Shown here one piece after another: positions 1 to 64,000 of a stretch of 64,000 nt of DNA. This DNA is from Ereboglobus sp. PH5-10 (GTDB taxonomy: Bacteria > Verrucomicrobiota > Verrucomicrobiia > Opitutales > Opitutaceae), in the NCBI RefSeq assembly GCF_029504735.1, contig NZ_JAQFIP010000011.1:62001-126000 (forward strand), given 5' to 3'. The notes under the pieces were generated by a model. It saw only the letters and a list, made by a program, of their open reading frames with translations, was not told the DNA's origin and ran no database searches. How positions within the stretch are numbered: the first letter of the stretch is position 1; the number at the start of each line of letters is the position of its first letter. Both the position numbers and the translations under genes were made by a program.

Positions 1-3000
1 TCGCAGGATCGTCAGGATACGACCATGTGAATGTAGGTGTGTTAATGAAACCGCCGTCAGCCTCGAGGATCGTGTAGGTGCCGTTGACGAGGGTAACTCC
101 ATCGGGAGCGACGGGCGTAACGGTGAAACCTTGCGCATTGGCAGCCGGAAAGGTGACGCTGCCAACTACGGTGAGGCCGGCGAGCGCGCCTGAGCCGTCG
201 GAGTCGGCGAGGAGCACCGCGTTATCGCCGTAGGAGACATCGGTGGCGACGATGCCGGAGCCGCCGAAAGCAGCGGAATCGGCGATGACGAGCGTGGTGG
301 CGCCGAGTTCCCCTGTGGAAGCGACGCGAAGCGCGCCAGCGGCGACGGTGGTGGTGCCAGTGTGAGTGTTCACGCCTGCGAGCGTGAGCATGCCCGTGCC
401 GATTTTTTCGATGGAGATGTTGGTCCCGCTAAACGATCCGGCAAAGGTGGTATCGAGGTTTTTTGCACCGATACGGTATGTCACCTTGCCTGTCGAGGCA
501 GCGAGATTGCTGCGCGCGCCAGCGGCAAAATGCCCGCCGGTGCCGGAGAGCGCGGCTATAGGAAGCACCTGATTGGTGTTGTTGCCAACAATCGGCACGA
601 GGGTGCCGGAATTAAAGACCAGCGAGGTGTCCGCCCAGCCTTCAGTCGCGAAATAATTAACACCCGAGGAATTCCTATCGGTAATGGGCAGTCGCAAATT
701 TCCGACACCCGTTCCGGTGATTTCCAGTTCACCGTGAAAACCAGTGAAGTCGGCGCCAAACTCGGCAACGGTTGTTCCAATATAAACCGGGAAGTTCAAG
801 ACGAGCGTGCCCGAGCCTTGAAAGGAGCCGTTGTAGCGATACAATGCGGGCATGTTGAAGGTGCCGTGCTTGCCTTCCGGCACGATGATCGTGGTTCTGG
901 GAATCGCACGCGCGCCCGTCGACAAATAGGTTGTCGAGAGCGTGCCGCCCGCCAAGACCACGGGGCCGAGCCCGAAATCGCCGTTGGACGGGCTCGTAAT
1001 CCGGAGTATGCCGGCCTCGACGGTGGTCGTGCCGGTGAAGCCCGAGTTTGTTGCGGAGAAAGCAAGCATGCCGGCGCCTTTTTTGAGCAGGGGGACGGCG
1101 CCACTGAGTCCGTTGCCAGCCGTCGGAGTGAGTATAAGAGTGCCAGTGGTATCAACGGTAACTGAGGCGGGCGCGACGGGCGTGGTGATGCTGACCGAGC
1201 CGGTCACCGCCACGGAAGCGTCGTTGAAGAGAACTTTGTCGCCGTCGTTGTAATTGGTCGGGAGGCCGGCCATCGTCCAGTTCACAGTGGCCTTGTCCCA
1301 AATGTTATCAGTCGTGCCAGCCCAGACGAGTGCGTCAACGGCAGCGGGTTCGATGATGGCAATGGTAAGAGCAACCGTGTCGCTGGTTCCGTGACTGTTG
1401 GCAGCGGCGATGTAAACTTTGGAGAGACCGATTTCCGTTGGTGTGCCGGAAATGAGGCCGCTGTTTTCAGAGAAGGCCAAACCAGCGGGAAGCTCGGTGG
1501 TGGTGTAAATCGTCGGGGAATTGGTGGCCTCAATTTGGTAGCTAAAGGCCTGGCCGATCGTGCCGGTTACAGTGAGCTCGCTCGTGATCGAAGGCGCGGG
1601 CGACCAAGCGGCGGCGATGTCGAGTTGCAGTTGCGCGGTGGCGACACCGACTTGGTTTGTCGCGCTAATGGTGACCGTGGTCGTGCCCGCCGCCGTGGGC
1701 GCGCCCGAAATGACGCCGCTTGCCGGGGCGAGCGTGAGGCCATCGGGAAGGCCGGTTGCTCCATAGCTGGTCGGATCACCGGTTGCGACATTAGCAATCG
1801 AGAAACTAAATGCCTCGCCGACCGTGCCGCTCGCGCTGAGCGGACTTCCGGAAATTGCCGGCAATGGATAGGCGTTAAGCGTGAGTGTGGCCGTGCCGGT
1901 GCCGGAAGCATTGATCGCGCTGAGCGTGATTGTGTTCACGCCGGCGGCGGCCACAGCCAGCGTCCCGTTGATAAGTCCTGTCGATGTGTCAACCGACAAG
2001 TTTGCCGGCAAGGGCGTCGCGTTATAACTGTCGGGCAAATTGGTCGCTGCGATTTGATAACTGAAGGGCGCGTCAATCGTGCCAGTGACAGTCAGCGTGC
2101 TGGTGATGGCGGGCACTGGCGCGGCGGCGATAGTGATTTCGAGCGTCTTGGAGTCGGAACCGCCAAGGTTTGTCGCGGTGATGGTGACATTACTCACGCC
2201 AGTGCTCGTGGGCGTGCCAGAGATAACTCCAGTTGAAGTGTCAATATCAAGCCCGGCAGGCAAACCGGTCGCTGTGAAACTCGCGGGATTGTTGTCGGCG
2301 GTAATGGTGTAATTGAACGCCACGCCCACCGTCCCTGTCGCCACAAGTGAACTCGTGATTGAAGGCGCGGGTGGAAGCGCGGCGGTGATAGTGACGGTGA
2401 TGGAATCGGCTGTCTGGCTCAATGAGGCCGACACGCCCGTGTCGGAATAATCCCATGCGAGTGTTGGCGTTCCCGTAATGCCGCCGGTTGCGTGCAAAAC
2501 GGTGTAGTTGCCGGAAAGCACCGCCTCGCCATCGGAGACGACAGGGGTGATTTTGAGCGTGCTGCCAAGCGTGACAGAGCCAACAACTTTGAGGCCGTGC
2601 AGTGCGCCGGAAACAGAGGCGTCAACGAGCAATGTCGTGTTGTCTTCAAACGTGACAGTGCTGGTCGTGATCGTGCCGGAGCCTCCAAGGGCCGCCGAGC
2701 CGGCGACTTCAACGGCAGCAGTGTTGGCGAGCTGTCCGGTGACGTGGAGCGCACCCGCGCTCACGGTCGTCGTGCCCGTGTAAGTGTTCACGCCGGTGAG
2801 CGTGAGCATGCCCGTGCCGACCTTGGTGAGCGCGGCGTTGGCGCCGATGATCGCTCCGTCAAAAGTGGTGTCGAGGTTTTTGGCGCCGATGCTAAAAATA
2901 GTGGTGCCCGTAGCCCCTGCGACTTGGACGGAAGCGATGCCCGCGTTGTTGACGCTGCCGAGCGCGCCGATATCAAGAGTGCGCGTGGTGCCGGCGCTGG

Positions 3001-3817
3001 CATCCGAAATCAATCCGGCGGTGTCCAGAATCATCGAGGTGTTGAGCCAGCTCGCATTGGAAAAACCGGTGTTGGCGCGCGCGGTGGCCGAGCCGACAAG
3101 ACGGAGTTCGCCGGAGAAGCCGGAGAAGTTGCCCGTGTTAAAGTCGGAGCGGGGCGCGGTGTGCGTTGCGAGGTTCATCGTCAATGTGCCGGAACCCAAA
3201 AAGGTTGTCCTGGTTTGGAAAGTGCGGGTCATGTTCATGACTCCATGAACGCCTTCAGGTATCGTGACAGGCGCTCCTAGCCGGAGGACGGAGGTTGCGT
3301 TCGATGAATTTGAAAACGTAACGGTGCCTCCGGATAACAAAATGGGAGTGCTGAATGTCCAACTTGATGAAGTTACGTTTCCATTGACGGCAACCATGCC
3401 GCCCTCGACGGTTGCAGTGCCTGTAAAGCCCGGAATGCCCGTGATGCTGAGCACGCCGTCATTTTGTTTAAGAAGCGGGCTGCCCCCCGTTATCATAGTG
3501 CCGCCGGCAAAGGCAAAATCGCCGCCCTTGTTCACCGTGATGGCTCCTGGCGAAACCGCGGCGGGAATGCTCACACTGGTCGTGGACGAAGTGTCGTCGA
3601 AACGCACGGTGTCGCCGTTGGCGAAGGCGGACGCGGCGCCGCCGGGGCCAATCGTCCAGTTTTGCGTGGCGGTGTCCCAGTTGGCATCGGTAGCGCCGGT
3701 CCAAACGAGGGAGTTTTGGGCAAGTGCATTGCCCGCAAGCAACAACGCGAAAATGGTTGTGATGATAAACGTGCGCACAGTGGCGGCAGCGCCGGAGTAG
3801 GAGGGTTTGTTGTTCAT
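1..3817 (-). CDS. Secreted autotransporter-associated beta-strand repeat / putative Ig-domain protein, 3' end outside window
   Basis: Reading the minus strand from the ATG at 3817 gives an open frame of at least 1272 codons to the window edge, so the C-terminus is missing. It opens with MNNKPSYSGAAATVRTF, a hydrophobic stretch and ALAQ, a Sec-type signal peptide. This is followed by LVWTGATDANWDTATQNW, the usual opening of verrucomicrobial autotransporter-associated beta-strand proteins. Several blocks carry the repeat signature (for example GTGMLTLAGVNTHTGTTTV). At about 1.4-2.4 kb there are repeated Ig-like cassettes with GLPxGLxxxxxTGxISGTP. Family knowledge says these are surface or secreted structural proteins; no catalytic domain is visible here. 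Two copies of the shared palindrome and a TATTCT -10 lie upstream (3938-4006), placing it in the same regulon as the pectin genes. Its role in that locus (adhesion or surface display) is inference. Confidence 0.85.
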   Translation of the reverse strand, partial: MNNKPSYSGAAATVRTFIITTIFALLLAGNALAQNSLVWTGATDANWDTATQNWTIGPGGAASAFANGDTVRFDDTSSTTSVSIPAAVSPGAITVNKGGDFAFAGGTMITGGSPLLKQNDGVLSITGIPGFTGTATVEGGMVAVNGNVTSSSWTFSTPILLSGGTVTFSNSSNATSVLRLGAPVTIPEGVHGVMNMTRTFQTRTTFLGSGTLTMNLATHTAPRSDFNTGNFSGFSGELRLVGSATARANTGFSNASWLNTSMILDTAGLISDASAGTTRTLDIGALGSVNNAGIASVQVAGATGTTIFSIGAKNLDTTFDGAIIGANAALTKVGTGMLTLTGVNTYTGTTTVSAGALHVTGQLANTAAVEVAGSAALGGSGTITTSTVTFEDNTTLLVDASVSGALHGLKVVGSVTLGSTLKITPVVSDGEAVLSGNYTVLHATGGITGTPTLAWDYSDTGVSASLSQTADSITVTITAALPPAPSITSSLVATGTVGVAFNYTITADNNPASFTATGLPAGLDIDTSTGVISGTPTSTGVSNVTITATNLGGSDSKTLEITIAAAPVPAITSTLTVTGTIDAPFSYQIAATNLPDSYNATPLPANLSVDTSTGLINGTLAVAAAGVNTITLSAINASGTGTATLTLNAYPLPAISGSPLSASGTVGEAFSFSIANVATGDPTSYGATGLPDGLTLAPASGVISGAPTAAGTTTVTISATNQVGVATAQLQLDIAAAWSPAPSITSELTVTGTIGQAFSYQIEATNSPTIYTTTELPAGLAFSENSGLISGTPTEIGLSKVYIAAANSHGTSDTVALTIAIIEPAAVDALVWAGTTDNIWDKATVNWTMAGLPTNYNDGDKVLFNDASVAVTGSVSITTPVAPASVTVDTTGTLILTPTAGNGLSGAVPLLKKGAGMLAFSATNSGFTGTTTVEAGILRITSPSNGDFGLGPVVLAGGTLSTTYLSTGARAIPRTTIIVPEGKHGTFNMPALYRYNGSFQGSGTLVLNFPVYIGTTVAEFGADFTGFHGELEITGTGVGNLRLPITDRNSSGVNYFATEGWADTSLVFNSGTLVPIVGNNTNQVLPIAALSGTGGHFAAGARSNLAASTGKVTYRIGAKNLDTTFAGSFSGTNISIEKIGTGMLTLAGVNTHTGTTTVAAGALRVASTGELGATTLVIADSAAFGGSGIVATDVSYGDNAVLLADSDGSGALAGLTVVGSVTFPAANAQGFTVTPVAPDGVTLVNGTYTILEADGGFINTPTFTWSYPDDPA

Positions 3818-3937
3818 GTTATTTTGCGAAATTAGTTTTGGGTTTTGAGGGTAGAATGCAGGCACGCTGCGCATGTCAGAGAGCGGGATATAGGTAGAGG
3901 TTGTTGGGATGCGGGTAAGGGTTTTGGTGTTTGTTAT

Positions 3938-4006
3938 AGAATAACAAAACGACGTGCTCATTTTCATCACAAAAACTGGTGATTCGCGCCTCACCAAAAT
4001 TGGTGG
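3938..4006 (-). promoter_or_regulatory. Promoter of the repeat-protein gene with two regulon palindromes
   Basis: On the minus strand a -10-like TATTCT lies at 3943-3938. The palindrome at 3967-3982 (TCACAAAAACTGGTGA) is centred 34 bp upstream of it. A second palindrome at 3991-4006 (TCACCAAAATTGGTGG) is centred 24 bp further upstream. The -35 position reads TGAAAA. The predicted transcript start is near 3931, about 115 nt before the ATG at 3817. The rest of 3818-4093 shows no gene. Confidence 0.7.
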
Positions 4007-4093
4007 GGGCGTTAATGGATGTATGGACACACCGCGCCGTTCATTCGAAAATAACAGGCTTTGTTTAACGGAGGGGCAGGCATGGCGGTTTGC

Positions 4094-5233
4094 CTAGTTT
4101 AGAGGCTGCTCCAACGGTTTTATTAAAGAAGCAGGATTCGTGGTAAATGATGGCGCAAGTGGTTGCTCGGCGTTCGGTTGGCGCAGCGTCGAGCCATCGA
4201 CCCAGTGCGGCGAAATTGTCGTTGTCGCCGGATGCCCGGGGATGCCGTGTTCATTGCGATAAATCTGCCCGATGACTTGCTCCATCCCCAGTGCCCCGAG
4301 GACGCGCGCGTTCTGGTCGATGCCCGCGCAGGCATAATCGGGATTCTCGGTTATGTTGAGGCTGCAAAAGCCGTGTGTCTCCGGAACCCTGGCCCCGCAC
4401 TCGCGCATCCAATCGATAAACTCCACAGTGTGCCCGATCACGACATCCGGATTGTGGGTTTCAAACCAGTGCATGAACTCGCGGCGTTTGTCATCCGATG
4501 ACAGCAAAACGGGCGGGCCTCCGTTGCCGTGCTTGGATTGAAAAAGCGTGAACGCGTCGCTCCAGCGATGATGCAGCCGCTCGTCGCCACGTTGCTCCAC
4601 CGCCAGCCCTGGGCGGCGGTAACCAAGCGCATGCAGCCGGTCGAGCATCAGGCGCATGGCGCCAAAATGATCCGGACAAATGCCGTGCGGCATACTCGGG
4701 CCTTCGCAGTAGTCGGCATAAACCGTCGCATGATGCGACCATTCCAGCCAGTCGAACGCGGCATGGTTTCTAACGGGCAGAATAAACGCGGCATGAATGT
4801 CCTCGTGCTTGAGCGAGGCGGATGAGACATCGTGGACTTGTCTCCGGACAAGTCGTGTTTTGAAGCCAAGCTCCGTGGCGCGCTCGGCGGCGCCTTCGAT
4901 GAGTTCGCGAATATACGACGACGACGCGGGCGGGCGCCCCTCGGACCCGTCGAGATCGACAATCGCAACAGTGCCTTGAAACGATGCTCCGCGTTTGCGG
5001 CGCATCCCGGCCATGAGAGCCCCGACAAGCGGAGAGCATTCGTATCCGGCGGCCTTGGCTGCTTTCTGGATGCGTCTGCGCGTCTCTATTTTGACCGTCG
5101 GCTTGTCTCGAAGAGCCTGGGAGACCGTCGTGTGTGAAAGGCCGAGCATGTCCGCCAGTTCGCGCAGCGAGGCCGCCGGCGCCATGTTATCGCACGCATT
5201 GGCGCTCTTTTTATCGGCACGTGTTTGTGACAT
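4094..5233 (-). CDS. LacI-family transcriptional regulator
   Basis: This 379-residue protein has a LacI-type helix-turn-helix near residues 21-45 (SLRELADMLGLSHTTVSQAL). A hinge-like helix follows (GYECSPLVGALMAGMRR), then a periplasmic-binding-protein-like sensor domain to about residue 350. Length and layout match the LacI/GalR family; the ligand cannot be read from sequence. The ATG lies only 9 bp after the stop of the lyase gene (5243), on the same strand, so it is probably co-transcribed with the lyase and may feed back on the locus. LacI-family proteins usually repress and usually bind palindromes with a central CG. The shared palindrome here has an AT centre, so this protein is only one of two candidates for binding it. 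Confidence 0.9.
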   Translation of the reverse strand: MSQTRADKKSANACDNMAPAASLRELADMLGLSHTTVSQALRDKPTVKIETRRRIQKAAKAAGYECSPLVGALMAGMRRKRGASFQGTVAIVDLDGSEGRPPASSSYIRELIEGAAERATELGFKTRLVRRQVHDVSSASLKHEDIHAAFILPVRNHAAFDWLEWSHHATVYADYCEGPSMPHGICPDHFGAMRLMLDRLHALGYRRPGLAVEQRGDERLHHRWSDAFTLFQSKHGNGGPPVLLSSDDKRREFMHWFETHNPDVVIGHTVEFIDWMRECGARVPETHGFCSLNITENPDYACAGIDQNARVLGALGMEQVIGQIYRNEHGIPGHPATTTISPHWVDGSTLRQPNAEQPLAPSFTTNPASLIKPLEQPLN

Positions 5234-5242
5234 GGAAGGTTC

Positions 5243-8200
5243 TTATTTTTTCGAGCGGTTGGAGAGTCCCCGCAACGCGGCGAGGAGCGCGAGTGCGATG
5301 ATATAATGTAATCCCGGCGCGCCACCACCTCCTCCTCCGCCGCCGCTTTCACCGGAGGTTGGCGGCGTGGTCGTGCCGCTCGTGGTGCCGCTGGTCGTGG
5401 CGGTCACGGTGAGCATGGCCGCATTGCTTGTAACAGAGCCGAGTTCGTTTGACACTACGACGGTGTAGCTGCCTGCGTGCGTTGTTTGAGAGGAGGCAAT
5501 TGTGTAAACATAACTGGTCGCGCCTGAAATGGGCGATCCGCTTCGCCGCCATTGATAGGTCGGATTGGGCGCGCCGATGGCAAGCACGCTGAAGCTGGCC
5601 GCGGAGCCGGCGGTGACGTTTTTGTTTTCCGGATGTTTCAAGATGCGCGGACTGTCGAGCAATACGCGGATGGTGTGGTTGCCCGTGTCGGCTACGTAGA
5701 TGTCGCCGGTGGTGTCGTCGATTGCCACGCCTGCGGGCGAATCAAGGCGCGCGTTTTCGCCGAGGCCGTCGGCGCTGCCGGAAACGCCGATGAGGCCGGC
5801 GCGGGTTGTGACTTGGTTTGTGAAGGTGTCGAGATGGCGGATGGCGTGGTTGCCGGTGTCCGCGATGTAGAGATTTCCCGCGATGTCGATTGCGAGGCTT
5901 CGCGGGTTGTTGAAGCGCGCGGCGGCGAGCGCATCGCCGTTTGCCGTGCCACTCACGCCTGGATCGCCAGCGATGGTGACGGTGGCTCCAGTGGTGGGGT
6001 CAATTTTGCGGATGGCGTGGTTGCCGGTGTCCGCGATGTAGAGATGGCCGTCGGGGCTGAGCGCAAGCGCGCCAGGGTTATTGAATCCGGTGGCGAGCGT
6101 TGAGGAAGTGGTCGCGCCCACGGCAAATTTGAGGACGATATTGTCCGACGTGGATATGTAGAGATTGCCGGCGGTGTCGCGCGCGAGACCTGCGGGGCGA
6201 TTGACACCGGTGGCAAGTGTGGCGAGTTGCGCAGTGGCGAGATCAAGAGTGCGCACGGCGTTGTTGTTTGTGTCTGCGATGATGAGCGTCGCACCGCCTC
6301 CGTTGATGATTGCGCGGGGGGCGGCGAGTGTCGCGCCGTTTGTCGCAAGCGTGGAGACGATGCCGGGCGGGTCAATGAGCCGGATGGTGTTGTTGCCGGT
6401 GTCGGCGATGTAGAGGTTGCCGTCGGCGCGCGCGTGCAGCGCGGCAGGGGCATTGAAGCGTGCGAGCGTGGTTTGGCCGTTTGTCGCGCCGGTGCTTTTT
6501 GCCTGGCCCGCGAGTGTAACAAGCGCGGTGTGCGCGTCGGTGTCGGCGGCGGGCGCGATCGTGAGCGTCAGCTTTAAATCGGTGGAGCCGGCGGCGTTGG
6601 CGGCACGGATGGTGATCGTGTAGGTGCCGCTCGCCGTGGGTTTGCCTGAAATGATGCCGGTCGCGGCGTTAAAGGAGAGTCCCGGCGGGAGTCCGGTGAC
6701 AGTGTAGACGGCCGTTGCGCCGCCTTCGAGCGTGGCGGCGTAGGTGAAATCGGTTCCGGCGCGCGCGGTGTCGGTTGCGGGACTGGAGAAGACGGGCGGG
6801 AGTTCGGTGGTCGCGGAAGCGACGGTGAGCGTGAGTGTCGTGCCGCTGACGGTGATGGTGCCGACGAGGTCGTCGTGGAGCACGATTGGAGCAAAGTCAG
6901 CCGAAGTGAGCGTGGTGACGCCAAAAGTGCCGAGCACTCGCGTGGAGCCGGCGGCGAGCGCGGTGGAATTAATGAGCGTGATGACGCGCGGAGTGGAACC
7001 GCTCTTCGCCAGCGTGCCTGTGACGACGAGGCGGTCGCCGCGCGAGATGTCGAGTTGGAGCGCGGCGGCGGAATCCCAGGTAAGCTTTGCAAATTTGGAG
7101 AGCGTGCCGCCAACCGCGAGCACGCCTTCGTTGATATTCGCCATGCCGGTAAATGTGTTCGATCCGGAGAGTGTGAGCGTGGCCGCGCCGGTTTTGGTGA
7201 AACCTCCGGTGCCGCTGAGCGTGCCGGCGAACGCGATATCGTGGGCGGTGTCGATGATGGTGTTTCCGGTGAGAACGACGGGATGCGCGGTTGTCCACGC
7301 GGCTTTCGCGCCGAGCGTGCCGCTGGCGAGCGTTATTCGGCTGGTTAGTGTGCTGGCTCCGTTTTTCACAATGCCGCCGGAGCCGAGGTGGAGCGCGCCG
7401 CCATCAACCGTGATTGCGGCGGTGCCGGAGGTGACGGTGTTATCATAACCGAGCGTGATTTTTTCAAATGTTGCCGAGCCGCCGCTGAAGGTCGCGATGC
7501 CGGGTGTGTTGACGTTCGCGCCGTTGGCTTTAGAGAGGATGAGACCATTGCTCGTTTCGATTGAGACGAGCTTGCCGCCACTAACCCGCAGGCCACTGGC
7601 GCGGCCGGAGGTTGTTTGGTTTCCAATGGTAAATGCGCCGGTAACGAACACACGGCCCCCCTCGACGGACATCGCACCACTGGAGTTGGCGGTGCCGATG
7701 CCGACTGTCGCAGCCTCGACTTCACCACCGCGCACGATGAAGCCAGTGGCGTAGTTAATGCTTCCGGCGCTACGGCGAATATTGATTTCGTTGGCGATGA
7801 ACGTGCCGCCGGTGACGAGAACGTAGCCGTTGTCGGCGGTGGCGGAGCGGAAGGTGCCCATGCGCGCGCATCCGGATTCGACGAGGAACGCGGATCCGCC
7901 GCCACCGTCCATACGGCTGGTGGTTTGAAGGAGGCCGCCGTTGACTATGAGGCGCGCGGCGCCGGCGATACTAAAGACGCTGTTTCCGATGTTGAGCACG
8001 CCGCCTTCGCCGACGGCCATGTCGCCGACGCTCACGGTGACGCCGCCGGTGAGCGCGTTGGAACCGGTGAGCGCGAGCATCGAGCCGCCGGTTTTTATGA
8101 ACCCCTGATTTCCGACGAGAGGGACGGCGATGGCGGCCTGCACATCGAGGGCAAGGCCGGAAACGTTGATTTCGGGTGTGCCGCTTGCCACGGCAAGGCG

Positions 8201-11200
8201 GAGCGTTGGCGCGTTGCCGGCCGCAGGCGGGGCGATGAGCCAGCCGCAAGATATTTCCGGATCGGAATCGCTAAAAAAGATTTTCCCAACGGTGCCCGAT
8301 GTGTTCAAGAGGACGGTGGTATCTTCCGCAAGATTGAGTCTGCTGAAATCAGCCGTTTTGCCGATGCCTTGTGCTCGTGTGCCATCGATCCAATTGTCGG
8401 CGTCGCTCCAAAGACCGCCGGGCGTTGTGTTTGCCCACACGCCGTCGCCGAAACGGACTCGGGTAACGGTTTCGCTTGTGACCGGGGTGTCCGCGAGCGC
8501 ATTGCCGGCGATGTCGGTGATGCCGGAAGAGATATTATTAATGTCGAGACGAAGCGTGCCGTCGCCGTCGAGATTACCGACAGTAACATTGAGAAATGCA
8601 TTGTTGACTAGGGCGGTCACGTCGGTGATCGCGCCGGTTAATCCGTCGGCAAAAACGGGCGCAAACGATGCGATGGACGCGCCCGCGACAGTTTCGCTGA
8701 ATTCAACTTGAAAGGTGACTGTCGAACCGGCCCCGGATTCGGGGCGAGTGATCGCCTTAACAACAGGTGCAACCGTATCGACGGTGACGGCAAACGCAGG
8801 CGCGGCAAGGCTGTTGCCAGATGAGCCGCCCTCCCCGCGGGTGGCGATGGCGGTAAACGCATAGTCACCATCAACGAGTCCCGATGCGTTCGCACATGCG
8901 ATGCTCCATGCGCCGCCGGCATCGACTGTGGTCGAGCCAATGCTGCCGCCGGATCCCATGATTGAAATCGTGACCATATCGCCAACTGTCGCGGTGCCGT
9001 GTAGTATGACGTGTTTGTCGTTTGTGATGCCGTCCATGCTCGAAACGCCGGTGTCGTTTTCGAGGTGGGAAATCGTGGGTGTGGCGATGGATGTATTTAT
9101 TGAAAAACCCGCGGAAGGCGAGATGGCGGCATTGCCAGCCTCGTCAACAGCACTTGCAACAAACGTGTAGTTGCCCGCGGAAAGCGGCTCGCATTGGAAA
9201 CCCCACACTCCGTCGGCATCGGCCCGCACGGTGCCAAGATCGCCATAGGGCGACGCCGAGACGGTGACAAGACAACCGGGCTGCGCGGAACCGGCGAGCG
9301 TGTATGCGTTCGCATCGTCGGTGATGCTTTGAATGACAGGCGCGGGCGGCGTTGTGGTCATGACAACAACCGTGAGAGGTTGCGAGGATGCGCCGGTATA
9401 GCCATCGGCTCCGGTGGCCGTGGTGGTAAAGTATGATTTGCCTTCGGGAAGATTGATCGCGGTGCAATCGAGCATCCAGATTCCCGACACATCGGCGACA
9501 ACCATGCCGATGACTCCCGTGCCGACGAGAGTGATGTTGACCGTTGCGTTTGGCTCGGCGAAACCATGGAGAGTGATGTTGGGATTTGACGTGATGAAAT
9601 CAGCCGCTGAAAACCCGGTGTCGGGCTGGATGGCGGTGATGACCGGTGCGGGCGGGCCAAGAAGTTCGCCGAGTCTGGTAACGATGTTTGACGCGGGCGG
9701 CTGGCGCATGGCGTGGCCTAGGTAGAAACTCGGGCACGGGGCCTGCCTGTAACCGACATTTTGGCAGACTATGGCCATGCGATACTGGCGGTCGTGCATA
9801 AGCGTGTGGATGCGGTGCGTGGTCGGAATGGCCGTGGTGTAGATGCGCAGGGCGCGGCCGTCGGGCTCGGGCATTATCAACTCCTCGCGCCAGTCGCCGA
9901 AGAGGTCGGCGCAGAGCAGCGGCTTTTCATCGGCGGCAACTTCTGCGGAGGAAAACATCGTGTCGAGCTTGTTGGCGCTCCAATTCCATTTATATATAAT
10001 ATTATTATAAACGGGCGAGCGGAGCAGGTCGCCGTCCCACCATGCGGCAAAGGTCATGGAGGTTTTCATCGGGACGAGTTCCCTGTGCGTGATGGAGGAG
10101 CGGATGTTGCAGCTCTGCCCCCAGATTTCAAAGCCGGGACTGCGCGGGTCGATGTCGGCGGCCATGGCGCCGTCGGTGTCAGCGGTGGCGGGGATGCTGA
10201 AGAGCACCTCGCCAGTGGACGCCTTGCGGAGCGTATGACCGATGTAACCGTTTTTGCTAACTTCCTCGTGACATGCCCATACGAGGATGTCGTTGCTGGC
10301 CGGATCCATTTTGGAGATGATCATTTTGTCGCCGTGACGGAGGCCGGTCGAGTAAAGGCCTGTGCCGTCGTGATCGATAGTGCAAGCGCCGTAGATGATT
10401 TCGTCGCAGCCGTCGTCATCAACATCGGCAACGGCGATCTGATGGTTACCCTGGCCGGCATAGGCTTCGTTTCCGGGCGTGGCGGAGTCGAAATACCAAC
10501 GTTGTGTGAGTTTTGCGGGTTGGTCGCCATCTTTGCGAAAATCCCAGGCGGCGACCACAGTGCGAGTGTAGATGCCGCGACTGTAAACAATGCTTGGGCG
10601 CTGTCCGTCGAGATAGGCGACACAGGCGAGGAAACGATCCATGCGATTGCCGGTTTTGTCACCCCAGATCGCGTTTTGACGGTCGAGCGTGGGATTGTCG
10701 TCGTGATTATCGGGGTCGCGTTGCGGCAGATATTGAATGGTGTCGAGCGCAGCACCGGTCAATCCGTCAAACACGGTGAGATATTCCGGACCGGAGATAA
10801 CGCGCCCCATAAGTGTTTCGGTGTTGGAACGATGTTCGCGATGATCGGCGGCTGGATCGCCGATGACATTACCCAAACCGTCACGAGTGCCATCGCCAGT
10901 CTTAATAACGATCTGGGCCCTGCCGCTGCCTTCAAAGTCGTAAACCAAGATGTGATTGTGATGATAGGAGCAACGAATGTTTATGCCCATGTCGATGCGC
11001 CAGAGACGCACCGCGGAGGGGGCGGCGGTTTCTGTGGCGGGAACAAGTTTGTAGGCATCGTAATAAACATTGCCGTTGTAAGTGCCGCGAATACCGAGAG
11101 CGGAATCGGCAGAGGAAATCTGCATATTGGAGGGAATCCATTTGAGAATAATTTCGTATTGGCCGTCACCATCAAGGTCGGCGACGGAGCTTGCGCCCGG

Positions 11201-11689
11201 AAAATAGGAGCAAGTGGTGCCATCGGGCATGGTCATGTCGGCAGGGGGCGTAAGCGGTATGCTGAGGTAATTTCCCACGGGCGCGCCGGCGGGCAGGATA
11301 ACCGTGTCGCCAGAATCGTCCATTGAGGGCTGCTCCAAGCCGCCGATAACTGGACGCACGATGTAAATGTTGGGGCGCGTAAAATCCGCGGTAGTGTCGG
11401 TGTAGTTTGTGCCTTGCGTGAGCGGCGAGGAGTTGAGCAGCACCGGCGCGCCACCATCGGTGATCCGGTAGAGATTGAACGCGGTGTCGGCGAGCTCGGT
11501 GCCGAGCAAGCGCCAGCTCACGAAGGCGCCTGTGTCCGAAACGCGCACGGCGACCACGCCGCGGTCGAGTTTCTCCATAAGCGAAGGGAGCGGCGCCGCG
11601 GCAAGGGTTGCGGGGATCGCAAGCAATGCACTGAAAGCAAACAGGGCCGCGCCAAAACTGCGCAGCAGCTTGAGGTATTCGTTTCTCAT
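5243..11689 (-). CDS. Rhamnogalacturonan lyase (PL11) fused to Ig-like, beta-strand and NHL repeats with C-terminal sorting signal
   Basis: The start chosen is the ATG at 11689 (MRNEYLKLL, then a signal peptide ending near TLAAA), giving 2148 residues. The longer upstream reading would run across the promoter. Residues of roughly 30-650 are a PL11 rhamnogalacturonan endolyase of the YesW/YesX kind: GVVAVRVSDTGAFVSWRLLG, GASSVADLDGDGQYEIILKW, YHHNHILVYDFEGSG and QGNHQIAVADVDDDGCDEI. The family cleaves the rhamnogalacturonan-I backbone by beta-elimination. Next come three Ig-like modules, an autotransporter-associated beta-strand region, a GLPPGLSFNAATG cassette, a series of NHL-type repeats (LYIADTGNNTI, LYIADTGNHAI) and an Ig domain. 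The C-terminus is a Gly-rich linker, a hydrophobic helix and RGLSNRSKK, resembling GlyGly-CTERM or PEP-CTERM-type sorting tags. This points to a surface-anchored lyase. The lacI gene follows in the same unit. Confidence 0.9.
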   Translation of the reverse strand: MRNEYLKLLRSFGAALFAFSALLAIPATLAAAPLPSLMEKLDRGVVAVRVSDTGAFVSWRLLGTELADTAFNLYRITDGGAPVLLNSSPLTQGTNYTDTTADFTRPNIYIVRPVIGGLEQPSMDDSGDTVILPAGAPVGNYLSIPLTPPADMTMPDGTTCSYFPGASSVADLDGDGQYEIILKWIPSNMQISSADSALGIRGTYNGNVYYDAYKLVPATETAAPSAVRLWRIDMGINIRCSYHHNHILVYDFEGSGRAQIVIKTGDGTRDGLGNVIGDPAADHREHRSNTETLMGRVISGPEYLTVFDGLTGAALDTIQYLPQRDPDNHDDNPTLDRQNAIWGDKTGNRMDRFLACVAYLDGQRPSIVYSRGIYTRTVVAAWDFRKDGDQPAKLTQRWYFDSATPGNEAYAGQGNHQIAVADVDDDGCDEIIYGACTIDHDGTGLYSTGLRHGDKMIISKMDPASNDILVWACHEEVSKNGYIGHTLRKASTGEVLFSIPATADTDGAMAADIDPRSPGFEIWGQSCNIRSSITHRELVPMKTSMTFAAWWDGDLLRSPVYNNIIYKWNWSANKLDTMFSSAEVAADEKPLLCADLFGDWREELIMPEPDGRALRIYTTAIPTTHRIHTLMHDRQYRMAIVCQNVGYRQAPCPSFYLGHAMRQPPASNIVTRLGELLGPPAPVITAIQPDTGFSAADFITSNPNITLHGFAEPNATVNITLVGTGVIGMVVADVSGIWMLDCTAINLPEGKSYFTTTATGADGYTGASSQPLTVVVMTTTPPAPVIQSITDDANAYTLAGSAQPGCLVTVSASPYGDLGTVRADADGVWGFQCEPLSAGNYTFVASAVDEAGNAAISPSAGFSINTSIATPTISHLENDTGVSSMDGITNDKHVILHGTATVGDMVTISIMGSGGSIGSTTVDAGGAWSIACANASGLVDGDYAFTAIATRGEGGSSGNSLAAPAFAVTVDTVAPVVKAITRPESGAGSTVTFQVEFSETVAGASIASFAPVFADGLTGAITDVTALVNNAFLNVTVGNLDGDGTLRLDINNISSGITDIAGNALADTPVTSETVTRVRFGDGVWANTTPGGLWSDADNWIDGTRAQGIGKTADFSRLNLAEDTTVLLNTSGTVGKIFFSDSDPEISCGWLIAPPAAGNAPTLRLAVASGTPEINVSGLALDVQAAIAVPLVGNQGFIKTGGSMLALTGSNALTGGVTVSVGDMAVGEGGVLNIGNSVFSIAGAARLIVNGGLLQTTSRMDGGGGSAFLVESGCARMGTFRSATADNGYVLVTGGTFIANEINIRRSAGSINYATGFIVRGGEVEAATVGIGTANSSGAMSVEGGRVFVTGAFTIGNQTTSGRASGLRVSGGKLVSIETSNGLILSKANGANVNTPGIATFSGGSATFEKITLGYDNTVTSGTAAITVDGGALHLGSGGIVKNGASTLTSRITLASGTLGAKAAWTTAHPVVLTGNTIIDTAHDIAFAGTLSGTGGFTKTGAATLTLSGSNTFTGMANINEGVLAVGGTLSKFAKLTWDSAAALQLDISRGDRLVVTGTLAKSGSTPRVITLINSTALAAGSTRVLGTFGVTTLTSADFAPIVLHDDLVGTITVSGTTLTLTVASATTELPPVFSSPATDTARAGTDFTYAATLEGGATAVYTVTGLPPGLSFNAATGIISGKPTASGTYTITIRAANAAGSTDLKLTLTIAPAADTDAHTALVTLAGQAKSTGATNGQTTLARFNAPAALHARADGNLYIADTGNNTIRLIDPPGIVSTLATNGATLAAPRAIINGGGATLIIADTNNNAVRTLDLATAQLATLATGVNRPAGLARDTAGNLYISTSDNIVLKFAVGATTSSTLATGFNNPGALALSPDGHLYIADTGNHAIRKIDPTTGATVTIAGDPGVSGTANGDALAAARFNNPRSLAIDIAGNLYIADTGNHAIRHLDTFTNQVTTRAGLIGVSGSADGLGENARLDSPAGVAIDDTTGDIYVADTGNHTIRVLLDSPRILKHPENKNVTAGSAASFSVLAIGAPNPTYQWRRSGSPISGATSYVYTIASSQTTHAGSYTVVVSNELGSVTSNAAMLTVTATTSGTTSGTTTPPTSGESGGGGGGGGAPGLHYIIALALLAALRGLSNRSKK

Positions 11690-11764
11690 ATATAAAATAC
11701 TGTGTGCGTATAAACGCAAAAATAGTTTCAGGGTTGGGTTATTGTTATCGGCTCCACACCTTGT

Positions 11765-11809
11765 ATAATACCAAACGCCCCTCTCCGATTGCGTCACCAA
11801 ATCTGGTGA
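11765..11809 (-). promoter_or_regulatory. Promoter of the lyase-lacI operon with one regulon palindrome
   Basis: The palindrome TCACCAAATCTGGTGA is at 11794-11809. On the minus strand a TATTAT -10 lies at 11770-11765, centre to centre 34 bp downstream. The -35 slot reads CGCAAT, unlike TTGACA. The predicted start is near 11758, about 69 nt before the lyase ATG. The same palindrome lies 40 bp upstream of the divergent sensor-kinase ATG (11850). No -10 sits at 34 bp in that direction, so control of the kinase gene is uncertain. Confidence 0.7.
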
Positions 11810-11849
11810 GATTTTCGCCATTGCACTTCGCGACGTCACAAATGAGATA

Positions 11850-14800
11850 ATGCCAGACATGCTTCCCCTCGCCTCTCATGCTCCATGTATCCTGCGCGCG
11901 GCGGCCCGGCGCATCGCCCCGCCCGTGTTGTTACTTGCGGCATTATTGATTGGGATCGCGGAGGCCGCGGCGAAAACCTCCCCGTTGCGCGACGAGGACT
12001 TCGTATTTCGCGAGTGGTTTGTCGAGGACGGCCTGCCGCACAATGTCGTCAGCAACCTGCTGCGCGATCCGCGCGGTTTTCTTTGGGTGGGCACGCTTGG
12101 CGGTCTCGCGCGCTTTGACGGGAGGGAGTTCGTCAAGTTCAACATGCCCGACGAGTATATGGACGGCGGCTACAATATTCGCGGCCTGGCGATGGAGGAC
12201 GAGCACACGCTGCTAATCATCACGGGAGGCAACAAACTCGTGCGCTTGCGCGACGGCGCGTTTGAGCTGCATCCGGCAAACGCGCTGCTGGAGGGGTTGC
12301 GTCCGCGCGACATCGCCGTGGAACCGGACGGCACCCTGTGGATTGGCGTCGGCACAACAATATCGTCAATCGTGCGCTGGGACGGCAGGGGCATGAAAAC
12401 ATTCGGGGCTGACGACGGAATAACGGGAAGGGGCGCGCATTTCTGCTTTGTGCATGACCGCCAGAACAACCGCATGTGGATAAGCGGCGCGGATTTTTTC
12501 GGCTGGCACGATGATGCCGGGCTGCATCGCTATGAAGGCGAGGCGGGGCACGAAATCATAATAGCGCCGGCCCGCTCGGGGGGATTATGGATTGGCGCGC
12601 GCGAGCACCTGGCCCGGTTCGAAAACGGAATATGGAGCGAAGTCATGTCCGGCGACGCATGGAAGGATGCGGGGAGTCTTGGTATACGCGACATCTTCGA
12701 AACAGTCGACGGCACCGTATGGATAGCCACGCGACGCGACGCGGTATTTCGCCTCGTCAACGGCACGCTCGAACGCGTTCCCTTGCGCTACGAACGCATA
12801 CTGGCGATCACGGACGACATTGACGGAAACATGTGGGTGGGCGTTTACGGCGGCGGCTTGGTGCGCGCCACGCCGCGGAACTATGCGCTGCTAAACACCG
12901 CCGCGGGCATGCCGACGGACATGAGCTACTCGGTCTGCGAGGACGAGGAGGGCGCGCTCTGGTGCGCAAACCAAAACGGAGGCCTCGTGCGCGTGAAAGA
13001 CGGCAATGTCAGCGTGGCCACGCTTCCCAATGGAAAAAGCGTTTACATAAGCATCGTTTGCGCGGACCGAAACGGCCGCGTATGGGCAAGCACAACCGGC
13101 GGGCTTCTTTGGACAACGAGCAAGGGCCAGCTCAACGACAACACCCAGGGAGGCGGGGCGCAAAAGTGGATTTTGCAACGCTACGAAGTGCCGATGCGCA
13201 ATGTGCAGACGCTTTTTTGCGCGTCCAACGGCGACCTCTGGATCAGTTGGGACTACACGCACCTCGGCTTTCTGCGCGACGGCAGGTTGCACACGTTCAA
13301 GCACGCCGAGGGTTATCCCGGCGTTCGCGTCGCGGGCATTGCCGAGCGGCGGGACGGGGAAATCTGGGTCTGCCTTGAGCAAGGCAACCTGCTCAGGCTC
13401 GACAAAAACAGCGGCAAGTTTGTCGAGGAAACCAATTTCGACGACACACGCTCGATCCGCCTCATGACGCTGTTCGTGGACAGTCACGAACGCATTTGGC
13501 TCGGCACAACACACGGACTGTTGCTCTGGCGCGGCGAGCAATCGCGCTTCTTCACCACGGCGGACGGCCTTCCGGACGATATTATCAACCAAATTTTGGA
13601 GGACGGACACGGCCGCCTTTGGATCAGCAGCCGGGGAGGCATCTTTTATGTTTCGCTCGACCAACTCCTCGCCGCCGTTGACTCGCCGGGCGAAAAAATT
13701 CCGGCAACCCTGCTCGGCCGAGATGAAAATCTCACAGGCATTTCCGGCATGTCGGGAGGACAGCCAATGGCATGGAAAGGGCGCGACAATCGCGTCTGGT
13801 TTGTCACCTATCGCGGCGTGATCGGCTTTGACCCTCCGAAACCAACCGATGCGCGCCAGCCCTTGCGCGTCCTCATCGACGGCATCTCCACAAACTGCGG
13901 GCCGCTGCAAATCACGCCGCCGGAAAACACGATGCGCGTGCCATCCGGCGCCGCGCCGATGGAGCTGCATTTCACGGCGCTCAATTTTTCCACGCCGGAG
14001 CGCACGCGCGTGCGCCGCATGCTTGAGGGATTCGACATGGACTGGATCGACACCAGCAACGAAAACATCGCCATCTATCCCCGTCTTCCACCCGGACGCT
14101 ACGTGTTTCGAGTGCAAGCCGGCACCGCGGGCGGCGGCATGGCAAGGCAATCGGAGGCGTCGCTCAACATCATCGTTGCCGCCGCATGGTGGCAAACATG
14201 GTGGGCGCGACTGCTGGCGGTGCTCGCATTTGCCGCCATCGTCGCGCTGTGCGCGCGCCGCGTTTCCAACCGCATCCTCAAGCAACGCCTCCGCCGCCTC
14301 GAACACGAGCACGCTCTCGAACGCGAACGATCCCGCATCGCGCGCGATCTGCACGACGACCTCGGCAGCCACATCACCAAAATCGGCTTCGCCGCCGACC
14401 GTCTCCAGCGAAACCATCCGGAGTTGTCCCGCGAAGAATCGCTCGGGCGCATCATAACGCACTCGCGGCAGTTCTCCGAGGATCTGCACCGCATCATCTG
14501 GACCGTTAATCCACAAAACGATCGCTGGCATCAACTCGCCACCTACATAGCCCACTACGCGCAACGCCATCTCGCTGACACAGGAATCATCTGCACCGTC
14601 GAAGGCGTCGATTTGATTCCAGACCTCCCTCTGACGCCCGAAATTCAGCATCATCTTCTCGCCCTCACCAAGGAGGCGCTCAACAACATGCTCAAGCACT
14701 CCAAAGCCGACCGTGTCACGATCCATCTCGCGACGCACAATGGACGCTTCCTCATGGAAATCGCCGACAACGGATGCGGTTTCGACACGAACGCCGCGAA

Positions 14801-14954
14801 CACCGACGGCAACGGCCTCGCCAACATGCGCGCGCGCATGGCTGAAATCGACGGCTCCATCAAAATCACCAGCCATCCCGGGCACGGCACGCAAATCGCG
14901 GTCGATGTCCCGCTCGAATACAAGCCGCCAACCCATTTGACCAACACCCCCTAA
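11850..14954 (+). CDS. Two-component sensor histidine kinase with propeller and Y_Y_Y sensor
   Basis: This 1034-residue protein starts with a signal/anchor helix. It is followed by about 650 residues of two-component-regulator propeller repeats (GLPHNVVSNLLRDPRGFLWVGT, GLPDDIINQILEDGHGRLWIS). A Y_Y_Y-type domain ends near DTSNENIAIYPRLPPGRYVF. A transmembrane helix follows (WWARLLAVLAFAAIVALCARR), then a HisKA_3 dimerisation domain with the phospho-acceptor His at about residue 835 (IARDLHDDLGSHITKI), and a HATPase domain with N and G boxes (KEALNNMLKHSKA, EIADNGCGFD, NGLANMRARM). It resembles the glycan-sensing kinases of Bacteroidetes and Verrucomicrobia, but no receiver or AraC domain is fused. 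An alternative ATG is at 11859. The response regulator follows after 18 bp. By context it should sense a pectin oligosaccharide; that ligand is inference. Confidence 0.93.
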   Translation: MPDMLPLASHAPCILRAAARRIAPPVLLLAALLIGIAEAAAKTSPLRDEDFVFREWFVEDGLPHNVVSNLLRDPRGFLWVGTLGGLARFDGREFVKFNMPDEYMDGGYNIRGLAMEDEHTLLIITGGNKLVRLRDGAFELHPANALLEGLRPRDIAVEPDGTLWIGVGTTISSIVRWDGRGMKTFGADDGITGRGAHFCFVHDRQNNRMWISGADFFGWHDDAGLHRYEGEAGHEIIIAPARSGGLWIGAREHLARFENGIWSEVMSGDAWKDAGSLGIRDIFETVDGTVWIATRRDAVFRLVNGTLERVPLRYERILAITDDIDGNMWVGVYGGGLVRATPRNYALLNTAAGMPTDMSYSVCEDEEGALWCANQNGGLVRVKDGNVSVATLPNGKSVYISIVCADRNGRVWASTTGGLLWTTSKGQLNDNTQGGGAQKWILQRYEVPMRNVQTLFCASNGDLWISWDYTHLGFLRDGRLHTFKHAEGYPGVRVAGIAERRDGEIWVCLEQGNLLRLDKNSGKFVEETNFDDTRSIRLMTLFVDSHERIWLGTTHGLLLWRGEQSRFFTTADGLPDDIINQILEDGHGRLWISSRGGIFYVSLDQLLAAVDSPGEKIPATLLGRDENLTGISGMSGGQPMAWKGRDNRVWFVTYRGVIGFDPPKPTDARQPLRVLIDGISTNCGPLQITPPENTMRVPSGAAPMELHFTALNFSTPERTRVRRMLEGFDMDWIDTSNENIAIYPRLPPGRYVFRVQAGTAGGGMARQSEASLNIIVAAAWWQTWWARLLAVLAFAAIVALCARRVSNRILKQRLRRLEHEHALERERSRIARDLHDDLGSHITKIGFAADRLQRNHPELSREESLGRIITHSRQFSEDLHRIIWTVNPQNDRWHQLATYIAHYAQRHLADTGIICTVEGVDLIPDLPLTPEIQHHLLALTKEALNNMLKHSKADRVTIHLATHNGRFLMEIADNGCGFDTNAANTDGNGLANMRARMAEIDGSIKITSHPGHGTQIAVDVPLEYKPPTHLTNTP

Positions 14955-14972
14955 CCGCCAATACTCCCAGCC

Positions 14973-15611
14973 ATGCCCATCTCCATCGCCATTGTTGAAG
15001 ACGACGCCGACATCGCGGACGAAATTTCAAAACTCATCGAGGAAACACCCGATTTCAAACTCTCCTGCTGTTGCCGCAACATGCACAGCGCCCTTGAGCG
15101 CATCCCCGCGCTTGCGCCCGACGTCGTCATTATGGACATCAACCTGCCCGACGGCTCCGGTATTCAAGCCACCGCGCAAATCAAACGCATCCTCCCAAAA
15201 ACCGAGGTGATGATCTTCACGATCTACGAAAACACAGAGGATATTTACCAGGCGCTCGAGGCCGGCGCCAGCGGCTACCTGTTGAAGCGCTCCAGCTCGA
15301 GCACGATAGTTTCATCAATCCGCAACATGATGAAAGGCGAGGTGCCGATGACCGCCGCCATCGCGCGCAAAGTCATCCAGTCATTCCAGAGGAAGGAAGC
15401 CTCCACGCAAAGCAATCCGGCAATGGCGAGCCTGACTCCGCGCGAATTGGACATACTGCAACTGCTCGCCAAAGGCCATCCGACCAAGGAAATCGCCAGT
15501 CAGCGCTCCATCAGCGTGGACACGGTGAATACGCATCTGCGGAGAATCTACGAAAAGCTCCATGTCCACTCCCGTGCAGAGGCAATATTGAAGTATTTGG
15601 ACAAAAAATAA
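14973..15611 (+). CDS. NarL/LuxR-family response regulator
   Basis: This 212-residue protein has a receiver domain (residues 1-120) with acidic pocket EDD at 9-11, phospho-acceptor Asp55 in VVIMDINLPDG, and the conserved Lys in GYLLKR. A LuxR/NarL helix-turn-helix spans about residues 148-208 (LTPRELDILQLLAKGHPTKE, ISVDTVNTHLRRIYEKLHV). It is the partner of the kinase just upstream and is surely co-transcribed with it. NarL-family regulators bind inverted repeats and commonly activate from sites around -40 to -50. That is where the shared palindrome of this locus lies, so it is the stronger candidate for binding it. Confidence 0.95.
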   Translation: MPISIAIVEDDADIADEISKLIEETPDFKLSCCCRNMHSALERIPALAPDVVIMDINLPDGSGIQATAQIKRILPKTEVMIFTIYENTEDIYQALEAGASGYLLKRSSSSTIVSSIRNMMKGEVPMTAAIARKVIQSFQRKEASTQSNPAMASLTPRELDILQLLAKGHPTKEIASQRSISVDTVNTHLRRIYEKLHVHSRAEAILKYLDKK

Positions 15612-15760
15612 CACACCACGAAGGGGCGAACTGCGGCCGTTTGATTCGCCCCATCCAAACACACCTACTGGCGGGAATTTAAGCCGAAAAAACTCCAATG
15701 GGGTGGGCCGGCGCAGGCAATAATATTGCTTACTGCGAGTTCTCGTCAATTTTTCAAAAA

Positions 15761-15828
15761 CCACCAAAATTAGTGAATAAAAATCACCATTTTTGGTGAC
15801 GCATAGTGTCCATTGTTTTTGTTATTAT
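15761..15828 (+). promoter_or_regulatory. Promoter of the TonB-receptor gene with two regulon palindromes
   Basis: Two palindromes lie at 15761-15776 (CCACCAAAATTAGTGA) and 15784-15799 (TCACCATTTTTGGTGA), 23 bp apart centre to centre. A TATTAT -10 at 15823-15828 is centred 34 bp after the second. The -35 slot reads CGCATA. The predicted start is near 15835, leaving a 5' leader of about 195 nt. The remainder of 15612-16030 shows no gene. Confidence 0.7.
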
Positions 15829-16030
15829 CGGGCAAGCATAGCAAACCCTGTCCCATAAATCCCCATACTAAGCCTGCCTCTATTATCATTTCGTGCCCCT
15901 TGTTGCCATCAGCGATAAACACTGACTGTTTTTCAGCAACGAAAACTCCCGTTTGTTGAAAAGAGCCGGATGTGCGCGCCTCACCACCACACATAAACTG
16001 TGGCTATGACATTCACCCATACCTACGCAT

Positions 16031-19000
16031 ATGAACTACACACCAAAACGTAATATATTAATGCGCCTCATCGCGATGTCAGTCAGTAGCCTGCCTGCAT
16101 TAACCTCGTTTGTTATGGCGCAGGCTCTCAAGCAGGATGCAGCAACAGCATCACCTTCCGATGCCGGCATTCCTGTTATTACTCAAAGCATTGCGCCATC
16201 ATCAAATTCAGAAGATGTTATAATGATGTCACCCTTCCAGGTGGATGCGACGCGTGACAAAGGTTATTATGCCGAAAACACGCTCGCTGGCAGTCGCATG
16301 AAAACCAACATCGCCGACCTTGCCTCTTCGATTTCCGTGGTAACCAAGCAGCAGCTCGAAGACACGGCATCCATGGATATAAACGATATTTTCAGGTATG
16401 AAGCCGGCACTGAGGGCACGCACACCTTCACATCCTATACCATCGACAAAAATGGGGGTGTCTCGGACGTGGGCGCAGGTTATGCACCCGGCGGCGGAGG
16501 AGGCACGCAGACGGCGGCAACCGCCAACCGCATTCGCGGGTTAAGCGCGCCAGACGCCTCTCGCAATTTCTATTCCGTTTCCTCCCGCATGCCGCTCGAT
16601 TCGTATAATACGCAATCCATCGAAATCTCCCGCGGCCCCAATTCGCTGCTGTTCGGCAGTGGAAGCCCCTCCGGCATAGTCAATCAATCGACAACCGACG
16701 TCGATCTACGAAAACAACGGTTCAAAGTTCAGTTTCAAGTTGATAGCAACTCATCCACGCGCGTTACACTCAGTGCAAACGTGCCCTTGGTCAAAAACAC
16801 CCTCGGTTTTTATGTCGCCGCACTCTACGACGACAAACAATTCGAGCGAAAACCCTCCTATGATATTACGAGACGGCAATACGGAGCCATTTCGTTCAAG
16901 CCATTCAAAACGACTCTCATTAAGGCAAATGTTGAAAATTATAATAATGCCAACCGCAGACCCAACACTGTGACACCCCGCGACGGCGTTACAACATGGC
17001 TGGACTCCGGCATGCCGGCCTATGATCCCGTCAGCGGAACTATCACAAAACTGGCGACAGGCGAAGTTGTCGGCCCATTTGTTTCCAGCACCACATCGGC
17101 CAACTATGTTGCCTCCATCAACCAAACACCCGCTTACTGGACCGCCAAATATGCCGCCGACGGTCGCCCTAACGTCAATATGTTCGCGAATGGCGGCGAT
17201 GCGCTCAATTCTGTCAATTCCTACTGGCATATTCCCGGCATTGTATTTCAAAGCGGACTTAGCCGCCCCCTCATGCGTGTCGCCAACGGCTCCCTCGTGG
17301 ATTATTGGGCCAGGCAGCCTTCCACTGTTTCGTCAAACAACGTCCAATATCCCTCCACCGCATATCCAACACAAGCGACTATAACTGCCGATCCGGCCAT
17401 GCAGGCCATGTATGAACGCCGTTGGACGGCGTCGTCCCTGCCAACCGCACCAACCCAATATAGCAGTTATTACGCCCCCGGCGTTACCAACAAAGACATA
17501 TATGACTGGGAGCATGTAAACACCATCCAAGCCAATCACGGCACTGTTAAGGGCGCCACTTACAACGTCGAGTTTGAGCAGCAGATTCTCCGCGACCTGT
17601 TTTTCAGTGCCGGGTGGCTGCGGCAGGATCTCGATTATAAAGACAGTTACACCATCTCACAACAATCTGGAGCCATATTGTTTATTGATACCAACTACCG
17701 GCTCCCAAATGGAGAGCTGAATCCTTACTTCGGCTTGCCCTATGTGGAAGATTCGGCGCCCGACACATTCACCGGCTCCGAGCTGCGTGATAATTATCGT
17801 GCGATGCTCTCGTTCACGCCTGACTTTACCCAAAACAAAGGCTGGACCAAATGGCTCGGCAAATACCGTTTTCTCGGCATGTGGGCCAAGGAACGCGTCA
17901 CCACAAGCATGAAGCGCCACCGGGGCACACTCACTTCCGCAGATAACTACGATGGCAATCTCCGCTATCTTCCAAACAAGGCCAACGCCAAAGGCTGGCG
18001 CTATGCCGACACCACCATCAGACGCTCCTTCTATCTCGCAAATCCGGGTGATCCTTACGGCAAAGTCACTCAAGGAACAGGCAGTTTCGGCAATCCCGGC
18101 ACATCGAGCGCCGACATCATGACCTACAACTGGGCAACCGGACAATTTGAAGCCGACACCGTCGGATTGGAGACCGTCATGATGCATGATAGCAGCGGTC
18201 AGAAATTCCGCGAAATCGAATCATGGAATCTGGGCATGCAGGCCAATCTTCTCGATGATCGCATTGCAGTGACAGTCGGCTGGCGTCGCGACAAATACAA
18301 GGCCCGCTCCACAACCACAGGAATCATAAGCGATCAAGATGGAAACATGCTCGAACCCGCGATCAGCAGCAACAAGGGACTCCTGTATCCCAACGGCTAC
18401 GCCAACGAAGACTTGATTATGAATCGATGGAATCAGCAGTGGGACAAGCTTAATGCGGAAACCACCACGACGGGCGTTGTCGTCCGCCCCTTCAAAGATG
18501 TCTGGAGTAAAATAAGCATCGCTGCCGAACGAGGCAATGTCGCCGCCGAGTTCTTGAACAACATATCATTTCATTACAACAAATCGGACAATTTTAATCC
18601 GCCCCCGGATGCCAAGACCGACATGTATCGCCGCGCATTGCCAAAACCCGAAGGTGAGGGCAAGGACTGGGGCGTCAGCTTTAATCTCTTTCAAAACAAG
18701 CTCTACGCACGCGTCAACTGGTATGAAACTGTCAGCTACAATGAACGAACCAATTCGGCATCGTCATACCTCGGCAGAATGCGTGCGATCGATGATAATT
18801 TCATGGTGCCGTGGGCAACAATGATTGTTCGCATCCAGGATACGCAACCCGGCGAGCTTTACCCTTGGGAGCTGGGCTACTCAAATGTCACGCAGCCCGC
18901 GCTCACCGATGCGCAGCTGGATCGTGTCTGGAAAATGATCGGACTGCCCGCCAAATATTACGATGGCATTGATTATGCCGCCACCCAAACCAACCGCTCC

Positions 19001-19780
19001 AGGGGCACGGAACTCACCGTTATCTATAATCCACGCTCCAACTGGACTATCAAATTCACCGGTTCCAGAACCAAGGCCATGTATAATGACGTTGCGCCCG
19101 AAGGAGACTCCTGGCTTGCCAAACGCCTCCCATACTGGAAATCGGCCACGATTCCCTCCGGCTTGCCCGCAGAAGCCTATGCGGTGTTTGGTTACAACGG
19201 TGAAACCGTCACGAATAATCCATCCGGATCAGATTATTACATTGGTGATTTTTGGAACTCGTTTGGCTATAAGAGCGAAATAAAGCTGAACAACTCCGGT
19301 GACAAAACCCTCAAGGAATATTATACAACAACCGTCGAGGGACAAATTGCCATGGCAAAGGCGCTGCAAGGCCTTCCATCACCCAGCCTCCGTCGGTATC
19401 AAGCGGCTCTCACCACAAACTACAATTTCGACAAGGGCTCGCTGAAAGGATTTTCGATTGGCGGCAGTCTTCGATACGAGTCCAAGGCCGCCATCGGCTA
19501 CTACGGCAAGGAGGGCGACCCGGATCGTCCCGGAATCATAACGATGAGCGACGTCAACCAGCCCATTTACGACAAAGAAAACTATTACACCGATCTTTGG
19601 GTTGCCTATAGAACCAAAATTCTCGGTGGAAAAGTTAGCATGAAAATTCAACTTAATGTATATGATGTCTTCGAAGACGGCGGCCTGCGCACCATCGGTG
19701 TAAACTGGGACGGCTCCCCATACGCCTACCGCATCGTCGACTCCCGCAAGTTCATCCTCAGCACGACATTTGATTTCTAG
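16031..19780 (+). CDS. TonB-dependent outer-membrane receptor
   Basis: This 1249-residue protein has a signal peptide ending near FVMAQA. A TonB-box/plug region follows at about 70-240 (YYAENTLAGSRMKTNIADLA, SISVVTKQQLEDTASMDIND, IEISRGPNSLLFGSGSPSGI). A long beta-barrel ends in a terminal aromatic residue (KFILSTTFDF). Length and sequence style match the large TonB-dependent receptors of Opitutaceae. Its function is energised uptake of ligands across the outer membrane. Its place in the locus and its shared promoter architecture suggest it imports oligosaccharides released by the PL11 lyase. No SusD-like partner is present in the window, which is usual outside Bacteroidetes. A strong terminator follows at 19799. 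Confidence 0.93.
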   Translation: MNYTPKRNILMRLIAMSVSSLPALTSFVMAQALKQDAATASPSDAGIPVITQSIAPSSNSEDVIMMSPFQVDATRDKGYYAENTLAGSRMKTNIADLASSISVVTKQQLEDTASMDINDIFRYEAGTEGTHTFTSYTIDKNGGVSDVGAGYAPGGGGGTQTAATANRIRGLSAPDASRNFYSVSSRMPLDSYNTQSIEISRGPNSLLFGSGSPSGIVNQSTTDVDLRKQRFKVQFQVDSNSSTRVTLSANVPLVKNTLGFYVAALYDDKQFERKPSYDITRRQYGAISFKPFKTTLIKANVENYNNANRRPNTVTPRDGVTTWLDSGMPAYDPVSGTITKLATGEVVGPFVSSTTSANYVASINQTPAYWTAKYAADGRPNVNMFANGGDALNSVNSYWHIPGIVFQSGLSRPLMRVANGSLVDYWARQPSTVSSNNVQYPSTAYPTQATITADPAMQAMYERRWTASSLPTAPTQYSSYYAPGVTNKDIYDWEHVNTIQANHGTVKGATYNVEFEQQILRDLFFSAGWLRQDLDYKDSYTISQQSGAILFIDTNYRLPNGELNPYFGLPYVEDSAPDTFTGSELRDNYRAMLSFTPDFTQNKGWTKWLGKYRFLGMWAKERVTTSMKRHRGTLTSADNYDGNLRYLPNKANAKGWRYADTTIRRSFYLANPGDPYGKVTQGTGSFGNPGTSSADIMTYNWATGQFEADTVGLETVMMHDSSGQKFREIESWNLGMQANLLDDRIAVTVGWRRDKYKARSTTTGIISDQDGNMLEPAISSNKGLLYPNGYANEDLIMNRWNQQWDKLNAETTTTGVVVRPFKDVWSKISIAAERGNVAAEFLNNISFHYNKSDNFNPPPDAKTDMYRRALPKPEGEGKDWGVSFNLFQNKLYARVNWYETVSYNERTNSASSYLGRMRAIDDNFMVPWATMIVRIQDTQPGELYPWELGYSNVTQPALTDAQLDRVWKMIGLPAKYYDGIDYAATQTNRSRGTELTVIYNPRSNWTIKFTGSRTKAMYNDVAPEGDSWLAKRLPYWKSATIPSGLPAEAYAVFGYNGETVTNNPSGSDYYIGDFWNSFGYKSEIKLNNSGDKTLKEYYTTTVEGQIAMAKALQGLPSPSLRRYQAALTTNYNFDKGSLKGFSIGGSLRYESKAAIGYYGKEGDPDRPGIITMSDVNQPIYDKENYYTDLWVAYRTKILGGKVSMKIQLNVYDVFEDGGLRTIGVNWDGSPYAYRIVDSRKFILSTTFDF

Positions 19781-19798
19781 TGGTCGTTGCCAATGGAG

Positions 19799-19834
19799 CG
19801 CAAAAGGGCCGCTTAAAATAGCGGCCCTTTTGCG
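19799..19834 (+). terminator. Hairpin terminator after the TonB-receptor gene
   Basis: A perfect 14-bp inverted repeat (arms 19799-19812 and 19821-19834) has loop TTAAAATA. The GC core GGGCCGC/GCGGCCC is flanked by an A-tract on the left and a T-tract on the right, so it could work in either direction. It sits 18 bp after the receptor stop codon. Confidence 0.85.
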
Positions 19835-19903
19835 TTCCAGTCGTGTTTATTACTCTCGGGAACATGTCCAACAGCCATGCAATTTAGAAATTGGTGGTTA
19901 ATA

Positions 19904-21040
19904 CCAGCAGCCACTAGCTTTTACACTTTACAAGAGGGAAAGCGCCGATAGAGTGGACGCATGAGCCGAAAACTGCCGCCGGTGGGAATTGAAAACGCAA
20001 AACAGATAGAACAGGCCTGGGCAAAGCCGCAGCCTGAGTGGGCCAGACAAAGGTTGCTGGTTGCCCGGCTCATAGCGCGGCACCAGCTCAGCGCCGGCCA
20101 AATCGCAAAAATTGCGGATGTGAGTCGCAAAACCGTGTTCAACTACCGGGACAAGATTATGAAAGGCGGAATTGAGGAGTTGCTCAGGCGCGACTGGAAG
20201 GGGGCGCGCACGCCGGCGGTGCATGGCATGCTCGCCGGGGAGTTTGTCGAAAAACTTAAAACCGGACGGTTTCGCCAGGCCAGCGACGCGCAGGCGTGGA
20301 TTAAAAAACGCACGCGCAAGACGCTGAGCCTGAGCGCAGTGCGCAAGGTGCTGCGACGATTCGGAGGCAGGCTCAAGAAGCCGAGGAAGTCGCACGCCAA
20401 AAAGGACGCGGCCAAGGCGAGCGAGTTCAAGGAGGAGCTGCCAGGACGGCTTGCGGCATTAAGCGAACAAGCCGGTGGCAGGCCTGTGAGGCTGTGGGTG
20501 CTCGACGAACATCGTTACGGGCTGCTGCCGGTGATACGCAGCACATGGGGGTTGAGAGGCGTGCGGGTAACCGCGCCCTATGCGACGCGCTACAAATGGG
20601 GTTATCTGCACGAGGCGCTTGAAGTGGACGCCCAGAACAGGTGCGAGCTTTTGTTCACACCGGCAATAGATCAGGACATCCACGCGCTATTGCTCAGGCA
20701 GATTGCCGAGTCGGATCCGGAGGCGCTGCACATAGTCATCGAGGATCAGGCCGGTTTTCATCTTGGGGCTGGGGATCCGCGCGTGCCCGCAAATGTGAAG
20801 CTGCTGCCATTGCCGCCGTATAGTCCCGAACTCAACCCGGTGGAGTGCTTTGGCTCGATGATAAAGGCGGGGGTATGCAACCGGCTGTATGAAAGCCTTG
20901 AAAAGCTCGAAAAACACATAGAGGCGGTGGCGCGACGCTGGAGCGAGCCATCAGCGGTGCGCGGACTCATCCACGACTGGCTGCTTGAAAAAACAAACGA
21001 TGGCGCGACGGCCTAAAGTGTAATTGCTAGTGGGTGTTGG
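19904..21040 (+). mobile_element. IS630-type insertion sequence
   Basis: The imperfect terminal inverted repeats are 27 bp each, at 19904-19930 and 21014-21040 (23 of 27 bases match). Both begin CCA, and the inner 10 bases (TTACACTTTA) are identical. A TA dinucleotide flanks each end (19902-19903 and 21041-21042), the expected IS630 target duplication. The element is about 1137 bp and carries one intact transposase. It lies between the receptor terminator and the promoter of the first GH2 gene, ending 33 bp before that gene's palindrome. Confidence 0.85.
19961..21016 (+). CDS. IS630-family DDE transposase
   Basis: This 351-residue protein has an N-terminal helix-turn-helix (LSAGQIAKIADVSRKTVFNY, residues about 46-65) and a winged-helix region to residue 130. 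The DDE catalytic core follows: first acidic residue in WVLDEHRYG, second in IVIEDQAGFH, and the family signature PPYSPELNPVE. The frame is intact and of normal length. The stop codon (21014-21016) lies inside the right terminal repeat. Confidence 0.93.
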   Translation: MSRKLPPVGIENAKQIEQAWAKPQPEWARQRLLVARLIARHQLSAGQIAKIADVSRKTVFNYRDKIMKGGIEELLRRDWKGARTPAVHGMLAGEFVEKLKTGRFRQASDAQAWIKKRTRKTLSLSAVRKVLRRFGGRLKKPRKSHAKKDAAKASEFKEELPGRLAALSEQAGGRPVRLWVLDEHRYGLLPVIRSTWGLRGVRVTAPYATRYKWGYLHEALEVDAQNRCELLFTPAIDQDIHALLLRQIAESDPEALHIVIEDQAGFHLGAGDPRVPANVKLLPLPPYSPELNPVECFGSMIKAGVCNRLYESLEKLEKHIEAVARRWSEPSAVRGLIHDWLLEKTNDGATA

Positions 21041-21073
21041 TATAAGTTTATTGGAAGTGATTATGTCCAAAAA

Positions 21074-21118
21074 TCACCACATTTGGTGATGCGAAAAAAC
21101 TGCTGTTCTTGTTATCAT
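21074..21118 (+). promoter_or_regulatory. Promoter of the first GH2 gene with one regulon palindrome
   Basis: The palindrome TCACCACATTTGGTGA is at 21074-21089. A TATCAT -10 at 21113-21118 is centred 34 bp downstream. The -35 slot reads TGCGAA. The -10 overlaps the upstream ATG at 21117, so that ATG cannot be the translation start. The predicted transcript start is near 21125. Confidence 0.7.
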
Positions 21119-21167
21119 GGAAATCTGCCAAAGCCGCTCCGATACCCGTGATACAACACATCTCCCG

Positions 21168-24077
21168 ATGAAAACTCCCCTGCACTTGTTCCTCTCCCTC
21201 GTTATGATTTTCGGCGCCACCATGGCGCGCGCGCAAACATCCGCTTCCACCGTCATCCCCGACACCACATTCTCGCTTAACGGCACATGGCAATTCGCGC
21301 TGGCCGCGACCGGCGCGGAGGCGGATGCGCTGGCCGATTTTCACAAGCCGGGTTTCAACGGCGAAAACTTCACCCCCTCCCCCGTTCCCTCGAACTGGTC
21401 CGTGCTCGGCTACGAGGAACCGGTCTACCGCGGCTTCAAGGACGATAAGGCGGGCGAAGGGTTCTATCTGCACGATTTCACTCCACCGAAGAATTGGAAT
21501 GACAAGCGCGTGCTGCTGCATTTCGGCGGCGTCTGGTCTTCCGCTGAAGTCTGGCTCAATGGAGTCCGCCTCGGACGACACGACAGCGGTTACACCAGTT
21601 TTTCCTTCGACATCACCGGCAAGTTCAAGGCGGGCGAAAGCAACCGCCTCGCCGTTCGAGTGCGCCAGATAACGCGTGAATACAAGTTCGACGTTTACGA
21701 CGACTGGACGCTCGGCGGCATTTACCGCGACGTCTCGCTCGAGGCGATGCCGCAAAAACGCTGGATCGACAGCGTGGTCGTTCAAACCGTGTTCGACGAT
21801 CTGTTTCGCGACGCCGACCTGCGCGTGCGCGCAATGGTGGGCGACCGGCACAAAAACACACTGCCGGGCAATTATCCGAGTCCCGGCGAATCTTACGATT
21901 TGCGCGTCACGCTTTCCACGAACGAAGGCATCGAGATCGCGCGGCAGCAACTGACCGTCCCCGCGCACACGGCGACGGATCGCGAGCTGCGCCTGACCCT
22001 GCGCGCGCAATCCCCGCGCCACTGGAATGCCGAGACGCCTTATCTCTACAACCTGCGCGTCGATCTGTTGGAAAAGGGCGAGATCACGCACACGCGCACC
22101 GAACGCGTCGGTTTCCGGCAAATTTCAACCGATGGCGGTGTTTTCCGAATCAACGGACAGGCCGTGAAGCTTCGCGGCGTGAATCGTCACGACGAGCACC
22201 CCGATGTCGGACGCGCGACAACGCGCAAGCACTGGCTGCAAGACATCACGCTCATGAAGGTGGCGAATATCAACTTCATCCGCCTCGCGCACTACACGCC
22301 CACGCGAGGCTTCATCGAGTTGTGCGACGAATTGGGAATGTATGTCGGCAACGAGGTCTCGATCGGCGGCGCCGGCGACCTCATGTATGATCCGTCGTTT
22401 TCCGCCGCCGCGCTGCAACGCGCACACGAAACCGTCGTTCGCGACATCAACAGCCCGTCGATCGTCTATTGGTCGGTCGGCAACGAGGACCCGCTGACCT
22501 CGATCCACATGGCCTCGGTGAAACTCGTCAAGGCGCTCGATCCCACGCGCCCCGTCCTGCTGCCATGGCGTTGGGAGGAGTGGCTTCCGCCGGAAATCGA
22601 CATGCTCGCTCCGCACTACTGGCACCCGCGGGAATACGACCGTCTCGCCGGCCGCGCCAACCGGCCGATCATCACCACGGAATACACGCACGCCTACGGC
22701 ACCGACGGGTTCGGCGGCCTCGAGGCGCGCTGGAGAGAATTGACAAAACACCCCGCCGGCGCGGGCGGCGCGATCTGGCTCTGGGCCGATCAGGGAATCA
22801 AAACCCCGGTGCAAAAACCCAAGGGAAAGTCCGGCGACCGCAGCGACGGCGACGAATACATGCGCCTCGACTCAGCCGGCTGGGACGGCATCGTCGACGC
22901 CTACCGCAACTCGACGCGCGACTACTTGGAAACCAAAGCCGTTTATGCGCAGGTTTATCCCGCGATGGATAAAATCACCTTCACCCCCGGCGAAGCCTCC
23001 GCGCGCATTCCCATTCAAAACGACTATGACTTCACCGATCTCGATACCGTGAAAATCGCGTGGTCGATCCGCGAGGATGAAAACGAACTCGCCTGCGGCT
23101 CCGGCTCGATCAGCGGCCAGCCGCACTCCGTTTCCGCGTTCAAGCTGCCCTTGGAAAAACTGAAAACAATTCACGCGGGGAAAACCTACTACGCATGGTT
23201 CATTTTCACTGGCGCCGACGGTGCCGAAATCACACGCAAGGCTGTCGAGCTCGTCCCCCTCGCGAAACCCTCGCCACGCATTTCCACGCCGTTAAAACTG
23301 ACAGTCTCGCAGGGGGAAAGCGTCACCGTCACCGCTGGCGGAGCGCGTTACGTTTTCGACCCGAAAATCGGGCGCCTCGTTTCCGCCGCGTTGCACGACA
23401 AAACGCTCATCACCGATTTGCGCCCGGTCATCTGGCGAAAACTCGACGACAGCGAAGTCAGCGTTGTCGGACGGCGCGCCGCTCGCGAGGCGAGCGATCT
23501 CAACCGTTACACGGCCTCCGCGACGACATGGGACGTCACGGAAGAAAACGGACGCGTCGCGATTCACGCAAAAGTGGATTACTCCATCGACGAGAAAAAC
23601 CGCTTCGCCACGACCTACGACTACGAAATCGGGGCCGACGGCGGCCTCGAAGTTCGCTACGAAATTCTGCCCGAAGTCACGGTGCCCTGCGTTCCCATTG
23701 TTGGCATGGTTGTGCAATCCGCTCCGGAACTCGGAGCCATCCGCTGGCTGGGACTCGGTCCCGACAACGCGTATCCCAACAAACGCTCCGCGCCGATCCT
23801 CGGAGTATGGGGCGGCGCGGCGGGAAGCGCGGATGTGGCCGGCACAAAAGCCATGCGCTGGCTTGAACGAACCGGCGCCATGGGTGGCTTTCGTATTTCG
23901 AATGTTGGATATTTTGAGCACGACACATCCGCACCGGACACGGTGCGCATTTTGTCCGGTGTGGCCGCCCGTCCCGAAAAAGGCCGCAAGGCGGACGATG
24001 ACTTTCCCCAACTGGCAACCGGTGCCGGCAAACCACTCGTCGGCTCCCTGAAAATCGAACTCAAGGGAAACGATTAA
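21168..24077 (+). CDS. Glycoside hydrolase family 2 (beta-galactosidase/beta-glucuronidase-like), secreted
   Basis: The start is the ATG at 21168 (MKTPLHLFLSLVMIFG, signal peptide to ARAQ), 969 residues. The upstream ATG at 21117 lies in the -10 box. The GH2 order is clear: sugar-binding jelly-roll (LNGTWQFAL, VPSNWSVLGYEEPVYRG, VWSSAEVWLNG), immunoglobulin-like domain, then a TIM barrel. The barrel has KLRGVNRHDEHPDVGR, acid/base Glu at about residue 440 (WSVGNED) and nucleophile Glu at about 505 (TTEYTHAYG). A beta-sandwich and the large C-terminal domain of LacZ-type enzymes follow (GLGPDNAYPNK). Family enzymes release terminal beta-linked galactose, glucuronate and similar sugars. In this locus it probably trims rhamnogalacturonan side chains; exact specificity is unknown. 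A paralogue is at 31196-34168. The 258 bp between its stop and the next promoter hold no recognisable gene. Confidence 0.92.
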   Translation: MKTPLHLFLSLVMIFGATMARAQTSASTVIPDTTFSLNGTWQFALAATGAEADALADFHKPGFNGENFTPSPVPSNWSVLGYEEPVYRGFKDDKAGEGFYLHDFTPPKNWNDKRVLLHFGGVWSSAEVWLNGVRLGRHDSGYTSFSFDITGKFKAGESNRLAVRVRQITREYKFDVYDDWTLGGIYRDVSLEAMPQKRWIDSVVVQTVFDDLFRDADLRVRAMVGDRHKNTLPGNYPSPGESYDLRVTLSTNEGIEIARQQLTVPAHTATDRELRLTLRAQSPRHWNAETPYLYNLRVDLLEKGEITHTRTERVGFRQISTDGGVFRINGQAVKLRGVNRHDEHPDVGRATTRKHWLQDITLMKVANINFIRLAHYTPTRGFIELCDELGMYVGNEVSIGGAGDLMYDPSFSAAALQRAHETVVRDINSPSIVYWSVGNEDPLTSIHMASVKLVKALDPTRPVLLPWRWEEWLPPEIDMLAPHYWHPREYDRLAGRANRPIITTEYTHAYGTDGFGGLEARWRELTKHPAGAGGAIWLWADQGIKTPVQKPKGKSGDRSDGDEYMRLDSAGWDGIVDAYRNSTRDYLETKAVYAQVYPAMDKITFTPGEASARIPIQNDYDFTDLDTVKIAWSIREDENELACGSGSISGQPHSVSAFKLPLEKLKTIHAGKTYYAWFIFTGADGAEITRKAVELVPLAKPSPRISTPLKLTVSQGESVTVTAGGARYVFDPKIGRLVSAALHDKTLITDLRPVIWRKLDDSEVSVVGRRAAREASDLNRYTASATTWDVTEENGRVAIHAKVDYSIDEKNRFATTYDYEIGADGGLEVRYEILPEVTVPCVPIVGMVVQSAPELGAIRWLGLGPDNAYPNKRSAPILGVWGGAAGSADVAGTKAMRWLERTGAMGGFRISNVGYFEHDTSAPDTVRILSGVAARPEKGRKADDDFPQLATGAGKPLVGSLKIELKGND

Positions 24078-24335
24078 ATGCACAAACGCTCCTGTTAAAC
24101 AGCGTGCCATTCGCCGCCAAAGTTAAGGACAAGAAACCGGTGGCCGGTGGCCTCGCTGCCGGTCGAAACGAGTTCAGCATAACTCAAGCGATAAAAGATA
24201 TAAGTGCTTATTTTTCCGCAATGGAGGGCTTCCCCACGAGGCCTCCCCATTCTGAGCGTTTTCCAAACCGGACGACTCGAAGGCCGCCCTTCCATTTCAC
24301 GCACAACCGTGCCACCAGCACTGGTTAGGATAGAA

Positions 24336-24380
24336 TCACCACATTTGGTGATGCGAAGACACAGTCAGTTTTGCTATTAT
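24336..24380 (+). promoter_or_regulatory. Promoter of the esterase-GH105 operon with one regulon palindrome
   Basis: The palindrome TCACCACATTTGGTGA at 24336-24351 is identical to the one before the first GH2 gene. TATTAT at 24375-24380 is centred 34 bp downstream. The -35 slot reads TGCGAA. The predicted start is near 24387, about 41 nt before the ATG at 24428. Confidence 0.7.
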
Positions 24381-24427
24381 CGGCACAGCAATCAATCCCG
24401 ACCCTTGCTACGCAAAAACCTCTTTCG

Positions 24428-26467
24428 ATGAAAACACCTCTGCTTCTATCCCTCGCTTTTGCCATGGCTTTCGGCGTGACGCTGCGCGCGCAAACAACCA
24501 AGCCCAAACCGCCCAAAAATCCGCCCGCAACTGTTAGTAAAATTGCCTACGGCGAACATGAGCGGCATGTGCTCGATTTCTGGCGGGCGCCCTCCGACAA
24601 ACCCACTCCCGTGCTTATCTACATCCACGGCGGCGGCTGGGTGCGCGGTGACAAAAAGGAAGTGCCTTACGTGCAAAAATATCTCGATGCCGGCATCTCC
24701 GTCGTTTCGATAAACTACCGCTTTACCTGGCAGGCGCAACTCGCCGGTGTGAAACCGCCCGTTTCGTGGCCTTTGCGCGACGCCGCCCGCGCCGTGCAAT
24801 TCGTCCGCTCAAAAGCCGCCGAGTGGAACCTCGACAAAACCCGCGTCGCCGCCTCGGGCAAATCCGCCGGCGCATGTTCAAGCCTCTGGCTCGCCTTTCA
24901 TGATGACATGGCAGACCCGAAAGCCGCCGATCCCGTCGCCCGCGAATCCACGCGTCTCTGGTGTGCCGCCGTGAACATCGCGCAGACGACGCTCGATCCA
25001 CAACAAATGATAGAATGGACACCCAACAGCCGCTACGGCGGACACGCCTTCGGCTTCATGGACCCGAACGACCTGAAAACACGCGACACCCGTTTCGCCG
25101 AATTTCTCGCTCACCGTGAAGAACTGCTGCCTTGGATAAAAGCGTATTCCCCCTACGCACTCGCCACCGCCGACGACCCGTCCGTTTATCTATTCTATAC
25201 GGATCCGCCCGCCCTCGGAAAATCCCCGCGCGACCCGACGCACACCTCAAACTTCGGCGTGAAGTTGAAGGAAAAACTCGATCCCCTCGGCGTCGAATGC
25301 GAGCTTGTCCATCCCTGCGCCACCGATGTGAAACACGAGCGCATTGAGGATTACGTGATAAACAAGCTCGGCACAAACACCCCCGTGCCAAAATCAAACC
25401 GGACGACACGGCGCTCGTCCCTCCGTCAAGCGGACATCCTCGCCGCGATGGAAAAATCCGCCGACTGGCAGCTCGCAACCGAGGTCAACCCTATCCATAA
25501 ACCCACGGGTTGGGTAATGGGCGCGTTTTATGCGGGTCTCATGGCAACAGCCGACACCTCAAAAAGCCCGCGCTTCCGCGAGGCCATGATCAAGATTGGC
25601 GAAACCAATAAATGGAAACTCGGAAAGCGTGTGTATCATGCCGACGACCACTGCGTCGCCCAGGCATACATTGAACTCCACCTGAGCGAAAAAAATACGA
25701 GGCCGGACAAAATCGCGCCCACACGCGAGCGGTTTGATTATATTCTCAATAATCAGAAAACCAGCGACACGCTCTATTTTGACAAAAAGCGGCGCGGCAA
25801 CGGCGACCGCTGGTCATGGTGCGATGCGCTCTTCATGGCCCCGCCCGCATGGATCGGTCTCTGGAAGGCAACCGGCGATGCGCGCTATCTCGATTTCATG
25901 CTCTCCGAGTGGAGCGCCACATCGGAACTCCTCTACGACAAAGAAGAGCACCTTTTCTATCGCGACAGCCGGTTCTTTCCGCCGCGGCTTGAGGCCAACG
26001 GTAAAAAAATATTCTGGTCGCGTGGCAACGGCTGGGTGCTTGCGGGCCTTGCGCGGGTGATGAATTACCTGCCAAAGGATCACCCGGCGCGCCCGCGTTT
26101 TGAGCGGCAGTTCAAGGAGATCGCCGCAAAGGTCGTTACCTGCCAGCAAGCGGATGGTTTTTGGCGCGCCAGCCTTCTCGATCCCGAAAGCTACCCGAAC
26201 AAGGAGTCCAGCGGCACGGGCTTCTTTGTCTATGGCCTTGCATGGGGCATCAACAACGGGTTGCTGGACGCAACCACATACGAGGCGCCTGTGATGAAAG
26301 GCTGGGCCGCCCTCATGTCGTGCCAGCAGGCGGACGGAAAAATCACAGGCATTCAGCAAATCGGCTCCAGCCCCACCGCCCATAGTGACGACAACAGCGA
26401 GCCCTACGGCGTGGGTGCCTTTTTGCTGGCGGGTTCAGAAATGTATAAGCTTGTGGATAAAAAATAG
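24428..26467 (+). CDS. Esterase (alpha/beta-hydrolase) fused to GH105 unsaturated rhamnogalacturonyl hydrolase
   Basis: The start is the ATG at 24428 (MKTPLLLSLAFAMAFG, signal peptide), 679 residues; the earlier ATG lies in the promoter. The N-terminal half, to about residue 330, is an alpha/beta-hydrolase of the acetyl-esterase type. It has the oxyanion motif IYIHGGGWVRGD and nucleophile Ser146 in ASGKSAGAC. The C-terminal half is GH105: GWVMGAFYAGLM, YHADDHCVAQAY, RWSWCDALFMAPPAWIGL, RGNGWVLAGLARV and GTGFFVYGLAWGINNGLL. GH105 enzymes remove the unsaturated galacturonosyl residue that PL11-type lyases leave at the non-reducing end. The fusion would couple de-esterification with trimming of lyase products, but the ester substrate is inferred. 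The DUF2264 gene follows after 124 bp with no second palindrome, so the two are probably co-transcribed. Confidence 0.92.
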   Translation: MKTPLLLSLAFAMAFGVTLRAQTTKPKPPKNPPATVSKIAYGEHERHVLDFWRAPSDKPTPVLIYIHGGGWVRGDKKEVPYVQKYLDAGISVVSINYRFTWQAQLAGVKPPVSWPLRDAARAVQFVRSKAAEWNLDKTRVAASGKSAGACSSLWLAFHDDMADPKAADPVARESTRLWCAAVNIAQTTLDPQQMIEWTPNSRYGGHAFGFMDPNDLKTRDTRFAEFLAHREELLPWIKAYSPYALATADDPSVYLFYTDPPALGKSPRDPTHTSNFGVKLKEKLDPLGVECELVHPCATDVKHERIEDYVINKLGTNTPVPKSNRTTRRSSLRQADILAAMEKSADWQLATEVNPIHKPTGWVMGAFYAGLMATADTSKSPRFREAMIKIGETNKWKLGKRVYHADDHCVAQAYIELHLSEKNTRPDKIAPTRERFDYILNNQKTSDTLYFDKKRRGNGDRWSWCDALFMAPPAWIGLWKATGDARYLDFMLSEWSATSELLYDKEEHLFYRDSRFFPPRLEANGKKIFWSRGNGWVLAGLARVMNYLPKDHPARPRFERQFKEIAAKVVTCQQADGFWRASLLDPESYPNKESSGTGFFVYGLAWGINNGLLDATTYEAPVMKGWAALMSCQQADGKITGIQQIGSSPTAHSDDNSEPYGVGAFLLAGSEMYKLVDKK

Positions 26468-26591
26468 TTTTCAAACGCGGATGAATACAGATAAGCGCAG
26501 ATAAATATCGTAAAGGCGTCGTTTGCGGCGCCCGGTTTGTCATCCGAATCAATCCGCTCAGTCCGAGGTTAAAAACAAATTTAATATAATC

Positions 26592-27911
26592 ATGAATCAA
26601 CGTCGCACCTTCATCAAAACATTCGCGCTCGCGGGCGGCACGCTCGGCCTTGCAAAGGTCGCGGGCCTGCGCGCCGAAACTCCGGCGAAAACCGCTGCTC
26701 CCGCGCCCTATTGGGCGTATGACAAAACCAATGTCGCCGCGATTCGTCCGTATTGGTGCGACATTGCAAAACGCCTTTCAACGCCCGTGCTTGAAGCGCT
26801 CTCCAAGCGTCAACTCAAGGCGACCATGCCGGTCGAGCCAAAGGGCACCATGCAACGCGAGGTGACTTACCTCGAAGCGCTCGGGCGTCTGCTCGACGGC
26901 ATCGCGCCCTGGATCGAACTCCCCGCTGACGACACGCCCGAGGGGCGTGAACGCGCGCGCTTTGCCGCGCTCGCCCGCGAGGCCATTGACGCCGGCACCG
27001 ATCCGAAATCGCCCGACTACATGCACTTCGGCGCGGCAAAAGTGAGGCAGCCGCTTGTCGATTCCGCATTTCTCGCGCAAGCCATGCTCCGGGCTCCGCG
27101 TGAGCTTTGGGAAAAACTCGATTCGCGGGTAAAAACCAACGTCATTGCCGCCTTAAAGCAATCGCGCTCGGTCGGAGCCAGCGTGCGCAACAACTGGGCG
27201 CTCTTTGCCGCGATGGTTGAAACGTTCCTGCATCGTCGCGGAGAAAAACGCGACGAGACTCGCCTCTTTCGCGCGCTCACCCTCTTTCGCGAATGGTATG
27301 CCGGCGACGGTTGGTATGGCGACGGCGCATCCTTTCACATGGATTATTATAATTCCTTCGTGATTCATCCCATGCTCGTGGAAATCCTCGACGTGGTCGG
27401 CGATGAAGCTCCCGAATGGAAAACCTTGCGCGACTCGGCCAATGCCCGCCTCACGCGCTACGCGGAAACGCAAGAACGCTTTGTCGCGCCGGACGGCTCA
27501 TATCCTGCGGTTGGCCGCTCCATCATATACCGTGGCGGAGCATTTCAGGCGCTTGCGCTTGCGGCACTGCGCAAACAATTGCGAGGAAAACACGCCCCCG
27601 CCCAAGCCCGCACCGCGCTCACATCGGTGATGCGCCGCACGCTCGAAGCCCCCGGCACTTTTGACGAAAGCGGCTGGTTGCAAATCGGCCTCTCCGGGCG
27701 CCAACCCAGAATGGGCGAAAAGTATATAAGCACCGGCAGTCTTTACATGGCGAGTCTGGCGCTTTTGCCACTCGGTCTGCCGCCGGCCGACACATTCTGG
27801 ACATCCCCGCACGCGCCCGGCACCTGGGAAAACGCCTGGGGCGGAGCCAACATCCACGCCGACTCTGCCCTCCGAGGCGAACACGGCGACCGTTGGATGG
27901 CGAAGGCATAA
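26592..27911 (+). CDS. DUF2264-family protein, probable glycoside hydrolase with Tat-like signal
   Basis: The start at 26592 (MNQRRTFIKTFALAGG) gives 439 residues and a twin-arginine-like signal (RRTFIK). The upstream in-frame extension to 26523 has no signal and is less likely. The body matches DUF2264: YLEALGRLLDGIAPWIEL, NNWALFAAMVETFL, WYAGDGWYGDGASFHMDYYN, YPAVGRSIIYRGGAFQALAL and FDESGWLQIGLSGRQP. This is an (alpha/alpha)6-type fold. Members occur in polysaccharide-utilisation loci, and I recall that some have been placed in a GH family (GH154), but I cannot verify this. Its position behind the GH105 fusion supports a role in rhamnogalacturonan breakdown. Confidence 0.85.
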   Translation: MNQRRTFIKTFALAGGTLGLAKVAGLRAETPAKTAAPAPYWAYDKTNVAAIRPYWCDIAKRLSTPVLEALSKRQLKATMPVEPKGTMQREVTYLEALGRLLDGIAPWIELPADDTPEGRERARFAALAREAIDAGTDPKSPDYMHFGAAKVRQPLVDSAFLAQAMLRAPRELWEKLDSRVKTNVIAALKQSRSVGASVRNNWALFAAMVETFLHRRGEKRDETRLFRALTLFREWYAGDGWYGDGASFHMDYYNSFVIHPMLVEILDVVGDEAPEWKTLRDSANARLTRYAETQERFVAPDGSYPAVGRSIIYRGGAFQALALAALRKQLRGKHAPAQARTALTSVMRRTLEAPGTFDESGWLQIGLSGRQPRMGEKYISTGSLYMASLALLPLGLPPADTFWTSPHAPGTWENAWGGANIHADSALRGEHGDRWMAKA

Positions 27912-28049
27912 GACGGGGCCGTCCCATATTCAAAAATTGTCCGAACGGGCCAAAAATCCGCACAATAATAGCACGACACAACGATCTGTGTTTGGGCAAA
28001 AGTCGGCGCTAAAAATCAGCTCAGCTAGCCCTATTTTTTGCTCATAAAA

Positions 28050-28919
28050 TCATGAGATTTTAGGAATTGGGCCGATGCATACTTTTGTTGGTTTAAAGCT
28101 TTGAATATATGGGTCTGGATTCAGGCAAGCAGACGAAAATGAAACGACCGACTGATTAATAAGAAGAAATAACATGAGAAGACTTCCATATCCGACATCA
28201 GACATTAACCATTGAAATGAATATGCTTCTCGCATAATATCATTAATATAGTTAATTGCGGTGTTATCAAAGTGTATAAAGCCTCGCCCCAAAACAAAAA
28301 TCGCGTCAATGGAAGGACTTGCAATAGAAAACCGCTGCTGATGTTGTGGTGGTAACATTGGCATCTCTATACCTAGGCCTGAATGACTATTCTCCAACCA
28401 GCGATAGGCCGTCTGCATAGTCGATGGGCCATCATATGCCACAACATATGAAAGTATGCTTGGCGGCGGTTGTCCGATGGAAATTGTCCCCATCATGGTG
28501 CTGCGTTTAAGTTTTTTCAATTTGGAGGCAACCAACGCACTCTGATCTAATGCTGCTTGATTTAGCACAGATTTCACTTCTATTGTCGCAATGACCGATT
28601 CGGCCAGAAACCCATTTATGCCGCCGCCGAAATCCAGCTTAGGATAGTCTCGTTTATAAACAACTATATCAATCTGGTTACGTGGTTCTCCTGATTTCGA
28701 GTCTGCATCAATAATTTCTCCAGTTCCAATAGCTACACGTTCACTCAAATGTCCTGACAAAAATTCCCGTATGAAAATTTCACGAGGTGTTCCTTTATGC
28801 AAGTTGTGCCCCGTAGTCGATTGAACATCGGAGTGAGCTAATATAGATTTCTCAACTTTCTCAAAATGATTTGGTAGCATATCTTCGTAAGAAATTAGCC
28901 CACCATCCTTTTTGTGCAA
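28050..28919 (-). CDS. DUF6602-type protein, PD-(D/E)XK nuclease-like
   Basis: This 289-residue protein is clearly AT-richer than its neighbours. Motifs run as GTPREIFIREFLSGHL, GEIIDAD, NQIDIVVYKRDYP and ESVIATIEVKS. The Asp of QIDIVVY followed by IEVKS fits the D...ExK core of restriction-endonuclease-like folds, and the whole N-terminal half resembles DUF6602 proteins. Such genes are common in defence and mobile regions. No partner gene is adjacent, and the substrate is unknown. Base composition unlike the pectin genes suggests transfer into the locus. The 138 bp on its left hold nothing recognisable. Confidence 0.65.
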   Translation of the reverse strand: MHKKDGGLISYEDMLPNHFEKVEKSILAHSDVQSTTGHNLHKGTPREIFIREFLSGHLSERVAIGTGEIIDADSKSGEPRNQIDIVVYKRDYPKLDFGGGINGFLAESVIATIEVKSVLNQAALDQSALVASKLKKLKRSTMMGTISIGQPPPSILSYVVAYDGPSTMQTAYRWLENSHSGLGIEMPMLPPQHQQRFSIASPSIDAIFVLGRGFIHFDNTAINYINDIMREAYSFQWLMSDVGYGSLLMLFLLINQSVVSFSSACLNPDPYIQSFKPTKVCIGPIPKIS

Positions 28920-28969
28920 TTATTTTTTAATCACGTGATATCAAATCGAAGATCAACTATTTTATTATA

Positions 28970-29078
28970 CCAACGTCCCTGAATTATTGAATTTTGGCGG
29001 GGCGAACCCTAAGGGGCGAGCTAGAGCGACGCCGACTCACTCGGAGAGTTCTTCCTACTCTGGATAGTCTGACGTTGG
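28970..29078. mobile_element. MITE-like 109-bp element with IS630-type ends
   Basis: The ends CCAACGTC (28970-28977) and GACGTTGG (29071-29078) are perfect inverted repeats, and a TA flanks each side (28968-28969, 29079-29080). Including the flanks, the inverted identity is 11 bp. No open frame lies inside. The CCAAC start and TA target match the right end of the IS630 element at 21040, suggesting mobilisation by a related transposase. The 130 bp between it and the next relic show nothing recognisable. Confidence 0.55.
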
Positions 29079-29211
29079 TATTAATCGTTACAGCGTAATA
29101 CATTGAGGTTGCCTCGTTTTGTTTAGAACTGCAACGAAGTCTGTTGCGTGGTGTTTCATTTAATGCTCCGCTGCTTGCTGAGAGGTTTTTACTAAAAATA
29201 TTTTCAGCAAC

Positions 29212-29505
29212 TCACCCACGCATCGGCACAACCTCGAACGTTCCCTTGAACACCTTGGTCTTTTCCAAATCCAGATGCCACTCGAGACGTTCAGGCGGGA
29301 AGAGCTTTGTCCAGCCGCCGGATTGGTGCGTGAGGACTCGCATCGTATATCCTTTTGCCGCATCGCCGCCGAGTCGCGTGGCTTGCGCTCCCCGGATGTG
29401 AAGACTGGCGCCCCCAACCGTCGTGAGGCGCGTCCAGTCAGGGATCCATTTGTTGCCTTGCGCATGCGCTTCGGCCGGCGCGTAGCTCCGCGTGTGGCGG
29501 CCGCC
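29212..29505 (-). pseudogene. Relic of the 3' end of a GH2 gene
   Basis: This stretch aligns base for base (constant offset 1984) with the last 290 bp of the intact GH2 gene at 31196, down to the stop codon. Most of it is nearly identical (AAKGYTMRVLTHQSGG, LEKTKVFKG), with the final codons diverged (EVVPMRG, TGA stop at 29212-29214). A 10-bp deletion just after YAP-coding sequence breaks the frame, and the match fades where hipA ends. Nothing upstream of it remains, so it is a remnant of a second GH2 copy or of a duplication. Confidence 0.85.
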
Positions 29506-29524
29506 ATTCGCGGTTCAATTCAAT

Positions 29525-30787
29525 CTACACGGCGAGGCTTGCAATCCCGGTGTTCCAAGCGTGGCGTATTTTTTCCAAAAACTCGCGCTCCGTGCCGCCA
29601 CTCGACGCATCCGCCATGTGCGTGTCCAGTTCTGGCAGCGTGGCGCGCACGGCATCAACGGTTTTGTCGATGCTTTCACGCGCTTGCCGCGCGGTGAGCA
29701 GGCAGGAGTTGACGCCAAAACGCATCAGCTTCTTCCGGCTCGGCCAGCGTTTGCTGCCGTCCATCAGGAGCGCCCAGGTGTCGTTGGGCAGGTAGGGCGT
29801 CGTCGTGATGATGTCGTAGATCGGCGCGAGCCAGACTTGCCCCGGCGTGTCGTAGAGAACGCCGAAATTTTTCCTGTGCGCGTCGCCGTTGCGCACGGCG
29901 CATGAGAGAACGAGGGATTCGAAAAATATCCGCAACGCGCCAACAATCGGGACGCCGGCGACGGTTTGCGCGATGAGCTTGGCGGTTTGCTCGTAGGTGC
30001 CGTTGTATTTTTCAACGGAAGTCCTGCGATCCAGCGCGCAGCAATCCTCGAAGGCGAGGTAGCCGCCGTCCGGCTTCGTGTCGAAACGCTCGACGACGAG
30101 GCACCGGCGGTTTTCCGCGAGCCACACGGCGGGCACGGGCAGGCCGGCTTTTTTCGCCGCTTGCAGGCAGAGAAATTCGTTGGTGGCCAGCGCGGGATAT
30201 TGCGCGGAGTCGAACATTTTCACGATATGCGTCGTCCCCGTCGCTGTGACACGCTCCGGCGTTTTGTCCGCGGAGGCGGTCGGCGACGCGGTTGACGGAC
30301 TGAAGTAGCCCGCCGTGGAGGCCAGTGATCCGTTGTCGCGGGCGAGGACCTTTGGCTGCGCGCCGGCGATGCCGGAGTAACGCGCATAGTTTTCCAGCAA
30401 GTCGTCGAACATGTCCTCCGTCCCCGCGGAGGCGAGCAGGTCGTGCAACGGACGCTCCGGCACGGCCTTGATTTCCTCGACGGAGCCCGCAACGCGCAAC
30501 CTGCCGATTTGCGAACGCCCCGTAATTTGCAGCATCGTGAGTTTGTCGATTTCCGGCAGCACTTTCAGAAACATCCTCCGGATTGCCTCGTGCAGCGCGC
30601 CTTCGGGGAGGTTCATGTCAAAAATGGGGTGGATTTCTCCGGGAGGCGCGAGGTAAGGCGTCTCGCTGAGCGGCATCGTCAACGAAACTGTTTGTTCGGG
30701 GCCGGCTTCGCGTTGGTAGCTGAACCGGACGTTTTCGCCCGTTCGTCCGAGCGCGCCAGCGTGTGCGTAATTGGCAAAAACATTCAT
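29525..30787 (-). CDS. hipA: HipA-type serine/threonine kinase toxin
   Basis: This 420-residue protein has an N-terminal subdomain (NVFANYAHAGALGRTGENV, VSLTMPLSETPY) and an ATP-site region (THIVKMFDS). The HipA kinase core carries GLPVPAVWLAENRRCLVVER, catalytic-loop motif NGDAHRKNFGVL and metal motif APIYDIITTT. HipA proteins phosphorylate aminoacyl-tRNA synthetases or related targets and are neutralised by HipB. All core motifs are present, so it may be active. Its gene starts 3 bp after the hipB stop. It is inserted next to the truncated GH2 remnant, an odd place for a toxin module. Confidence 0.93.
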   Translation of the reverse strand: MNVFANYAHAGALGRTGENVRFSYQREAGPEQTVSLTMPLSETPYLAPPGEIHPIFDMNLPEGALHEAIRRMFLKVLPEIDKLTMLQITGRSQIGRLRVAGSVEEIKAVPERPLHDLLASAGTEDMFDDLLENYARYSGIAGAQPKVLARDNGSLASTAGYFSPSTASPTASADKTPERVTATGTTHIVKMFDSAQYPALATNEFLCLQAAKKAGLPVPAVWLAENRRCLVVERFDTKPDGGYLAFEDCCALDRRTSVEKYNGTYEQTAKLIAQTVAGVPIVGALRIFFESLVLSCAVRNGDAHRKNFGVLYDTPGQVWLAPIYDIITTTPYLPNDTWALLMDGSKRWPSRKKLMRFGVNSCLLTARQARESIDKTVDAVRATLPELDTHMADASSGGTEREFLEKIRHAWNTGIASLAV

Positions 30788-30790
30788 GCC

Positions 30791-31090
30791 TCAGCCCAAC
30801 CTTCCGTTCAGGATTTTATCAGTCTCGGCCAGCGCGGCGGCGCGTTCCGCCGAACGCTGCTTCATCAAGTCGTCCCACGCCGGCAATTCGAGTGGGGCCA
30901 CGGTCAAGTCCAGCTTCAATTGCGCGCATATGCGCATCAATTTCCGCACACCCAAGTCGGTGATGTCGCCGGTTTCCAGCAGGGAAATAGTGCTTCGGCT
31001 CATCCCCAGTTCCCCGGCCAAATCCTGCTGGGAAAGTTTGCGAAGTTTGCGCTGCTTGCAAATTGTCGCGCCTATTTCAGAGAGGTTCAT
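30791..31090 (-). CDS. hipB: HipB-type antitoxin, Xre-family HTH
   Basis: This 99-residue protein has an Xre/Cro helix-turn-helix at about residues 18-45 (LSQQDLAGELGMSRSTISLL) and a short tail ending KILNGRLG. It lies directly before hipA and pairs with it in the usual antitoxin-first order. It should bind HipA and repress the operon through the GTTTC-type palindromes immediately upstream. Confidence 0.92.
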   Translation of the reverse strand: MNLSEIGATICKQRKLRKLSQQDLAGELGMSRSTISLLETGDITDLGVRKLMRICAQLKLDLTVAPLELPAWDDLMKQRSAERAAALAETDKILNGRLG

Positions 31091-31159
31091 GTTTCACATA
31101 AGAAACAAAATGGCGCCAGATGTCAATAATTTGGTCGCGTTTGTTTTACACATGAAACA
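31091..31159 (-). promoter_or_regulatory. Probable HipB operators
   Basis: Two inverted repeats with the same half-site and spacing flank the hipBA promoter. They are GTTTC-N6-GAAAC at 31091-31106, abutting the hipB start codon, and GTTTT-N6-GAAAC at 31143-31158. The pair, about 52 bp apart, is the arrangement expected for an autoregulated toxin-antitoxin operon. Confidence 0.6.
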
Positions 31160-31195
31160 TTAAATGTGTTCCACACTCACTATTAACGCGACCGC

Positions 31196-34168
31196 TTATT
31201 CTCGCACCGGAACAATCTCGAACATCCCCTTGAACACCTTGGTCTTTTCCAAATCCAGATGCCACTCGGGACGTTCTGGCGGGAAGAGTTTTGTCCAGCC
31301 GCCGGATTGGTGCGTGAGGACTCGCATCGTATATCCTTTTGCCGCATCGCCGCCGAGTCGCGTGGCTTGCGCTCCCCGGATGTGAAGGCTGGCGCCGTCA
31401 ATCGTCGTGAGGCGCGTCCAGTCGGGGCTCCATTTGTTTCCTTGCGCATGCGCTTCGGTCGGCGCGTAGCTCCACCAACCGAAGCGTGTGGCTGCCGTTT
31501 TACCGGCAATCGAATTGAGCGGGCCATGGCCGAGCCATGTCAGGCGGCTGAGGTTTTTGCCGATTGAAAACTCAAGACCGCACTCGGGAATGAACGGCGC
31601 GTCGAGCCTGGGCTCCACTTCGAGCGCGACTCGCAGCACGCCGGTGTTCGTTATCGTGTAGGTGTAGGTTGCAACGGCGGTGTTGAGATCGTCAGCGCGG
31701 TATTCGGCCCTGGCTGTGATGCTCACTGCATTGGCAGACTCGGCGATGTTCCACTTGATGAGCTTGGGCGCTATATTCCGCATAAACGTGTCCCAGTCGT
31801 ATTGACGTTCGCGTTTGTCGAGCGGATTGCGTTCGCCATAATCCACGGGCCGCCAGACGACAAGCGTCGCGCCATCGGTGAGGCGTTTGCCGGCCATGTC
31901 GATGGAGGCAATTTCGCCGGTGGAGGAGTTGAATTCATAGCGCGTCGCGCCCACCGCGACGGAAACAATGTCGCCGTGTTTTTCGATTTTTGGCTTGGTC
32001 GGGTTGTCCGCGGCGGGTTGCGGTGTGGCTTCGCAGCCGATGCGAACGCTTTTCCTTGTCATTTCGCTGCCATCGGCGCGGATGAATGCGATGTCGGCGT
32101 AATAAACGTGCTGTGCCAAATCAGTGATCTTGTCCGTGGGGACCTCGAGTTGCGCGATGGCTCTCGGAGGCGCATCAAGGGTGACTTCGTTTTTATCCAT
32201 GACGTCGGCATCACGATAAAGGGTCCAGACAATCTTGACGGTATTTAGATTGAGGAAATCGTGATCGTTACGCACGGGGATGCGGAGCACGGGCTGGTTT
32301 GCGTTAAAGGCAATCCGCTCGGTGAGCACGCGCACGGGGGCGTAAACCGCCTTTGTTTCCCAGTAGTCGCGTTGCGGGGTGCGGTCGGCGTTGACGATGC
32401 CGTCGGCCCCGTCGTTGCCGTGTGCGTCGATAATCGCGGCGCCGTTTTCGATGATGCGTTCCGCGACGAGCTCGGTGCCGTAGGGCGTGTAGCGTTTTTT
32501 GTCGCGCATGGGGTGCAGGACTTCGCGTCCGTTGACTGGGCGGCGAATGCCCTGGTCGGCCCATATCCAGATGCAACCGCCCGCTCCCGCGGGATGCGCG
32601 GTGAGTGTGTCGAAGCGTTGCTCGAGCTCACCAAAGTCAAACTCGCCGGGGCCGAGCGCGTGCGAGTATTCGGTCGTGACGATGGGACGGCGCGAGTCGG
32701 CGGCGAGCTTGTCGTAGTCGGCGGCGCTCCAGTAATGCGGCGCAAGGATGTCGATTTCAGGCGGCAGGTGAGTGTCGGCGCGAAATGGCATGAGCACGGG
32801 ACGCGTGGGATCGAGCCCCTTGAGCATGCGCAGGCCGGCGAGGTGTATTGACGTGAAAGGGTCTTCGTTTCCGAAATCCCAAATAATAACCGACGGGCGG
32901 TTGCGGTCGCGCGCGACGGTTTCGTGGAGGCGCAGAAACAGGCCCTCGGCAAGGATGGGGTTGTTCAATTCGCCGCCACCGTAACCGGTCGGTATTTCAT
33001 TGAGAACATACATGCCCATTTCGTCGCAAAGGCGCAAAAATCCCTCGGCTGGCGGATAGTGCGCGCAACGAACCGTGTTTATGTTCGCGGCTTTCATCAG
33101 TTCCAAGTCCTGCCGCCAGTGCTCGGCGCGTGTGGCACGCCCCACATCGGGATATTCGTCGTGGCGATTGACGCCGCGCAGTTTCACCGGCTGTCCGTTT
33201 ACGCGAAGAATGCCGCCGGTGGTCGAAACGTCGCGAATGCCGATGCGGTCGCTCCATGTGTGGACGTGTTTGTCGTGATAATAAAGATCGACGCGCAAGT
33301 CGTAGAGGTTGGGCGTCTCGGCAGTCCACGCGGCGGGCGAATCGACTCGCAGCGTGACCGGCACATCGCGGCCGTTATGACCGCTTGTGATCGTGGCGGC
33401 GGTGTAGGTGTGCGTGGCGACAATTTTGCCGGCGCGCGAAAGGGTGGCCTTGAGTTCGAACGGAGGCGACGGGGCGAAGATGTAGGCTTTTTCATTGCGG
33501 GAAACCATAGCCCGCACCTCGACATCGGCGTTGCGATACTCGGAGTCGAACACAGTGCGCACATCGACACTTTCGATATACAGCTCGCGAGGCGTGTCCT
33601 CAATCCATACGCTGCGATAAATACCCGGCAGCGCCCAGTCATCATTGGTGTCGAAGCGGTGCGACTGGACACGCTGACGCACACGAACGGCAATCTCGTT
33701 CTTTTTCCCGGGCCTTATGTTTTTTGTAACATCAAATGCGAATGAAGTGAACCCGCTGTCATGCCGGCCGATATTCTTTCCATTGAGCCAGACCTCGGCC
33801 GATACCCACACGCCATCGAAATGCAGCAGCACACGCCTCCCCTTCAGTGATGCGGGAGCCTCAAAACTGTGCAGATAAAACCCCTCGGAAAACGTAGGCC
33901 GGCGGTAATGCGGTGACTCGAACTCGTCGTTCGTCGTCCAGTTCGACGGAACGGTGATGGGCTTGAACGCGGAGGAGTCGAAGGAAGCCTCGTAAAACTT
34001 GCCAAACTTCGCATCGGCCTCCTCCGCATTTTGCGCCAGTGCAAACCGCCACTGACCGTCGAGCGGAAGTTGCCCGCTTGCAGAGGAGGAGGAGGTGCGC
34101 GCATTGAGCAAGTTGATGCCAAGCAAAAATACGAGGCCCAAGGAGAGGGGAAGGATTCGAGGTGTCAT
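31196..34168 (-). CDS. Glycoside hydrolase family 2 (beta-galactosidase-like), secreted
   Basis: This 990-residue protein starts MTPRILPLSLGLVFLLG, a signal peptide. Its GH2 architecture is like the enzyme at 21168: jelly-roll (LDGQWRFAL, VPSNWTTNDEFESPHYRR, VWVSAEVWLNGKNIGRHDSG), Ig-like domain, and TIM barrel with KLRGVNRHDEYPDVGR. Acid/base Glu is at about 435 (IIWDFGNEDPF) and nucleophile Glu at about 500 (TTEYSHALG). A LacZ-type C-terminal domain follows (WLGHGPLNSIAGK). Its own promoter carries the shared palindrome, so it belongs to the same regulon although transcribed apart. A second, truncated copy of its 3' end lies beyond hipBA at 29212-29505. Confidence 0.92.
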   Translation of the reverse strand: MTPRILPLSLGLVFLLGINLLNARTSSSSASGQLPLDGQWRFALAQNAEEADAKFGKFYEASFDSSAFKPITVPSNWTTNDEFESPHYRRPTFSEGFYLHSFEAPASLKGRRVLLHFDGVWVSAEVWLNGKNIGRHDSGFTSFAFDVTKNIRPGKKNEIAVRVRQRVQSHRFDTNDDWALPGIYRSVWIEDTPRELYIESVDVRTVFDSEYRNADVEVRAMVSRNEKAYIFAPSPPFELKATLSRAGKIVATHTYTAATITSGHNGRDVPVTLRVDSPAAWTAETPNLYDLRVDLYYHDKHVHTWSDRIGIRDVSTTGGILRVNGQPVKLRGVNRHDEYPDVGRATRAEHWRQDLELMKAANINTVRCAHYPPAEGFLRLCDEMGMYVLNEIPTGYGGGELNNPILAEGLFLRLHETVARDRNRPSVIIWDFGNEDPFTSIHLAGLRMLKGLDPTRPVLMPFRADTHLPPEIDILAPHYWSAADYDKLAADSRRPIVTTEYSHALGPGEFDFGELEQRFDTLTAHPAGAGGCIWIWADQGIRRPVNGREVLHPMRDKKRYTPYGTELVAERIIENGAAIIDAHGNDGADGIVNADRTPQRDYWETKAVYAPVRVLTERIAFNANQPVLRIPVRNDHDFLNLNTVKIVWTLYRDADVMDKNEVTLDAPPRAIAQLEVPTDKITDLAQHVYYADIAFIRADGSEMTRKSVRIGCEATPQPAADNPTKPKIEKHGDIVSVAVGATRYEFNSSTGEIASIDMAGKRLTDGATLVVWRPVDYGERNPLDKRERQYDWDTFMRNIAPKLIKWNIAESANAVSITARAEYRADDLNTAVATYTYTITNTGVLRVALEVEPRLDAPFIPECGLEFSIGKNLSRLTWLGHGPLNSIAGKTAATRFGWWSYAPTEAHAQGNKWSPDWTRLTTIDGASLHIRGAQATRLGGDAAKGYTMRVLTHQSGGWTKLFPPERPEWHLDLEKTKVFKGMFEIVPVRE

Positions 34169-34233
34169 GATGCAAATTTATTAGTGAGGGTGAGTGTGAC
34201 GACGGGCTCCGAAAATTAGGTTTTAAGCATAAC

Positions 34234-34278
34234 AGTATGCCAAACCCACAGGTCCGATTGCATCACCAAATCTGGTGA
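34234..34278 (-). promoter_or_regulatory. Promoter of the second GH2 gene with one regulon palindrome
   Basis: The palindrome TCACCAAATCTGGTGA at 34263-34278 is identical to the one before the lyase. On the minus strand CATACT (34239-34234) is centred 34 bp downstream and serves as the -10. The -35 slot reads TGCAAT. The predicted start is near 34227, about 59 nt before the ATG at 34168. Confidence 0.68.
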
Positions 34279-34412
34279 ATTCTAGAGGATATAATGCTGG
34301 CGAAAAAACGCCTGGATAAATCCCATTTTGCATGGTTTCGCTGTCTCATGATGGCTGCATGATTGCGTCTTTGTCGTTGAGATCACGTCATGGACTCGCT
34401 GAAATCCCCGCC

Positions 34413-35105
34413 ATGCGCATCTTGCACGTAGCCGACCTGCATTTTCGGAAGGAGTGGTATGAATGGGTCGCGAGCCAGTCCGACGACTATGACGTGCTCG
34501 TGATCGCGGGCGACCTGCTCAACATGCTCCCGGTCGAAGCGACACCGTTGCCGCAGCAGGCGCGTGTTGTCCGCGACTGGTTGCAGGCGTTGCCGAAGCC
34601 GGTGGTCGTGTGCACCGGCAACCATGATGTCTGGCGGGGCGACCCGCTCGTCCCGACCGACGCCTGGGCCGAGGGCGGCTGGCTGCAGTTGTGCAAAAGC
34701 GAAAAACTCGTCGTTGACGGGCAGGTTGCGGATTTTCACGGCGAACGCTTTGCTGCCGTAAAATGGGGCGAATCGGATTGGCCGGACGAAGCGAGTCTCG
34801 TGGTCGCGCACGCTCCGTCTGCGGAGTCTCGCGTGGGCACCGACGCGAATGACGTGGATTTGGGCGACCTCGCCATCGCCCAACGCATCGTTGATAAACG
34901 CCCAAAATATATCCTCTCCGGGCATGTGCATAGGGCGCGTGACTGGGTGGCTTTTGACGGAAACACATACAGCTTCAATCCCGGTTGCGACTGGTTGGCG
35001 CTGACGCCGAATCATATTTTCATAGACACCGAAAACCGCATCGCTCGCTGGCACTCCGCCACGAGAGGCTGCGGTGAAAGAGCGTTGGATGAACGTGGTC
35101 TGTAA
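34413..35105 (+). CDS. Metallophosphoesterase
   Basis: The start at 34413 (MRILHVADLHFRKEW) puts the first metal motif at the N-terminus, giving 230 residues; an in-frame extension to 34332 is possible but unsupported. Calcineurin-like phosphoesterase motifs follow in order: VADLHF, VLVIAGDLLN, VCTGNHDVW, VVAHAPS and LSGHVHRA. The substrate cannot be told. It stands alone, with the GH2 gene divergent on the left and degraded DNA on the right. Confidence 0.88.
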   Translation: MRILHVADLHFRKEWYEWVASQSDDYDVLVIAGDLLNMLPVEATPLPQQARVVRDWLQALPKPVVVCTGNHDVWRGDPLVPTDAWAEGGWLQLCKSEKLVVDGQVADFHGERFAAVKWGESDWPDEASLVVAHAPSAESRVGTDANDVDLGDLAIAQRIVDKRPKYILSGHVHRARDWVAFDGNTYSFNPGCDWLALTPNHIFIDTENRIARWHSATRGCGERALDERGL

Positions 35106-35159
35106 TAATTGTCTGCATCCGATGCCATATCGCCCCGCGGCAAGCTCTGCGGCGGACGA

Positions 35160-35790
35160 TTAAATAGAATGAAACTCGAGAATTGTATAATTCGATGATT
35201 TCGCCGTCCAATTCTGTCGAATTGCCATCCTTGGGAAATGCTCAAAACCCAATATTTGAAAAAGGGACTGTCGAAGGTAACTTTCCTGCCGTCGCGGGAA
35301 AAAATCTTCTTGGCAATCAAGCTGGTCACGGTGGAGTTCATTGAGCTGGGCGACTTGATTTTGTAATCCACGAGGGTTTCGCTGGCAAAAAGGGGACCGC
35401 ACGGAGGCAATAACTTTCAGGGCTGTTTGCTGAATGAGGGAAAGCTGTTTCCAGACGGTTTTATAACAGGCGTTAAACTGATCGAGGGCAATGGCCCGGA
35501 GGGCTTTCGCGACCACCTTTCAGCCGGGATGATGTTTTAAGCGGCAATTGCAAACGCGATGTTGGCAAGGTGGATGATGTCTCCGGTGCAGGGCCCGGCC
35601 GCCGCGACAATTTCCGCCCGAGATTGAAGTTCGGAACCGCGGCTTTCTTTGCCGTTTGGTTCATCCAGTCCACCAGATGCTGCGCAGGAATACGATCAAC
35701 ATGCATGAGCAGCCGGCGCCCTTTCCCGGCGCATAGTTTTTTCAACCCGCGAAGTTGTCTGTCGCGGTTCGCAAACGACCAGCGCCCCGC
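35160..35790 (-). pseudogene. Remnant of an AAA-type ATPase gene
   Basis: Coding similarity jumps between frames. One frame reads ALDQFNACYKTVWKQLSLIQ and QTALKVIA (about 35516-35420). Another continues with LFASETLVDYKIKSPSSMNS, then SLIAKKIFSRDG and KVTFDSPFFKYWVL (about 35400-35235). This is the winged-helix C-terminus typical of P-loop ATPases related to the archaeal AAA ATPase group. Upstream pieces (RRLLMHVDRIPAQHLVDWMN; DIIHLANIAFAIA followed by a stop) appear in further frames. No single frame is intact and no Walker motifs remain. The left end is uncertain. Confidence 0.5.
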
Positions 35791-36978
35791 CGGGCACGGT
35801 TTGTCTTACCGCATCCGCCAACTCCCGGATCTTTCCGGATAAAATATAATCTCTGGGAGTTTTATTATTTAAATCTTCACACTTTGTTCCCAGCCATTTT
35901 ACAAAATCTGTCGTTGGCCTCAGCGTGTGCATTGCCTTGACGATTTCCTCGAACGGGGCGAGTGCCTTTTGAATGCCTGGGCTGCAAGGAGAGGGCTCAA
36001 TGGATAGGGGCGGTTTGCCAAGTAGTTTTGAAAATTCGGACACGTTGATGCCGTATATTTTTCCATTATTCTAACATCCAGCCGTCCGTTCTCGTTTCGA
36101 ATTGGCGATAGGTGCAGCTTGTCTTTTCCGCTGGAGCCCATGTGCAGGTAATATTCCATGATGAACTTGATGTAAGCAATGGCTTCTCTTTCGTTTTTTC
36201 CCGAGACACGACAGCATGTGACGCCATTGCGTGACAGAATCCAGCTCCCTCTTGACTTCCTCAGCGTCAAGGGCGCGTGCGCGTCATGGATAAACCATGG
36301 CGTGTCCGGCCAGATAGCCAAAATATCCTGGTGCGCCTTGATGCTGGCTTGCGCGCGTTCTTTATTCTTCGGGGTCAGCAAATGACAAAGTTCCGTTTTC
36401 GGAATCTCGGAATCCTCCAGAAACTCGAAGTAATTCATCAATAGGCGCGCCCTTGGCGCGGCAATGTATTTCTCACACGCTTTCCATTCGGGATAACGGC
36501 GGACGTATGCCGTTAATTCACGCGTTGATAGCGTCCGAAAATTGCCCCATGTCCATTCGAACGCCTTCATTTCCAATTCCGCAAGCGAAGCGGTATCCAA
36601 TGGTCTTACGGTTCGATACGAGGTTTTGTTCACAGGCTCTATGTAGCTGCTGTTGTAAGCACGAAACTCTTCCCGGATGATGTCGTTTTGGGCAAATTGT
36701 TTTGCATTCCACGCCATGGGCCCGATTCGCGTGGCGTAGTAGGTGTCCCCGGTGATGGGACGCCAGCGATAGCGCAAATAATACCGGTCGGAAAAATATA
36801 TAAGCATTAAAGCCCTGTTTTTGTTTATGACACCCCCGGCTTTGATTGCAAAAAAGTTAAGCGCCTGCGTGGTGGTGGTGCCTTTGAATTGAAAAGGCTC
36901 GGACAGGCAGCCGAGCGTGGCGTATGCCTCCCGGGATGCCGTCTGCTGAAATGTGCTCTTCGGTATTATATTAGGCAT
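35696..36978 (-). pseudogene. Panacea-type (DUF4065/SocA-like) antitoxin with extra C-terminal toxin-binding-like domain, frameshifted
   Basis: From the ATG at 36978, residues 1-180 match the Panacea antitoxin domain: RALMLIYFSDRYYLRYRWRP followed by ITGDTYYATRIGPM, then TWGNFRTLSTRELTAYVRRY, and RARLLMNYFEFLEDSE. A linker of about 120 residues follows. At a run of five A's (T's at 36058-36062 on +) the frame must slip by -1. The new frame reads on from IMEK as IYGINVSEFSKLLGKPPLS, then KALAPFEEIVKAMHTL, FVKWLG and KTPRDYILSGKIRELADAV, ending at 35696. That tail resembles the MbcA/ParS/Xre toxin-binding domain. Without the slip the protein ends in about 40 unrelated residues at 35920. It may be a single-base deletion, a sequencing error or programmed frameshifting. 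No partner toxin is adjacent. Confidence 0.6.
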
Positions 36979-37133
36979 TATTGAAAATTGTTATATATGC
37001 GCTCCAGTATCGCGGAAATCATCTAATCCCGGTAAATATCCAGCTATGGCTTCACGCTTACGATACCCGGGCGGTTCCTGGTCAACCCGCGCGTGGCTGG
37101 CCTCGATCCATACTTGAAGAAGTTCTGTATCGG

Positions 37134-37286
37134 TTAACGGTTCGATTGGGAGCCCTCTTGCTGATGGAAAACCGGCATTTTTAGCGAAATCATATCGTCC
37201 GCCGGGCAACCCGTCGCGTAAGCGAACGCCGTGCCGTCTGGAGTTAAGCCTGCAAAATGATCGGGTGTCAGATAAACGCCTAACAT
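37134..37286 (-). CDS. Short HipA N-terminal-domain-like ORF (probable truncated toxin)
   Basis: This 50-codon frame starts at 37286. Its ATG lies a few bases ahead of the HicB-like stop (37280-37282), giving an overlapping start/stop. It reads MLGVYLTPDHFAGLTPDGTA, then FAYA and ISLKMPVF. The order (short strand, GxLxxDG, FxY, then SLxMP) fits the N-terminal subdomain of HipA; the intact HipA at 30787 has FSYQ then VSLTMPL. The frame stops where the kinase core should begin. The downstream sequence to 36979 does not clearly continue it. It is probably a remnant, although translational coupling to the antitoxin gene is preserved. Confidence 0.45.
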   Translation of the reverse strand: MLGVYLTPDHFAGLTPDGTAFAYATGCPADDMISLKMPVFHQQEGSQSNR

Positions 37287-37660
37287 GCGGGCGGGCTCTG
37301 TCTGCGTTTGCAGGGTGGCTTGTTGAGAGTTGCAATAGCTTCATTAAAAGCGGCGTCGGCCTCGTCCAGTAGCCTTTCTCGTCTCAGGTCATGGGATGCG
37401 GCTCGGATGCGACGGGAGAAACCTTGTCCGCTGGCGCGCACTTGTTCCAGTGGCTGGTCGGGCGCAGGCGCGTCTTCACCGTCTGTTTCGAGGACGGCAA
37501 GCATTCCGCCGAGAGCGATGCGCGCCTCGGTAAGCGCTTCTTCCTCGGTGGCGCCGTCCGCTAGCAAGCCGCGAAACGCGGGCACACGGGCGAGGTAGCG
37601 TTGACGCTCCGCGCTCCACCCGACTATGACACGGTAATCGTCTATTGTTCTTTTTTTCAT
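37280..37660 (-). CDS. HicB-like antitoxin
   Basis: This 126-residue protein has an N-terminal HicB-type fold (DYRVIVGWSAERQRYLARVP, then FRGLLADGATEEEALTEARI and ALGGMLAVLETDGEDAPAP). It has a charged C-terminal tail in place of the usual DNA-binding helix-turn-helix. Its start codon overlaps the stop of the gene upstream (ATGA at 37657-37660). HicB proteins normally neutralise HicA mRNA interferases; no HicA is present here. The downstream partner instead looks like a HipA fragment. Confidence 0.7.
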   Translation of the reverse strand: MKKRTIDDYRVIVGWSAERQRYLARVPAFRGLLADGATEEEALTEARIALGGMLAVLETDGEDAPAPDQPLEQVRASGQGFSRRIRAASHDLRRERLLDEADAAFNEAIATLNKPPCKRRQSPPAC

Positions 37661-38094
37661 TTACCCCCGTAATGTTTGGGTAGTTTTCCTTCTTTTGTCA
37701 GGACTCCTAATCTAATCAAAAATTTCATATTTTCGGCGGGGGATGATCTGCGCAGGCGGTTTCTCTGGATTCGCAGGAGGAGCAATTCCCTTTTTTGTTT
37801 CGCGGCACGGGAGGTGTTTTCGAGTCGGAATACGAATCTGCCGTTTACGACAGTTTTCTCAAAAATTTTGACCTGACTGATCAGGATTGCGAGATAGTCC
37901 TTTTGGTCGGGCGTCAATTTTTTGCCGGCGAGCGCGTCAATCATTTCGATGGTATTGTCGTAGGCGGTTTCGTCGTGGATTGGCCGGAGCAGGAGGATAT
38001 TTGCAAGACCTCCGTAGGTTTTTGGGAGGCGCTTGGGGAATCTTTTGGGAATCGTTTTCAGGGTTCGTGATTTCGTTGATTTTGTGCGTTTCAT
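37657..38094 (-). CDS. HigA-like antitoxin, degenerate C-terminus
   Basis: This 145-residue protein has a basic N-terminus. A segment (LPKTYGGLANILLLRPIHDE, then YDNTIEMIDALAGKKLTPDQ, KDYLAILISQVKIFEK) matches the pre-HTH region of HigA-type antitoxins (RPIxxxxxYxxA...YLxxLxxLVxxYE). The part after it keeps an SPAENMKFL-like stretch, where HigA has its PVEALxFLM lead-in, but no complete helix-turn-helix follows. It overlaps the HicB-like gene by four bases (ATGA), so both are one translationally coupled unit. Function as an antitoxin is doubtful and no HigB is adjacent. Confidence 0.45.
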   Translation of the reverse strand: MKRTKSTKSRTLKTIPKRFPKRLPKTYGGLANILLLRPIHDETAYDNTIEMIDALAGKKLTPDQKDYLAILISQVKIFEKTVVNGRFVFRLENTSRAAKQKRELLLLRIQRNRLRRSSPAENMKFLIRLGVLTKEGKLPKHYGGK

Positions 38095-38109
38095 ATTGTG
38101 ATTATATGC

Positions 38110-38721
38110 TCATCTTGCGCCCTGTGGCTTGATTTCCGGTGAGAGATTTTCGTTCGGAGCCATCCTTCTTGTTTCAATGCCATAATCGCCCTCCATACGC
38201 GGCCCCGGCGTCGAGGGTAAACCCACGTTTGTCGCTCCGTTCCAGATTACCGCGTCAAAGCGCTCAACCCAGCCGCTTATAATATCGGGATTGTTGGCCG
38301 ACAAATGTCCATGATGGCTCGCCTTGTCCTCCTCGAGGAGGAATCGTTTTTCATCAACAATGCAGAAATTAATGTGCAAATCCCTCGGGTTCGCGTTCTC
38401 GCACACAGTTTTAAGCTGGATGCCGTGTCTTTTGATAACATCCATGAACTCCCTGTCATCGCCGTTGGGATTTTGATCCTGAATGACAATGGTGAAAACA
38501 ACGCCCCTGTTCGCGGCATCGCAGACAGCCTTGGCAAGCGCCGGGCTCGCGAATATTTCGCCGTCCAGCCTTTCACTTAAAATGCGGACGGTCTTTTGGG
38601 CGCTTTTAATAAATTGATGGATTATGATTGATGCCTGTTTGGATCTCCAGCATTGCGCAACCAGGGGGGACTCTTCCACGATAAGGTTTTTAATGAATTT
38701 ATTGTAATCGGATTTTTTCAT
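38110..38721 (-). CDS. Uncharacterised protein, possibly phospholipase-D-like fold
   Basis: This 203-residue protein is not confidently recognised. The segments ASIIIHQFIKSAQKTVRILS, GVVFTIVIQDQNPNGDDREF, and HINFCIVDEKRFLLEEDKAS resemble the strand order of a PLD-superfamily domain, where HxK would normally sit in the last of these. Here it reads HINFCIVDEK, so catalysis by the usual HKD chemistry is unlikely. It sits 15 bp upstream of the HigA-like gene on the same strand and may lead that operon. Roles in a toxin-antitoxin or defence unit are speculative. Confidence 0.4.
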   Translation of the reverse strand: MKKSDYNKFIKNLIVEESPLVAQCWRSKQASIIIHQFIKSAQKTVRILSERLDGEIFASPALAKAVCDAANRGVVFTIVIQDQNPNGDDREFMDVIKRHGIQLKTVCENANPRDLHINFCIVDEKRFLLEEDKASHHGHLSANNPDIISGWVERFDAVIWNGATNVGLPSTPGPRMEGDYGIETRRMAPNENLSPEIKPQGAR

Positions 38722-39628
38722 ATCAGCACCTGCTCCGGGTTTTTCAAGAGAGCACCCACGTCACAGGTTGTTTAAACCGGGCACCCGGTCATGGATTGGT
38801 TTATCATACGGAGGAATTCGGAGGAGTTTTCCGATGAGGGCATGCAGGCTCGCCCGAAACTTGAGGAAGTTGTTTTTGTTCTCCGGCTTTTCGAAAAAAT
38901 GACTCCAAAGGTGTCGGGCAGGCGGTTTGTTGGAAGGATGTGTCATGTGTGCTTGGAATGGGAGTTGATGGCGGCGGGGCACATGCCGCCAAGTGTCGCG
39001 ATGGGTTCTGTATTCCGTCGCAATCAAGATGCCGGTTGAAGGCCAGCGGCTTAAACATGGCTCCACTGGCATCCCTATATAGACGAGACTGGAAATTTAA
39101 TTATTTTTTAGTAGATGATCCCGTTGGTGGAGTGATTTGTGTATTGATGCAAGATTTTTTTGAAAATTTATAGACATCCAGATTCGCAGAAACGAATTTC
39201 TGGAAAAGTTTTCTTAAACAAACTTATATTCAATGATTCTCACTCTAAACATTTTTAAAGTTACATGCGGTTATAATCATAGGTTTCCCTCGGAAAAATG
39301 AAACTTTCATATCGACCTGGATCTTAACTTCAGATTGGCATTGATAGGTTTTAATGTGATGTTTTTCAACCTGATTGAAACATTCATTTAACATTCAGCG
39401 CTATTGAATGTTTTCGCCTGAAAATGTTTTTGCTGAAATGTTCCAATCTCACCCTGGAAGTTTTTTGACCAAACTTATGTTGCTATTTTAACCGTTCATT
39501 GTCCGTTAAAGATTATTTGTGTTTAATATTTTAATAAGGTTATTTTTGATTTTCATTATTTATAGTTGACCTCGGAAAAAATGCTACGATGTCGCATGAA
39601 AAATGCGCGCCGTGCGGAACACGCGGGG
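38722..39628. other. Gene-poor accessory stretch, right half strongly AT-rich
   Basis: No frame here shows recognisable protein similarity. The left part (to about 39080) is GC-rich, with short frames on both strands (the longest 103 codons, 38761-39072 on -) that look like chance or relics. The right part (39080-39590) is markedly AT-rich and has many short stops in all frames. I see no promoter or RNA that I can name. Confidence 0.5.
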
Positions 39629-39651
39629 GTCGCGGCCCGAAGGACCGCGAC
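39629..39651 (-). terminator. Hairpin downstream of the unknown gene at 39672
   Basis: Arms GTCGCGG (39629-39635) and CCGCGAC (39645-39651) enclose a CCCGAAGGA loop. It lies 20 bp after the minus-strand stop codon at 39672, so it is a likely transcription terminator, though without a long T-tract. Confidence 0.5.
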
Positions 39652-39671
39652 TCTCGCGTCGCCACATCTGC

Positions 39672-40826
39672 TCAGATGCAATCGTCCGGAAGCGGCAAAA
39701 GCTCCACCCATCCGAACGTCTCGATGATTTTTTCCTTCGCAATGCGCCGTTTCACCGCCGGCAGTTTTCCGAACTCATCCGCCTCCGGCCATGTCCCCGA
39801 GGTGAAAGCTCCAAACCTGTCGGTGACGAAGGAATAAAAGGGATTCACGCCCTGCGACGGCGGCGATTCCATCTCGACGATTTTGTCCAGGAGGTTGTTG
39901 ACGATGACACTTTCGGCTTTCGTCAGCCCGGTGGTTTCCGTCGCGTCATCGCCCGCCTCGACCCACTGGAAGGCGTCCTCGATTTTGTCCGCCTTCCAGA
40001 TGGCCCTCAAAATCGCCGGCAGGCGCAGCCACACCTCGTGGGAGATTTCGCGCTCGAGCCTGGTTCTGGCGTGGAAGTAGGCGTCAACCTGCCATTCGAT
40101 GTCGGGCTGGTCCGGCAGCGCGTCGAAGAACTCTCGAAATGACTCAAGGAACGCTTGGTCAAGGCTGCGATGCTTGTGATCGGGCCGTCGCAAGGCGCCA
40201 TGTTCATCGGGACGGATTTCGACGAGCGCGTGGGTGACGCCACCGTCCCCCGTGAGCGATTTGCCCTCAAGGAAAGTGCGAACCTCGCTGGCAAACTCCT
40301 CGCGTGTCATCGTGGTGAAGAGCGAGGATGCGATGAGGTTGAGCACCTCGTGACGTCGCACGAGTATCCAGCGATCCTCGGTCGTGGATTCATCCGGGGG
40401 AGACTTGAGGTTCGCCCTCATCGCGATGATCATGGCGTCGATTGATTTGTATGGCACGACGCAGACGGTGTAGGCCCAGCCCTCGTCGGGAGTGAAGTCT
40501 ATCGCGATGCCGTAGAGCCGGGTAAACGCGGTGCCATCCGCGCTGATGGTGAGTGTGTCGAAGCGCAACTCCAATGCCGCGTCGCGGTCGGAGCGTTTCG
40601 TCCCGGGGTCCGGAGAGACGATGCGTTCGAGCGTTTTGACTTGGGCGGCTGTCGGAGTGAATCCGTCGAACATGGCGGCCTTCGTGAGAGCGGCGCGGCG
40701 CTCGCCGCCGGTTGATGTTTGCGCGGTTTGGGCCGCGCGAAAAAGGCGCAGGAATCCCTCCGGCGCCAGTTTGATTTCCCCTGTTTCGGTGACGAACTTC
40801 AGGGGGACGTTGTGTTGTATATTCAT
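39672..40826 (-). CDS. Uncharacterised protein, 384 residues
   Basis: I do not recognise a family. The frame is well populated and ends at a stop followed by a hairpin. The sequence is acidic overall, without a signal peptide or membrane segment. It has an aromatic central strand region (RLYGIAIDFTPDEGWAYTVC, VVPYKSIDAM) and a helical C-terminal half (HEVWLRLPAILRAIWKADKI, KAESVIVNNLLDKIVEMESP) ending ETFGWVELLPLPDDC. It is a lone gene between a hairpin and the divergent ISL3-like gene. GC content resembles the core genome. Confidence 0.7.
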   Translation of the reverse strand: MNIQHNVPLKFVTETGEIKLAPEGFLRLFRAAQTAQTSTGGERRAALTKAAMFDGFTPTAAQVKTLERIVSPDPGTKRSDRDAALELRFDTLTISADGTAFTRLYGIAIDFTPDEGWAYTVCVVPYKSIDAMIIAMRANLKSPPDESTTEDRWILVRRHEVLNLIASSLFTTMTREEFASEVRTFLEGKSLTGDGGVTHALVEIRPDEHGALRRPDHKHRSLDQAFLESFREFFDALPDQPDIEWQVDAYFHARTRLEREISHEVWLRLPAILRAIWKADKIEDAFQWVEAGDDATETTGLTKAESVIVNNLLDKIVEMESPPSQGVNPFYSFVTDRFGAFTSGTWPEADEFGKLPAVKRRIAKEKIIETFGWVELLPLPDDCI

Positions 40827-40920
40827 GTGTTTAAGAAAGCCCCCCGCACGAACCCCACCGCCGCGGATTGCGGACGGTTATAAAAGAGCCATGCAAGGGG
40901 CGATCAGCCCAACACACCCG

Positions 40921-40953
40921 CGCAAACCGCAGCCCGAAGGGCTGCGGTTTGCG
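40921..40953. repeat. Perfect 15-bp hairpin with GAA loop
   Basis: Arms 40921-40935 and 40939-40953 are perfectly complementary (CGCAAACCGCAGCCC on the left) and close on a GAA triloop, followed by an A-rich run. It lies between two divergent genes, downstream of neither, so it is not an obvious terminator for a known gene. Similar C-GAA-G loops close the hairpins at 39629 and 48084. Confidence 0.65.
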
Positions 40954-41060
40954 ACAAAAAACATATAACATTTTGAATATAAATATTTTAATTAATCAAA
41001 AGAGGTTCCTCGCTATTTTGAGTGGAAAGAGGGGACAGTAGTCAAAAGCTGAGGGGAACA

Positions 41061-41798
41061 ATGACACCGGAAAATCTATTTCATCAATTACTGGGACTTG
41101 GGGACGAATGGCGGGTGAGCCGTTGCGAGTTTGAAGCGGAGCAAGGGGAGGTGAACCTATGGGTCGAGGAGCTTCCGCACTTTTGGGTGGTGGAGAGCGC
41201 GAGGCAAAAGCAGAGGGTGAGGATTTACGACTACACCAAGGAGCTGGAATGGCGCCATCTCAATGTGTTCGAGCACCATTGCGTGTTGCGTTGCCAGCTG
41301 CCGCGAGGCAGGCGGGAAGATGGAAGTGTCTATCGGGTGATCCGCACGTCCGGTTTGATGAGGGACGGGAGCGGCAGGTTGAACCACTTCCTGCTGCTTC
41401 TGCCTACTCTACAATATATTCTTTTATATAAACCAACCGCGGATGCCAAAAAGCCCTTCGTGGCGGGTCTCGTGGATGTCGAAACCTTGCGCAAAAAATA
41501 CGCTGCATCTACGCCCGAATCTGCCAGTGTGACGGCGGCAAATGCAGCCTCGGTTAAACCAAAAGCAAACGGCAGAGAGGCCATGCCGCATCCGCATACG
41601 GACGACACCTCCACACCCAAACCGACGAACACTGCGCTGGCCGCGCCGCACACCAACGGGAAGGCCGCCTCAAAAATCGAATTGCAAACAACGCCAAAAC
41701 CCAGAATGCGCAGAAGCAAAAACACTAATGATAAGAACCAGACCGATTTCGGACTGTGTTTCGGCGACGCATCCGGTGGCCTTTTCGACCGAACCTGA
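41061..41798 (+). CDS. Stand-alone protein derived from an ISL3-type transposase N-terminal domain
   Basis: The start at 41061 (MTPENLFHQLLGLGDEWRVS) gives 245 residues. Residues 1-110 follow the N-terminal domain of ISL3 transposases: LLGLGDEWRV, then IYDYTKELEWRHLNVFEHHC and VLRCQLPRGR. The zinc-binding CxxC pair before this stretch is missing (WVVESARQKQRV). No catalytic domain follows. Instead there is a helix-rich section and a low-complexity Ala/Pro/Thr/Lys tail. The frame is intact and has its own terminator. It is either a decayed transposase end or a domesticated DNA-binding protein. Confidence 0.55.
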   Translation: MTPENLFHQLLGLGDEWRVSRCEFEAEQGEVNLWVEELPHFWVVESARQKQRVRIYDYTKELEWRHLNVFEHHCVLRCQLPRGRREDGSVYRVIRTSGLMRDGSGRLNHFLLLLPTLQYILLYKPTADAKKPFVAGLVDVETLRKKYAASTPESASVTAANAASVKPKANGREAMPHPHTDDTSTPKPTNTALAAPHTNGKAASKIELQTTPKPRMRRSKNTNDKNQTDFGLCFGDASGGLFDRT

Positions 41799-41818
41799 GC
41801 CAAAATGCGCCCGCAATG

Positions 41819-41851
41819 CCCCCGAAGCCTCGCGCTTCGGGGGTGTTTTTT
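41819..41851 (+). terminator. Rho-independent terminator after the ISL3-like gene
   Basis: A 10-bp perfect stem (CCCCCGAAGC 41819-41828, GCTTCGGGGG 41834-41843) with a CTCGC loop is followed by TGTTTTTT. It lies 20 bp after the stop at 41798 and between convergent genes. Confidence 0.9.
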
Positions 41852-41885
41852 GTCCATTCAAAATTGCTCCGGAACCCGCCCGCCC

Positions 41886-43370
41886 TCAGTCAAGAATCGC
41901 CGGCAGGCCAAATGGAGCGGCATGTTCGTCGAGCGCCTTGGTGCCGCGGAAATATTCGTGGGTTTTTTCAAACGACTCGAATGGCATGCGGCTGTTTAGC
42001 TCAATGAGCTTGTGGCCAAACGCGATGAAGGGCTCGGCGTCGCTTCGCAACGTGAGCGCCTCCAGCACCGTCAAATAATCGCTGCGGAAAGAAGTGGGGA
42101 TGATCAGGCGCATCCGGCCCGCCGCCTCCAGATCCGCATTCATGCAAAGGCGCGAGATGCGTCCGTTGCCATCGTTGAAGGGATGCACCTCCGCCATGAG
42201 AAACAGCACGTAAAGCGCCCTCGCGACCGGCGACGGCAACGCGCGTCCCAGCGTCCATCCGCGCGCGAGTGTTTCAACAACGAGCTCCGGCGCGACAAAC
42301 ACCCGCGAGCCGACCTCGTTGTTTCGCGTCTTGAGGACACCCGGCTCGACCGACGCCCTGCCGGCCATCATGCGGGCATGGCGTCGTTTTATGAGGTCGA
42401 TCAACTCGGACGGGCTTTCCGTCACCGCCGCGCTGATATTGGGATCGGCGACAAGCCGATAGGTTTCGCGCACATCGTGAGCGTCCTCGGGACGCGCGCT
42501 TTGCAGGCGCCCGGCCGCCGCGCCGGCGTAAACAATTGATTGCGCTTCCTCGACGGTGAATTTTGTGCCCTCGATGAAGTTCGAGAAATACGCTTCCCAA
42601 AAGGCTCGGTTGTCGAACTCCGGGGCCGGGGGCGCCGGCAGCTCCTTGAATGCTTCCGCCGCGAGGCGCGCGTGAAGGTTGCGGAAAAGAATGTCCCGCT
42701 CGGGGTCGTAAGGTTTTCCGTGGGCGCGCGAACGCGAAAGGTCGCTTGTGAGCCGGTAGGCGGAACGCCGCCCCAGCAATGCGTCGGCCAGATTTTGAAA
42801 TTCCCGCTGTTCATTTTGCCAGCCAAGCCGCTCCGCCACTCCGGCTGTGCGCGTCCGCATCTGTTCAAGCCAGTCCGTGCCGAAGATGCGAATTTGGCGG
42901 TCAATCCAGTGCTCAAGTTCGGATTTCGAGAGGATTTTTGGTTCATCCCCGGCGCGCGCGCGCGCAATTTGCATGTTCTCCAAAAGCGCGCGCGGCTGGC
43001 TTGCGGTGAATAGCTTTTCGCTGTCGCCAAATGTCACCGGAATGTCGTCGGGTTGCGCCGCCGGGCCTCGCCAAAGCCGGATTTCCAAACCGGGCAACTT
43101 GCGCACGGGAGCCACCGCGTCCGGCACGCTTACATGAAGTTTGCCCGCAGGTGACGGTTTGTTGTCGATTGCAGAGCGATGGCTGATCACCGCGCCCGGA
43201 TAAAAATGCGCGATAATCTCCAGGCGGTGCCGCTGCACGATAGTTTCGACAGGCGAGGTCATGTCGTCCGTGTAAATCTTCGTGGCAATTTTTCGCAGTT
43301 TTCCGGATGCGACTGCACGGGCGACTTTACTGGAGCGGATTGGATCGGATGAGCCGAAGATCAGGGACAT
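41886..43370 (-). CDS. Fic-domain protein with N-terminal winged-helix-like region
   Basis: The start at 43370 (MSLIFGSSDPIRSSKVARAV) gives 494 residues; the longer frame to 43445 adds AT-rich leader sequence. Residues 1-100 resemble the winged-helix region found in AbiEi-like and related proteins (SGKLRKIATKIYTDDMTSPV, AVISHRSAID). The Fic core has the active-site loop HPFNDGNGRISR with His at about residue 396. An (S/T)xxxE(G/N) motif lies upstream in SNFIEGTKF, the inhibitory helix of class II Fic enzymes. Fic proteins transfer AMP or other phosphate-containing groups to protein hydroxyls. The motif set is complete, so an active, self-inhibited enzyme is expected; the target is unknown. 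Confidence 0.9.
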   Translation of the reverse strand: MSLIFGSSDPIRSSKVARAVASGKLRKIATKIYTDDMTSPVETIVQRHRLEIIAHFYPGAVISHRSAIDNKPSPAGKLHVSVPDAVAPVRKLPGLEIRLWRGPAAQPDDIPVTFGDSEKLFTASQPRALLENMQIARARAGDEPKILSKSELEHWIDRQIRIFGTDWLEQMRTRTAGVAERLGWQNEQREFQNLADALLGRRSAYRLTSDLSRSRAHGKPYDPERDILFRNLHARLAAEAFKELPAPPAPEFDNRAFWEAYFSNFIEGTKFTVEEAQSIVYAGAAAGRLQSARPEDAHDVRETYRLVADPNISAAVTESPSELIDLIKRRHARMMAGRASVEPGVLKTRNNEVGSRVFVAPELVVETLARGWTLGRALPSPVARALYVLFLMAEVHPFNDGNGRISRLCMNADLEAAGRMRLIIPTSFRSDYLTVLEALTLRSDAEPFIAFGHKLIELNSRMPFESFEKTHEYFRGTKALDEHAAPFGLPAILD

Positions 43371-43932
43371 AAATTTTCTATAGTTGGAGCATTGAAACAG
43401 ACATGGTATGTTAAATTTCATATAAATAAAGGATAGATATGCCAATTTTCACAATAATAAACTGCTGATCGAGAGGACATTTGTCCTGAAGGCGGAGGCA
43501 AGAAATCTCGAAAATAGTCGTCGATATCATCGAAAAAGAAGAATTTAAGATGATTAGAAGTTAAATGTGTAAACTTTCATCGCATTTGAGCAATTATGAC
43601 GCTCAACGCCACGTCTATGCTTCGGTGCACCCAACCTCAACAGGGTGCCAAGCGGCGAACAAGCCGGGCAGCACCGCCGCCGCCACCGGACGAGCTGTTA
43701 TTGCCGCCGGTGTTGCCGCTACTTGTGGTGACGGTCAACTGTCGCCCGAATATGTATGAGTCTGGGCACAATGTGTCCGGCGTTGCGAGAATTGTTTCAG
43801 TGAAACATCATGGGACGTAAACTGCGTTGTGTTGTGCAACGACGGGCAAGGTAGAGTTTCGTTATACCCGTTTGATGCCTTCACTATTATAAATGTGATG
43901 TTTCATTGAAACACCATTACTCATCACGTGTT
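43371..43932. promoter_or_regulatory. Intergenic region with two GTTTC-N3-GAAAC palindromes
   Basis: No supported gene lies here. Two perfect 15-bp palindromes of the form TGTTTCA-N-TGAAACA are at 43793-43807 and 43899-43913. A lone half-site, TGTTTCAC, is at 43929-43936 next to the stop of the proline-rich gene. The half-site resembles chromosomal parS (TGTTTCACGTGAAACA), but the spacing is one base shorter. They lie just beyond the last gene of the operon that encodes a ParB-like protein. Confidence 0.6.
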
Positions 43933-44892
43933 TCACGGGGCGCGGGGTGGTTCTCCGACGGGGGGTGGTTTGGGTGACTGCGGAGGGGGCGGCTGTGGGG
44001 CGGGGGCGATCTTGGGCGGGATGGGGACGGGCGCGCTCGCGCAGGGTGTTGCGGTCGCCGTGGTCTTGGATGCGGGCGTTTGCGTGACGGGGTTTGATGT
44101 GACCGTGTTGTCGGCTGAGGGATATGGACGGATGCCGATGGTGGCGAAGAAATCCATGACGAGGCCGAGATAGGTGGTGCGAGTTTTCCACGCAGATTGG
44201 ATGTTCGGTTTGTTGCCGGGGTGGACGCTTTGCTTTGCCGAAATGTCACCCAGCTTTTGCAGGATGTGCTGGGCCTCTTTGAGGCTGCTGATGCTGAATT
44301 GTTTGGACGCCATGATTCCGTGCAGGATTAGTTTCCCCTTGTTCAGCGGCTTTTCCACCTCGTCGAGTATGCGTATGCACTGGTCGCGGCAGGTATTGGT
44401 AATTTCGCGCATCTTGGGCGTGTCGTCATCTTGATGCACCAGCCAATGACGGACGGCGATGGCGAGCTCGCGCGCGAATCGGTCGATGGTGCCCACAATG
44501 TCCCTCACCTCCTCGACCGAGTAGGCATGTGGCAGGTCTAAGCGCGGCTTGACGGAGGCCGCCTTGTCGATAGCAACACGGATGGCTGCGGAATTCGTAG
44601 TCACGCGACTGGTGCGCTTGATGGCGGTAAGCTTTTCAACATCGCTGCGGCTGCAACGGAGGATTATGCTAAACTCCCTTTTTTCTTTGCCGGGCGGCGG
44701 CTGTGCGGGCTCGGGTTTGGCGTCGCAGACGGCGACAATCTCTGCCTTGGTTTTCCCATCGAGAAATTTTTGAACATCCAATTCTTCGAGAAGATAGATC
44801 TCCAGTTTTGCGTGGTTGATGGCGGTATTTTTTTGACCGGTATCACGCAGACAATTCTGGATAATGCGGGCTAGTTTTTTGGTAGGTTTCAT
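43933..44892 (-). CDS. Uncharacterised protein with ribbon-helix-helix-like segment and proline-rich tail
   Basis: This is a 319-residue protein. Residues of about 72-112 (REFSIILRCSRSDVEKLTAI, then VTTNSAAIRVAIDKAAS) have the strand-helix-helix pattern of ribbon-helix-helix DNA-binding proteins. A helical domain with conserved Trp/His follows (FARELAIAVRHWLVHQDD). The last 50 residues are Pro/Ala-rich. It overlaps the upstream gene by 50 bp and is the last gene of the four-gene operon. If the upstream gene is a relaxase derivative, this could be its accessory DNA-binding protein; that is inference. Confidence 0.5.
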   Translation of the reverse strand: MKPTKKLARIIQNCLRDTGQKNTAINHAKLEIYLLEELDVQKFLDGKTKAEIVAVCDAKPEPAQPPPGKEKREFSIILRCSRSDVEKLTAIKRTSRVTTNSAAIRVAIDKAASVKPRLDLPHAYSVEEVRDIVGTIDRFARELAIAVRHWLVHQDDDTPKMREITNTCRDQCIRILDEVEKPLNKGKLILHGIMASKQFSISSLKEAQHILQKLGDISAKQSVHPGNKPNIQSAWKTRTTYLGLVMDFFATIGIRPYPSADNTVTSNPVTQTPASKTTATATPCASAPVPIPPKIAPAPQPPPPQSPKPPPVGEPPRAP

Positions 44893-45859
44893 GATGTGAA
44901 TGCTGACTCTGTATTACATGATTTTTTTGCGGTGTATCACGCCGGACGGGGTTCTTGGAAATGTATGACGCGCGCCACGTCTTGGCTCTGTTTTTGAATT
45001 TATCCTCCTGAGTCTCGGACGCGAATTGGGCGAGATAGCGTTCGACGAAACCCAGGAAATACGGGAGCGAAATTTCCAATGGAGGCTGAGCCTTGACGGG
45101 TTTATTAGCGGCTGTGCGGCGACCGGGTGGGGTCCAATAAAACTGGAAGTTGGAGTCGATTTCCCATTCGTCACGGTGGAGCCCGGCGGCGACGAAAACG
45201 CGGGGTAATTTTTCCCTTTCCATGGGCGAGTCGAGCAGCGATGGGGTGTTCCGGATGGTGTCGCCAATGAGGTTCACGAGCGGGGTAAAGGCAGGGGCGT
45301 TGTCCGCGTGCCAGGCGCGCTTTTGGCCTATCGCTGGGATGGGAAACTCGCCACAATCTTGGCGGGTTTCACTTACCTCCTGCTGCCATTCATCGGCACG
45401 GTGCCGGGCTCGGCGGATGAGGTTTACGTTGCTGGGACGCGCTAGCGCCGGACGATCCCCAAGGGTGATGTGGGGGATGATGAGGTTGAGGTCGGCAGCG
45501 CCGGAAAATTTGTGAATGTGCCAGGTTACGACGCAAAATTCAAAGCAGTCGAGGGCGCGCAAAATTACATTGAGGAATTGGGATTTTTCGAAATCGTCGA
45601 GGTAGCTGCCGGGCGCGAAGGCCGCAATCCACCATGTCGCGGCCGTGCGGATTTGATTTGAAGGGGCGCGCTCCATGTTCAAGAGGCGGAGCGCCTCATC
45701 CAACAGGGTCTCGAAATCTTGTGCATTTTCCGCGCCAAAAACCTGAGCGTGATCGATGTGGTAGAACCTGTGGTTGTGATGCTCTTGGTTTTCAAGATAC
45801 CTCAACGCCCCAGAAGTCGCGGCCACGGATTTGATGGACTGCTTATTTACAACTGGCAT
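44843..45859 (-). CDS. Uncharacterised protein, possibly a degenerate relaxase-like protein
   Basis: This 338-residue protein has no confident family. The layout recalls plasmid mobilisation relaxases: a helical region, then FLNVILRALDCFEFCVVTWH, then IHKFSGAADLNLIIPHIT. In relaxases the corresponding stretch reads roughly VxxHxDExxPHLHxxVxP. Here the catalytic HxH would be DLN, so nicking activity would be lost if the alignment is right. The frame overlaps the ParB-like gene by 17 bp and the next gene by 50 bp, so the three are tightly coupled. Confidence 0.4.
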   Translation of the reverse strand: MPVVNKQSIKSVAATSGALRYLENQEHHNHRFYHIDHAQVFGAENAQDFETLLDEALRLLNMERAPSNQIRTAATWWIAAFAPGSYLDDFEKSQFLNVILRALDCFEFCVVTWHIHKFSGAADLNLIIPHITLGDRPALARPSNVNLIRRARHRADEWQQEVSETRQDCGEFPIPAIGQKRAWHADNAPAFTPLVNLIGDTIRNTPSLLDSPMEREKLPRVFVAAGLHRDEWEIDSNFQFYWTPPGRRTAANKPVKAQPPLEISLPYFLGFVERYLAQFASETQEDKFKNRAKTWRASYISKNPVRRDTPQKNHVIQSQHSHHETYQKTSPHYPELSA

Positions 45860-46931
45860 CGGAATAGTCCTCGTTTTTGGGATCGTTGGGCGTGGTAAAA
45901 AAGTAGGCCAACTTTGTCTTTAGGTAACGTGTTATCGGATGAGCCGAGAGTTTGAGGCGCGCGCGAGTGTCTTTGGCGACGCCTGGTTCCCATTCGCTGG
46001 CAATTCTTGAGGCGACGCGCTTCACGGCATAGGTTGTCAAGTTTACTTGTTCTGCTTCCACGTCGGAGTTTTTGAGCTTTTCAATAAGAGGGATTAACGC
46101 CAGCAGGGACTCGCGAGCATCATAAGACGCGGCCCTGGAATGTCTCTCCATGTCCTCAAGCGCGCGGGTGACTGTGGATTTGGAAACATTCAGCGCTCGG
46201 GCTATATCGGCTCTGCATGTGTCACCTTTGCGCGGGGTTTCTTTGTTTATCTGGACGGTGATATCAGGGTGCGTTTGCAGGAAGTTTACAACAAAGCGTT
46301 TTTTATCGGAGCCTTTGATTCTGTTGCCTTGGCGCTGGTTGATTTCGAAGGCAATGTAGGGGGCGTATCGGAGCGGGAGTGTGACGATGAAGGCCGGAAT
46401 GGTGGTGCGCAGGCAGTCTTTGGCGGTTACCACGCGGTGTTCGCCGTCGAGCAGCAGCAGGTTTTCTTCCTCGGGAATGCGCAGGAGCAGAACACGCTTC
46501 AATGGATGGCCTCGGCGCACCTTTGAGGCAAGTGCGTCAAGTGTGGCTTGGTTAAGTTGCGCTCGTGGTTGGATAGTTTTGTCGATTCTTATGTTGGCTA
46601 GAAGGACGTCTGCTTTTTCGAGGCATTTATCTTTACCGGCAGGTTCAGCGTCGAAGAGGTATTCCAGATAATCAACAATGTTGATTATCATGGAGCGGTG
46701 ATGTCGTTCGGCAATTCGTGTGGCGGCAAGGCGGCCATCTTTGTGGGCTTGCCGCACCGCCCAATGGTTGACTCCGGTGAGTTCCTCAACGTCGTCGAGA
46801 AACATATACGTATCTTCAAAACCCAAGAGTTCGAACGGGATGTCCACCGGACCAATGAAATCTGGGCCGCCGACGGTGAAGTCTTGGGCTGTTTGTGTTG
46901 GCGTGGTCGGTGTTGAGTATGATGTGCTCAT
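45843..46931 (-). CDS. ParB/Spo0J-like DNA-binding protein
   Basis: This 362-residue protein has an N-terminal region with a helix-turn-helix-like stretch (MFLDDVEELTGVNHWAVRQA). It is followed by a ParB N-terminal-type domain: VLLANIRIDKTIQPRAQLNQ, LKRVLLLRIPEEENLLLLDG and EHRVVTAKDCLRTTIPAFIV. A second helix-turn-helix is CRADIARALNVSKSTVTRAL. ParB proteins bind palindromic parS sites and, as CTP-dependent clamps, spread along DNA. GTTTC-N3-GAAAC palindromes flank the operon on both sides. No ParA ATPase is nearby, so a regulatory rather than segregation role is possible. Confidence 0.7.
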   Translation of the reverse strand: MSTSYSTPTTPTQTAQDFTVGGPDFIGPVDIPFELLGFEDTYMFLDDVEELTGVNHWAVRQAHKDGRLAATRIAERHHRSMIINIVDYLEYLFDAEPAGKDKCLEKADVLLANIRIDKTIQPRAQLNQATLDALASKVRRGHPLKRVLLLRIPEEENLLLLDGEHRVVTAKDCLRTTIPAFIVTLPLRYAPYIAFEINQRQGNRIKGSDKKRFVVNFLQTHPDITVQINKETPRKGDTCRADIARALNVSKSTVTRALEDMERHSRAASYDARESLLALIPLIEKLKNSDVEAEQVNLTTYAVKRVASRIASEWEPGVAKDTRARLKLSAHPITRYLKTKLAYFFTTPNDPKNEDYSDASCK

Positions 46932-46968
46932 AAAATGTTAAATTGGAATAGGATATTGAGGGGCAGGG

Positions 46969-47346
46969 TTACTTGACCCACCAAGGCTTGGGTTTGGTGG
47001 TGTCTGTGCGGCGGTTGAGCCACACTTCATATTCGGCAAACGGGATCCTGTAGGGCTTGCCCCCTCGCATAGTTTGGATGACCTTGGCGCGACATCGATC
47101 CGAAACGAATTGGTGGCTTCGTCCAATGGCCGCCGCGAACTCCTTGACTAAAAAGAAACCGCGGGTTTCGCCGGTGAGGCGTGCGGCCTTGGCAGCCAGG
47201 GCATCGGCAGGGATTGCTATTCGCGGGGTGTTTTCGTTTGAGGCAAATGGGACGGCTTCCGCTGCCGAAGTATTTTTGGCCGGGTTTTGTTTAGTTTCGA
47301 AATTGGAGCCGTGGGAAGCTGACATGGTAGCGTATATATTGGACAA
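46969..47346 (-). CDS. Small helix-turn-helix DNA-binding protein (excisionase-like)
   Basis: This 125-residue protein has a low-complexity N-terminus and a C-terminal helix-turn-helix: FFLVKEFAAAIGRSHQFVSD, then GKPYRIPFAEYEVWLNRR. The layout resembles MerR/excisionase-type domains that end in an R-IP-x-x-x-Y/F-xxW element. The ATG at 47346 or one of two following Met codons could be the start. It is the first gene of the operon and ends 37 bp before the ParB-like gene. Confidence 0.6.
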   Translation of the reverse strand: MSNIYATMSASHGSNFETKQNPAKNTSAAEAVPFASNENTPRIAIPADALAAKAARLTGETRGFFLVKEFAAAIGRSHQFVSDRCRAKVIQTMRGGKPYRIPFAEYEVWLNRRTDTTKPKPWWVK

Positions 47347-48083
47347 AAAAAACGGAAACCAAAGAGGAGTTTTAGGAATCGCAAAAAATCTTCTTCAATT
47401 TTAGAAAACAGCAGTTTGTTGTTAACCATAGTGCTATTAGTCGGTTGCGCATAAATCTGGTGAAGATGGCCCAGATTATTTTCTTTTCTGTGAAGTTTTT
47501 TGAGGGAGTTTTTGTCCGGGCGCGGCGTAACGGAAACGCAAGCTGGCCGTGGAATTTTTTTCCAAAGGCGGCTCGGATGGTTGCGATCAAAAATCCGAGG
47601 ATTATAGGCCAAAAAATTGGGCAAAACTTTCTCTTTGGGAAATTGGGGACGGGCTTGCAAGAAAATGGGGAAACATTTTCAACTTTTTTTCGCCTTTAGT
47701 AGTAACTTCCTGTGACTGTGCGGGTTGCCCGATCCGAGTGTTTGTAGCATTCGGATTTGATAATCAGGCATCGGTTTTTATTTATGTTATAACCATCACG
47801 GATACAACTGGTTATAGATCAATTTAGGATTTCTGCTTATGAGGATTCCAGGGCGAATTCCGGAAGGATCGAAAACTTCAAACCTTTTGATTAATTGGCG
47901 CGATTGGCGTGATTCTCCGAGACGGAATTTTGGGCAAAATTTATTGCATTTATAGATTGGGGAAGCCCATGCAAGGTGCGGGGTGGGGTTTATTGAAAAG
48001 TTTGGGTGGGTTTATTGATTTCTGGCGGCATTTGCGAAAGCCCTCCGGGGTTGGAAAACTCAAACATTAAAGCGCAGAAAACT
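47347..48083. other. AT-rich leader of the ParB-like operon
   Basis: No supported gene. The stretch is AT-rich with short frames only. An 8-bp inverted repeat (TATAACCA 47788-47795, TGGTTATA 47809-47816) is the only clear symmetry. Together with 48084-48534 it forms a 1.2-kb non-coding block between the HTH gene and hsdR. Confidence 0.5.
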
Positions 48084-48130
48084 AACAAAACGGCTCGCGC
48101 GGCACGAAGTGTCGCGCGAGCCGTTTTGTT
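48084..48130. terminator. Long hairpin with GAA loop
   Basis: 22-bp arms (48084-48105 and 48109-48130) pair with a single non-Watson-Crick position and close on a GAA triloop. A-rich and T-rich ends flank a CGGCTCGCGC core. It could terminate transcription in either direction. Its right arm overlaps the GTTTC palindrome at 48128. Confidence 0.7.
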
Positions 48131-48282
48131 TCCATGAAACTATTTTTTTTACTCCTGAAGCGACGGAGCGGGATATTTTTGAATTTAGGAAATGAGGCGG
48201 ATTTTGAGATTCTTGTGGTAACTACTGTGTGTTGCCTGGGCAGCGCCTTGATTTTGACGGGACGGGGTGTTTCATGGAAACA
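48128..48282. promoter_or_regulatory. Two GTTTC-N3-GAAAC palindromes upstream of the ParB-like operon
   Basis: GTTTC-CAT-GAAAC lies at 48128-48140 and TGTTTCATGGAAACA at 48268-48282. Half-site and 3-base spacing are identical to the two sites at 43793 and 43899, so four copies bracket the operon. Confidence 0.6.
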
Positions 48283-48311
48283 AATTTTGCGCGCTTTTAT
48301 TTTTAGGTGTA

Positions 48312-48397
48312 TGAAAAATTTTCAATGCATTGTCGGCGGCGTTGAAATCCAGGTGTGTGAAAATTTTTCACCACATGGAATGTGAATATTTTTCACA
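48312..48397. repeat. Three GTGAAAA-T-TTTTCAC-type palindromes
   Basis: Copies lie at 48312-48324 (TGAAAAATTTTCA), 48357-48371 (GTGAAAATTTTTCAC, perfect 7+1+7) and 48381-48397 (TGTGAATATTTTTCACA). The last two are 25 bp apart and the first is 46 bp before the second. Regular spacing and identity suggest an operator or iteron array for an unidentified DNA-binding protein. Confidence 0.55.
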
Positions 48398-48473
48398 TCC
48401 AACCGCGAAATACATATATATAAGTGTAGTATGGCGCGGAGGGGCGGGCATCGGCTGGAAGCTGATTGCATCT

Positions 48474-48524
48474 GCATGGGCGGCTCGCCCATGCCTCTCG
48501 ATCCTCACGGGCTGGCGGCCCGTG
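48474..48524 (-). terminator. Two hairpins downstream of hsdR
   Basis: Perfect stems GCATGGGCG/CGCCCATGC (48474-48482, 48486-48494) and CACGGGC/GCCCGTG (48506-48512, 48518-48524) lie just after the minus-strand stop of hsdR (48535). They are plausible terminators of the restriction-modification operon, without a clear T-run. Confidence 0.5.
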
Positions 48525-48534
48525 CCACGCACGA

Positions 48535-51500
48535 TCAGGCGGTGAGTTCGTTGGCGATTAGTTCCGCCTGCTTGAGCACGGTCTCGGTGGCGAGGAGTTG
48601 CATGTCTGGCGGGTAGCCGAACTTTCGAAGGGTGCGTTTGATTATCACCTTCAGCTTCGCCTTCACACTTTCCTTTAGCGTCCAGTCAATGCTGGCGTTG
48701 CGACGGACTTGGTCGAATAGCTCCACGGCGAGTTCCCGCAGCTTGTCCTTTTGCATAAGCTCCCGCGCGCTTTCATTGTTCGCCACCGCTGTGTAGAAGG
48801 CATACTCTGGGTCGCTCAGGTTCATCTCCTTGGCGGCGTTGTCGGAGTGGACGATCTCCTTGCCCATCTTGATGAGCGCATCCATGAACTCCGCGGCGGT
48901 CAGGATTTTGTTCTGATATTTTTTGATCGCGTCCTCCAGCATTTCGAGGAGGCGCTTGCTTTCAACCAGGTTCTTCCGTGCCCGGATTTTGATTTCGTCG
49001 TTGAGGAGTTTTTTCAGGACTTCGAGCGCGATGTTCTTGTGCTGCTTATTCTTCAACTCGGCCAGGAACTCGTCGGAGAGGATCGAGATGTCGGGTTTCT
49101 TGATGCCGGCGGCGTCAAAGACATCGACTACTTTTTCGGAGACGAGCGCCTGGTCGATGACTTGGCGGATGGTGGTTTCGAGCGATTCGTCGTCGGTGCC
49201 TTCGCCGCGCGGCTCGAACTTGACGAGGCGCGCCTTGACCGCCTGGAAAAAGCCGACTTCGTCGCGCGCGTCCATGGCCTGGTCGTGGGGGATGGCGATG
49301 GCGAGGGCTTGCGAGAGCGCGGCGACTTGTCCGATGTAGCGTTTTTTTCCGTTGTCGAGGCCGAGGATGTGCTCCTCGGCGGCGAGGATGATCGTGAGTT
49401 TTTGCGCGGTGCCTGCGGCGAAGTAGTTTTCGTAGGGGAAGTCGGCGCCCTCGCGGAACATCGCCGATACGATTTCCAGTTTTTCGAGCATGACCTTCAC
49501 GGCCTGCTCTTGCGCGGTGGCGGGATCGCCGCGTCCGCCGGATTCGGAGTAGAAGGAGAGCGCTTCCTTCAGGTCTGCCGCGATGCCGAGGTAATCGACC
49601 ACGAGGCCGGCGGGCTTGTCCTTGTAAACGCGGTTCACGCGGGCGATGGCCTGCATGAGGTTGTGCCCCTTCATGGGCTTGTCGATGTAGAGGGTGTGCA
49701 GGCAGGGCGCGTCGAAGCCGGTCAGCCACATGTCGCGCACGATGACGAGGCGCAGCGGGTCGTCGGGGTTGCGCATGCGCTCGGCGAGTGCCTTGCGCTG
49801 CTCCTTGGTGGTGTGGTGGCGCGCGACTTCGGGGCCGTCGGTGCTCTTGGCGGTCATCACGACTTTGAGGGCGCCCTTGGCGGGGTCGTCGGAGTGCCAG
49901 TCGGGGCGAAGTTTTATGATTTCGGCGTAGAGTTCGGCGGCGATGCGGCGCGACATGCTCACGACCATGCCTTTGCCGTCGGCGGCTTTCAGGCGGGCCT
50001 CGAAATGGAAAACGATGTCGCGGGCGAGCGTGGCGATGCGTGGCCTGCTGCCGATGAGCGCCTCCATTTTTGTCCACTTGGCCTTGGCTTTTTGCGTGTC
50101 GCTCAGGTCCTCTGCGTCAAGTTCGTCGTCGAGCTCGGAGATTAGTTTTTTGCCTTCGTCGGAGAGCGCTACCTTGGCGAGGCGGCTTTCGTAAAAGATG
50201 CGCACGGTGGCGCCGTCCTCCACGGCTTGCGCGATGTCGTAGATGTCCACGTAGTTGCCGAAAACCGCGGGCGTGTTTTTGTCGGTTTTTTCGATGGGGG
50301 TGCCGGTGAAGCCGAGGTAGGTGGCGTTGGGCAGCGCGTCGCGCAGGTATTTGGCAAAGCCGTAAACAACTTTTTGCCCGACGACGGTGCCGGAGGCGTC
50401 TTTTTCGTCAACGGTCTTTGCCTTGAAGCCGTATTGGGTGCGGTGCGCCTCGTCGGCGATGACGACGATGTTTCGGCGGGGGGAGAGTTGCTCGTAAACA
50501 TTGCCGGTTTCAGGCTGGAATTTCTGGATGGTGCTGAACACCACGCCGCCGCTGGCGACTGCGAGCAATTCTTTCAGGTGCTCGCGGCTTTCGGCCTGCA
50601 CGGGGGCCTGGCGCAGGAGCTGACGCGAGGCGGCGAAGGTGTCGAAGAGCTGGTCGTCGAGGTCGTTGCGGTCGGTGAGGACAACGATGGTGGGGTTGTC
50701 CAGCGCGAGGACGATTTTGCCGGTGTAGAACACCATTGAGAGCGACTTGCCGGAGCCTTGGGTGTGCCAGACGACGCCGGCCTTGCGGTCGCCGACGGGT
50801 TGCAGGGCGGCATCGGGTAGGCCGTAGGCGCCGGGGTCTTCGGCCACCACGCGGTTCGGCGGGGCGGAGGACATGGACAGGCCGCCCGTGCCACTCAACC
50901 CAGCCGCCCGAAGCGTGGAGGCGACGGCGGCGTTGACGGCGTAGTATTGGTGGTAGGCGGCGAGTTTTTTGACAGTGGCCACCGTCTTCTGCCTGGTCCC
51001 GGCGTCCCCGCGGCTGCCTTTCTCGAAGACGATAAAATGCCGCACAAGGTCGAGCAGCGTCTCGCGGTTCAACATGCCGCAGATAAGCACCTCCAGCTCG
51101 CTTTGGAGCTTCGAGGCCTCGACTTTGCCGTCGGAGCTTTTCCACTTCATGAAGCGAGTGAATTCTGACGAGATGGTGCCGGCGCGGGCATCCAGGCCGT
51201 CGGACACAACGACGATGGCGTTGGTCGTGAAGAGGCCTGGCACGGTCTGCTTGTAGGTGGCGATCTGCTTGAACGCGGAGCGGATGGTCGCGTTTTCGTC
51301 CGCCGGGTTTTTCAGCTCGATGACGACCAGCGGCAGGCCGTTGACGAAGAGCACAAGGTCGGGGCGCTTGTTAAAATGGTTTTCGATGACCGTGAACTGG
51401 TTGACGACGAGGAAATCGTTGTTGAGCGGGTTTTCGAAATCGACCAGCCACACGCGCTCGCCGCGCTCGGCACCGTCTTTTTGCAGGCTCACGGGGACGC

Positions 51501-51774
51501 CCTCGGTGAGCAGTCGGTGGAAGGTTTCGTTGTCCGCCATCAAGTCCGGCGAATGGATGCGCCGCACGACCTTGAGCGCGTCGTCGAGCAGGGCCGGCGG
51601 CAGGGTGGGGTTGATGCGCCGCAATGCCGTCTCCAGCCGCGCCGCGAGGAGCGTTTGCGTGTAGTCGGCGCGCTCGACCTCGTCGTCGGCCGCGTGGAGG
51701 TAGGCGTAACCCTGCGCTTCAAGCAACTGGATCGCGTAGTCTTCGATGGCGGATTCGGTGAGGCGGGTCGTCAT
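48535..51774 (-). CDS. hsdR: Type I restriction endonuclease subunit R
   Basis: This 1079-residue protein is of full family length. It has an N-terminal HsdR nuclease domain ([40 protein letters not shown]; the D...ExK core ends in ELK). Superfamily 2 helicase motifs follow: Walker [35 protein letters not shown] and GFTGTPI. Motif VI is in [17 protein letters not shown], followed by a helical C-terminus. It is the last gene of the operon, 85 bp after the shortened AlbA_2 gene, on the same strand. It should form the translocating/cleaving part of an HsdR2M2S complex. Confidence 0.96.
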
Positions 51775-51859
51775 GCGGTTTTACTTGAGTGGTTCTTGGG
51801 CGCTGCTTGGTGGTTACTTGAGTGGCGGGCGGCGTTTTTTGGAGGCGGGGCACGCGATG

Positions 51860-52450
51860 TTATTCCCCTTTTAACACAGCGAGCCCCCTGGCGGTCAGGC
51901 GGTATTTTTGCGTCGGACTGCGAGGCTTATCCGGCTGCGTCCTCTCGATAAACCCGGCGGTTAAGGCGGGATTCACAAAATTTCGCCTGAAGTTGACCAC
52001 ATCCCTCATCGCCAATTCTCGCATCAAATCGTCCCTGCTTTTTGTCGAGCTATGCAATGCCAGCAACAGGCTTATTACTTGATGGGTTACTTGATGGGTC
52101 GCCCGATTTTTCGTCACCCCTGTTTTTTTATTTAATCCTTTATTTTTCAATATGTTAACTTGATGGGTGGGCTTGGGGCTTACTTGATGGGTCGCCGATG
52201 CTTGTTCAATGCGCAAAGTCACCCAAAAACCGCCTTCCGCCTCCGTCATTTCCGGCTCCGCGAGGCCGGCTTTTTGGCAAGCCTCAATGATCTTTATCGT
52301 GCCCCGCCCCCAGCCGTCGATATAGCCGCCCTTGAACTCGTCCATACCGGGAAAAAGGCTGCCGCCCCTCGCGTTGGCGAAGCCGCAAATCCATTTGAGG
52401 TAATCGTCGTGCCAAGCCTGTTTATATTCGATGTTTTGGTGCTCGGGCAT
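51860..52450 (-). CDS. Shortened AlbA_2/RecG-like regulator (internal in-frame deletion)
   Basis: This 196-residue protein begins like a schlafen AlbA_2 protein (PEHQNIEYKQAWHDDYLKWI, CGFANARGGSL). After about 33 residues it jumps to the C-terminal part of the same family (GGYIDGWGRGTIKIIEACQK, then AGLAEPEMTEAEGGFWVTL). A THQV-rich linker and a winged-helix follow (RDDLMRELAMRDVVNFRRNF, GFIERTQPDKP). Full-length relatives are usually well over 400 residues, so the AlbA core and the divergent ATPase middle are largely missing while the frame is kept. Such proteins often sit in type I restriction-modification operons. It starts 6 bp after the small RhuM fragment. Confidence 0.7.
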   Translation of the reverse strand: MPEHQNIEYKQAWHDDYLKWICGFANARGGSLFPGMDEFKGGYIDGWGRGTIKIIEACQKAGLAEPEMTEAEGGFWVTLRIEQASATHQVSPKPTHQVNILKNKGLNKKTGVTKNRATHQVTHQVISLLLALHSSTKSRDDLMRELAMRDVVNFRRNFVNPALTAGFIERTQPDKPRSPTQKYRLTARGLAVLKGE

Positions 52451-52456
52451 GGTGGG

Positions 52457-52630
52457 TTAGCGGGTTGCGCGCATGAGAACGGGAACGGGGCGGACGGGCA
52501 AGATTTGCGCGCGGCTGCCGACGGCTGTTGCGTTTAGCGTGCGCCGGATGGATTCGTCCTTGCAAAGCACGCCCGCCTTCACGGCTCCGTCGGTCGCGGA
52601 ATATGGCAGGAACTGGTTGACGTTATTCAT
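52457..52630 (-). CDS. RhuM N-terminal fragment, 57 residues
   Basis: The frame starts at 52630 with its ATG overlapping the TGA of the HAD gene (ATGA), and stops at 52457. It reads MNNVNQFLPYSATDGAVKAG, then VLCKDESI, close to the first 28 residues of RhuM-type proteins (xxFLLYxxxDGxVKVxVxxxDETxWLTQ). The rest (RRTLNATAVGSRAQILPVRP) has no counterpart. It is probably a relic, retained within a chain of overlapping start and stop codons. Confidence 0.5.
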   Translation of the reverse strand: MNNVNQFLPYSATDGAVKAGVLCKDESIRRTLNATAVGSRAQILPVRPVPVLMRATR

Positions 52631-53586
52631 GGGTTTTGCGGAGGCGCGGCGCTTTCAGGTATTGGGATAGCGGGGGCGTCCGTCGCAAGCGTTTCGGTTT
52701 TGTCGGCGCTTTTTTCTTTCGGTTGGCCAATTTTTTCCAACTGAGCCGTCGCTGTTTCCAGACGACTTGCGGCAACGATTTTATCAATGATAGCGCAAAC
52801 CAGTTTTTTCATTTGAGAGCCGCTTCCGTAGGAGGCGGGTGCCATGTAATTAATACGTTTGTTTGCCAGAAGCGCCTTTGCGCTTTCTAGTTTCCCGGCC
52901 TTTCTCTGATCATAAACGGCTATAGAATTGCCGCCTTTTTGCTTCACCAACTTCATGCAAGGCACATCAGTCGCGCCATCCCCAATATAAATCATTCTGG
53001 AAAATGGGATAGGCCTCTGGCTTTCAGGAATATACTCGTTAATCAATGTATTATCATTGTCGTCTTCTATGCCCTTGTTGATGCGGAACAGGAATTGCGT
53101 TTTTGTCGTATAATTAACGGCAACTGCAGGCCACTTGGCCGTTCCGTCCTGTTCGTCGTAAACGAATGAGCAAGCGTATATTTTTTTGAAATACTTTGCG
53201 ATGGACGTGCCCTCGATCATCTCCTTGATTCCGGATGATACGATATAGTGTTCAATTATGACGCCGTTCTTTTTTCCGTAGGCATTGATTATCTTGAACC
53301 AGTCCTCGACGCCGTTGAAAAGCTTTACGCTTTTCCCGTATCCTTGAATGGATGCCTTGGTTGTTTTATTGCTGCCGACGTGTGCTTTGGCCTTGTCGAT
53401 CATCAGCATCATGTAAGTTAGAATTTGGTCGGCATGGTTTCGCTTTCGGCATGCCTCGACTTCGCTCCAGAATGGCTGGGCTTTTGTTCCCAAGTCATTA
53501 AAGAAATCGTATTCTTGCATGTTCTTGGGCGATAATGTGCCGTCGAAATCGTAACAGATTGCTATGGTTGGTTTTATTTTACTCAT
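52627..53586 (-). CDS. HAD-superfamily phosphatase-like protein
   Basis: This 319-residue protein has HAD motif I at the N-terminus (ICYDFDGTLSPKNM), motif II-type Ser (HYIVSSGIKEMI), a conserved Lys region, and motif IV (MIYIGDGATDVPCMKLV). A large cap region sits between motifs I and II. The C-terminal 60 residues are a Lys/Glu/Ala-rich tail. It lies 9 bp after hsdS within the restriction-modification operon, an uncommon companion; phosphatase activity on an unknown substrate is expected. Lower GC than hsdM or hsdR suggests separate acquisition. Confidence 0.8.
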   Translation of the reverse strand: MSKIKPTIAICYDFDGTLSPKNMQEYDFFNDLGTKAQPFWSEVEACRKRNHADQILTYMMLMIDKAKAHVGSNKTTKASIQGYGKSVKLFNGVEDWFKIINAYGKKNGVIIEHYIVSSGIKEMIEGTSIAKYFKKIYACSFVYDEQDGTAKWPAVAVNYTTKTQFLFRINKGIEDDNDNTLINEYIPESQRPIPFSRMIYIGDGATDVPCMKLVKQKGGNSIAVYDQRKAGKLESAKALLANKRINYMAPASYGSGSQMKKLVCAIIDKIVAASRLETATAQLEKIGQPKEKSADKTETLATDAPAIPIPESAAPPQNP

Positions 53587-53595
53587 GATGTGAAA

Positions 53596-54744
53596 TTAGA
53601 TGGTGCTAATTTTGCTTTCGCCGCCCATCAGTCTTGGCAACAGCATATTACGGATGGCTTCCAGGGTTTTTATTTGCGCTATATTTTTTTGTATTTTCTC
53701 AAGCGCGGGAATCGCAAAGGCATTGAAGGCGTTGATGGCTTTAGTGTCCGGAATCACAATTTCATATTGGCTCAAGGTGTTCCAGTCAGTGCGCGGCATT
53801 CGGGTTCCACCCGATCCAAGGTTGGCATATGCGACAACATCGTCTTGAAAGAATGCAAACAGGCAAAATGCCAAGTATTCGGGACGCTTGGGGCGCAAAA
53901 CTAAAATGTCGGTCGAACAAATACCGGAGAACGGAGCGATGACGACCTTGTGAAAATACGGACGAAGTTTGCCGAACAGTATGTCGTTCTTTCCGAAGGC
54001 GGATTTATTGCTGCTGACCGCGTCCCCGTGCCCGTATTGATTTAGCGCAATGTTTCTTTTGTCGATATGCTCAAGGCCAATGTATTTTGTTTCAGCCAAT
54101 ATGTCTTCGGTCTTTATGGATTCCCGTATATTGTCCGTGACGTCTCCCAGTTTTCCCTCTTTCCAATCGGGTTGTGGCGATTCGATGAAGGTTTGGCGGA
54201 AGAGGGTTTCGGCGAGGGATTCGAGGGTTTTGTTCTGGCGATGTAGGAGGTCGATTTTGTCGTCAAGGATGCCCAGCATATCCGCTATCGCGCGTTGCTC
54301 GGGGAGCGGGGGAATTTTTACCGACGCCAGATAAATATAATTACGGTTTAACGAGGGTTGAGCACTGCCAGAATTATAACCCGAAAAATCCAATGTTTTC
54401 AGCAGGTAATAGGCGAAGCGCACATCGTTGCCCTTGAAGTCGGTGACATAGAGGGCGGTGTTGTGCGGCCAATAATCAACATCGCTGTAATGAACTTGTC
54501 CAAACGAGGCGCCGCTTCGCCCGATAACTATGCCCGGCCCTTTTGCCAGTGCGGTATCGTGGAAGCCGTTCTGCCCGGCTGAGCCCATGACGGGAATGTT
54601 GCCCGCGCGTCGCTCCGGATCGGTCAAGTCGTGTCCTCTTTGGAGTGATATAAAATCACCGAGAGTCGCATCCTTCCATTCGCTCGCGGCTGTTTGCCGG
54701 GGACGCGGGGCTTTTGCCTCGCTTGGTTGGGTGCGGGGTTTCAT
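53596..54744 (-). CDS. hsdS: Type I restriction-modification specificity subunit S
   Basis: The start at 54744 ([20 protein letters not shown]) gives 382 residues and an ATGA overlap with the mini-RhuM stop; an in-frame upstream extension is unlikely. There are two target-recognition domains. The first (WKDATLGDFISLQRGHDLTD to YIYLASVKIPPLPEQRAIAD) is followed by a conserved coiled-coil spacer (MLGILDDKIDLLHRQNKTLE). The second (WKEGKLGDVTDNIRESIKTE to LSQYEIVIPDT) ends in a second, shorter helix. It determines the asymmetric DNA target and bridges two HsdM subunits. Confidence 0.94.
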   Translation of the reverse strand: MKPRTQPSEAKAPRPRQTAASEWKDATLGDFISLQRGHDLTDPERRAGNIPVMGSAGQNGFHDTALAKGPGIVIGRSGASFGQVHYSDVDYWPHNTALYVTDFKGNDVRFAYYLLKTLDFSGYNSGSAQPSLNRNYIYLASVKIPPLPEQRAIADMLGILDDKIDLLHRQNKTLESLAETLFRQTFIESPQPDWKEGKLGDVTDNIRESIKTEDILAETKYIGLEHIDKRNIALNQYGHGDAVSSNKSAFGKNDILFGKLRPYFHKVVIAPFSGICSTDILVLRPKRPEYLAFCLFAFFQDDVVAYANLGSGGTRMPRTDWNTLSQYEIVIPDTKAINAFNAFAIPALEKIQKNIAQIKTLEAIRNMLLPRLMGGESKISTI

Positions 54745-54977
54745 GCGGCACCTCCCGCAAAGACCTGCCGATACATGACTTTCTCGCTGGCGCGGGTGTC
54801 GCGGTTGCGTTCGAGGCGCTTTTTCCAATAGAGGCCGCCGCCGACTTGTTTCAAGGGGGCGTCATTCATGGCGAAGCGCGCCGATTTCACGCGGCAGCCG
54901 ACTGCGATGATGCCGTCGATTTTCACGAGTCCGTCCGCGCTTTGGTAAATGATGAATTCTGTTTTTTCAGGGTTCAT
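54741..54977 (-). CDS. Miniaturised RhuM-like protein, 78 residues
   Basis: It starts within the hsdM stop (ATGA at 54974-54977) and ends within the hsdS start (ATGA at 54741-54744). The sequence [20 protein letters not shown] matches the RhuM N-terminus. [14 protein letters not shown] matches the middle (xILAVGYRVxSxRG). The section from [20 protein letters not shown] into [12 protein letters not shown] matches the C-terminal part (xxLLExIRDIRASExxxYxxVxxIFA). Full RhuM proteins are about 330 residues, so at least two internal segments are missing without loss of frame. RhuM genes are common guests between hsdM and hsdS. Whether this product still functions or only keeps translation coupled is unknown. 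Confidence 0.65.
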
Positions 54978-56587
54978 AGCTTCACCTTCGCGAGGTTTTG
55001 GCGGATGACTTCGTTGAGTTTTTGCTCCTCCAGCATCTGGGCGGCGAGCTCGGCCTGGAGGGCGGCGAATCTTTCGGGGAAATTAAAATCGTCCTCCTCG
55101 TCGGGGAGCCCGACGTAGCGGCCGGGCGTGAGCACGTAGTCGAGCTCGGCGACGCGGTGGAGCGGGACGGAGGCGCAATAACCGGGAATGTCTTCGTAAG
55201 GCAGGGCGTGTTCGCCGGGCGCGCCGCTTTTCCCCGCTCCCGCCAATTTCGGGGACGGCGGTTTCGGCGAAACCGCCCTACCTGTGCGCCATGCGTGGTA
55301 TGTGCCGGCGATTTGTTGTATGTCCTCGTGCGAGAGTTCGCGGGTGCGGCGGTTGATAAGGTGGCCGAGGTTGCGGGCGTCGATGAAGAGGATTTCGCCG
55401 GGACGCGGGTGGGCGGTGGTTTTGCGGGCGCGATTAAGGAACCAGAGGGCGGCGGGGATTTGCGTGTTGAGAAAGAGTTTCGCGGGGAGGTTGACGATGC
55501 AGTCGATAAGGTTGCCGTCGGCGATCATGGCCTTGCGGATGTCGCCCTCGCCGGAGGTTTTGCTGGTAAGCGCGCCCTTGGCAAGAACGACGCCGGCCTT
55601 GCCGCCGGGGGTGAGGTGGGCGACGAAGTGTTGGAGCCAGGCGAAGTTGGCGTTGCCGACGGGCGGGCGGCCGTATTGCCAGCGTCCGTCGGTCTGGAGG
55701 AGGTCGCCGCTCCAGTCGCTAACGTTGAAGGGCGGGTTGGCGATGATGAAGTCGGCGCGGAGATCCTTGTGGGCGTCGTTGAGGAAGGAACCCTCGTTGT
55801 TCCACTTCACCTGCGTGGCGTCGATGCCGCGGATGGCGAGGTTCATCTTGGCGAGGCGCCAGGTGGTTTGGTTGCTTTCCTGGCCGTAGATGGAGATGTC
55901 GTTGACGCGGCCCTGGTGCTCTTTGACGAACTTCTCGGACTGCACGAACATGCCGCCGGAGCCGCAGCAGGGATCGAAGACGCGACCTTTGTAGGGTTCG
56001 AGCATGGCGACGAGGAGCTCGACGATGGAGCGCGGTGTGTAGAACTGGCCGCCCTGCTTGCCCTCGGCGAGGGCGAACTCGCCGAGAAAATACTCGAAGA
56101 CGTGGCCGAGGACGTCGGCGCTGCGGGCCTTGGCGTCGCCGAGGGCGATGTTTCCGACGAGGTCGATGAGGCCGCCGAGGCTGGAGGGGTCGAGGTTTTG
56201 GCGGGCGAAGACTTTTGGGAGGACACTCTTGAGCTGGGCGTTGTCGCGCTCGATGGCGTCCATGGCGTCGTCAACGATTTTGCCGATGGCCGGAAGCTTG
56301 GCGCTGTTTTGAAGATAACGCCAGCGCGCGGCGGGCGGGACGAAGAAGACGCGCTCGGCCTTGTATTCGTCGGGGTCCTCGGGGTCGCCGCCGGAGGCTT
56401 TTTCGGCGGCGAGGCGGGCGTGGAGTTCCTCGAAGGAGTCGGAGATGTATTTGAGGAAGATGAGGCCGAGGACGACGTGCTTGTATTCGGCGGCGTCGAT
56501 GTTTTTGCGGAGTTTGTCGGCGGCGCGCCAGAGTTGCTTTTCGAGCGGTTCGGCGGCGGGTTGCTTGGGTTTGGCGGTGCGAGCCAT
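54974..56587 (-). CDS. hsdM: Type I restriction-modification DNA methyltransferase subunit M
   Basis: This 537-residue protein has an N-terminal HsdM helical domain ([20 protein letters not shown]). The N6-adenine methyltransferase core has SAM motif I ([18 protein letters not shown]) and catalytic motif IV NPPF ([13 protein letters not shown]). The C-terminal helices pack against HsdS. The [16 protein letters not shown] segment is characteristic. It is the first gene of the operon, with mini-RhuM and hsdS following by four-base overlaps. Confidence 0.97.
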
Positions 56588-56770
56588 GTGCGATGGGCGA
56601 GATGTTTTGGAAAATGGGTTTGCCGTGTCCGTGATTGGCTAGCGGCGGCGGGAGAACGTTGCGAGTGCATTACATGCTTTTTACGCAAGGAATTGCAGCA
56701 ACGAAAACGTGTTTTTTGCGAAATATATTGGGGCGAAAATTTGGCGCGGGTTGGCGGAAGGCGCGACAGC

Positions 56771-58231
56771 TCAGGATGATTTTTTCGCGGCACGCGCGGG
56801 CTTCGAAGCTGCGGTGGTTTTCGCAGCGGGCGTTTTTCCGGCGGCGGAGGAGGGGGATGTGGTGGCGGTATCGGGTGCGGTTTGAACCGCGGCAGTTTGC
56901 GCGGCGACGGCTTTCTTGAATGCGTCCCAGTCCTTGGCGGCGGCGACGGCTTGCGGCGTCATGGCGAGGTAGAGCTTTGCGTTCGCCTCGGTAGCCACGC
57001 CTTCATAAACTTCGGTGGTTTTTGTGCTGGTGTGCTGCATGAGGTAGCCGACGGAGGGCATGTTTTTCGTGTGAGCGAGCATATAGCTGGCGAAGGAGTG
57101 ACGCCAGACGTTGCGCAGGCCGCGCAGGGTTTCCTTGTCGTCGTCGGTGGCGGCTGCCAGCGGGCGCAATCCGGCGCGAATCAGCGCGGCGCGTTTCCAT
57201 TCGCGGTAATTGAGGAATGTCATCGACCAGCACGCCTCCGGCGCGTGCGCCAACCATGCCCAGAGGACGTCGGGGTGCCCCTGCCGCCATTTGCGTTTTC
57301 CGCTTTTGTGAAGGGAGCCCGGCATCTCGATGCCTTTTTCCTCGAAGCTCAGGTGTGCCTTTTGGATGCGTCCCGCCGAGGAGTAGCGCAGGCCGCCGAA
57401 TGCCTCCAGCGCGATGCGTCCGGCAACGGGCTCGTGCAGGTTGGCCTTGAAAAATTTGAAAGCGTCCTCGGGCGAAATGACAACTACGTCGCCGTCATCA
57501 ACCTCGGGCACGGCGACGATTTCGCAGGGGTTGCGGAGTATCCAGCCTTCCTTGCGGGTGCGGTCGAGGAAGGTGTTCACGTCCTTGCGGTGGTGTTTTT
57601 TCGTTTGAGCCTCCATAGGCTCGCCGGTCTTCGGGTTGGTGAGCTTTGCCAGCCACCGGCGGATGTCGTCGGCCTCAAGCTCGTTGAGTTTTTTGTCACC
57701 GTAGTCGTTGCAGAAGCGGATGCCGACGTGTTTGTCGATATGCCGCCAGGTGTCGGCGGAGAGTTTTTCCTCGGTCTCGCGGATCGCGCGGTATTTCACG
57801 TAGGCCTCGCGCACGGTGAGACTTTGCGCGCCGCCTTTTCCGATGCCCTGACGGTAGGCGAGCCATTCGTGGGCGACGATGATGGGATCGGTTTCATCGC
57901 CGACGAGTTTTTGAAAATCGAGGTAACGCGCCCAGCGTTTCGGATCGAAGGCGAGCACGTCCGTGCCGTGTTTCTCGCGTTTCTCGGCAAGATCCCTTGC
58001 GGCGACCTCGCGGGCGGCGGCGTCCTTGAAGCCGGTGGCTTCGCGGCGACCGGATTCGCGGTCGGTCCAGTGCAAATAAAAAGGGGCGTTTGGCCTGTCT
58101 TTTCGGTAGGAATACCGAATTCCCCGAGGTGGCGACCACTTGCCTCGTTTTTTCGCCAAACTGCGTCCGACTGTTGGTTGCTGTTCTGGTTGCTGTTTCG
58201 GTTGCTGTTTCGGTTGCTGTTTGGTTGTCAT
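56771..58231 (-). CDS. Tyrosine recombinase / integrase
   Basis: This 486-residue protein begins with a QQP repeat N-terminus (TTKQQPKQQPKQQPEQQP, encoded by short tandem repeats). It has a SAM-like core-binding domain (LTVREAYVKYRAIRETEEKL) and a catalytic domain. Catalytic residues are read as Arg in GGLRYSSAGRI, Lys in LHKSGKRKW, Arg-His in LRNVWRHSFASYML, His in YLMQHTSTKTTEVYEGVA, and the Tyr in TTEVYEG. The usual HxxR first His is Asn here (NVWRHSF). The Ala/Lys/Thr-rich tail is atypical. The gene starts 79 bp from the 3' end of tRNA-Pro, the classical position for an integrase that uses the tRNA as attachment site. Confidence 0.88.
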   Translation of the reverse strand: MTTKQQPKQQPKQQPEQQPTVGRSLAKKRGKWSPPRGIRYSYRKDRPNAPFYLHWTDRESGRREATGFKDAAAREVAARDLAEKREKHGTDVLAFDPKRWARYLDFQKLVGDETDPIIVAHEWLAYRQGIGKGGAQSLTVREAYVKYRAIRETEEKLSADTWRHIDKHVGIRFCNDYGDKKLNELEADDIRRWLAKLTNPKTGEPMEAQTKKHHRKDVNTFLDRTRKEGWILRNPCEIVAVPEVDDGDVVVISPEDAFKFFKANLHEPVAGRIALEAFGGLRYSSAGRIQKAHLSFEEKGIEMPGSLHKSGKRKWRQGHPDVLWAWLAHAPEACWSMTFLNYREWKRAALIRAGLRPLAAATDDDKETLRGLRNVWRHSFASYMLAHTKNMPSVGYLMQHTSTKTTEVYEGVATEANAKLYLAMTPQAVAAAKDWDAFKKAVAAQTAAVQTAPDTATTSPSSAAGKTPAAKTTAASKPARAAKKSS

Positions 58232-58267
58232 TTCTGCTGTTTTTGACAGTAAACCAATCCAGTCAAC

Positions 58268-58302
58268 AATAAAGCCCCCTCCTATGAGGAGGGGGCTTTA
58301 TT
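58268..58302 (-). terminator. Perfect 16-bp hairpin after tRNA-Pro
   Basis: Arms 58268-58283 and 58287-58302 are perfectly complementary with an ATG loop. The core is GCCCCCTCCT and the ends are AATAAA/TTTATT. It lies directly downstream of the tRNA on the minus strand and upstream of the integrase start, so it probably terminates the tRNA transcript. Confidence 0.85.
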
Positions 58303-58309
58303 GGTAAAA

Positions 58310-58386
58310 TGGTCGGGCCGGAGAGATTCGAACTCTCGACCTCTTGCACCCCATGCAAGCGCGCTACCAGGCTACGCTACGGCCCG
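58310..58386 (-). tRNA. tRNA-Pro (anticodon GGG)
   Basis: Read on the minus strand from 58386, the acceptor arms are CGGGCCG and CGGCCCG, with discriminator A and an encoded CCA (58310-58313). The D-loop contains AGCCTGGTAGCGC. The anticodon stem CTTGC/GCAAG encloses loop ATGGGGT (anticodon GGG, reading CCC/CCU). The T-arm is GAGAGTTCGAATCTCTC. This is a complete cloverleaf. The 242 bp between it and nusA contain no gene. Confidence 0.95.
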
Positions 58387-58628
58387 AACAAAAGGAGACG
58401 CAGCAAGGCTGACACCGCGCAAACTTGCAAGCGGTTTTTTCTTAAAAATATTCGTCCCCGTTTAATCGCAGCCTCGCGCCCGGCTCACTTTCCGCGCAGG
58501 GCTTGACAAGACTTTCACGCAATAGTTAATTTCGCACGCATATATAAACGTTCACTTTGCGAAAACCAAAGGTGGGCCTCTTGGCCTGCTTTTTTTTTCC
58601 TCACACACCAACACCTTACAACATCACT

Positions 58629-59852
58629 ATGAGCAACGAAATCCTCGCCGTCCTCGAATACATGGAAAAAGAAAAGGCCATTCCGCGCGCCGACATGATT
58701 GCCGCCATAGTGAACGCAATCAAAACCGCCGCGCAAAAGGGCGTTAACGCGGGCCAGGAGCTCAAGATCGAAATCGATCCCAAATCCGGCAAGCTCAAGG
58801 CGTGGGCGCTGCTCAAGGTCGTTGATTCCGTAAGCAATCCGAAGACCGAGATTCACATCGAGAAAGCCCAGGCACTCCAATCCGGCGTGCAACTCGGCGA
58901 TATTATCGAGCGCGAAGTCGACCCCGCCATGCTCGGACGCATCGCCGCGCAAACCGCGCGCCAGACCGTCATGCAAAAACTCCGCCAGTTTGAGAAGGAT
59001 CGCATTTACGACGACTTCAAGGACATGGTCGGAAACATCGTCACCGGCACCGTTCGCCGCAGGGAGCGCGGGGACATCGTTGTCGATCTTGGCAAGGCCG
59101 AGGCGCTCCTCACCAGCAAGGAACAGGTTCCCGGCGAGGAATACCAGGCGGGCGACCGCGTGCGCTGCATCTTGCTCGAAATCGAATCCACGCCGCGCGG
59201 CCCCGAGATCATTCTCAGCCGCGCCAGCCAGAAATTTGTCCGCAGGCTCTTCGAGCTTGAGGTCACCGAAATCGCCGACGGCACCGTGAAAATCGAGTCC
59301 TTCGCGCGCGAGCCCGGCTACCGCACAAAAATCTCAGTCTCCACCAACGACCCGAAAGTCGATCCCGTCGGCGCGTGCGTCGGCGCCCGCGGCGCCCGCG
59401 TGAAGACCATCGTTCGCGAGCTCAACGGCGAGAAAATCGACATCATTCCTCACCACGACGATCCTCAACAATTCATCATCGAGGCCCTTAAACCCGCGGT
59501 TCCCCGAGACATGGTCTTCGACGAGAAAAACCACCGTGTCTCCCTTAAGGTTGACTCGGAAAACCTCGCCATCGCCATCGGCCGCAAGGGGCAGAACGCG
59601 CGCCTCACCTCGCGCCTTGTGGGCTGGAAACTCGACATCGAGGAATATAAGGCCGCCTCGTCCGACCCGCGCGAGGACGCCATCCAGTCGCTCATCAAGA
59701 GCCTCGGCCTTGACCGCGCGATCTCGGAGCGCCTCGTCAACATCGGCATGAACTCGCCCGCCGTCCTCGAGGACGTCGAGCTCGACGACCTCACCGAAGC
59801 CGGCTTCTCCGCCGACGAGGCCAACGGCATTCTCTCGAAGCTGCGGAAATAA
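58629..59852 (+). CDS. nusA: Transcription termination/antitermination factor NusA
   Basis: The start at 58629 ([20 protein letters not shown]) gives 407 residues; an upstream in-frame ATG at 58557 lacks family support. The domains are NusA N-terminal RNA-polymerase-binding (to about 130), S1 ([20 protein letters not shown]), KH1 and KH2 ([40 protein letters not shown]). A short C-terminal helix-hairpin-helix region follows ([20 protein letters not shown]). It binds RNA polymerase and nascent RNA to control pausing and termination. It is followed by infB and rbfA as in most bacteria; the usual rimP is not upstream. Confidence 0.97.
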
Positions 59853-59957
59853 AACCCCCGCGCTTCCCGCTCACACCATCCATCGCACGGCGTCCCGCGC
59901 CACTCGCCACCCAACACCACACGATTAAGATTCACAGCGCAGCAAACACTTACCTGA

Positions 59958-62531
59958 ATGAGTATCCGCATCCACGAACTCGCTAAAAAAATCGGCATGA
60001 ACAACAAGGAATTGTTGGCCATGCTGAAAGAGCGCAAATTTGACGTTAAAAGCGTCTCCAGCACCATCGACAATATCAGCGCCGAGGCAATTGTGGAGGA
60101 GTTTGCGGAAAAGAACAAGGCGTCCGCGCCCGTCGAGCAACCACCGCCCCCTGCGCCGGAGCCGGAGGCCGCGCCCGCGCCCGCGCCCGTTCATATTCCC
60201 ACGGTAAAATCCGCCGCCGATGTCGCGCGCGAAAAAGAGGAGGCGGCTCGTGCCAAAAAAGCCGCCGAGGATGCCGCCAGGGGCGTGGTGTCACCGAGTC
60301 CCGCCGTTCCCGTCGAAAAACCCGCGGCACCCCGCAAGGCCGCCCCGGCTGTTCCGCCGCCGCCGCCCGTCGTTTCCGCGCCGAAGCCGCCGCCCGCAAT
60401 TCCCGCGCCCAAGCCGGCCGCTCCGCGTCCCTCGAGCATTCCTTCCGTCCGCTCCGCGCCCGCGGTTCCACCTTCGCCTCCTCAAACCCCCGGAGTGCGC
60501 CCCGCGCCCTCGACCGCGCAATCCGCTCCGCGTCCGACTCCGCCGCCGCCCTCGGCACCGGTTTCCCGTCCGGTTTCCGCGCCGCCGCCACCAGCTCCGC
60601 GTCCTGTTTCCGCGCCGCCCCCGCCGCCGATCGCAAGCGCGCCGAAGCCGCCGCCCGCAATTCCCGGCACCACGCCTCCAATTGCCCCGGCGCCCACAGC
60701 TCCCGCGCAGCCAACCGAAGCCGGTGACGGTGAGCTGAAAGTAATCAGCCTCAAGCCGCCCGTGATCGTGCGCGATTTTGCGCCCGCGCTCGGCCTCAAA
60801 CCTTTCAAGCTCATCTCCGAGCTCATGGGCATGGGCGTGTTCGCCTCCATGAATCAGGCGATCGACGAGGGTGTTGCCATCAAGGTCGCCGAAAAACACG
60901 GCTACCTCCTCGAGGTCAAACACCGCGGCGACGCCGCCTCGCAGCAAGCCGCCAAGGCCGAGGAAAAAAAAGCCCGCGCCAAAAAAGCCGCCGCCGAGGA
61001 CGACCCGAAAAACCTCGCCTCGCGCCCGCCCGTCGTCTGCATCCTCGGTCACGTTGACCACGGCAAGACCTCGTTGCTCGACAGCATTCGCAAGGCCCAT
61101 GTCGCCTCTGGCGAAGCCGGCGGTATCACGCAGCACATCGGCGCCTACCAGATCGAATACAACGGCCGCAAAATCACCTTCCTCGACACGCCCGGCCACG
61201 CCGCGTTCAACAAGATGCGCGCGCGCGGAGCCGACGCCACCGACATCGCCATTCTCGTCATTGCCGCCGACGACGGCTTCAAGCCGCAAACCGAGGAGGC
61301 TCTCGCCCACGCGCAAAATGCCAAGGTGCCGATCATCGTTGCCGTCAACAAAATGGACGTCAAAGGCGCCAACCTCGACCAAGTCAAGGGCCAGATGCAG
61401 CAGCACGGCATCGCCCCGGAAGACTGGGGCGGCGAGACAATCACCGTTCCCGTTTCCGCAATCAAGGGCACCGGCATATCCGACCTCATGGAGATGATTC
61501 TCCTTCAGTCCGACGTCCTCGAACTCAAGGCCAACCCGAAGGCCGATCCCAGCGGCGTCATCATCGAATCCCAAATCGATGTCGGCCGCGGGCCGCTCGC
61601 CACCGTCATCGTGCAACGCGGCACGCTCAAGGTCGGCGACTCCATTGTGTGCGGCCAGCAATGGGCCAAAATCCGCGCCATGTATGACGACCGCGGCAAC
61701 GCAATCAAGGAGGCACCTCCCTCGACGCCCGCGCGCGTCATCGGCTGGTCCGGCGCGCCCGACAGCGGCGCCACCTTCAAGGCAGTCAAGAACGCCCGCG
61801 AGGCCGAGCGCCTTGCCGAGGATGCGCAGCACGCCGCCAAGCTCGCGGCCACCTCCCAAGCCGCCGCGCCCAAGGAAACTTCAATCGACGCGCTCTTCGC
61901 CAACATCGCCGCCTCGCAACAAAAGACGCTAAAGATCATCATCAAGGCGGATGTTTACGGCTCCACCGAGGCGGTCCGCAGCGTTCTCGAAAACATCAAG
62001 TCCAGCAAAGTCGCGCTCGAAATCGTCTCGACCGACGTCGGCCTTATTTCCAAGAACGACGTGCTCATGGCCAGCACCGGCTCCGCCACGATCATCGGCT
62101 TCAACACCAAGCTCGAAAACGGCGTCACTCCGCTAGCCAAGCACCACAAGGTTCGCATCGAAACATTCGGCATCATCTACGAACTCGCAGACCGCGTGCG
62201 CGAAATGATGGCCGACCTCCTCGAACCCGATCTCAAGGAAGTCAAACTCGGCGCCGCCGAAGTGCGCGCCACCTTCCCGCTCGCGAAGGGCTTCGTCGCC
62301 GGCTGCCTTGTCACCGAGGGCAAGATCACCCGCAACGCGCAAGCCCGCCTCCGCCGCGGCAACAAAATCGCCCACGAGGGCAAAATCGAAATGCTCAAAC
62401 GTTTCAAGGACGACGCCAACGAAGTGCGCGCCGGCCTCGAGTGCGGCATCAAGCTCGGCGACTACAACGCCTACGAAATCGGCGACGTCATCGAATGCTT
62501 CGAAATTCAAAAAGTCAGGGCGACGCTCTGA
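59958..62531 (+). CDS. infB: Translation initiation factor IF-2
   Basis: This 857-residue protein has an N-terminal IF2_N domain ([20 protein letters not shown]). A Pro/Ala-rich linker runs over residues 55-250. The G domain starts near residue 355 with P-loop [12 protein letters not shown], switch DTPGHAAF and NKMD. Domains II to IV follow, ending [16 protein letters not shown]. It positions initiator tRNA on the ribosome by GTP hydrolysis. It lies 105 bp after nusA. Confidence 0.98.
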
Positions 62532-62537
62532 GAAAAA

Positions 62538-62632
62538 GACTGAAAGGCTGAAAAGCTGAAGGACTGAAAGAAAAACAGCCTTCAGCATTTGCCATTTCTT
62601 CAGCCTTTCAGCCCTTCAGTCCTTCAGCTTTT
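62538..62632. repeat. CTGAAAGG-type repeats between infB and rbfA
   Basis: Tandem CTGAA-containing units on the left (62538-62570) recur inverted on the right (62599-62632). AAAAGCTGAAGGACTGAA at 62551-62568 pairs perfectly with 62615-62632. CTGAAAGGCTGAA at 62540-62552 pairs with 62599-62611. The two pairs overlap in a non-nested order, so only one stem can form at a time. A related set follows rbfA. Confidence 0.8.
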
Positions 62633-62638
62633 CCCGCC

Positions 62639-62995
62639 ATGTCCAACCGAACACTCCGCGTCAACGAACTCATCCAGCGCGAACTCAGCGACATTCTTCG
62701 CAAGCGATATCAGAGCGAGGCGGTGACGATCACCATCAGCGCCGTTTCAACCGCGCCCGACTTGCGCGACTGCCGCGTGCACGTCTCCGTGGTGGGCGAT
62801 CCCGATTTCGCCGGGCAAAAACTCCGCTGGCTGCGCAAAAAGGAAAAAGACCTTCGCCAGGAACTCGGCCGCCGCATCATCCTCAAATACATGCCCAAGT
62901 TCACCTTCGCGCTCGACACCTCCACCGCGCGCGGCAACCGCATCCTCGGCATTCTCGACGAGCTGGAGGAAAAGGCTGAAAAACCGAAAGACTGA
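62639..62995 (+). CDS. rbfA: Ribosome-binding factor A
   Basis: This 118-residue protein shows the KH-like RbfA fold: RTLRVNELIQRELSDILRKR, then ITISAVSTAPDLRDCRVHVS and LGRRIILKYMPKFTFALDTS. It assists late maturation of the 30S subunit. The C-terminal codons (EEKAEKPKD) are made of the same CTGAAA-type repeat found on both sides of the gene, so its tail seems to have grown from repeat DNA. Confidence 0.95.
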   Translation: MSNRTLRVNELIQRELSDILRKRYQSEAVTITISAVSTAPDLRDCRVHVSVVGDPDFAGQKLRWLRKKEKDLRQELGRRIILKYMPKFTFALDTSTARGNRILGILDELEEKAEKPKD

Positions 62996-63060
62996 AGAGC
63001 TGAAAAAGCAGCCTGCGGTCGTCGCCAAGTATTTTAGCCCTTCAGTCTTTCAGCCCTTTT
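62972..63060. repeat. CTGAAAG-type repeats after rbfA
   Basis: Left units at 62972-63006 (including GAAAGACTGAAGAGC, across the rbfA stop) recur inverted at 63037-63060 (GCCCTTCAGTCTTTCAGCCC), giving a stem with few mismatches. The unit is the same as upstream of rbfA. Confidence 0.75.
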
Positions 63061-63068
63061 CTTCCGCC

Positions 63069-64000
63069 ATGTATTTTCCAAAGCTCTCTCCACTCTTCAA
63101 AACCCTCCTCGACTCCGTTTCCGGCCAGCCTGTGGCCGTGATCGGTCACGCCCGGCCCGACGGCGATTGCATTGGCTCCCAAATCGCGCTCGCCCGCGTT
63201 CTCCAATCACTCGGGATTAAAACAATCTGCGTCAACGGCGACCCCGTTCCCCGTCGCATCCAGTATCTCGTCACTCCTGAAACTCCTTTTTTCCTCCCCG
63301 ACGACATGCTGTCCGGTTCGAGCACCGCAGGCTGGACCGCCATCTTCGTCGATTGCGCCGACCACGATCGCGGCGGCGCCAAGGTCCGAAACCGCTTCCC
63401 CTCGCCCGCGGGCTGCATCGACCATCACCTCTCCAACGCCGATTATGCCGCGCACAACATCGTCGATCCCGCCGCCGCCGCCACGTGCGAAATGCTCGCG
63501 GGCATGTTTCTCGACCTCGGCCTTCCCATCGACGAAATCACTGCCAGGGCGCTCTACGCCGGCATCAACACCGACACCGGCCAATTTCGTTTCGGCAGCA
63601 CCACCCCCCGCACTTTCAAACTCGCCGCCGAGCTCGTCGCGCGCGGAGCCAGCCCCGCCGAGGCCGGTTACGAAATCTACGAGCGCGAAAGCTGGGGCAA
63701 ACTCAAGCTCCTCGACGCATTCCTCCGCTCGCTCACCCGCGAGTGTGACAACCGCGCCTGCATCGGCATTCTCCCCGACGGCATCTTCGACCTCACCGGC
63801 ACCACGCCCGAGGACACCGAGGGGCTGGTCGATTACGCGCGTTGCATCGACGGCGTCGAAATCGGCGTGCTCATTGAGGAGCGCCCCGGCGCGATCAAGG
63901 CCAGCCTTCGCGCCAAAAATCCCGCCATGCGCGTTGACCGCATCGCCGCCATTTTCGGCGGGGGAGGGCACGCCTGCGCCGCCGGCCTCAACATGAAAAA
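63069..64000 (+). CDS. DHH-family phosphoesterase (NrnA-like), 3' end outside window
   Basis: The frame is open to the window end (310 codons visible), starting MYFPKLSPLFKTLLDSVSGQ. DHH-family motifs are VIGHARPDGDCIGSQIALAR, FVDCADHDRGG and CIDHHLSNADYA. A DHHA1 domain follows, with IKASLRAKNPAMRVDRIAAI and the glycine-rich GGGGHACAAG. NrnA-type enzymes degrade nanoRNA and dephosphorylate pAp. The position after rbfA is the common one in bacterial genomes. Length to this point is near complete; only the last residues are missing. Confidence 0.94.
   Translation, partial: MYFPKLSPLFKTLLDSVSGQPVAVIGHARPDGDCIGSQIALARVLQSLGIKTICVNGDPVPRRIQYLVTPETPFFLPDDMLSGSSTAGWTAIFVDCADHDRGGAKVRNRFPSPAGCIDHHLSNADYAAHNIVDPAAAATCEMLAGMFLDLGLPIDEITARALYAGINTDTGQFRFGSTTPRTFKLAAELVARGASPAEAGYEIYERESWGKLKLLDAFLRSLTRECDNRACIGILPDGIFDLTGTTPEDTEGLVDYARCIDGVEIGVLIEERPGAIKASLRAKNPAMRVDRIAAIFGGGGHACAAGLNMK

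Follow-up and report, generated by a model that had tools for sequence, protein, structure and literature searches.

Four genes on the minus strand of the window, as the whole 64,000-nucleotide stretch of Ereboglobus sp. PH5-10 DNA is called here, probably form the mobilisation (DNA-processing) module of an element that is integrated at a tRNA-Pro gene and is most likely an integrative mobilisable element. This reading is based on a tyrosine integrase, an att-like repeat, the profile-level homology of one gene product to relaxases, and the location of relaxase genes beside the genes of ParB-like relatives. An earlier interpretation made from the letters alone (the sequence-only reading) had suggested a mobilisation/partition module of an integrated plasmid; mobilisation and integration are supported by the evidence just named, whereas partition as such is not, since neither the operon nor the island ORFs covered by the Pfam scan yielded a ParA. 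The element resembles an integrative mobilisable element more than a plasmid that has integrated, and a replication gene was not recognised in any of the scanned ORFs. The features concerned are as follows.

43794–43806, plus strand: GTTTCNNNGAAAC palindrome, downstream pair, copy 1 (motif scan)
43900–43912, plus strand: GTTTCNNNGAAAC palindrome, downstream pair, copy 2 (motif scan)
43933–44892, minus strand: accessory protein of 319 aa; weakly ribbon-helix-helix-like at residues 78–110 (RHH_1 E = 0.06), Pro-rich tail
44843–45859, minus strand: HEN-type (MbeA-like) relaxase of 338 aa, strongly diverged; Y21 is the candidate for catalysis, and H114, D123 and N125 are those for metal binding (relatives in genomes G384 and G889; hhalign)
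45843–46931, minus strand: ParB-like protein, 362 aa, with an N-terminal HTH-like region, a ParB_N-like domain with a DGEHR motif and a central HTH (PHROG 1033, 5.9e-6)
46969–47346, minus strand: small DNA-binding protein of 125 aa, HTH_17/excisionase-like, encoded by the first operon gene (Pfam HTH_17 E = 0.025; PHROG 66 excisionase/regulator E = 0.019)
48084–48130, no strand assigned: inverted repeat, 22 nt, 95% complementary, 3-nt loop, beside a palindrome; candidate oriT or terminator (repeat search)
48128–48140, plus strand: GTTTCNNNGAAAC palindrome, upstream pair, copy 1 (motif scan)
48269–48281, plus strand: GTTTCNNNGAAAC palindrome, upstream pair, copy 2 (motif scan)
48535–56587, minus strand: genes for type I restriction-modification (hsdR, hsdS, hsdM), between which lie a Fic-like_C/AlbA gene and one for a HAD hydrolase (gene and domain scans)
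56771–58231, minus strand: tyrosine integrase, 486 aa (TIGR02224 XerC-type 3.4e-13, under the curated cut-off; Pfam Phage_integrase 0.0053)
58303–58325, plus strand: att-like core, 23 bp, overlapping the 3′ end of tRNA-Pro (identical at positions 45427–45449 of the contig, C11)
58310–58386, minus strand: tRNA-Pro (GGG), integration target (tRNA annotation)

Organization of the operon

An ORF check reproduced the coordinates and spacings of the sequence-only reading: the four ORFs lie on the same strand with a 37 bp gap, a 17 bp overlap and a 50 bp overlap between successive members, the last of these being shared by the 319-aa and relaxase genes. For its four labels (HTH, ParB-like, relaxase-like and ribbon-helix-helix), the Pfam domain matches are weak or lacking, with HTH_17 (E = 0.025) and RHH_1 (0.06) for the two outer genes; the relaxase label is supported by profile-profile comparison and the ParB-like label by PHROG 1033. 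The ParB-like and relaxase-like ORFs are real coding sequences, because homologues occur in other genomes; the evidence for the 125-aa ORF as a protein is a weak HTH similarity, and that for the 319-aa ORF is a weak similarity backed by its position. The 125-aa gene starts with TTG, and an in-frame ATG lies seven codons further 3′. Small HTH_17-like genes are also found two genes upstream of the relaxase gene in G384 (0.03) and directly downstream of that in G388 (1.2e-4), and a possible counterpart of the 319-aa gene in G384, a 203-aa gene with weak sequence similarity, overlaps the relaxase gene by 95 bp.

The diverged relaxase

By profile-profile comparison, the 338-aa protein shares ancestry with MOBP5/HEN (MbeA-type) relaxases; its nicking activity is putative. 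Two relatives were identified, one in another family (G384) and one in another order (G889), the latter with an integrase ~2.2 kb from the relaxase gene. When the window and G384 proteins were aligned by hhalign with 17 MbeA-like relaxases, a set that contained neither of the two, a score of 37.05 (P 1.9e-4) was obtained with motif I through motif III aligned, and the addition of G889 raised the score to 41.1 (P 5.9e-5) over residues 70–272, hence without motif I. Column-permuted controls reached maxima of 21.9 and 21.6, respectively, with 0/400 as high as the observed score in each case, and it is because both scores exceed these maxima that common ancestry is concluded. The collinear alignments span 168 and 177 columns. 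The window protein alone scored 31.3 (P 0.0011); the G384 relaxase alone gave a non-significant 19.5 (P 0.063), which counts against the relaxase assignment, as do the modest hhalign probabilities (47% and 65%).

All three family members have the candidate Tyr, His and Asn, and Y21, in motif I near the N terminus, is among three invariant columns in an alignment of 7 proteins. In motif III, H114 and N125 align with those plasmid relaxases that have Asn at that column; the acidic residue is Asp in the window and G889 proteins and Glu in that of G384, and the spacing from His to the acidic residue is longer than in a Cobetia plasmid relaxase. The protein resembles MbeA (MOBP5/HEN, ColE1-like plasmids) in an N-terminal Tyr-Leu and in a candidate motif III consisting of His, an acidic residue, x and Asn with a hydrophobic strand, but differs from the MbeA type in its length (338 aa versus 475–609 aa in four plasmid relaxases compared), in Asp for Glu and the longer spacing, and in the lack of HMM-level similarity; moreover, its locus is integrated and has a ParB-like gene directly upstream instead of an annotated MobC.

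No relaxase match was obtained for the 338-aa protein in Pfam or NCBIfam, including NF047848 and PF03432, and our own HMMs of MbeA-like relaxases, built without the window family, gave E = 0.18 (5 sequences) and 5.1 (17 sequences), values within those of shuffled sequences. Scans of genome contigs and viral contigs yielded no match for the relaxase, a tblastn search of 72,556 plasmid records yielded none for the relaxase-like protein, the ParB-like protein or the relaxase of G384, and sequence searches of the PDB returned nothing judged informative. The single-sequence AlphaFold model has a mean pLDDT of 38, and the relaxase fold is accordingly putative. The Pfam and NCBIfam models tried would overlook relaxases of this family; because library-based surveys rely on recognisable relaxases, mobilisable elements of the host lineage may be under-counted.

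The ParB-like protein and its relatives

The 362-aa protein matches PHROG 1033 ("ParB-like partition protein") and, weakly, HTH_24 (1.2e-4) and ParB_N (0.0063) in Pfam; with PF02195 it scores 17.0 bits against a cut-off of 26.3 bits. Homologues were found in G271, G257 and G529, and G388 has one that is less closely related. Canonical ParB carries a GERR box; four of five ParB-like proteins have DGxHR instead and the remaining one has DGHTR. The ParB-like gene is near a relaxase gene in three of the five loci examined, adjoining it or one gene away, and the relaxase is different each time. In G271, a 151-aa gene comes next after the ParB-like gene and then one for an MbeA-type relaxase (NF047848 3.2e-8), a protein that matched 2709 plasmid records (2630 typed as mobilizable), always at <60% identity; in G388, one small gene separates the ParB-like gene from a MobA/MobL relaxase gene (PF03389 7e-38), with an integrase nearby. 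No recognised relaxase lies within 18.6 kb of the ParB-like gene in G257, which counts against the mobilisation reading, and the exact four-gene order is absent from the other loci examined. The sequence-only reading had regarded homologues scattered without co-occurrence as its refutation; pairing of ParB-like and relaxase genes was found in part of the loci and a fixed quartet in none of the others, so that this outcome was only partly escaped.

A ParB profile matched 55 genomes, and most of the matches listed begin only at the ParB_N part, some way into the profile, and resemble ordinary ParB, as judged from positions and lengths. The new neighbourhoods examined from these matches were those of G388 and G485, the latter being left out of the count as no listed ORF covered the match. 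A scan of viral contigs with the ParB pair gave no match, and that of genome contigs gave two Megasphaera loci (33–35% over 75 residues), in which neither our own HMM nor the MobA/MobL protein of G388 detected a relaxase.

Palindromic sites and the upstream hairpin region

The GTTTCNNNGAAAC palindrome, a motif defined after inspection of the operon flank itself, occurs at 19 sites in the genome; four of these flank the operon, two on each side, and carry parS-like GTTTC/GAAAC half-sites with 3 bp spacing. This arrangement is new here. The palindrome was not present in the loci of the other genomes compared, which counts against the mobilisation reading, and no paired palindromes were seen flanking the G271, G388, G257 and G384 loci. 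The canonical parS 16-mer is absent from the window at up to 2 mismatches, and the exact canonical 14-mer is absent from the host genome. Folded as single-stranded DNA, the region 48060–48300 has a predicted energy of -46.7 kcal/mol (z -4.84; 0/200 shuffles as good), and in the predicted fold the two upstream palindromes base-pair with each other. The ColE1-type nic sequence is absent from the window, a broader nic consensus occurs no more than by chance, and Rfam gave no match in 43–49 kb.

Integration at tRNA-Pro and probable cargo

The second copy of the att-like core lies on the same contig, 16.6 kb to the left of the window, and ~75 kb separate the two copies; no other direct repeat of at least 13 bp of the tRNA end is found inside the window. 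Comparison with G388, of the same genus, showed a 100% match from the core rightward at the tRNA-side junction, in the stretch compared, and a 97% match at the left copy as far as the core end, where it stops. This switch is the pattern expected at an integration junction and therefore supports integration at tRNA-Pro. In G388, however, the left flank and tRNA-Pro lie 86 kb apart; the lack of a clean empty site there counts against this reading. The integrase resembles a protein of the G160 relaxase locus (E 4e-29). The hsdR/hsdS/hsdM block between the module and the integrase is probably cargo, and the ~75 kb have a large glycan-degradation content.

The coupling-protein family PF02534 was found at three places in the genome (C5, C13 and C25) and at none on C11, and the Pfam scan, which covered a subset of the island ORFs, revealed no gene for a coupling protein or for type IV secretion. 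A conjugative element was rejected as there is no coupling-protein match on C11, canonical ParABS as no ParA was found among the scanned ORFs, and a prophage as the Pfam matches of these ORFs included no phage structural family.

Alternative explanations

It is rather unlikely that the operon is decayed or domesticated, the 338-aa protein being a relic without catalysis and the genes serving the regulation or stability of a resident island. The altered HEN motif, the HMM similarity at noise level and the lack of secretion or coupling-protein genes noted above would fit such a relic; however, the four ORFs are intact and three overlap, the candidate Tyr, His and Asn recur in another family and another order, and mobilisable elements normally lack secretion genes, according to the sections of PMC5704250 used here. 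An unlikely explanation is that the genes serve, without ParA, the partition or maintenance of a plasmid-like element, integrated or excised, and that the relaxase-like protein has another role: a ParB-like protein and bracketing parS-like half-sites agree with it, whereas the missing ParA in the scanned ORFs, the DGxHR or DGHTR motif in place of the GERR box, the absence of the exact parS 14-mer from the genome and the relaxases near three of the five ParB-like genes argue against it. It is very improbable that the four genes encode a chromosomal complex for defence or regulation that has nothing to do with DNA transfer: restriction-modification and Fic genes are neighbours, but PADLOC was blank for three of the operon proteins and gave only a short HTH match (E = 0.0098) for the ParB-like one, and the relaxase profile similarity, the integrase and att context and the relaxase neighbours of ParB-like relatives argue against it as well.

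Proposed mechanism and comparison with known elements

For the mobilisation module, we infer excision, nicking, the oriT position, the identity of the GTTTCNNNGAAAC-binding protein and transfer as follows. The integrase would first excise the element, and the 338-aa HEN-type relaxase would nick a cognate oriT and remain bound to the strand via Y21; one candidate for this oriT is the intergenic region rich in hairpins at ~48.06–48.40 kb. The 319-aa RHH-like protein may be a relaxosome accessory and the HTH_17-like protein a regulator or excision factor, while the ParB-like protein would bind the paired sites bracketing the operon and regulate it and/or aid relaxosome assembly or hold the excised circle; the conjugation channel would be supplied by a helper.

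In the sections of PMC5704250 used here, integrative mobilisable elements that have canonical relaxases share with this one a tyrosine integrase, an att-like repeat at a gene end, their own relaxase and no secretion genes found; the window element differs in a relaxase beyond library models, a ParB-like gene within the relaxase operon, and its size between the repeats with their glycan-degradation content. ParB-related proteins are mentioned there for some streptococcal elements. SGI1, as described in part of PMC10954446, carries two parS-like sites that are bound by the ParB of a helper plasmid; the window element resembles it as a probable mobilisable island with palindromic parS-like sites, but has a ParB-like gene of its own within the relaxase operon, which its candidate sites bracket. 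On NAH7, according to the portion of PMC12421886 used here, partition proteins bind parS and oriT and enhance conjugation; the coupling of a ParB-type protein to conjugation genes via inverted-repeat sites, shown for NAH7, is proposed for the window, although NAH7 is a conjugative plasmid with ParA, ParB, ParR and ParC, and no ParA was found among the ORFs scanned here.

Only tentatively, a ParB-like protein encoded by the element may, without ParA, assemble into a nucleoprotein complex at the palindromic parS-like sites on either side of the relaxase operon and oriT, acting as a relaxosome organiser or regulator, and may have been paired repeatedly with unrelated relaxases (the diverged HEN clade, MbeA-like and MobA/MobL) in integrative elements of the host's bacterial family. 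Through the recurrent ParB-like partner and the bracketing sites, a link of partition-type proteins to mobilisation can be tested directly, in an element whose scanned ORFs include no recognised ParA.

Layout and proposed role of the four-gene operon

The four genes are most likely the mobilisation machinery of an integrative mobilisable element. They form a run of ORFs on the minus strand, from position 47346 down to 43933, encoding an HTH_17-like protein (125 aa), a ParB-like protein (362 aa), a relaxase-like protein (338 aa) and an RHH-like accessory protein (319 aa), and the tight spacing described in the sequence-only reading was borne out, with a 37 bp gap followed by overlaps of 17 and 50 bp. 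The sole clear library label in the operon is that of the ParB-like protein (PHROG 1033, 5.9e-6), the labels of the remaining proteins being weak or absent; PADLOC gave no match for three of the four proteins and a short match within the HTH of the ParB-like protein (E = 0.0098).

Layout, genomic setting, homology and site enrichment were computed. We infer nicking, site binding, excision and transfer of the element: a HEN-type relaxase with its RHH-like accessory, a ParB-like site-binding protein and an HTH regulator would prepare the element DNA for export, and this DNA would leave via a channel supplied by a helper. A VirD4-like coupling protein is encoded at three places in the subject genome (3.58 Mb, 45 contigs), all on contigs other than C11, of which the window is C11:62001-126000. 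At both of the places examined, L099 on C5 and L100 on C25, a MobF (TrwC-type) relaxase of ~1000 aa lies alongside, indicating that further mobile elements reside in the host; the third match is on C13. A Clp-like ATPase, recognised by eye, is grouped with the MobF relaxase and coupling protein at both L099 and L100.

Relationship of the 338-aa protein to HEN-type relaxases

MOBP5/HEN relaxases are known from ColE1-like plasmids (PMC8683028; also mentioned in PMC11389934); no description of the clade of the 338-aa protein was found among the titles and abstracts listed from the open-licence literature. Its first relative, in G384 of the same order, is 28% identical over residues 2–130, and the end of the G384 gene shares 95 bp with the 203-aa gene that follows it. 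A third member came from a profile search of the class, in which 2 of 266 genomes matched, one of them the subject genome; it lies in G889, from a different order, where a 187-aa same-strand gene without library match lies directly upstream and an integrase is close by. Searches of Pfam and NCBIfam gave no relaxase match for the 338-aa protein, and HMMs built from 5 or 17 MbeA-like relaxases, with the family left out, placed it at noise in a 774-sequence set (E = 0.18 and 5.1, respectively).

In profile-profile comparison (hhalign), the window and G384 proteins together scored 37.05 (P 1.9e-4) against the 17-sequence MbeA-like profile, a set drawn partly from a search seeded by the window protein (13 of 372 genomes matched), and the alignment spans the Tyr-Leu of motif I to motif III. 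The maximum among 400 column-permuted controls was 21.9, the reversed alignment scored 12.8, and ParB and RHH-pair alignments scored 14.8 and 16.7. Alone, the window protein scored 31.3 (P 0.0011) and G384 19.5 (P 0.063); adding G889 to the pair gave 41.1 (P 5.9e-5), with no control above 21.6, and the alignment then began past motif I. Each of the 12 added members of the 17-sequence set matches the five-sequence HMM, made without the window protein, at 5e-16 or better. The five-sequence profile gave a weaker result (E 8.9e-4, probability 23%; ParB control E 0.22). Among 294 proteins of at least 200 aa, the pattern Tyr-Leu plus H-x(5-7)-[DE]-x-N, picked only after the sequences were inspected, is present in 4: the window protein, G384 and two MbeA-like relaxases.

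The ParB-like gene and its neighbours in other genomes

A family search matched 4 of 200 genomes, the subject genome, G271, G257 and G529, and a more remote relative is present in G388, of the same genus. At three of these five loci (window, G271 and G388), a relaxase gene is adjacent to the ParB-like gene or one small gene away: that of G271 is MbeA-like (NF047848, 3.2e-8; no Pfam match) and that of G388 is MobA/MobL (PF03389, 7e-38). No relaxase was recognised across 18.6 kb at the G257 locus or on the 7.7 kb contig of G529. Genes for a metallophosphoesterase and a HipA-like protein are common to the G271 locus and the window island.

A 1352 bp stretch (window 39605-40956; L086:13572-14922), whose 384-aa product has no match in Pfam, NCBIfam or PADLOC, is 97% identical in the relaxase-bearing G388 element, at a different location; since this is near the 94–96% identity of the chromosomal flanks of the two genomes, it represents common cargo, and recent exchange is not shown. 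Inspection by eye showed that the product of another gene of the G388 element (L086:15670-16599) has a degenerate Walker motif resembling that of ParA (KGALGKT), and a 103-aa ORF at window 38761-39072 resembles a short protein encoded next to it.

Palindromic sites bracketing the operon

The palindrome GTTTCNNNGAAAC, first spotted in the operon flanks themselves before counting, occurs 5 times in the window versus 0.08 expected, and 19 times genome-wide. Four copies bracket the operon, two per side, with none inside it, a density of 4 in ~1.7 kb of flanks, against a single copy in a further 112 kb of island and flanking sequence; it also ranked top in a scan of the operon flanks for all 5-mer and 6-mer palindromes with 0–6 bp gaps. 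The canonical parS consensus is TGTTTCACGTGAAACA. The half-sites GTTTC/GAAAC match the canonical parS halves, with a spacing of 3 bp instead of 4, and the exact canonical 14-mer is absent genome-wide. The DNA around the upstream pair is predicted to fold strongly (z -4.84) and contains a 22-nt hairpin; this stretch is the best oriT candidate, although it could be a terminator. Flanks at four relatives contained no comparable paired sites.

ParB-related proteins are carried by some streptococcal mobilisable elements (PMC5704250), the ParB of a helper binds SGI1 at two parS-like sites (PMC10954446), and partition proteins enhance NAH7 conjugation by binding parS and oriT (PMC12421886). Among the open-licence titles and abstracts listed, none described an element-encoded ParB-like gene within a relaxase operon with bracketing sites.

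Probable integration site and composition of the island

Two features lie side by side on the right of the island:

56771-58231, tyrosine integrase (TIGR02224, 3.4e-13, under the model's cut-off), adjoining tRNA-Pro
58310-58386, tRNA-Pro

A second copy of the tRNA end and flanking terminator lies at C11:45365-45449 (84% identity), with a 23 bp core identical in both copies (left core at C11:45427); the copies enclose ~75 kb, of which 16.6 kb precedes the window. In comparison with G388, the copy at tRNA-Pro shows full identity through the core and to its right, over the stretch compared, and divergence to its left. The left copy matches G388 at 97% (2 mismatches in 77) until the core end, where the match ceases. 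This is the pattern expected if DNA had inserted into the tRNA-Pro gene at its 3′ end. G388 offers no clean empty site: its left flank matches at 94%, yet 86 kb of other DNA lies between that flank and tRNA-Pro, and this whole region gave no alignment with the island above 150 bp at E 1e-10 besides the flanks.

The left part of the island (window 1-28000 and C11:46-62 kb) encodes rhamnogalacturonan lyases, GH2 and GH88 enzymes, an autotransporter, a two-component system and a TonB-receptor plug protein, and the right part HipA, SocA-like and Fic proteins, type I restriction-modification and the four-gene operon. The island may be composite rather than a single element. The glycan-degradation set, enclosed by the two repeat copies, could be cargo of the island or chromosomal DNA that predates it. 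The HipA, SocA-like and PLD-like genes found with other small genes at 28050-38721 (partly by eye) suggest toxin-antitoxin-type modules. Downstream of the operon, the 519-aa Fic-domain protein (41886-43445) matches PADLOC SoFic over residues 284–502 (2.1e-14) and, weakly, AbiEi over residues 36–93 (0.0013).
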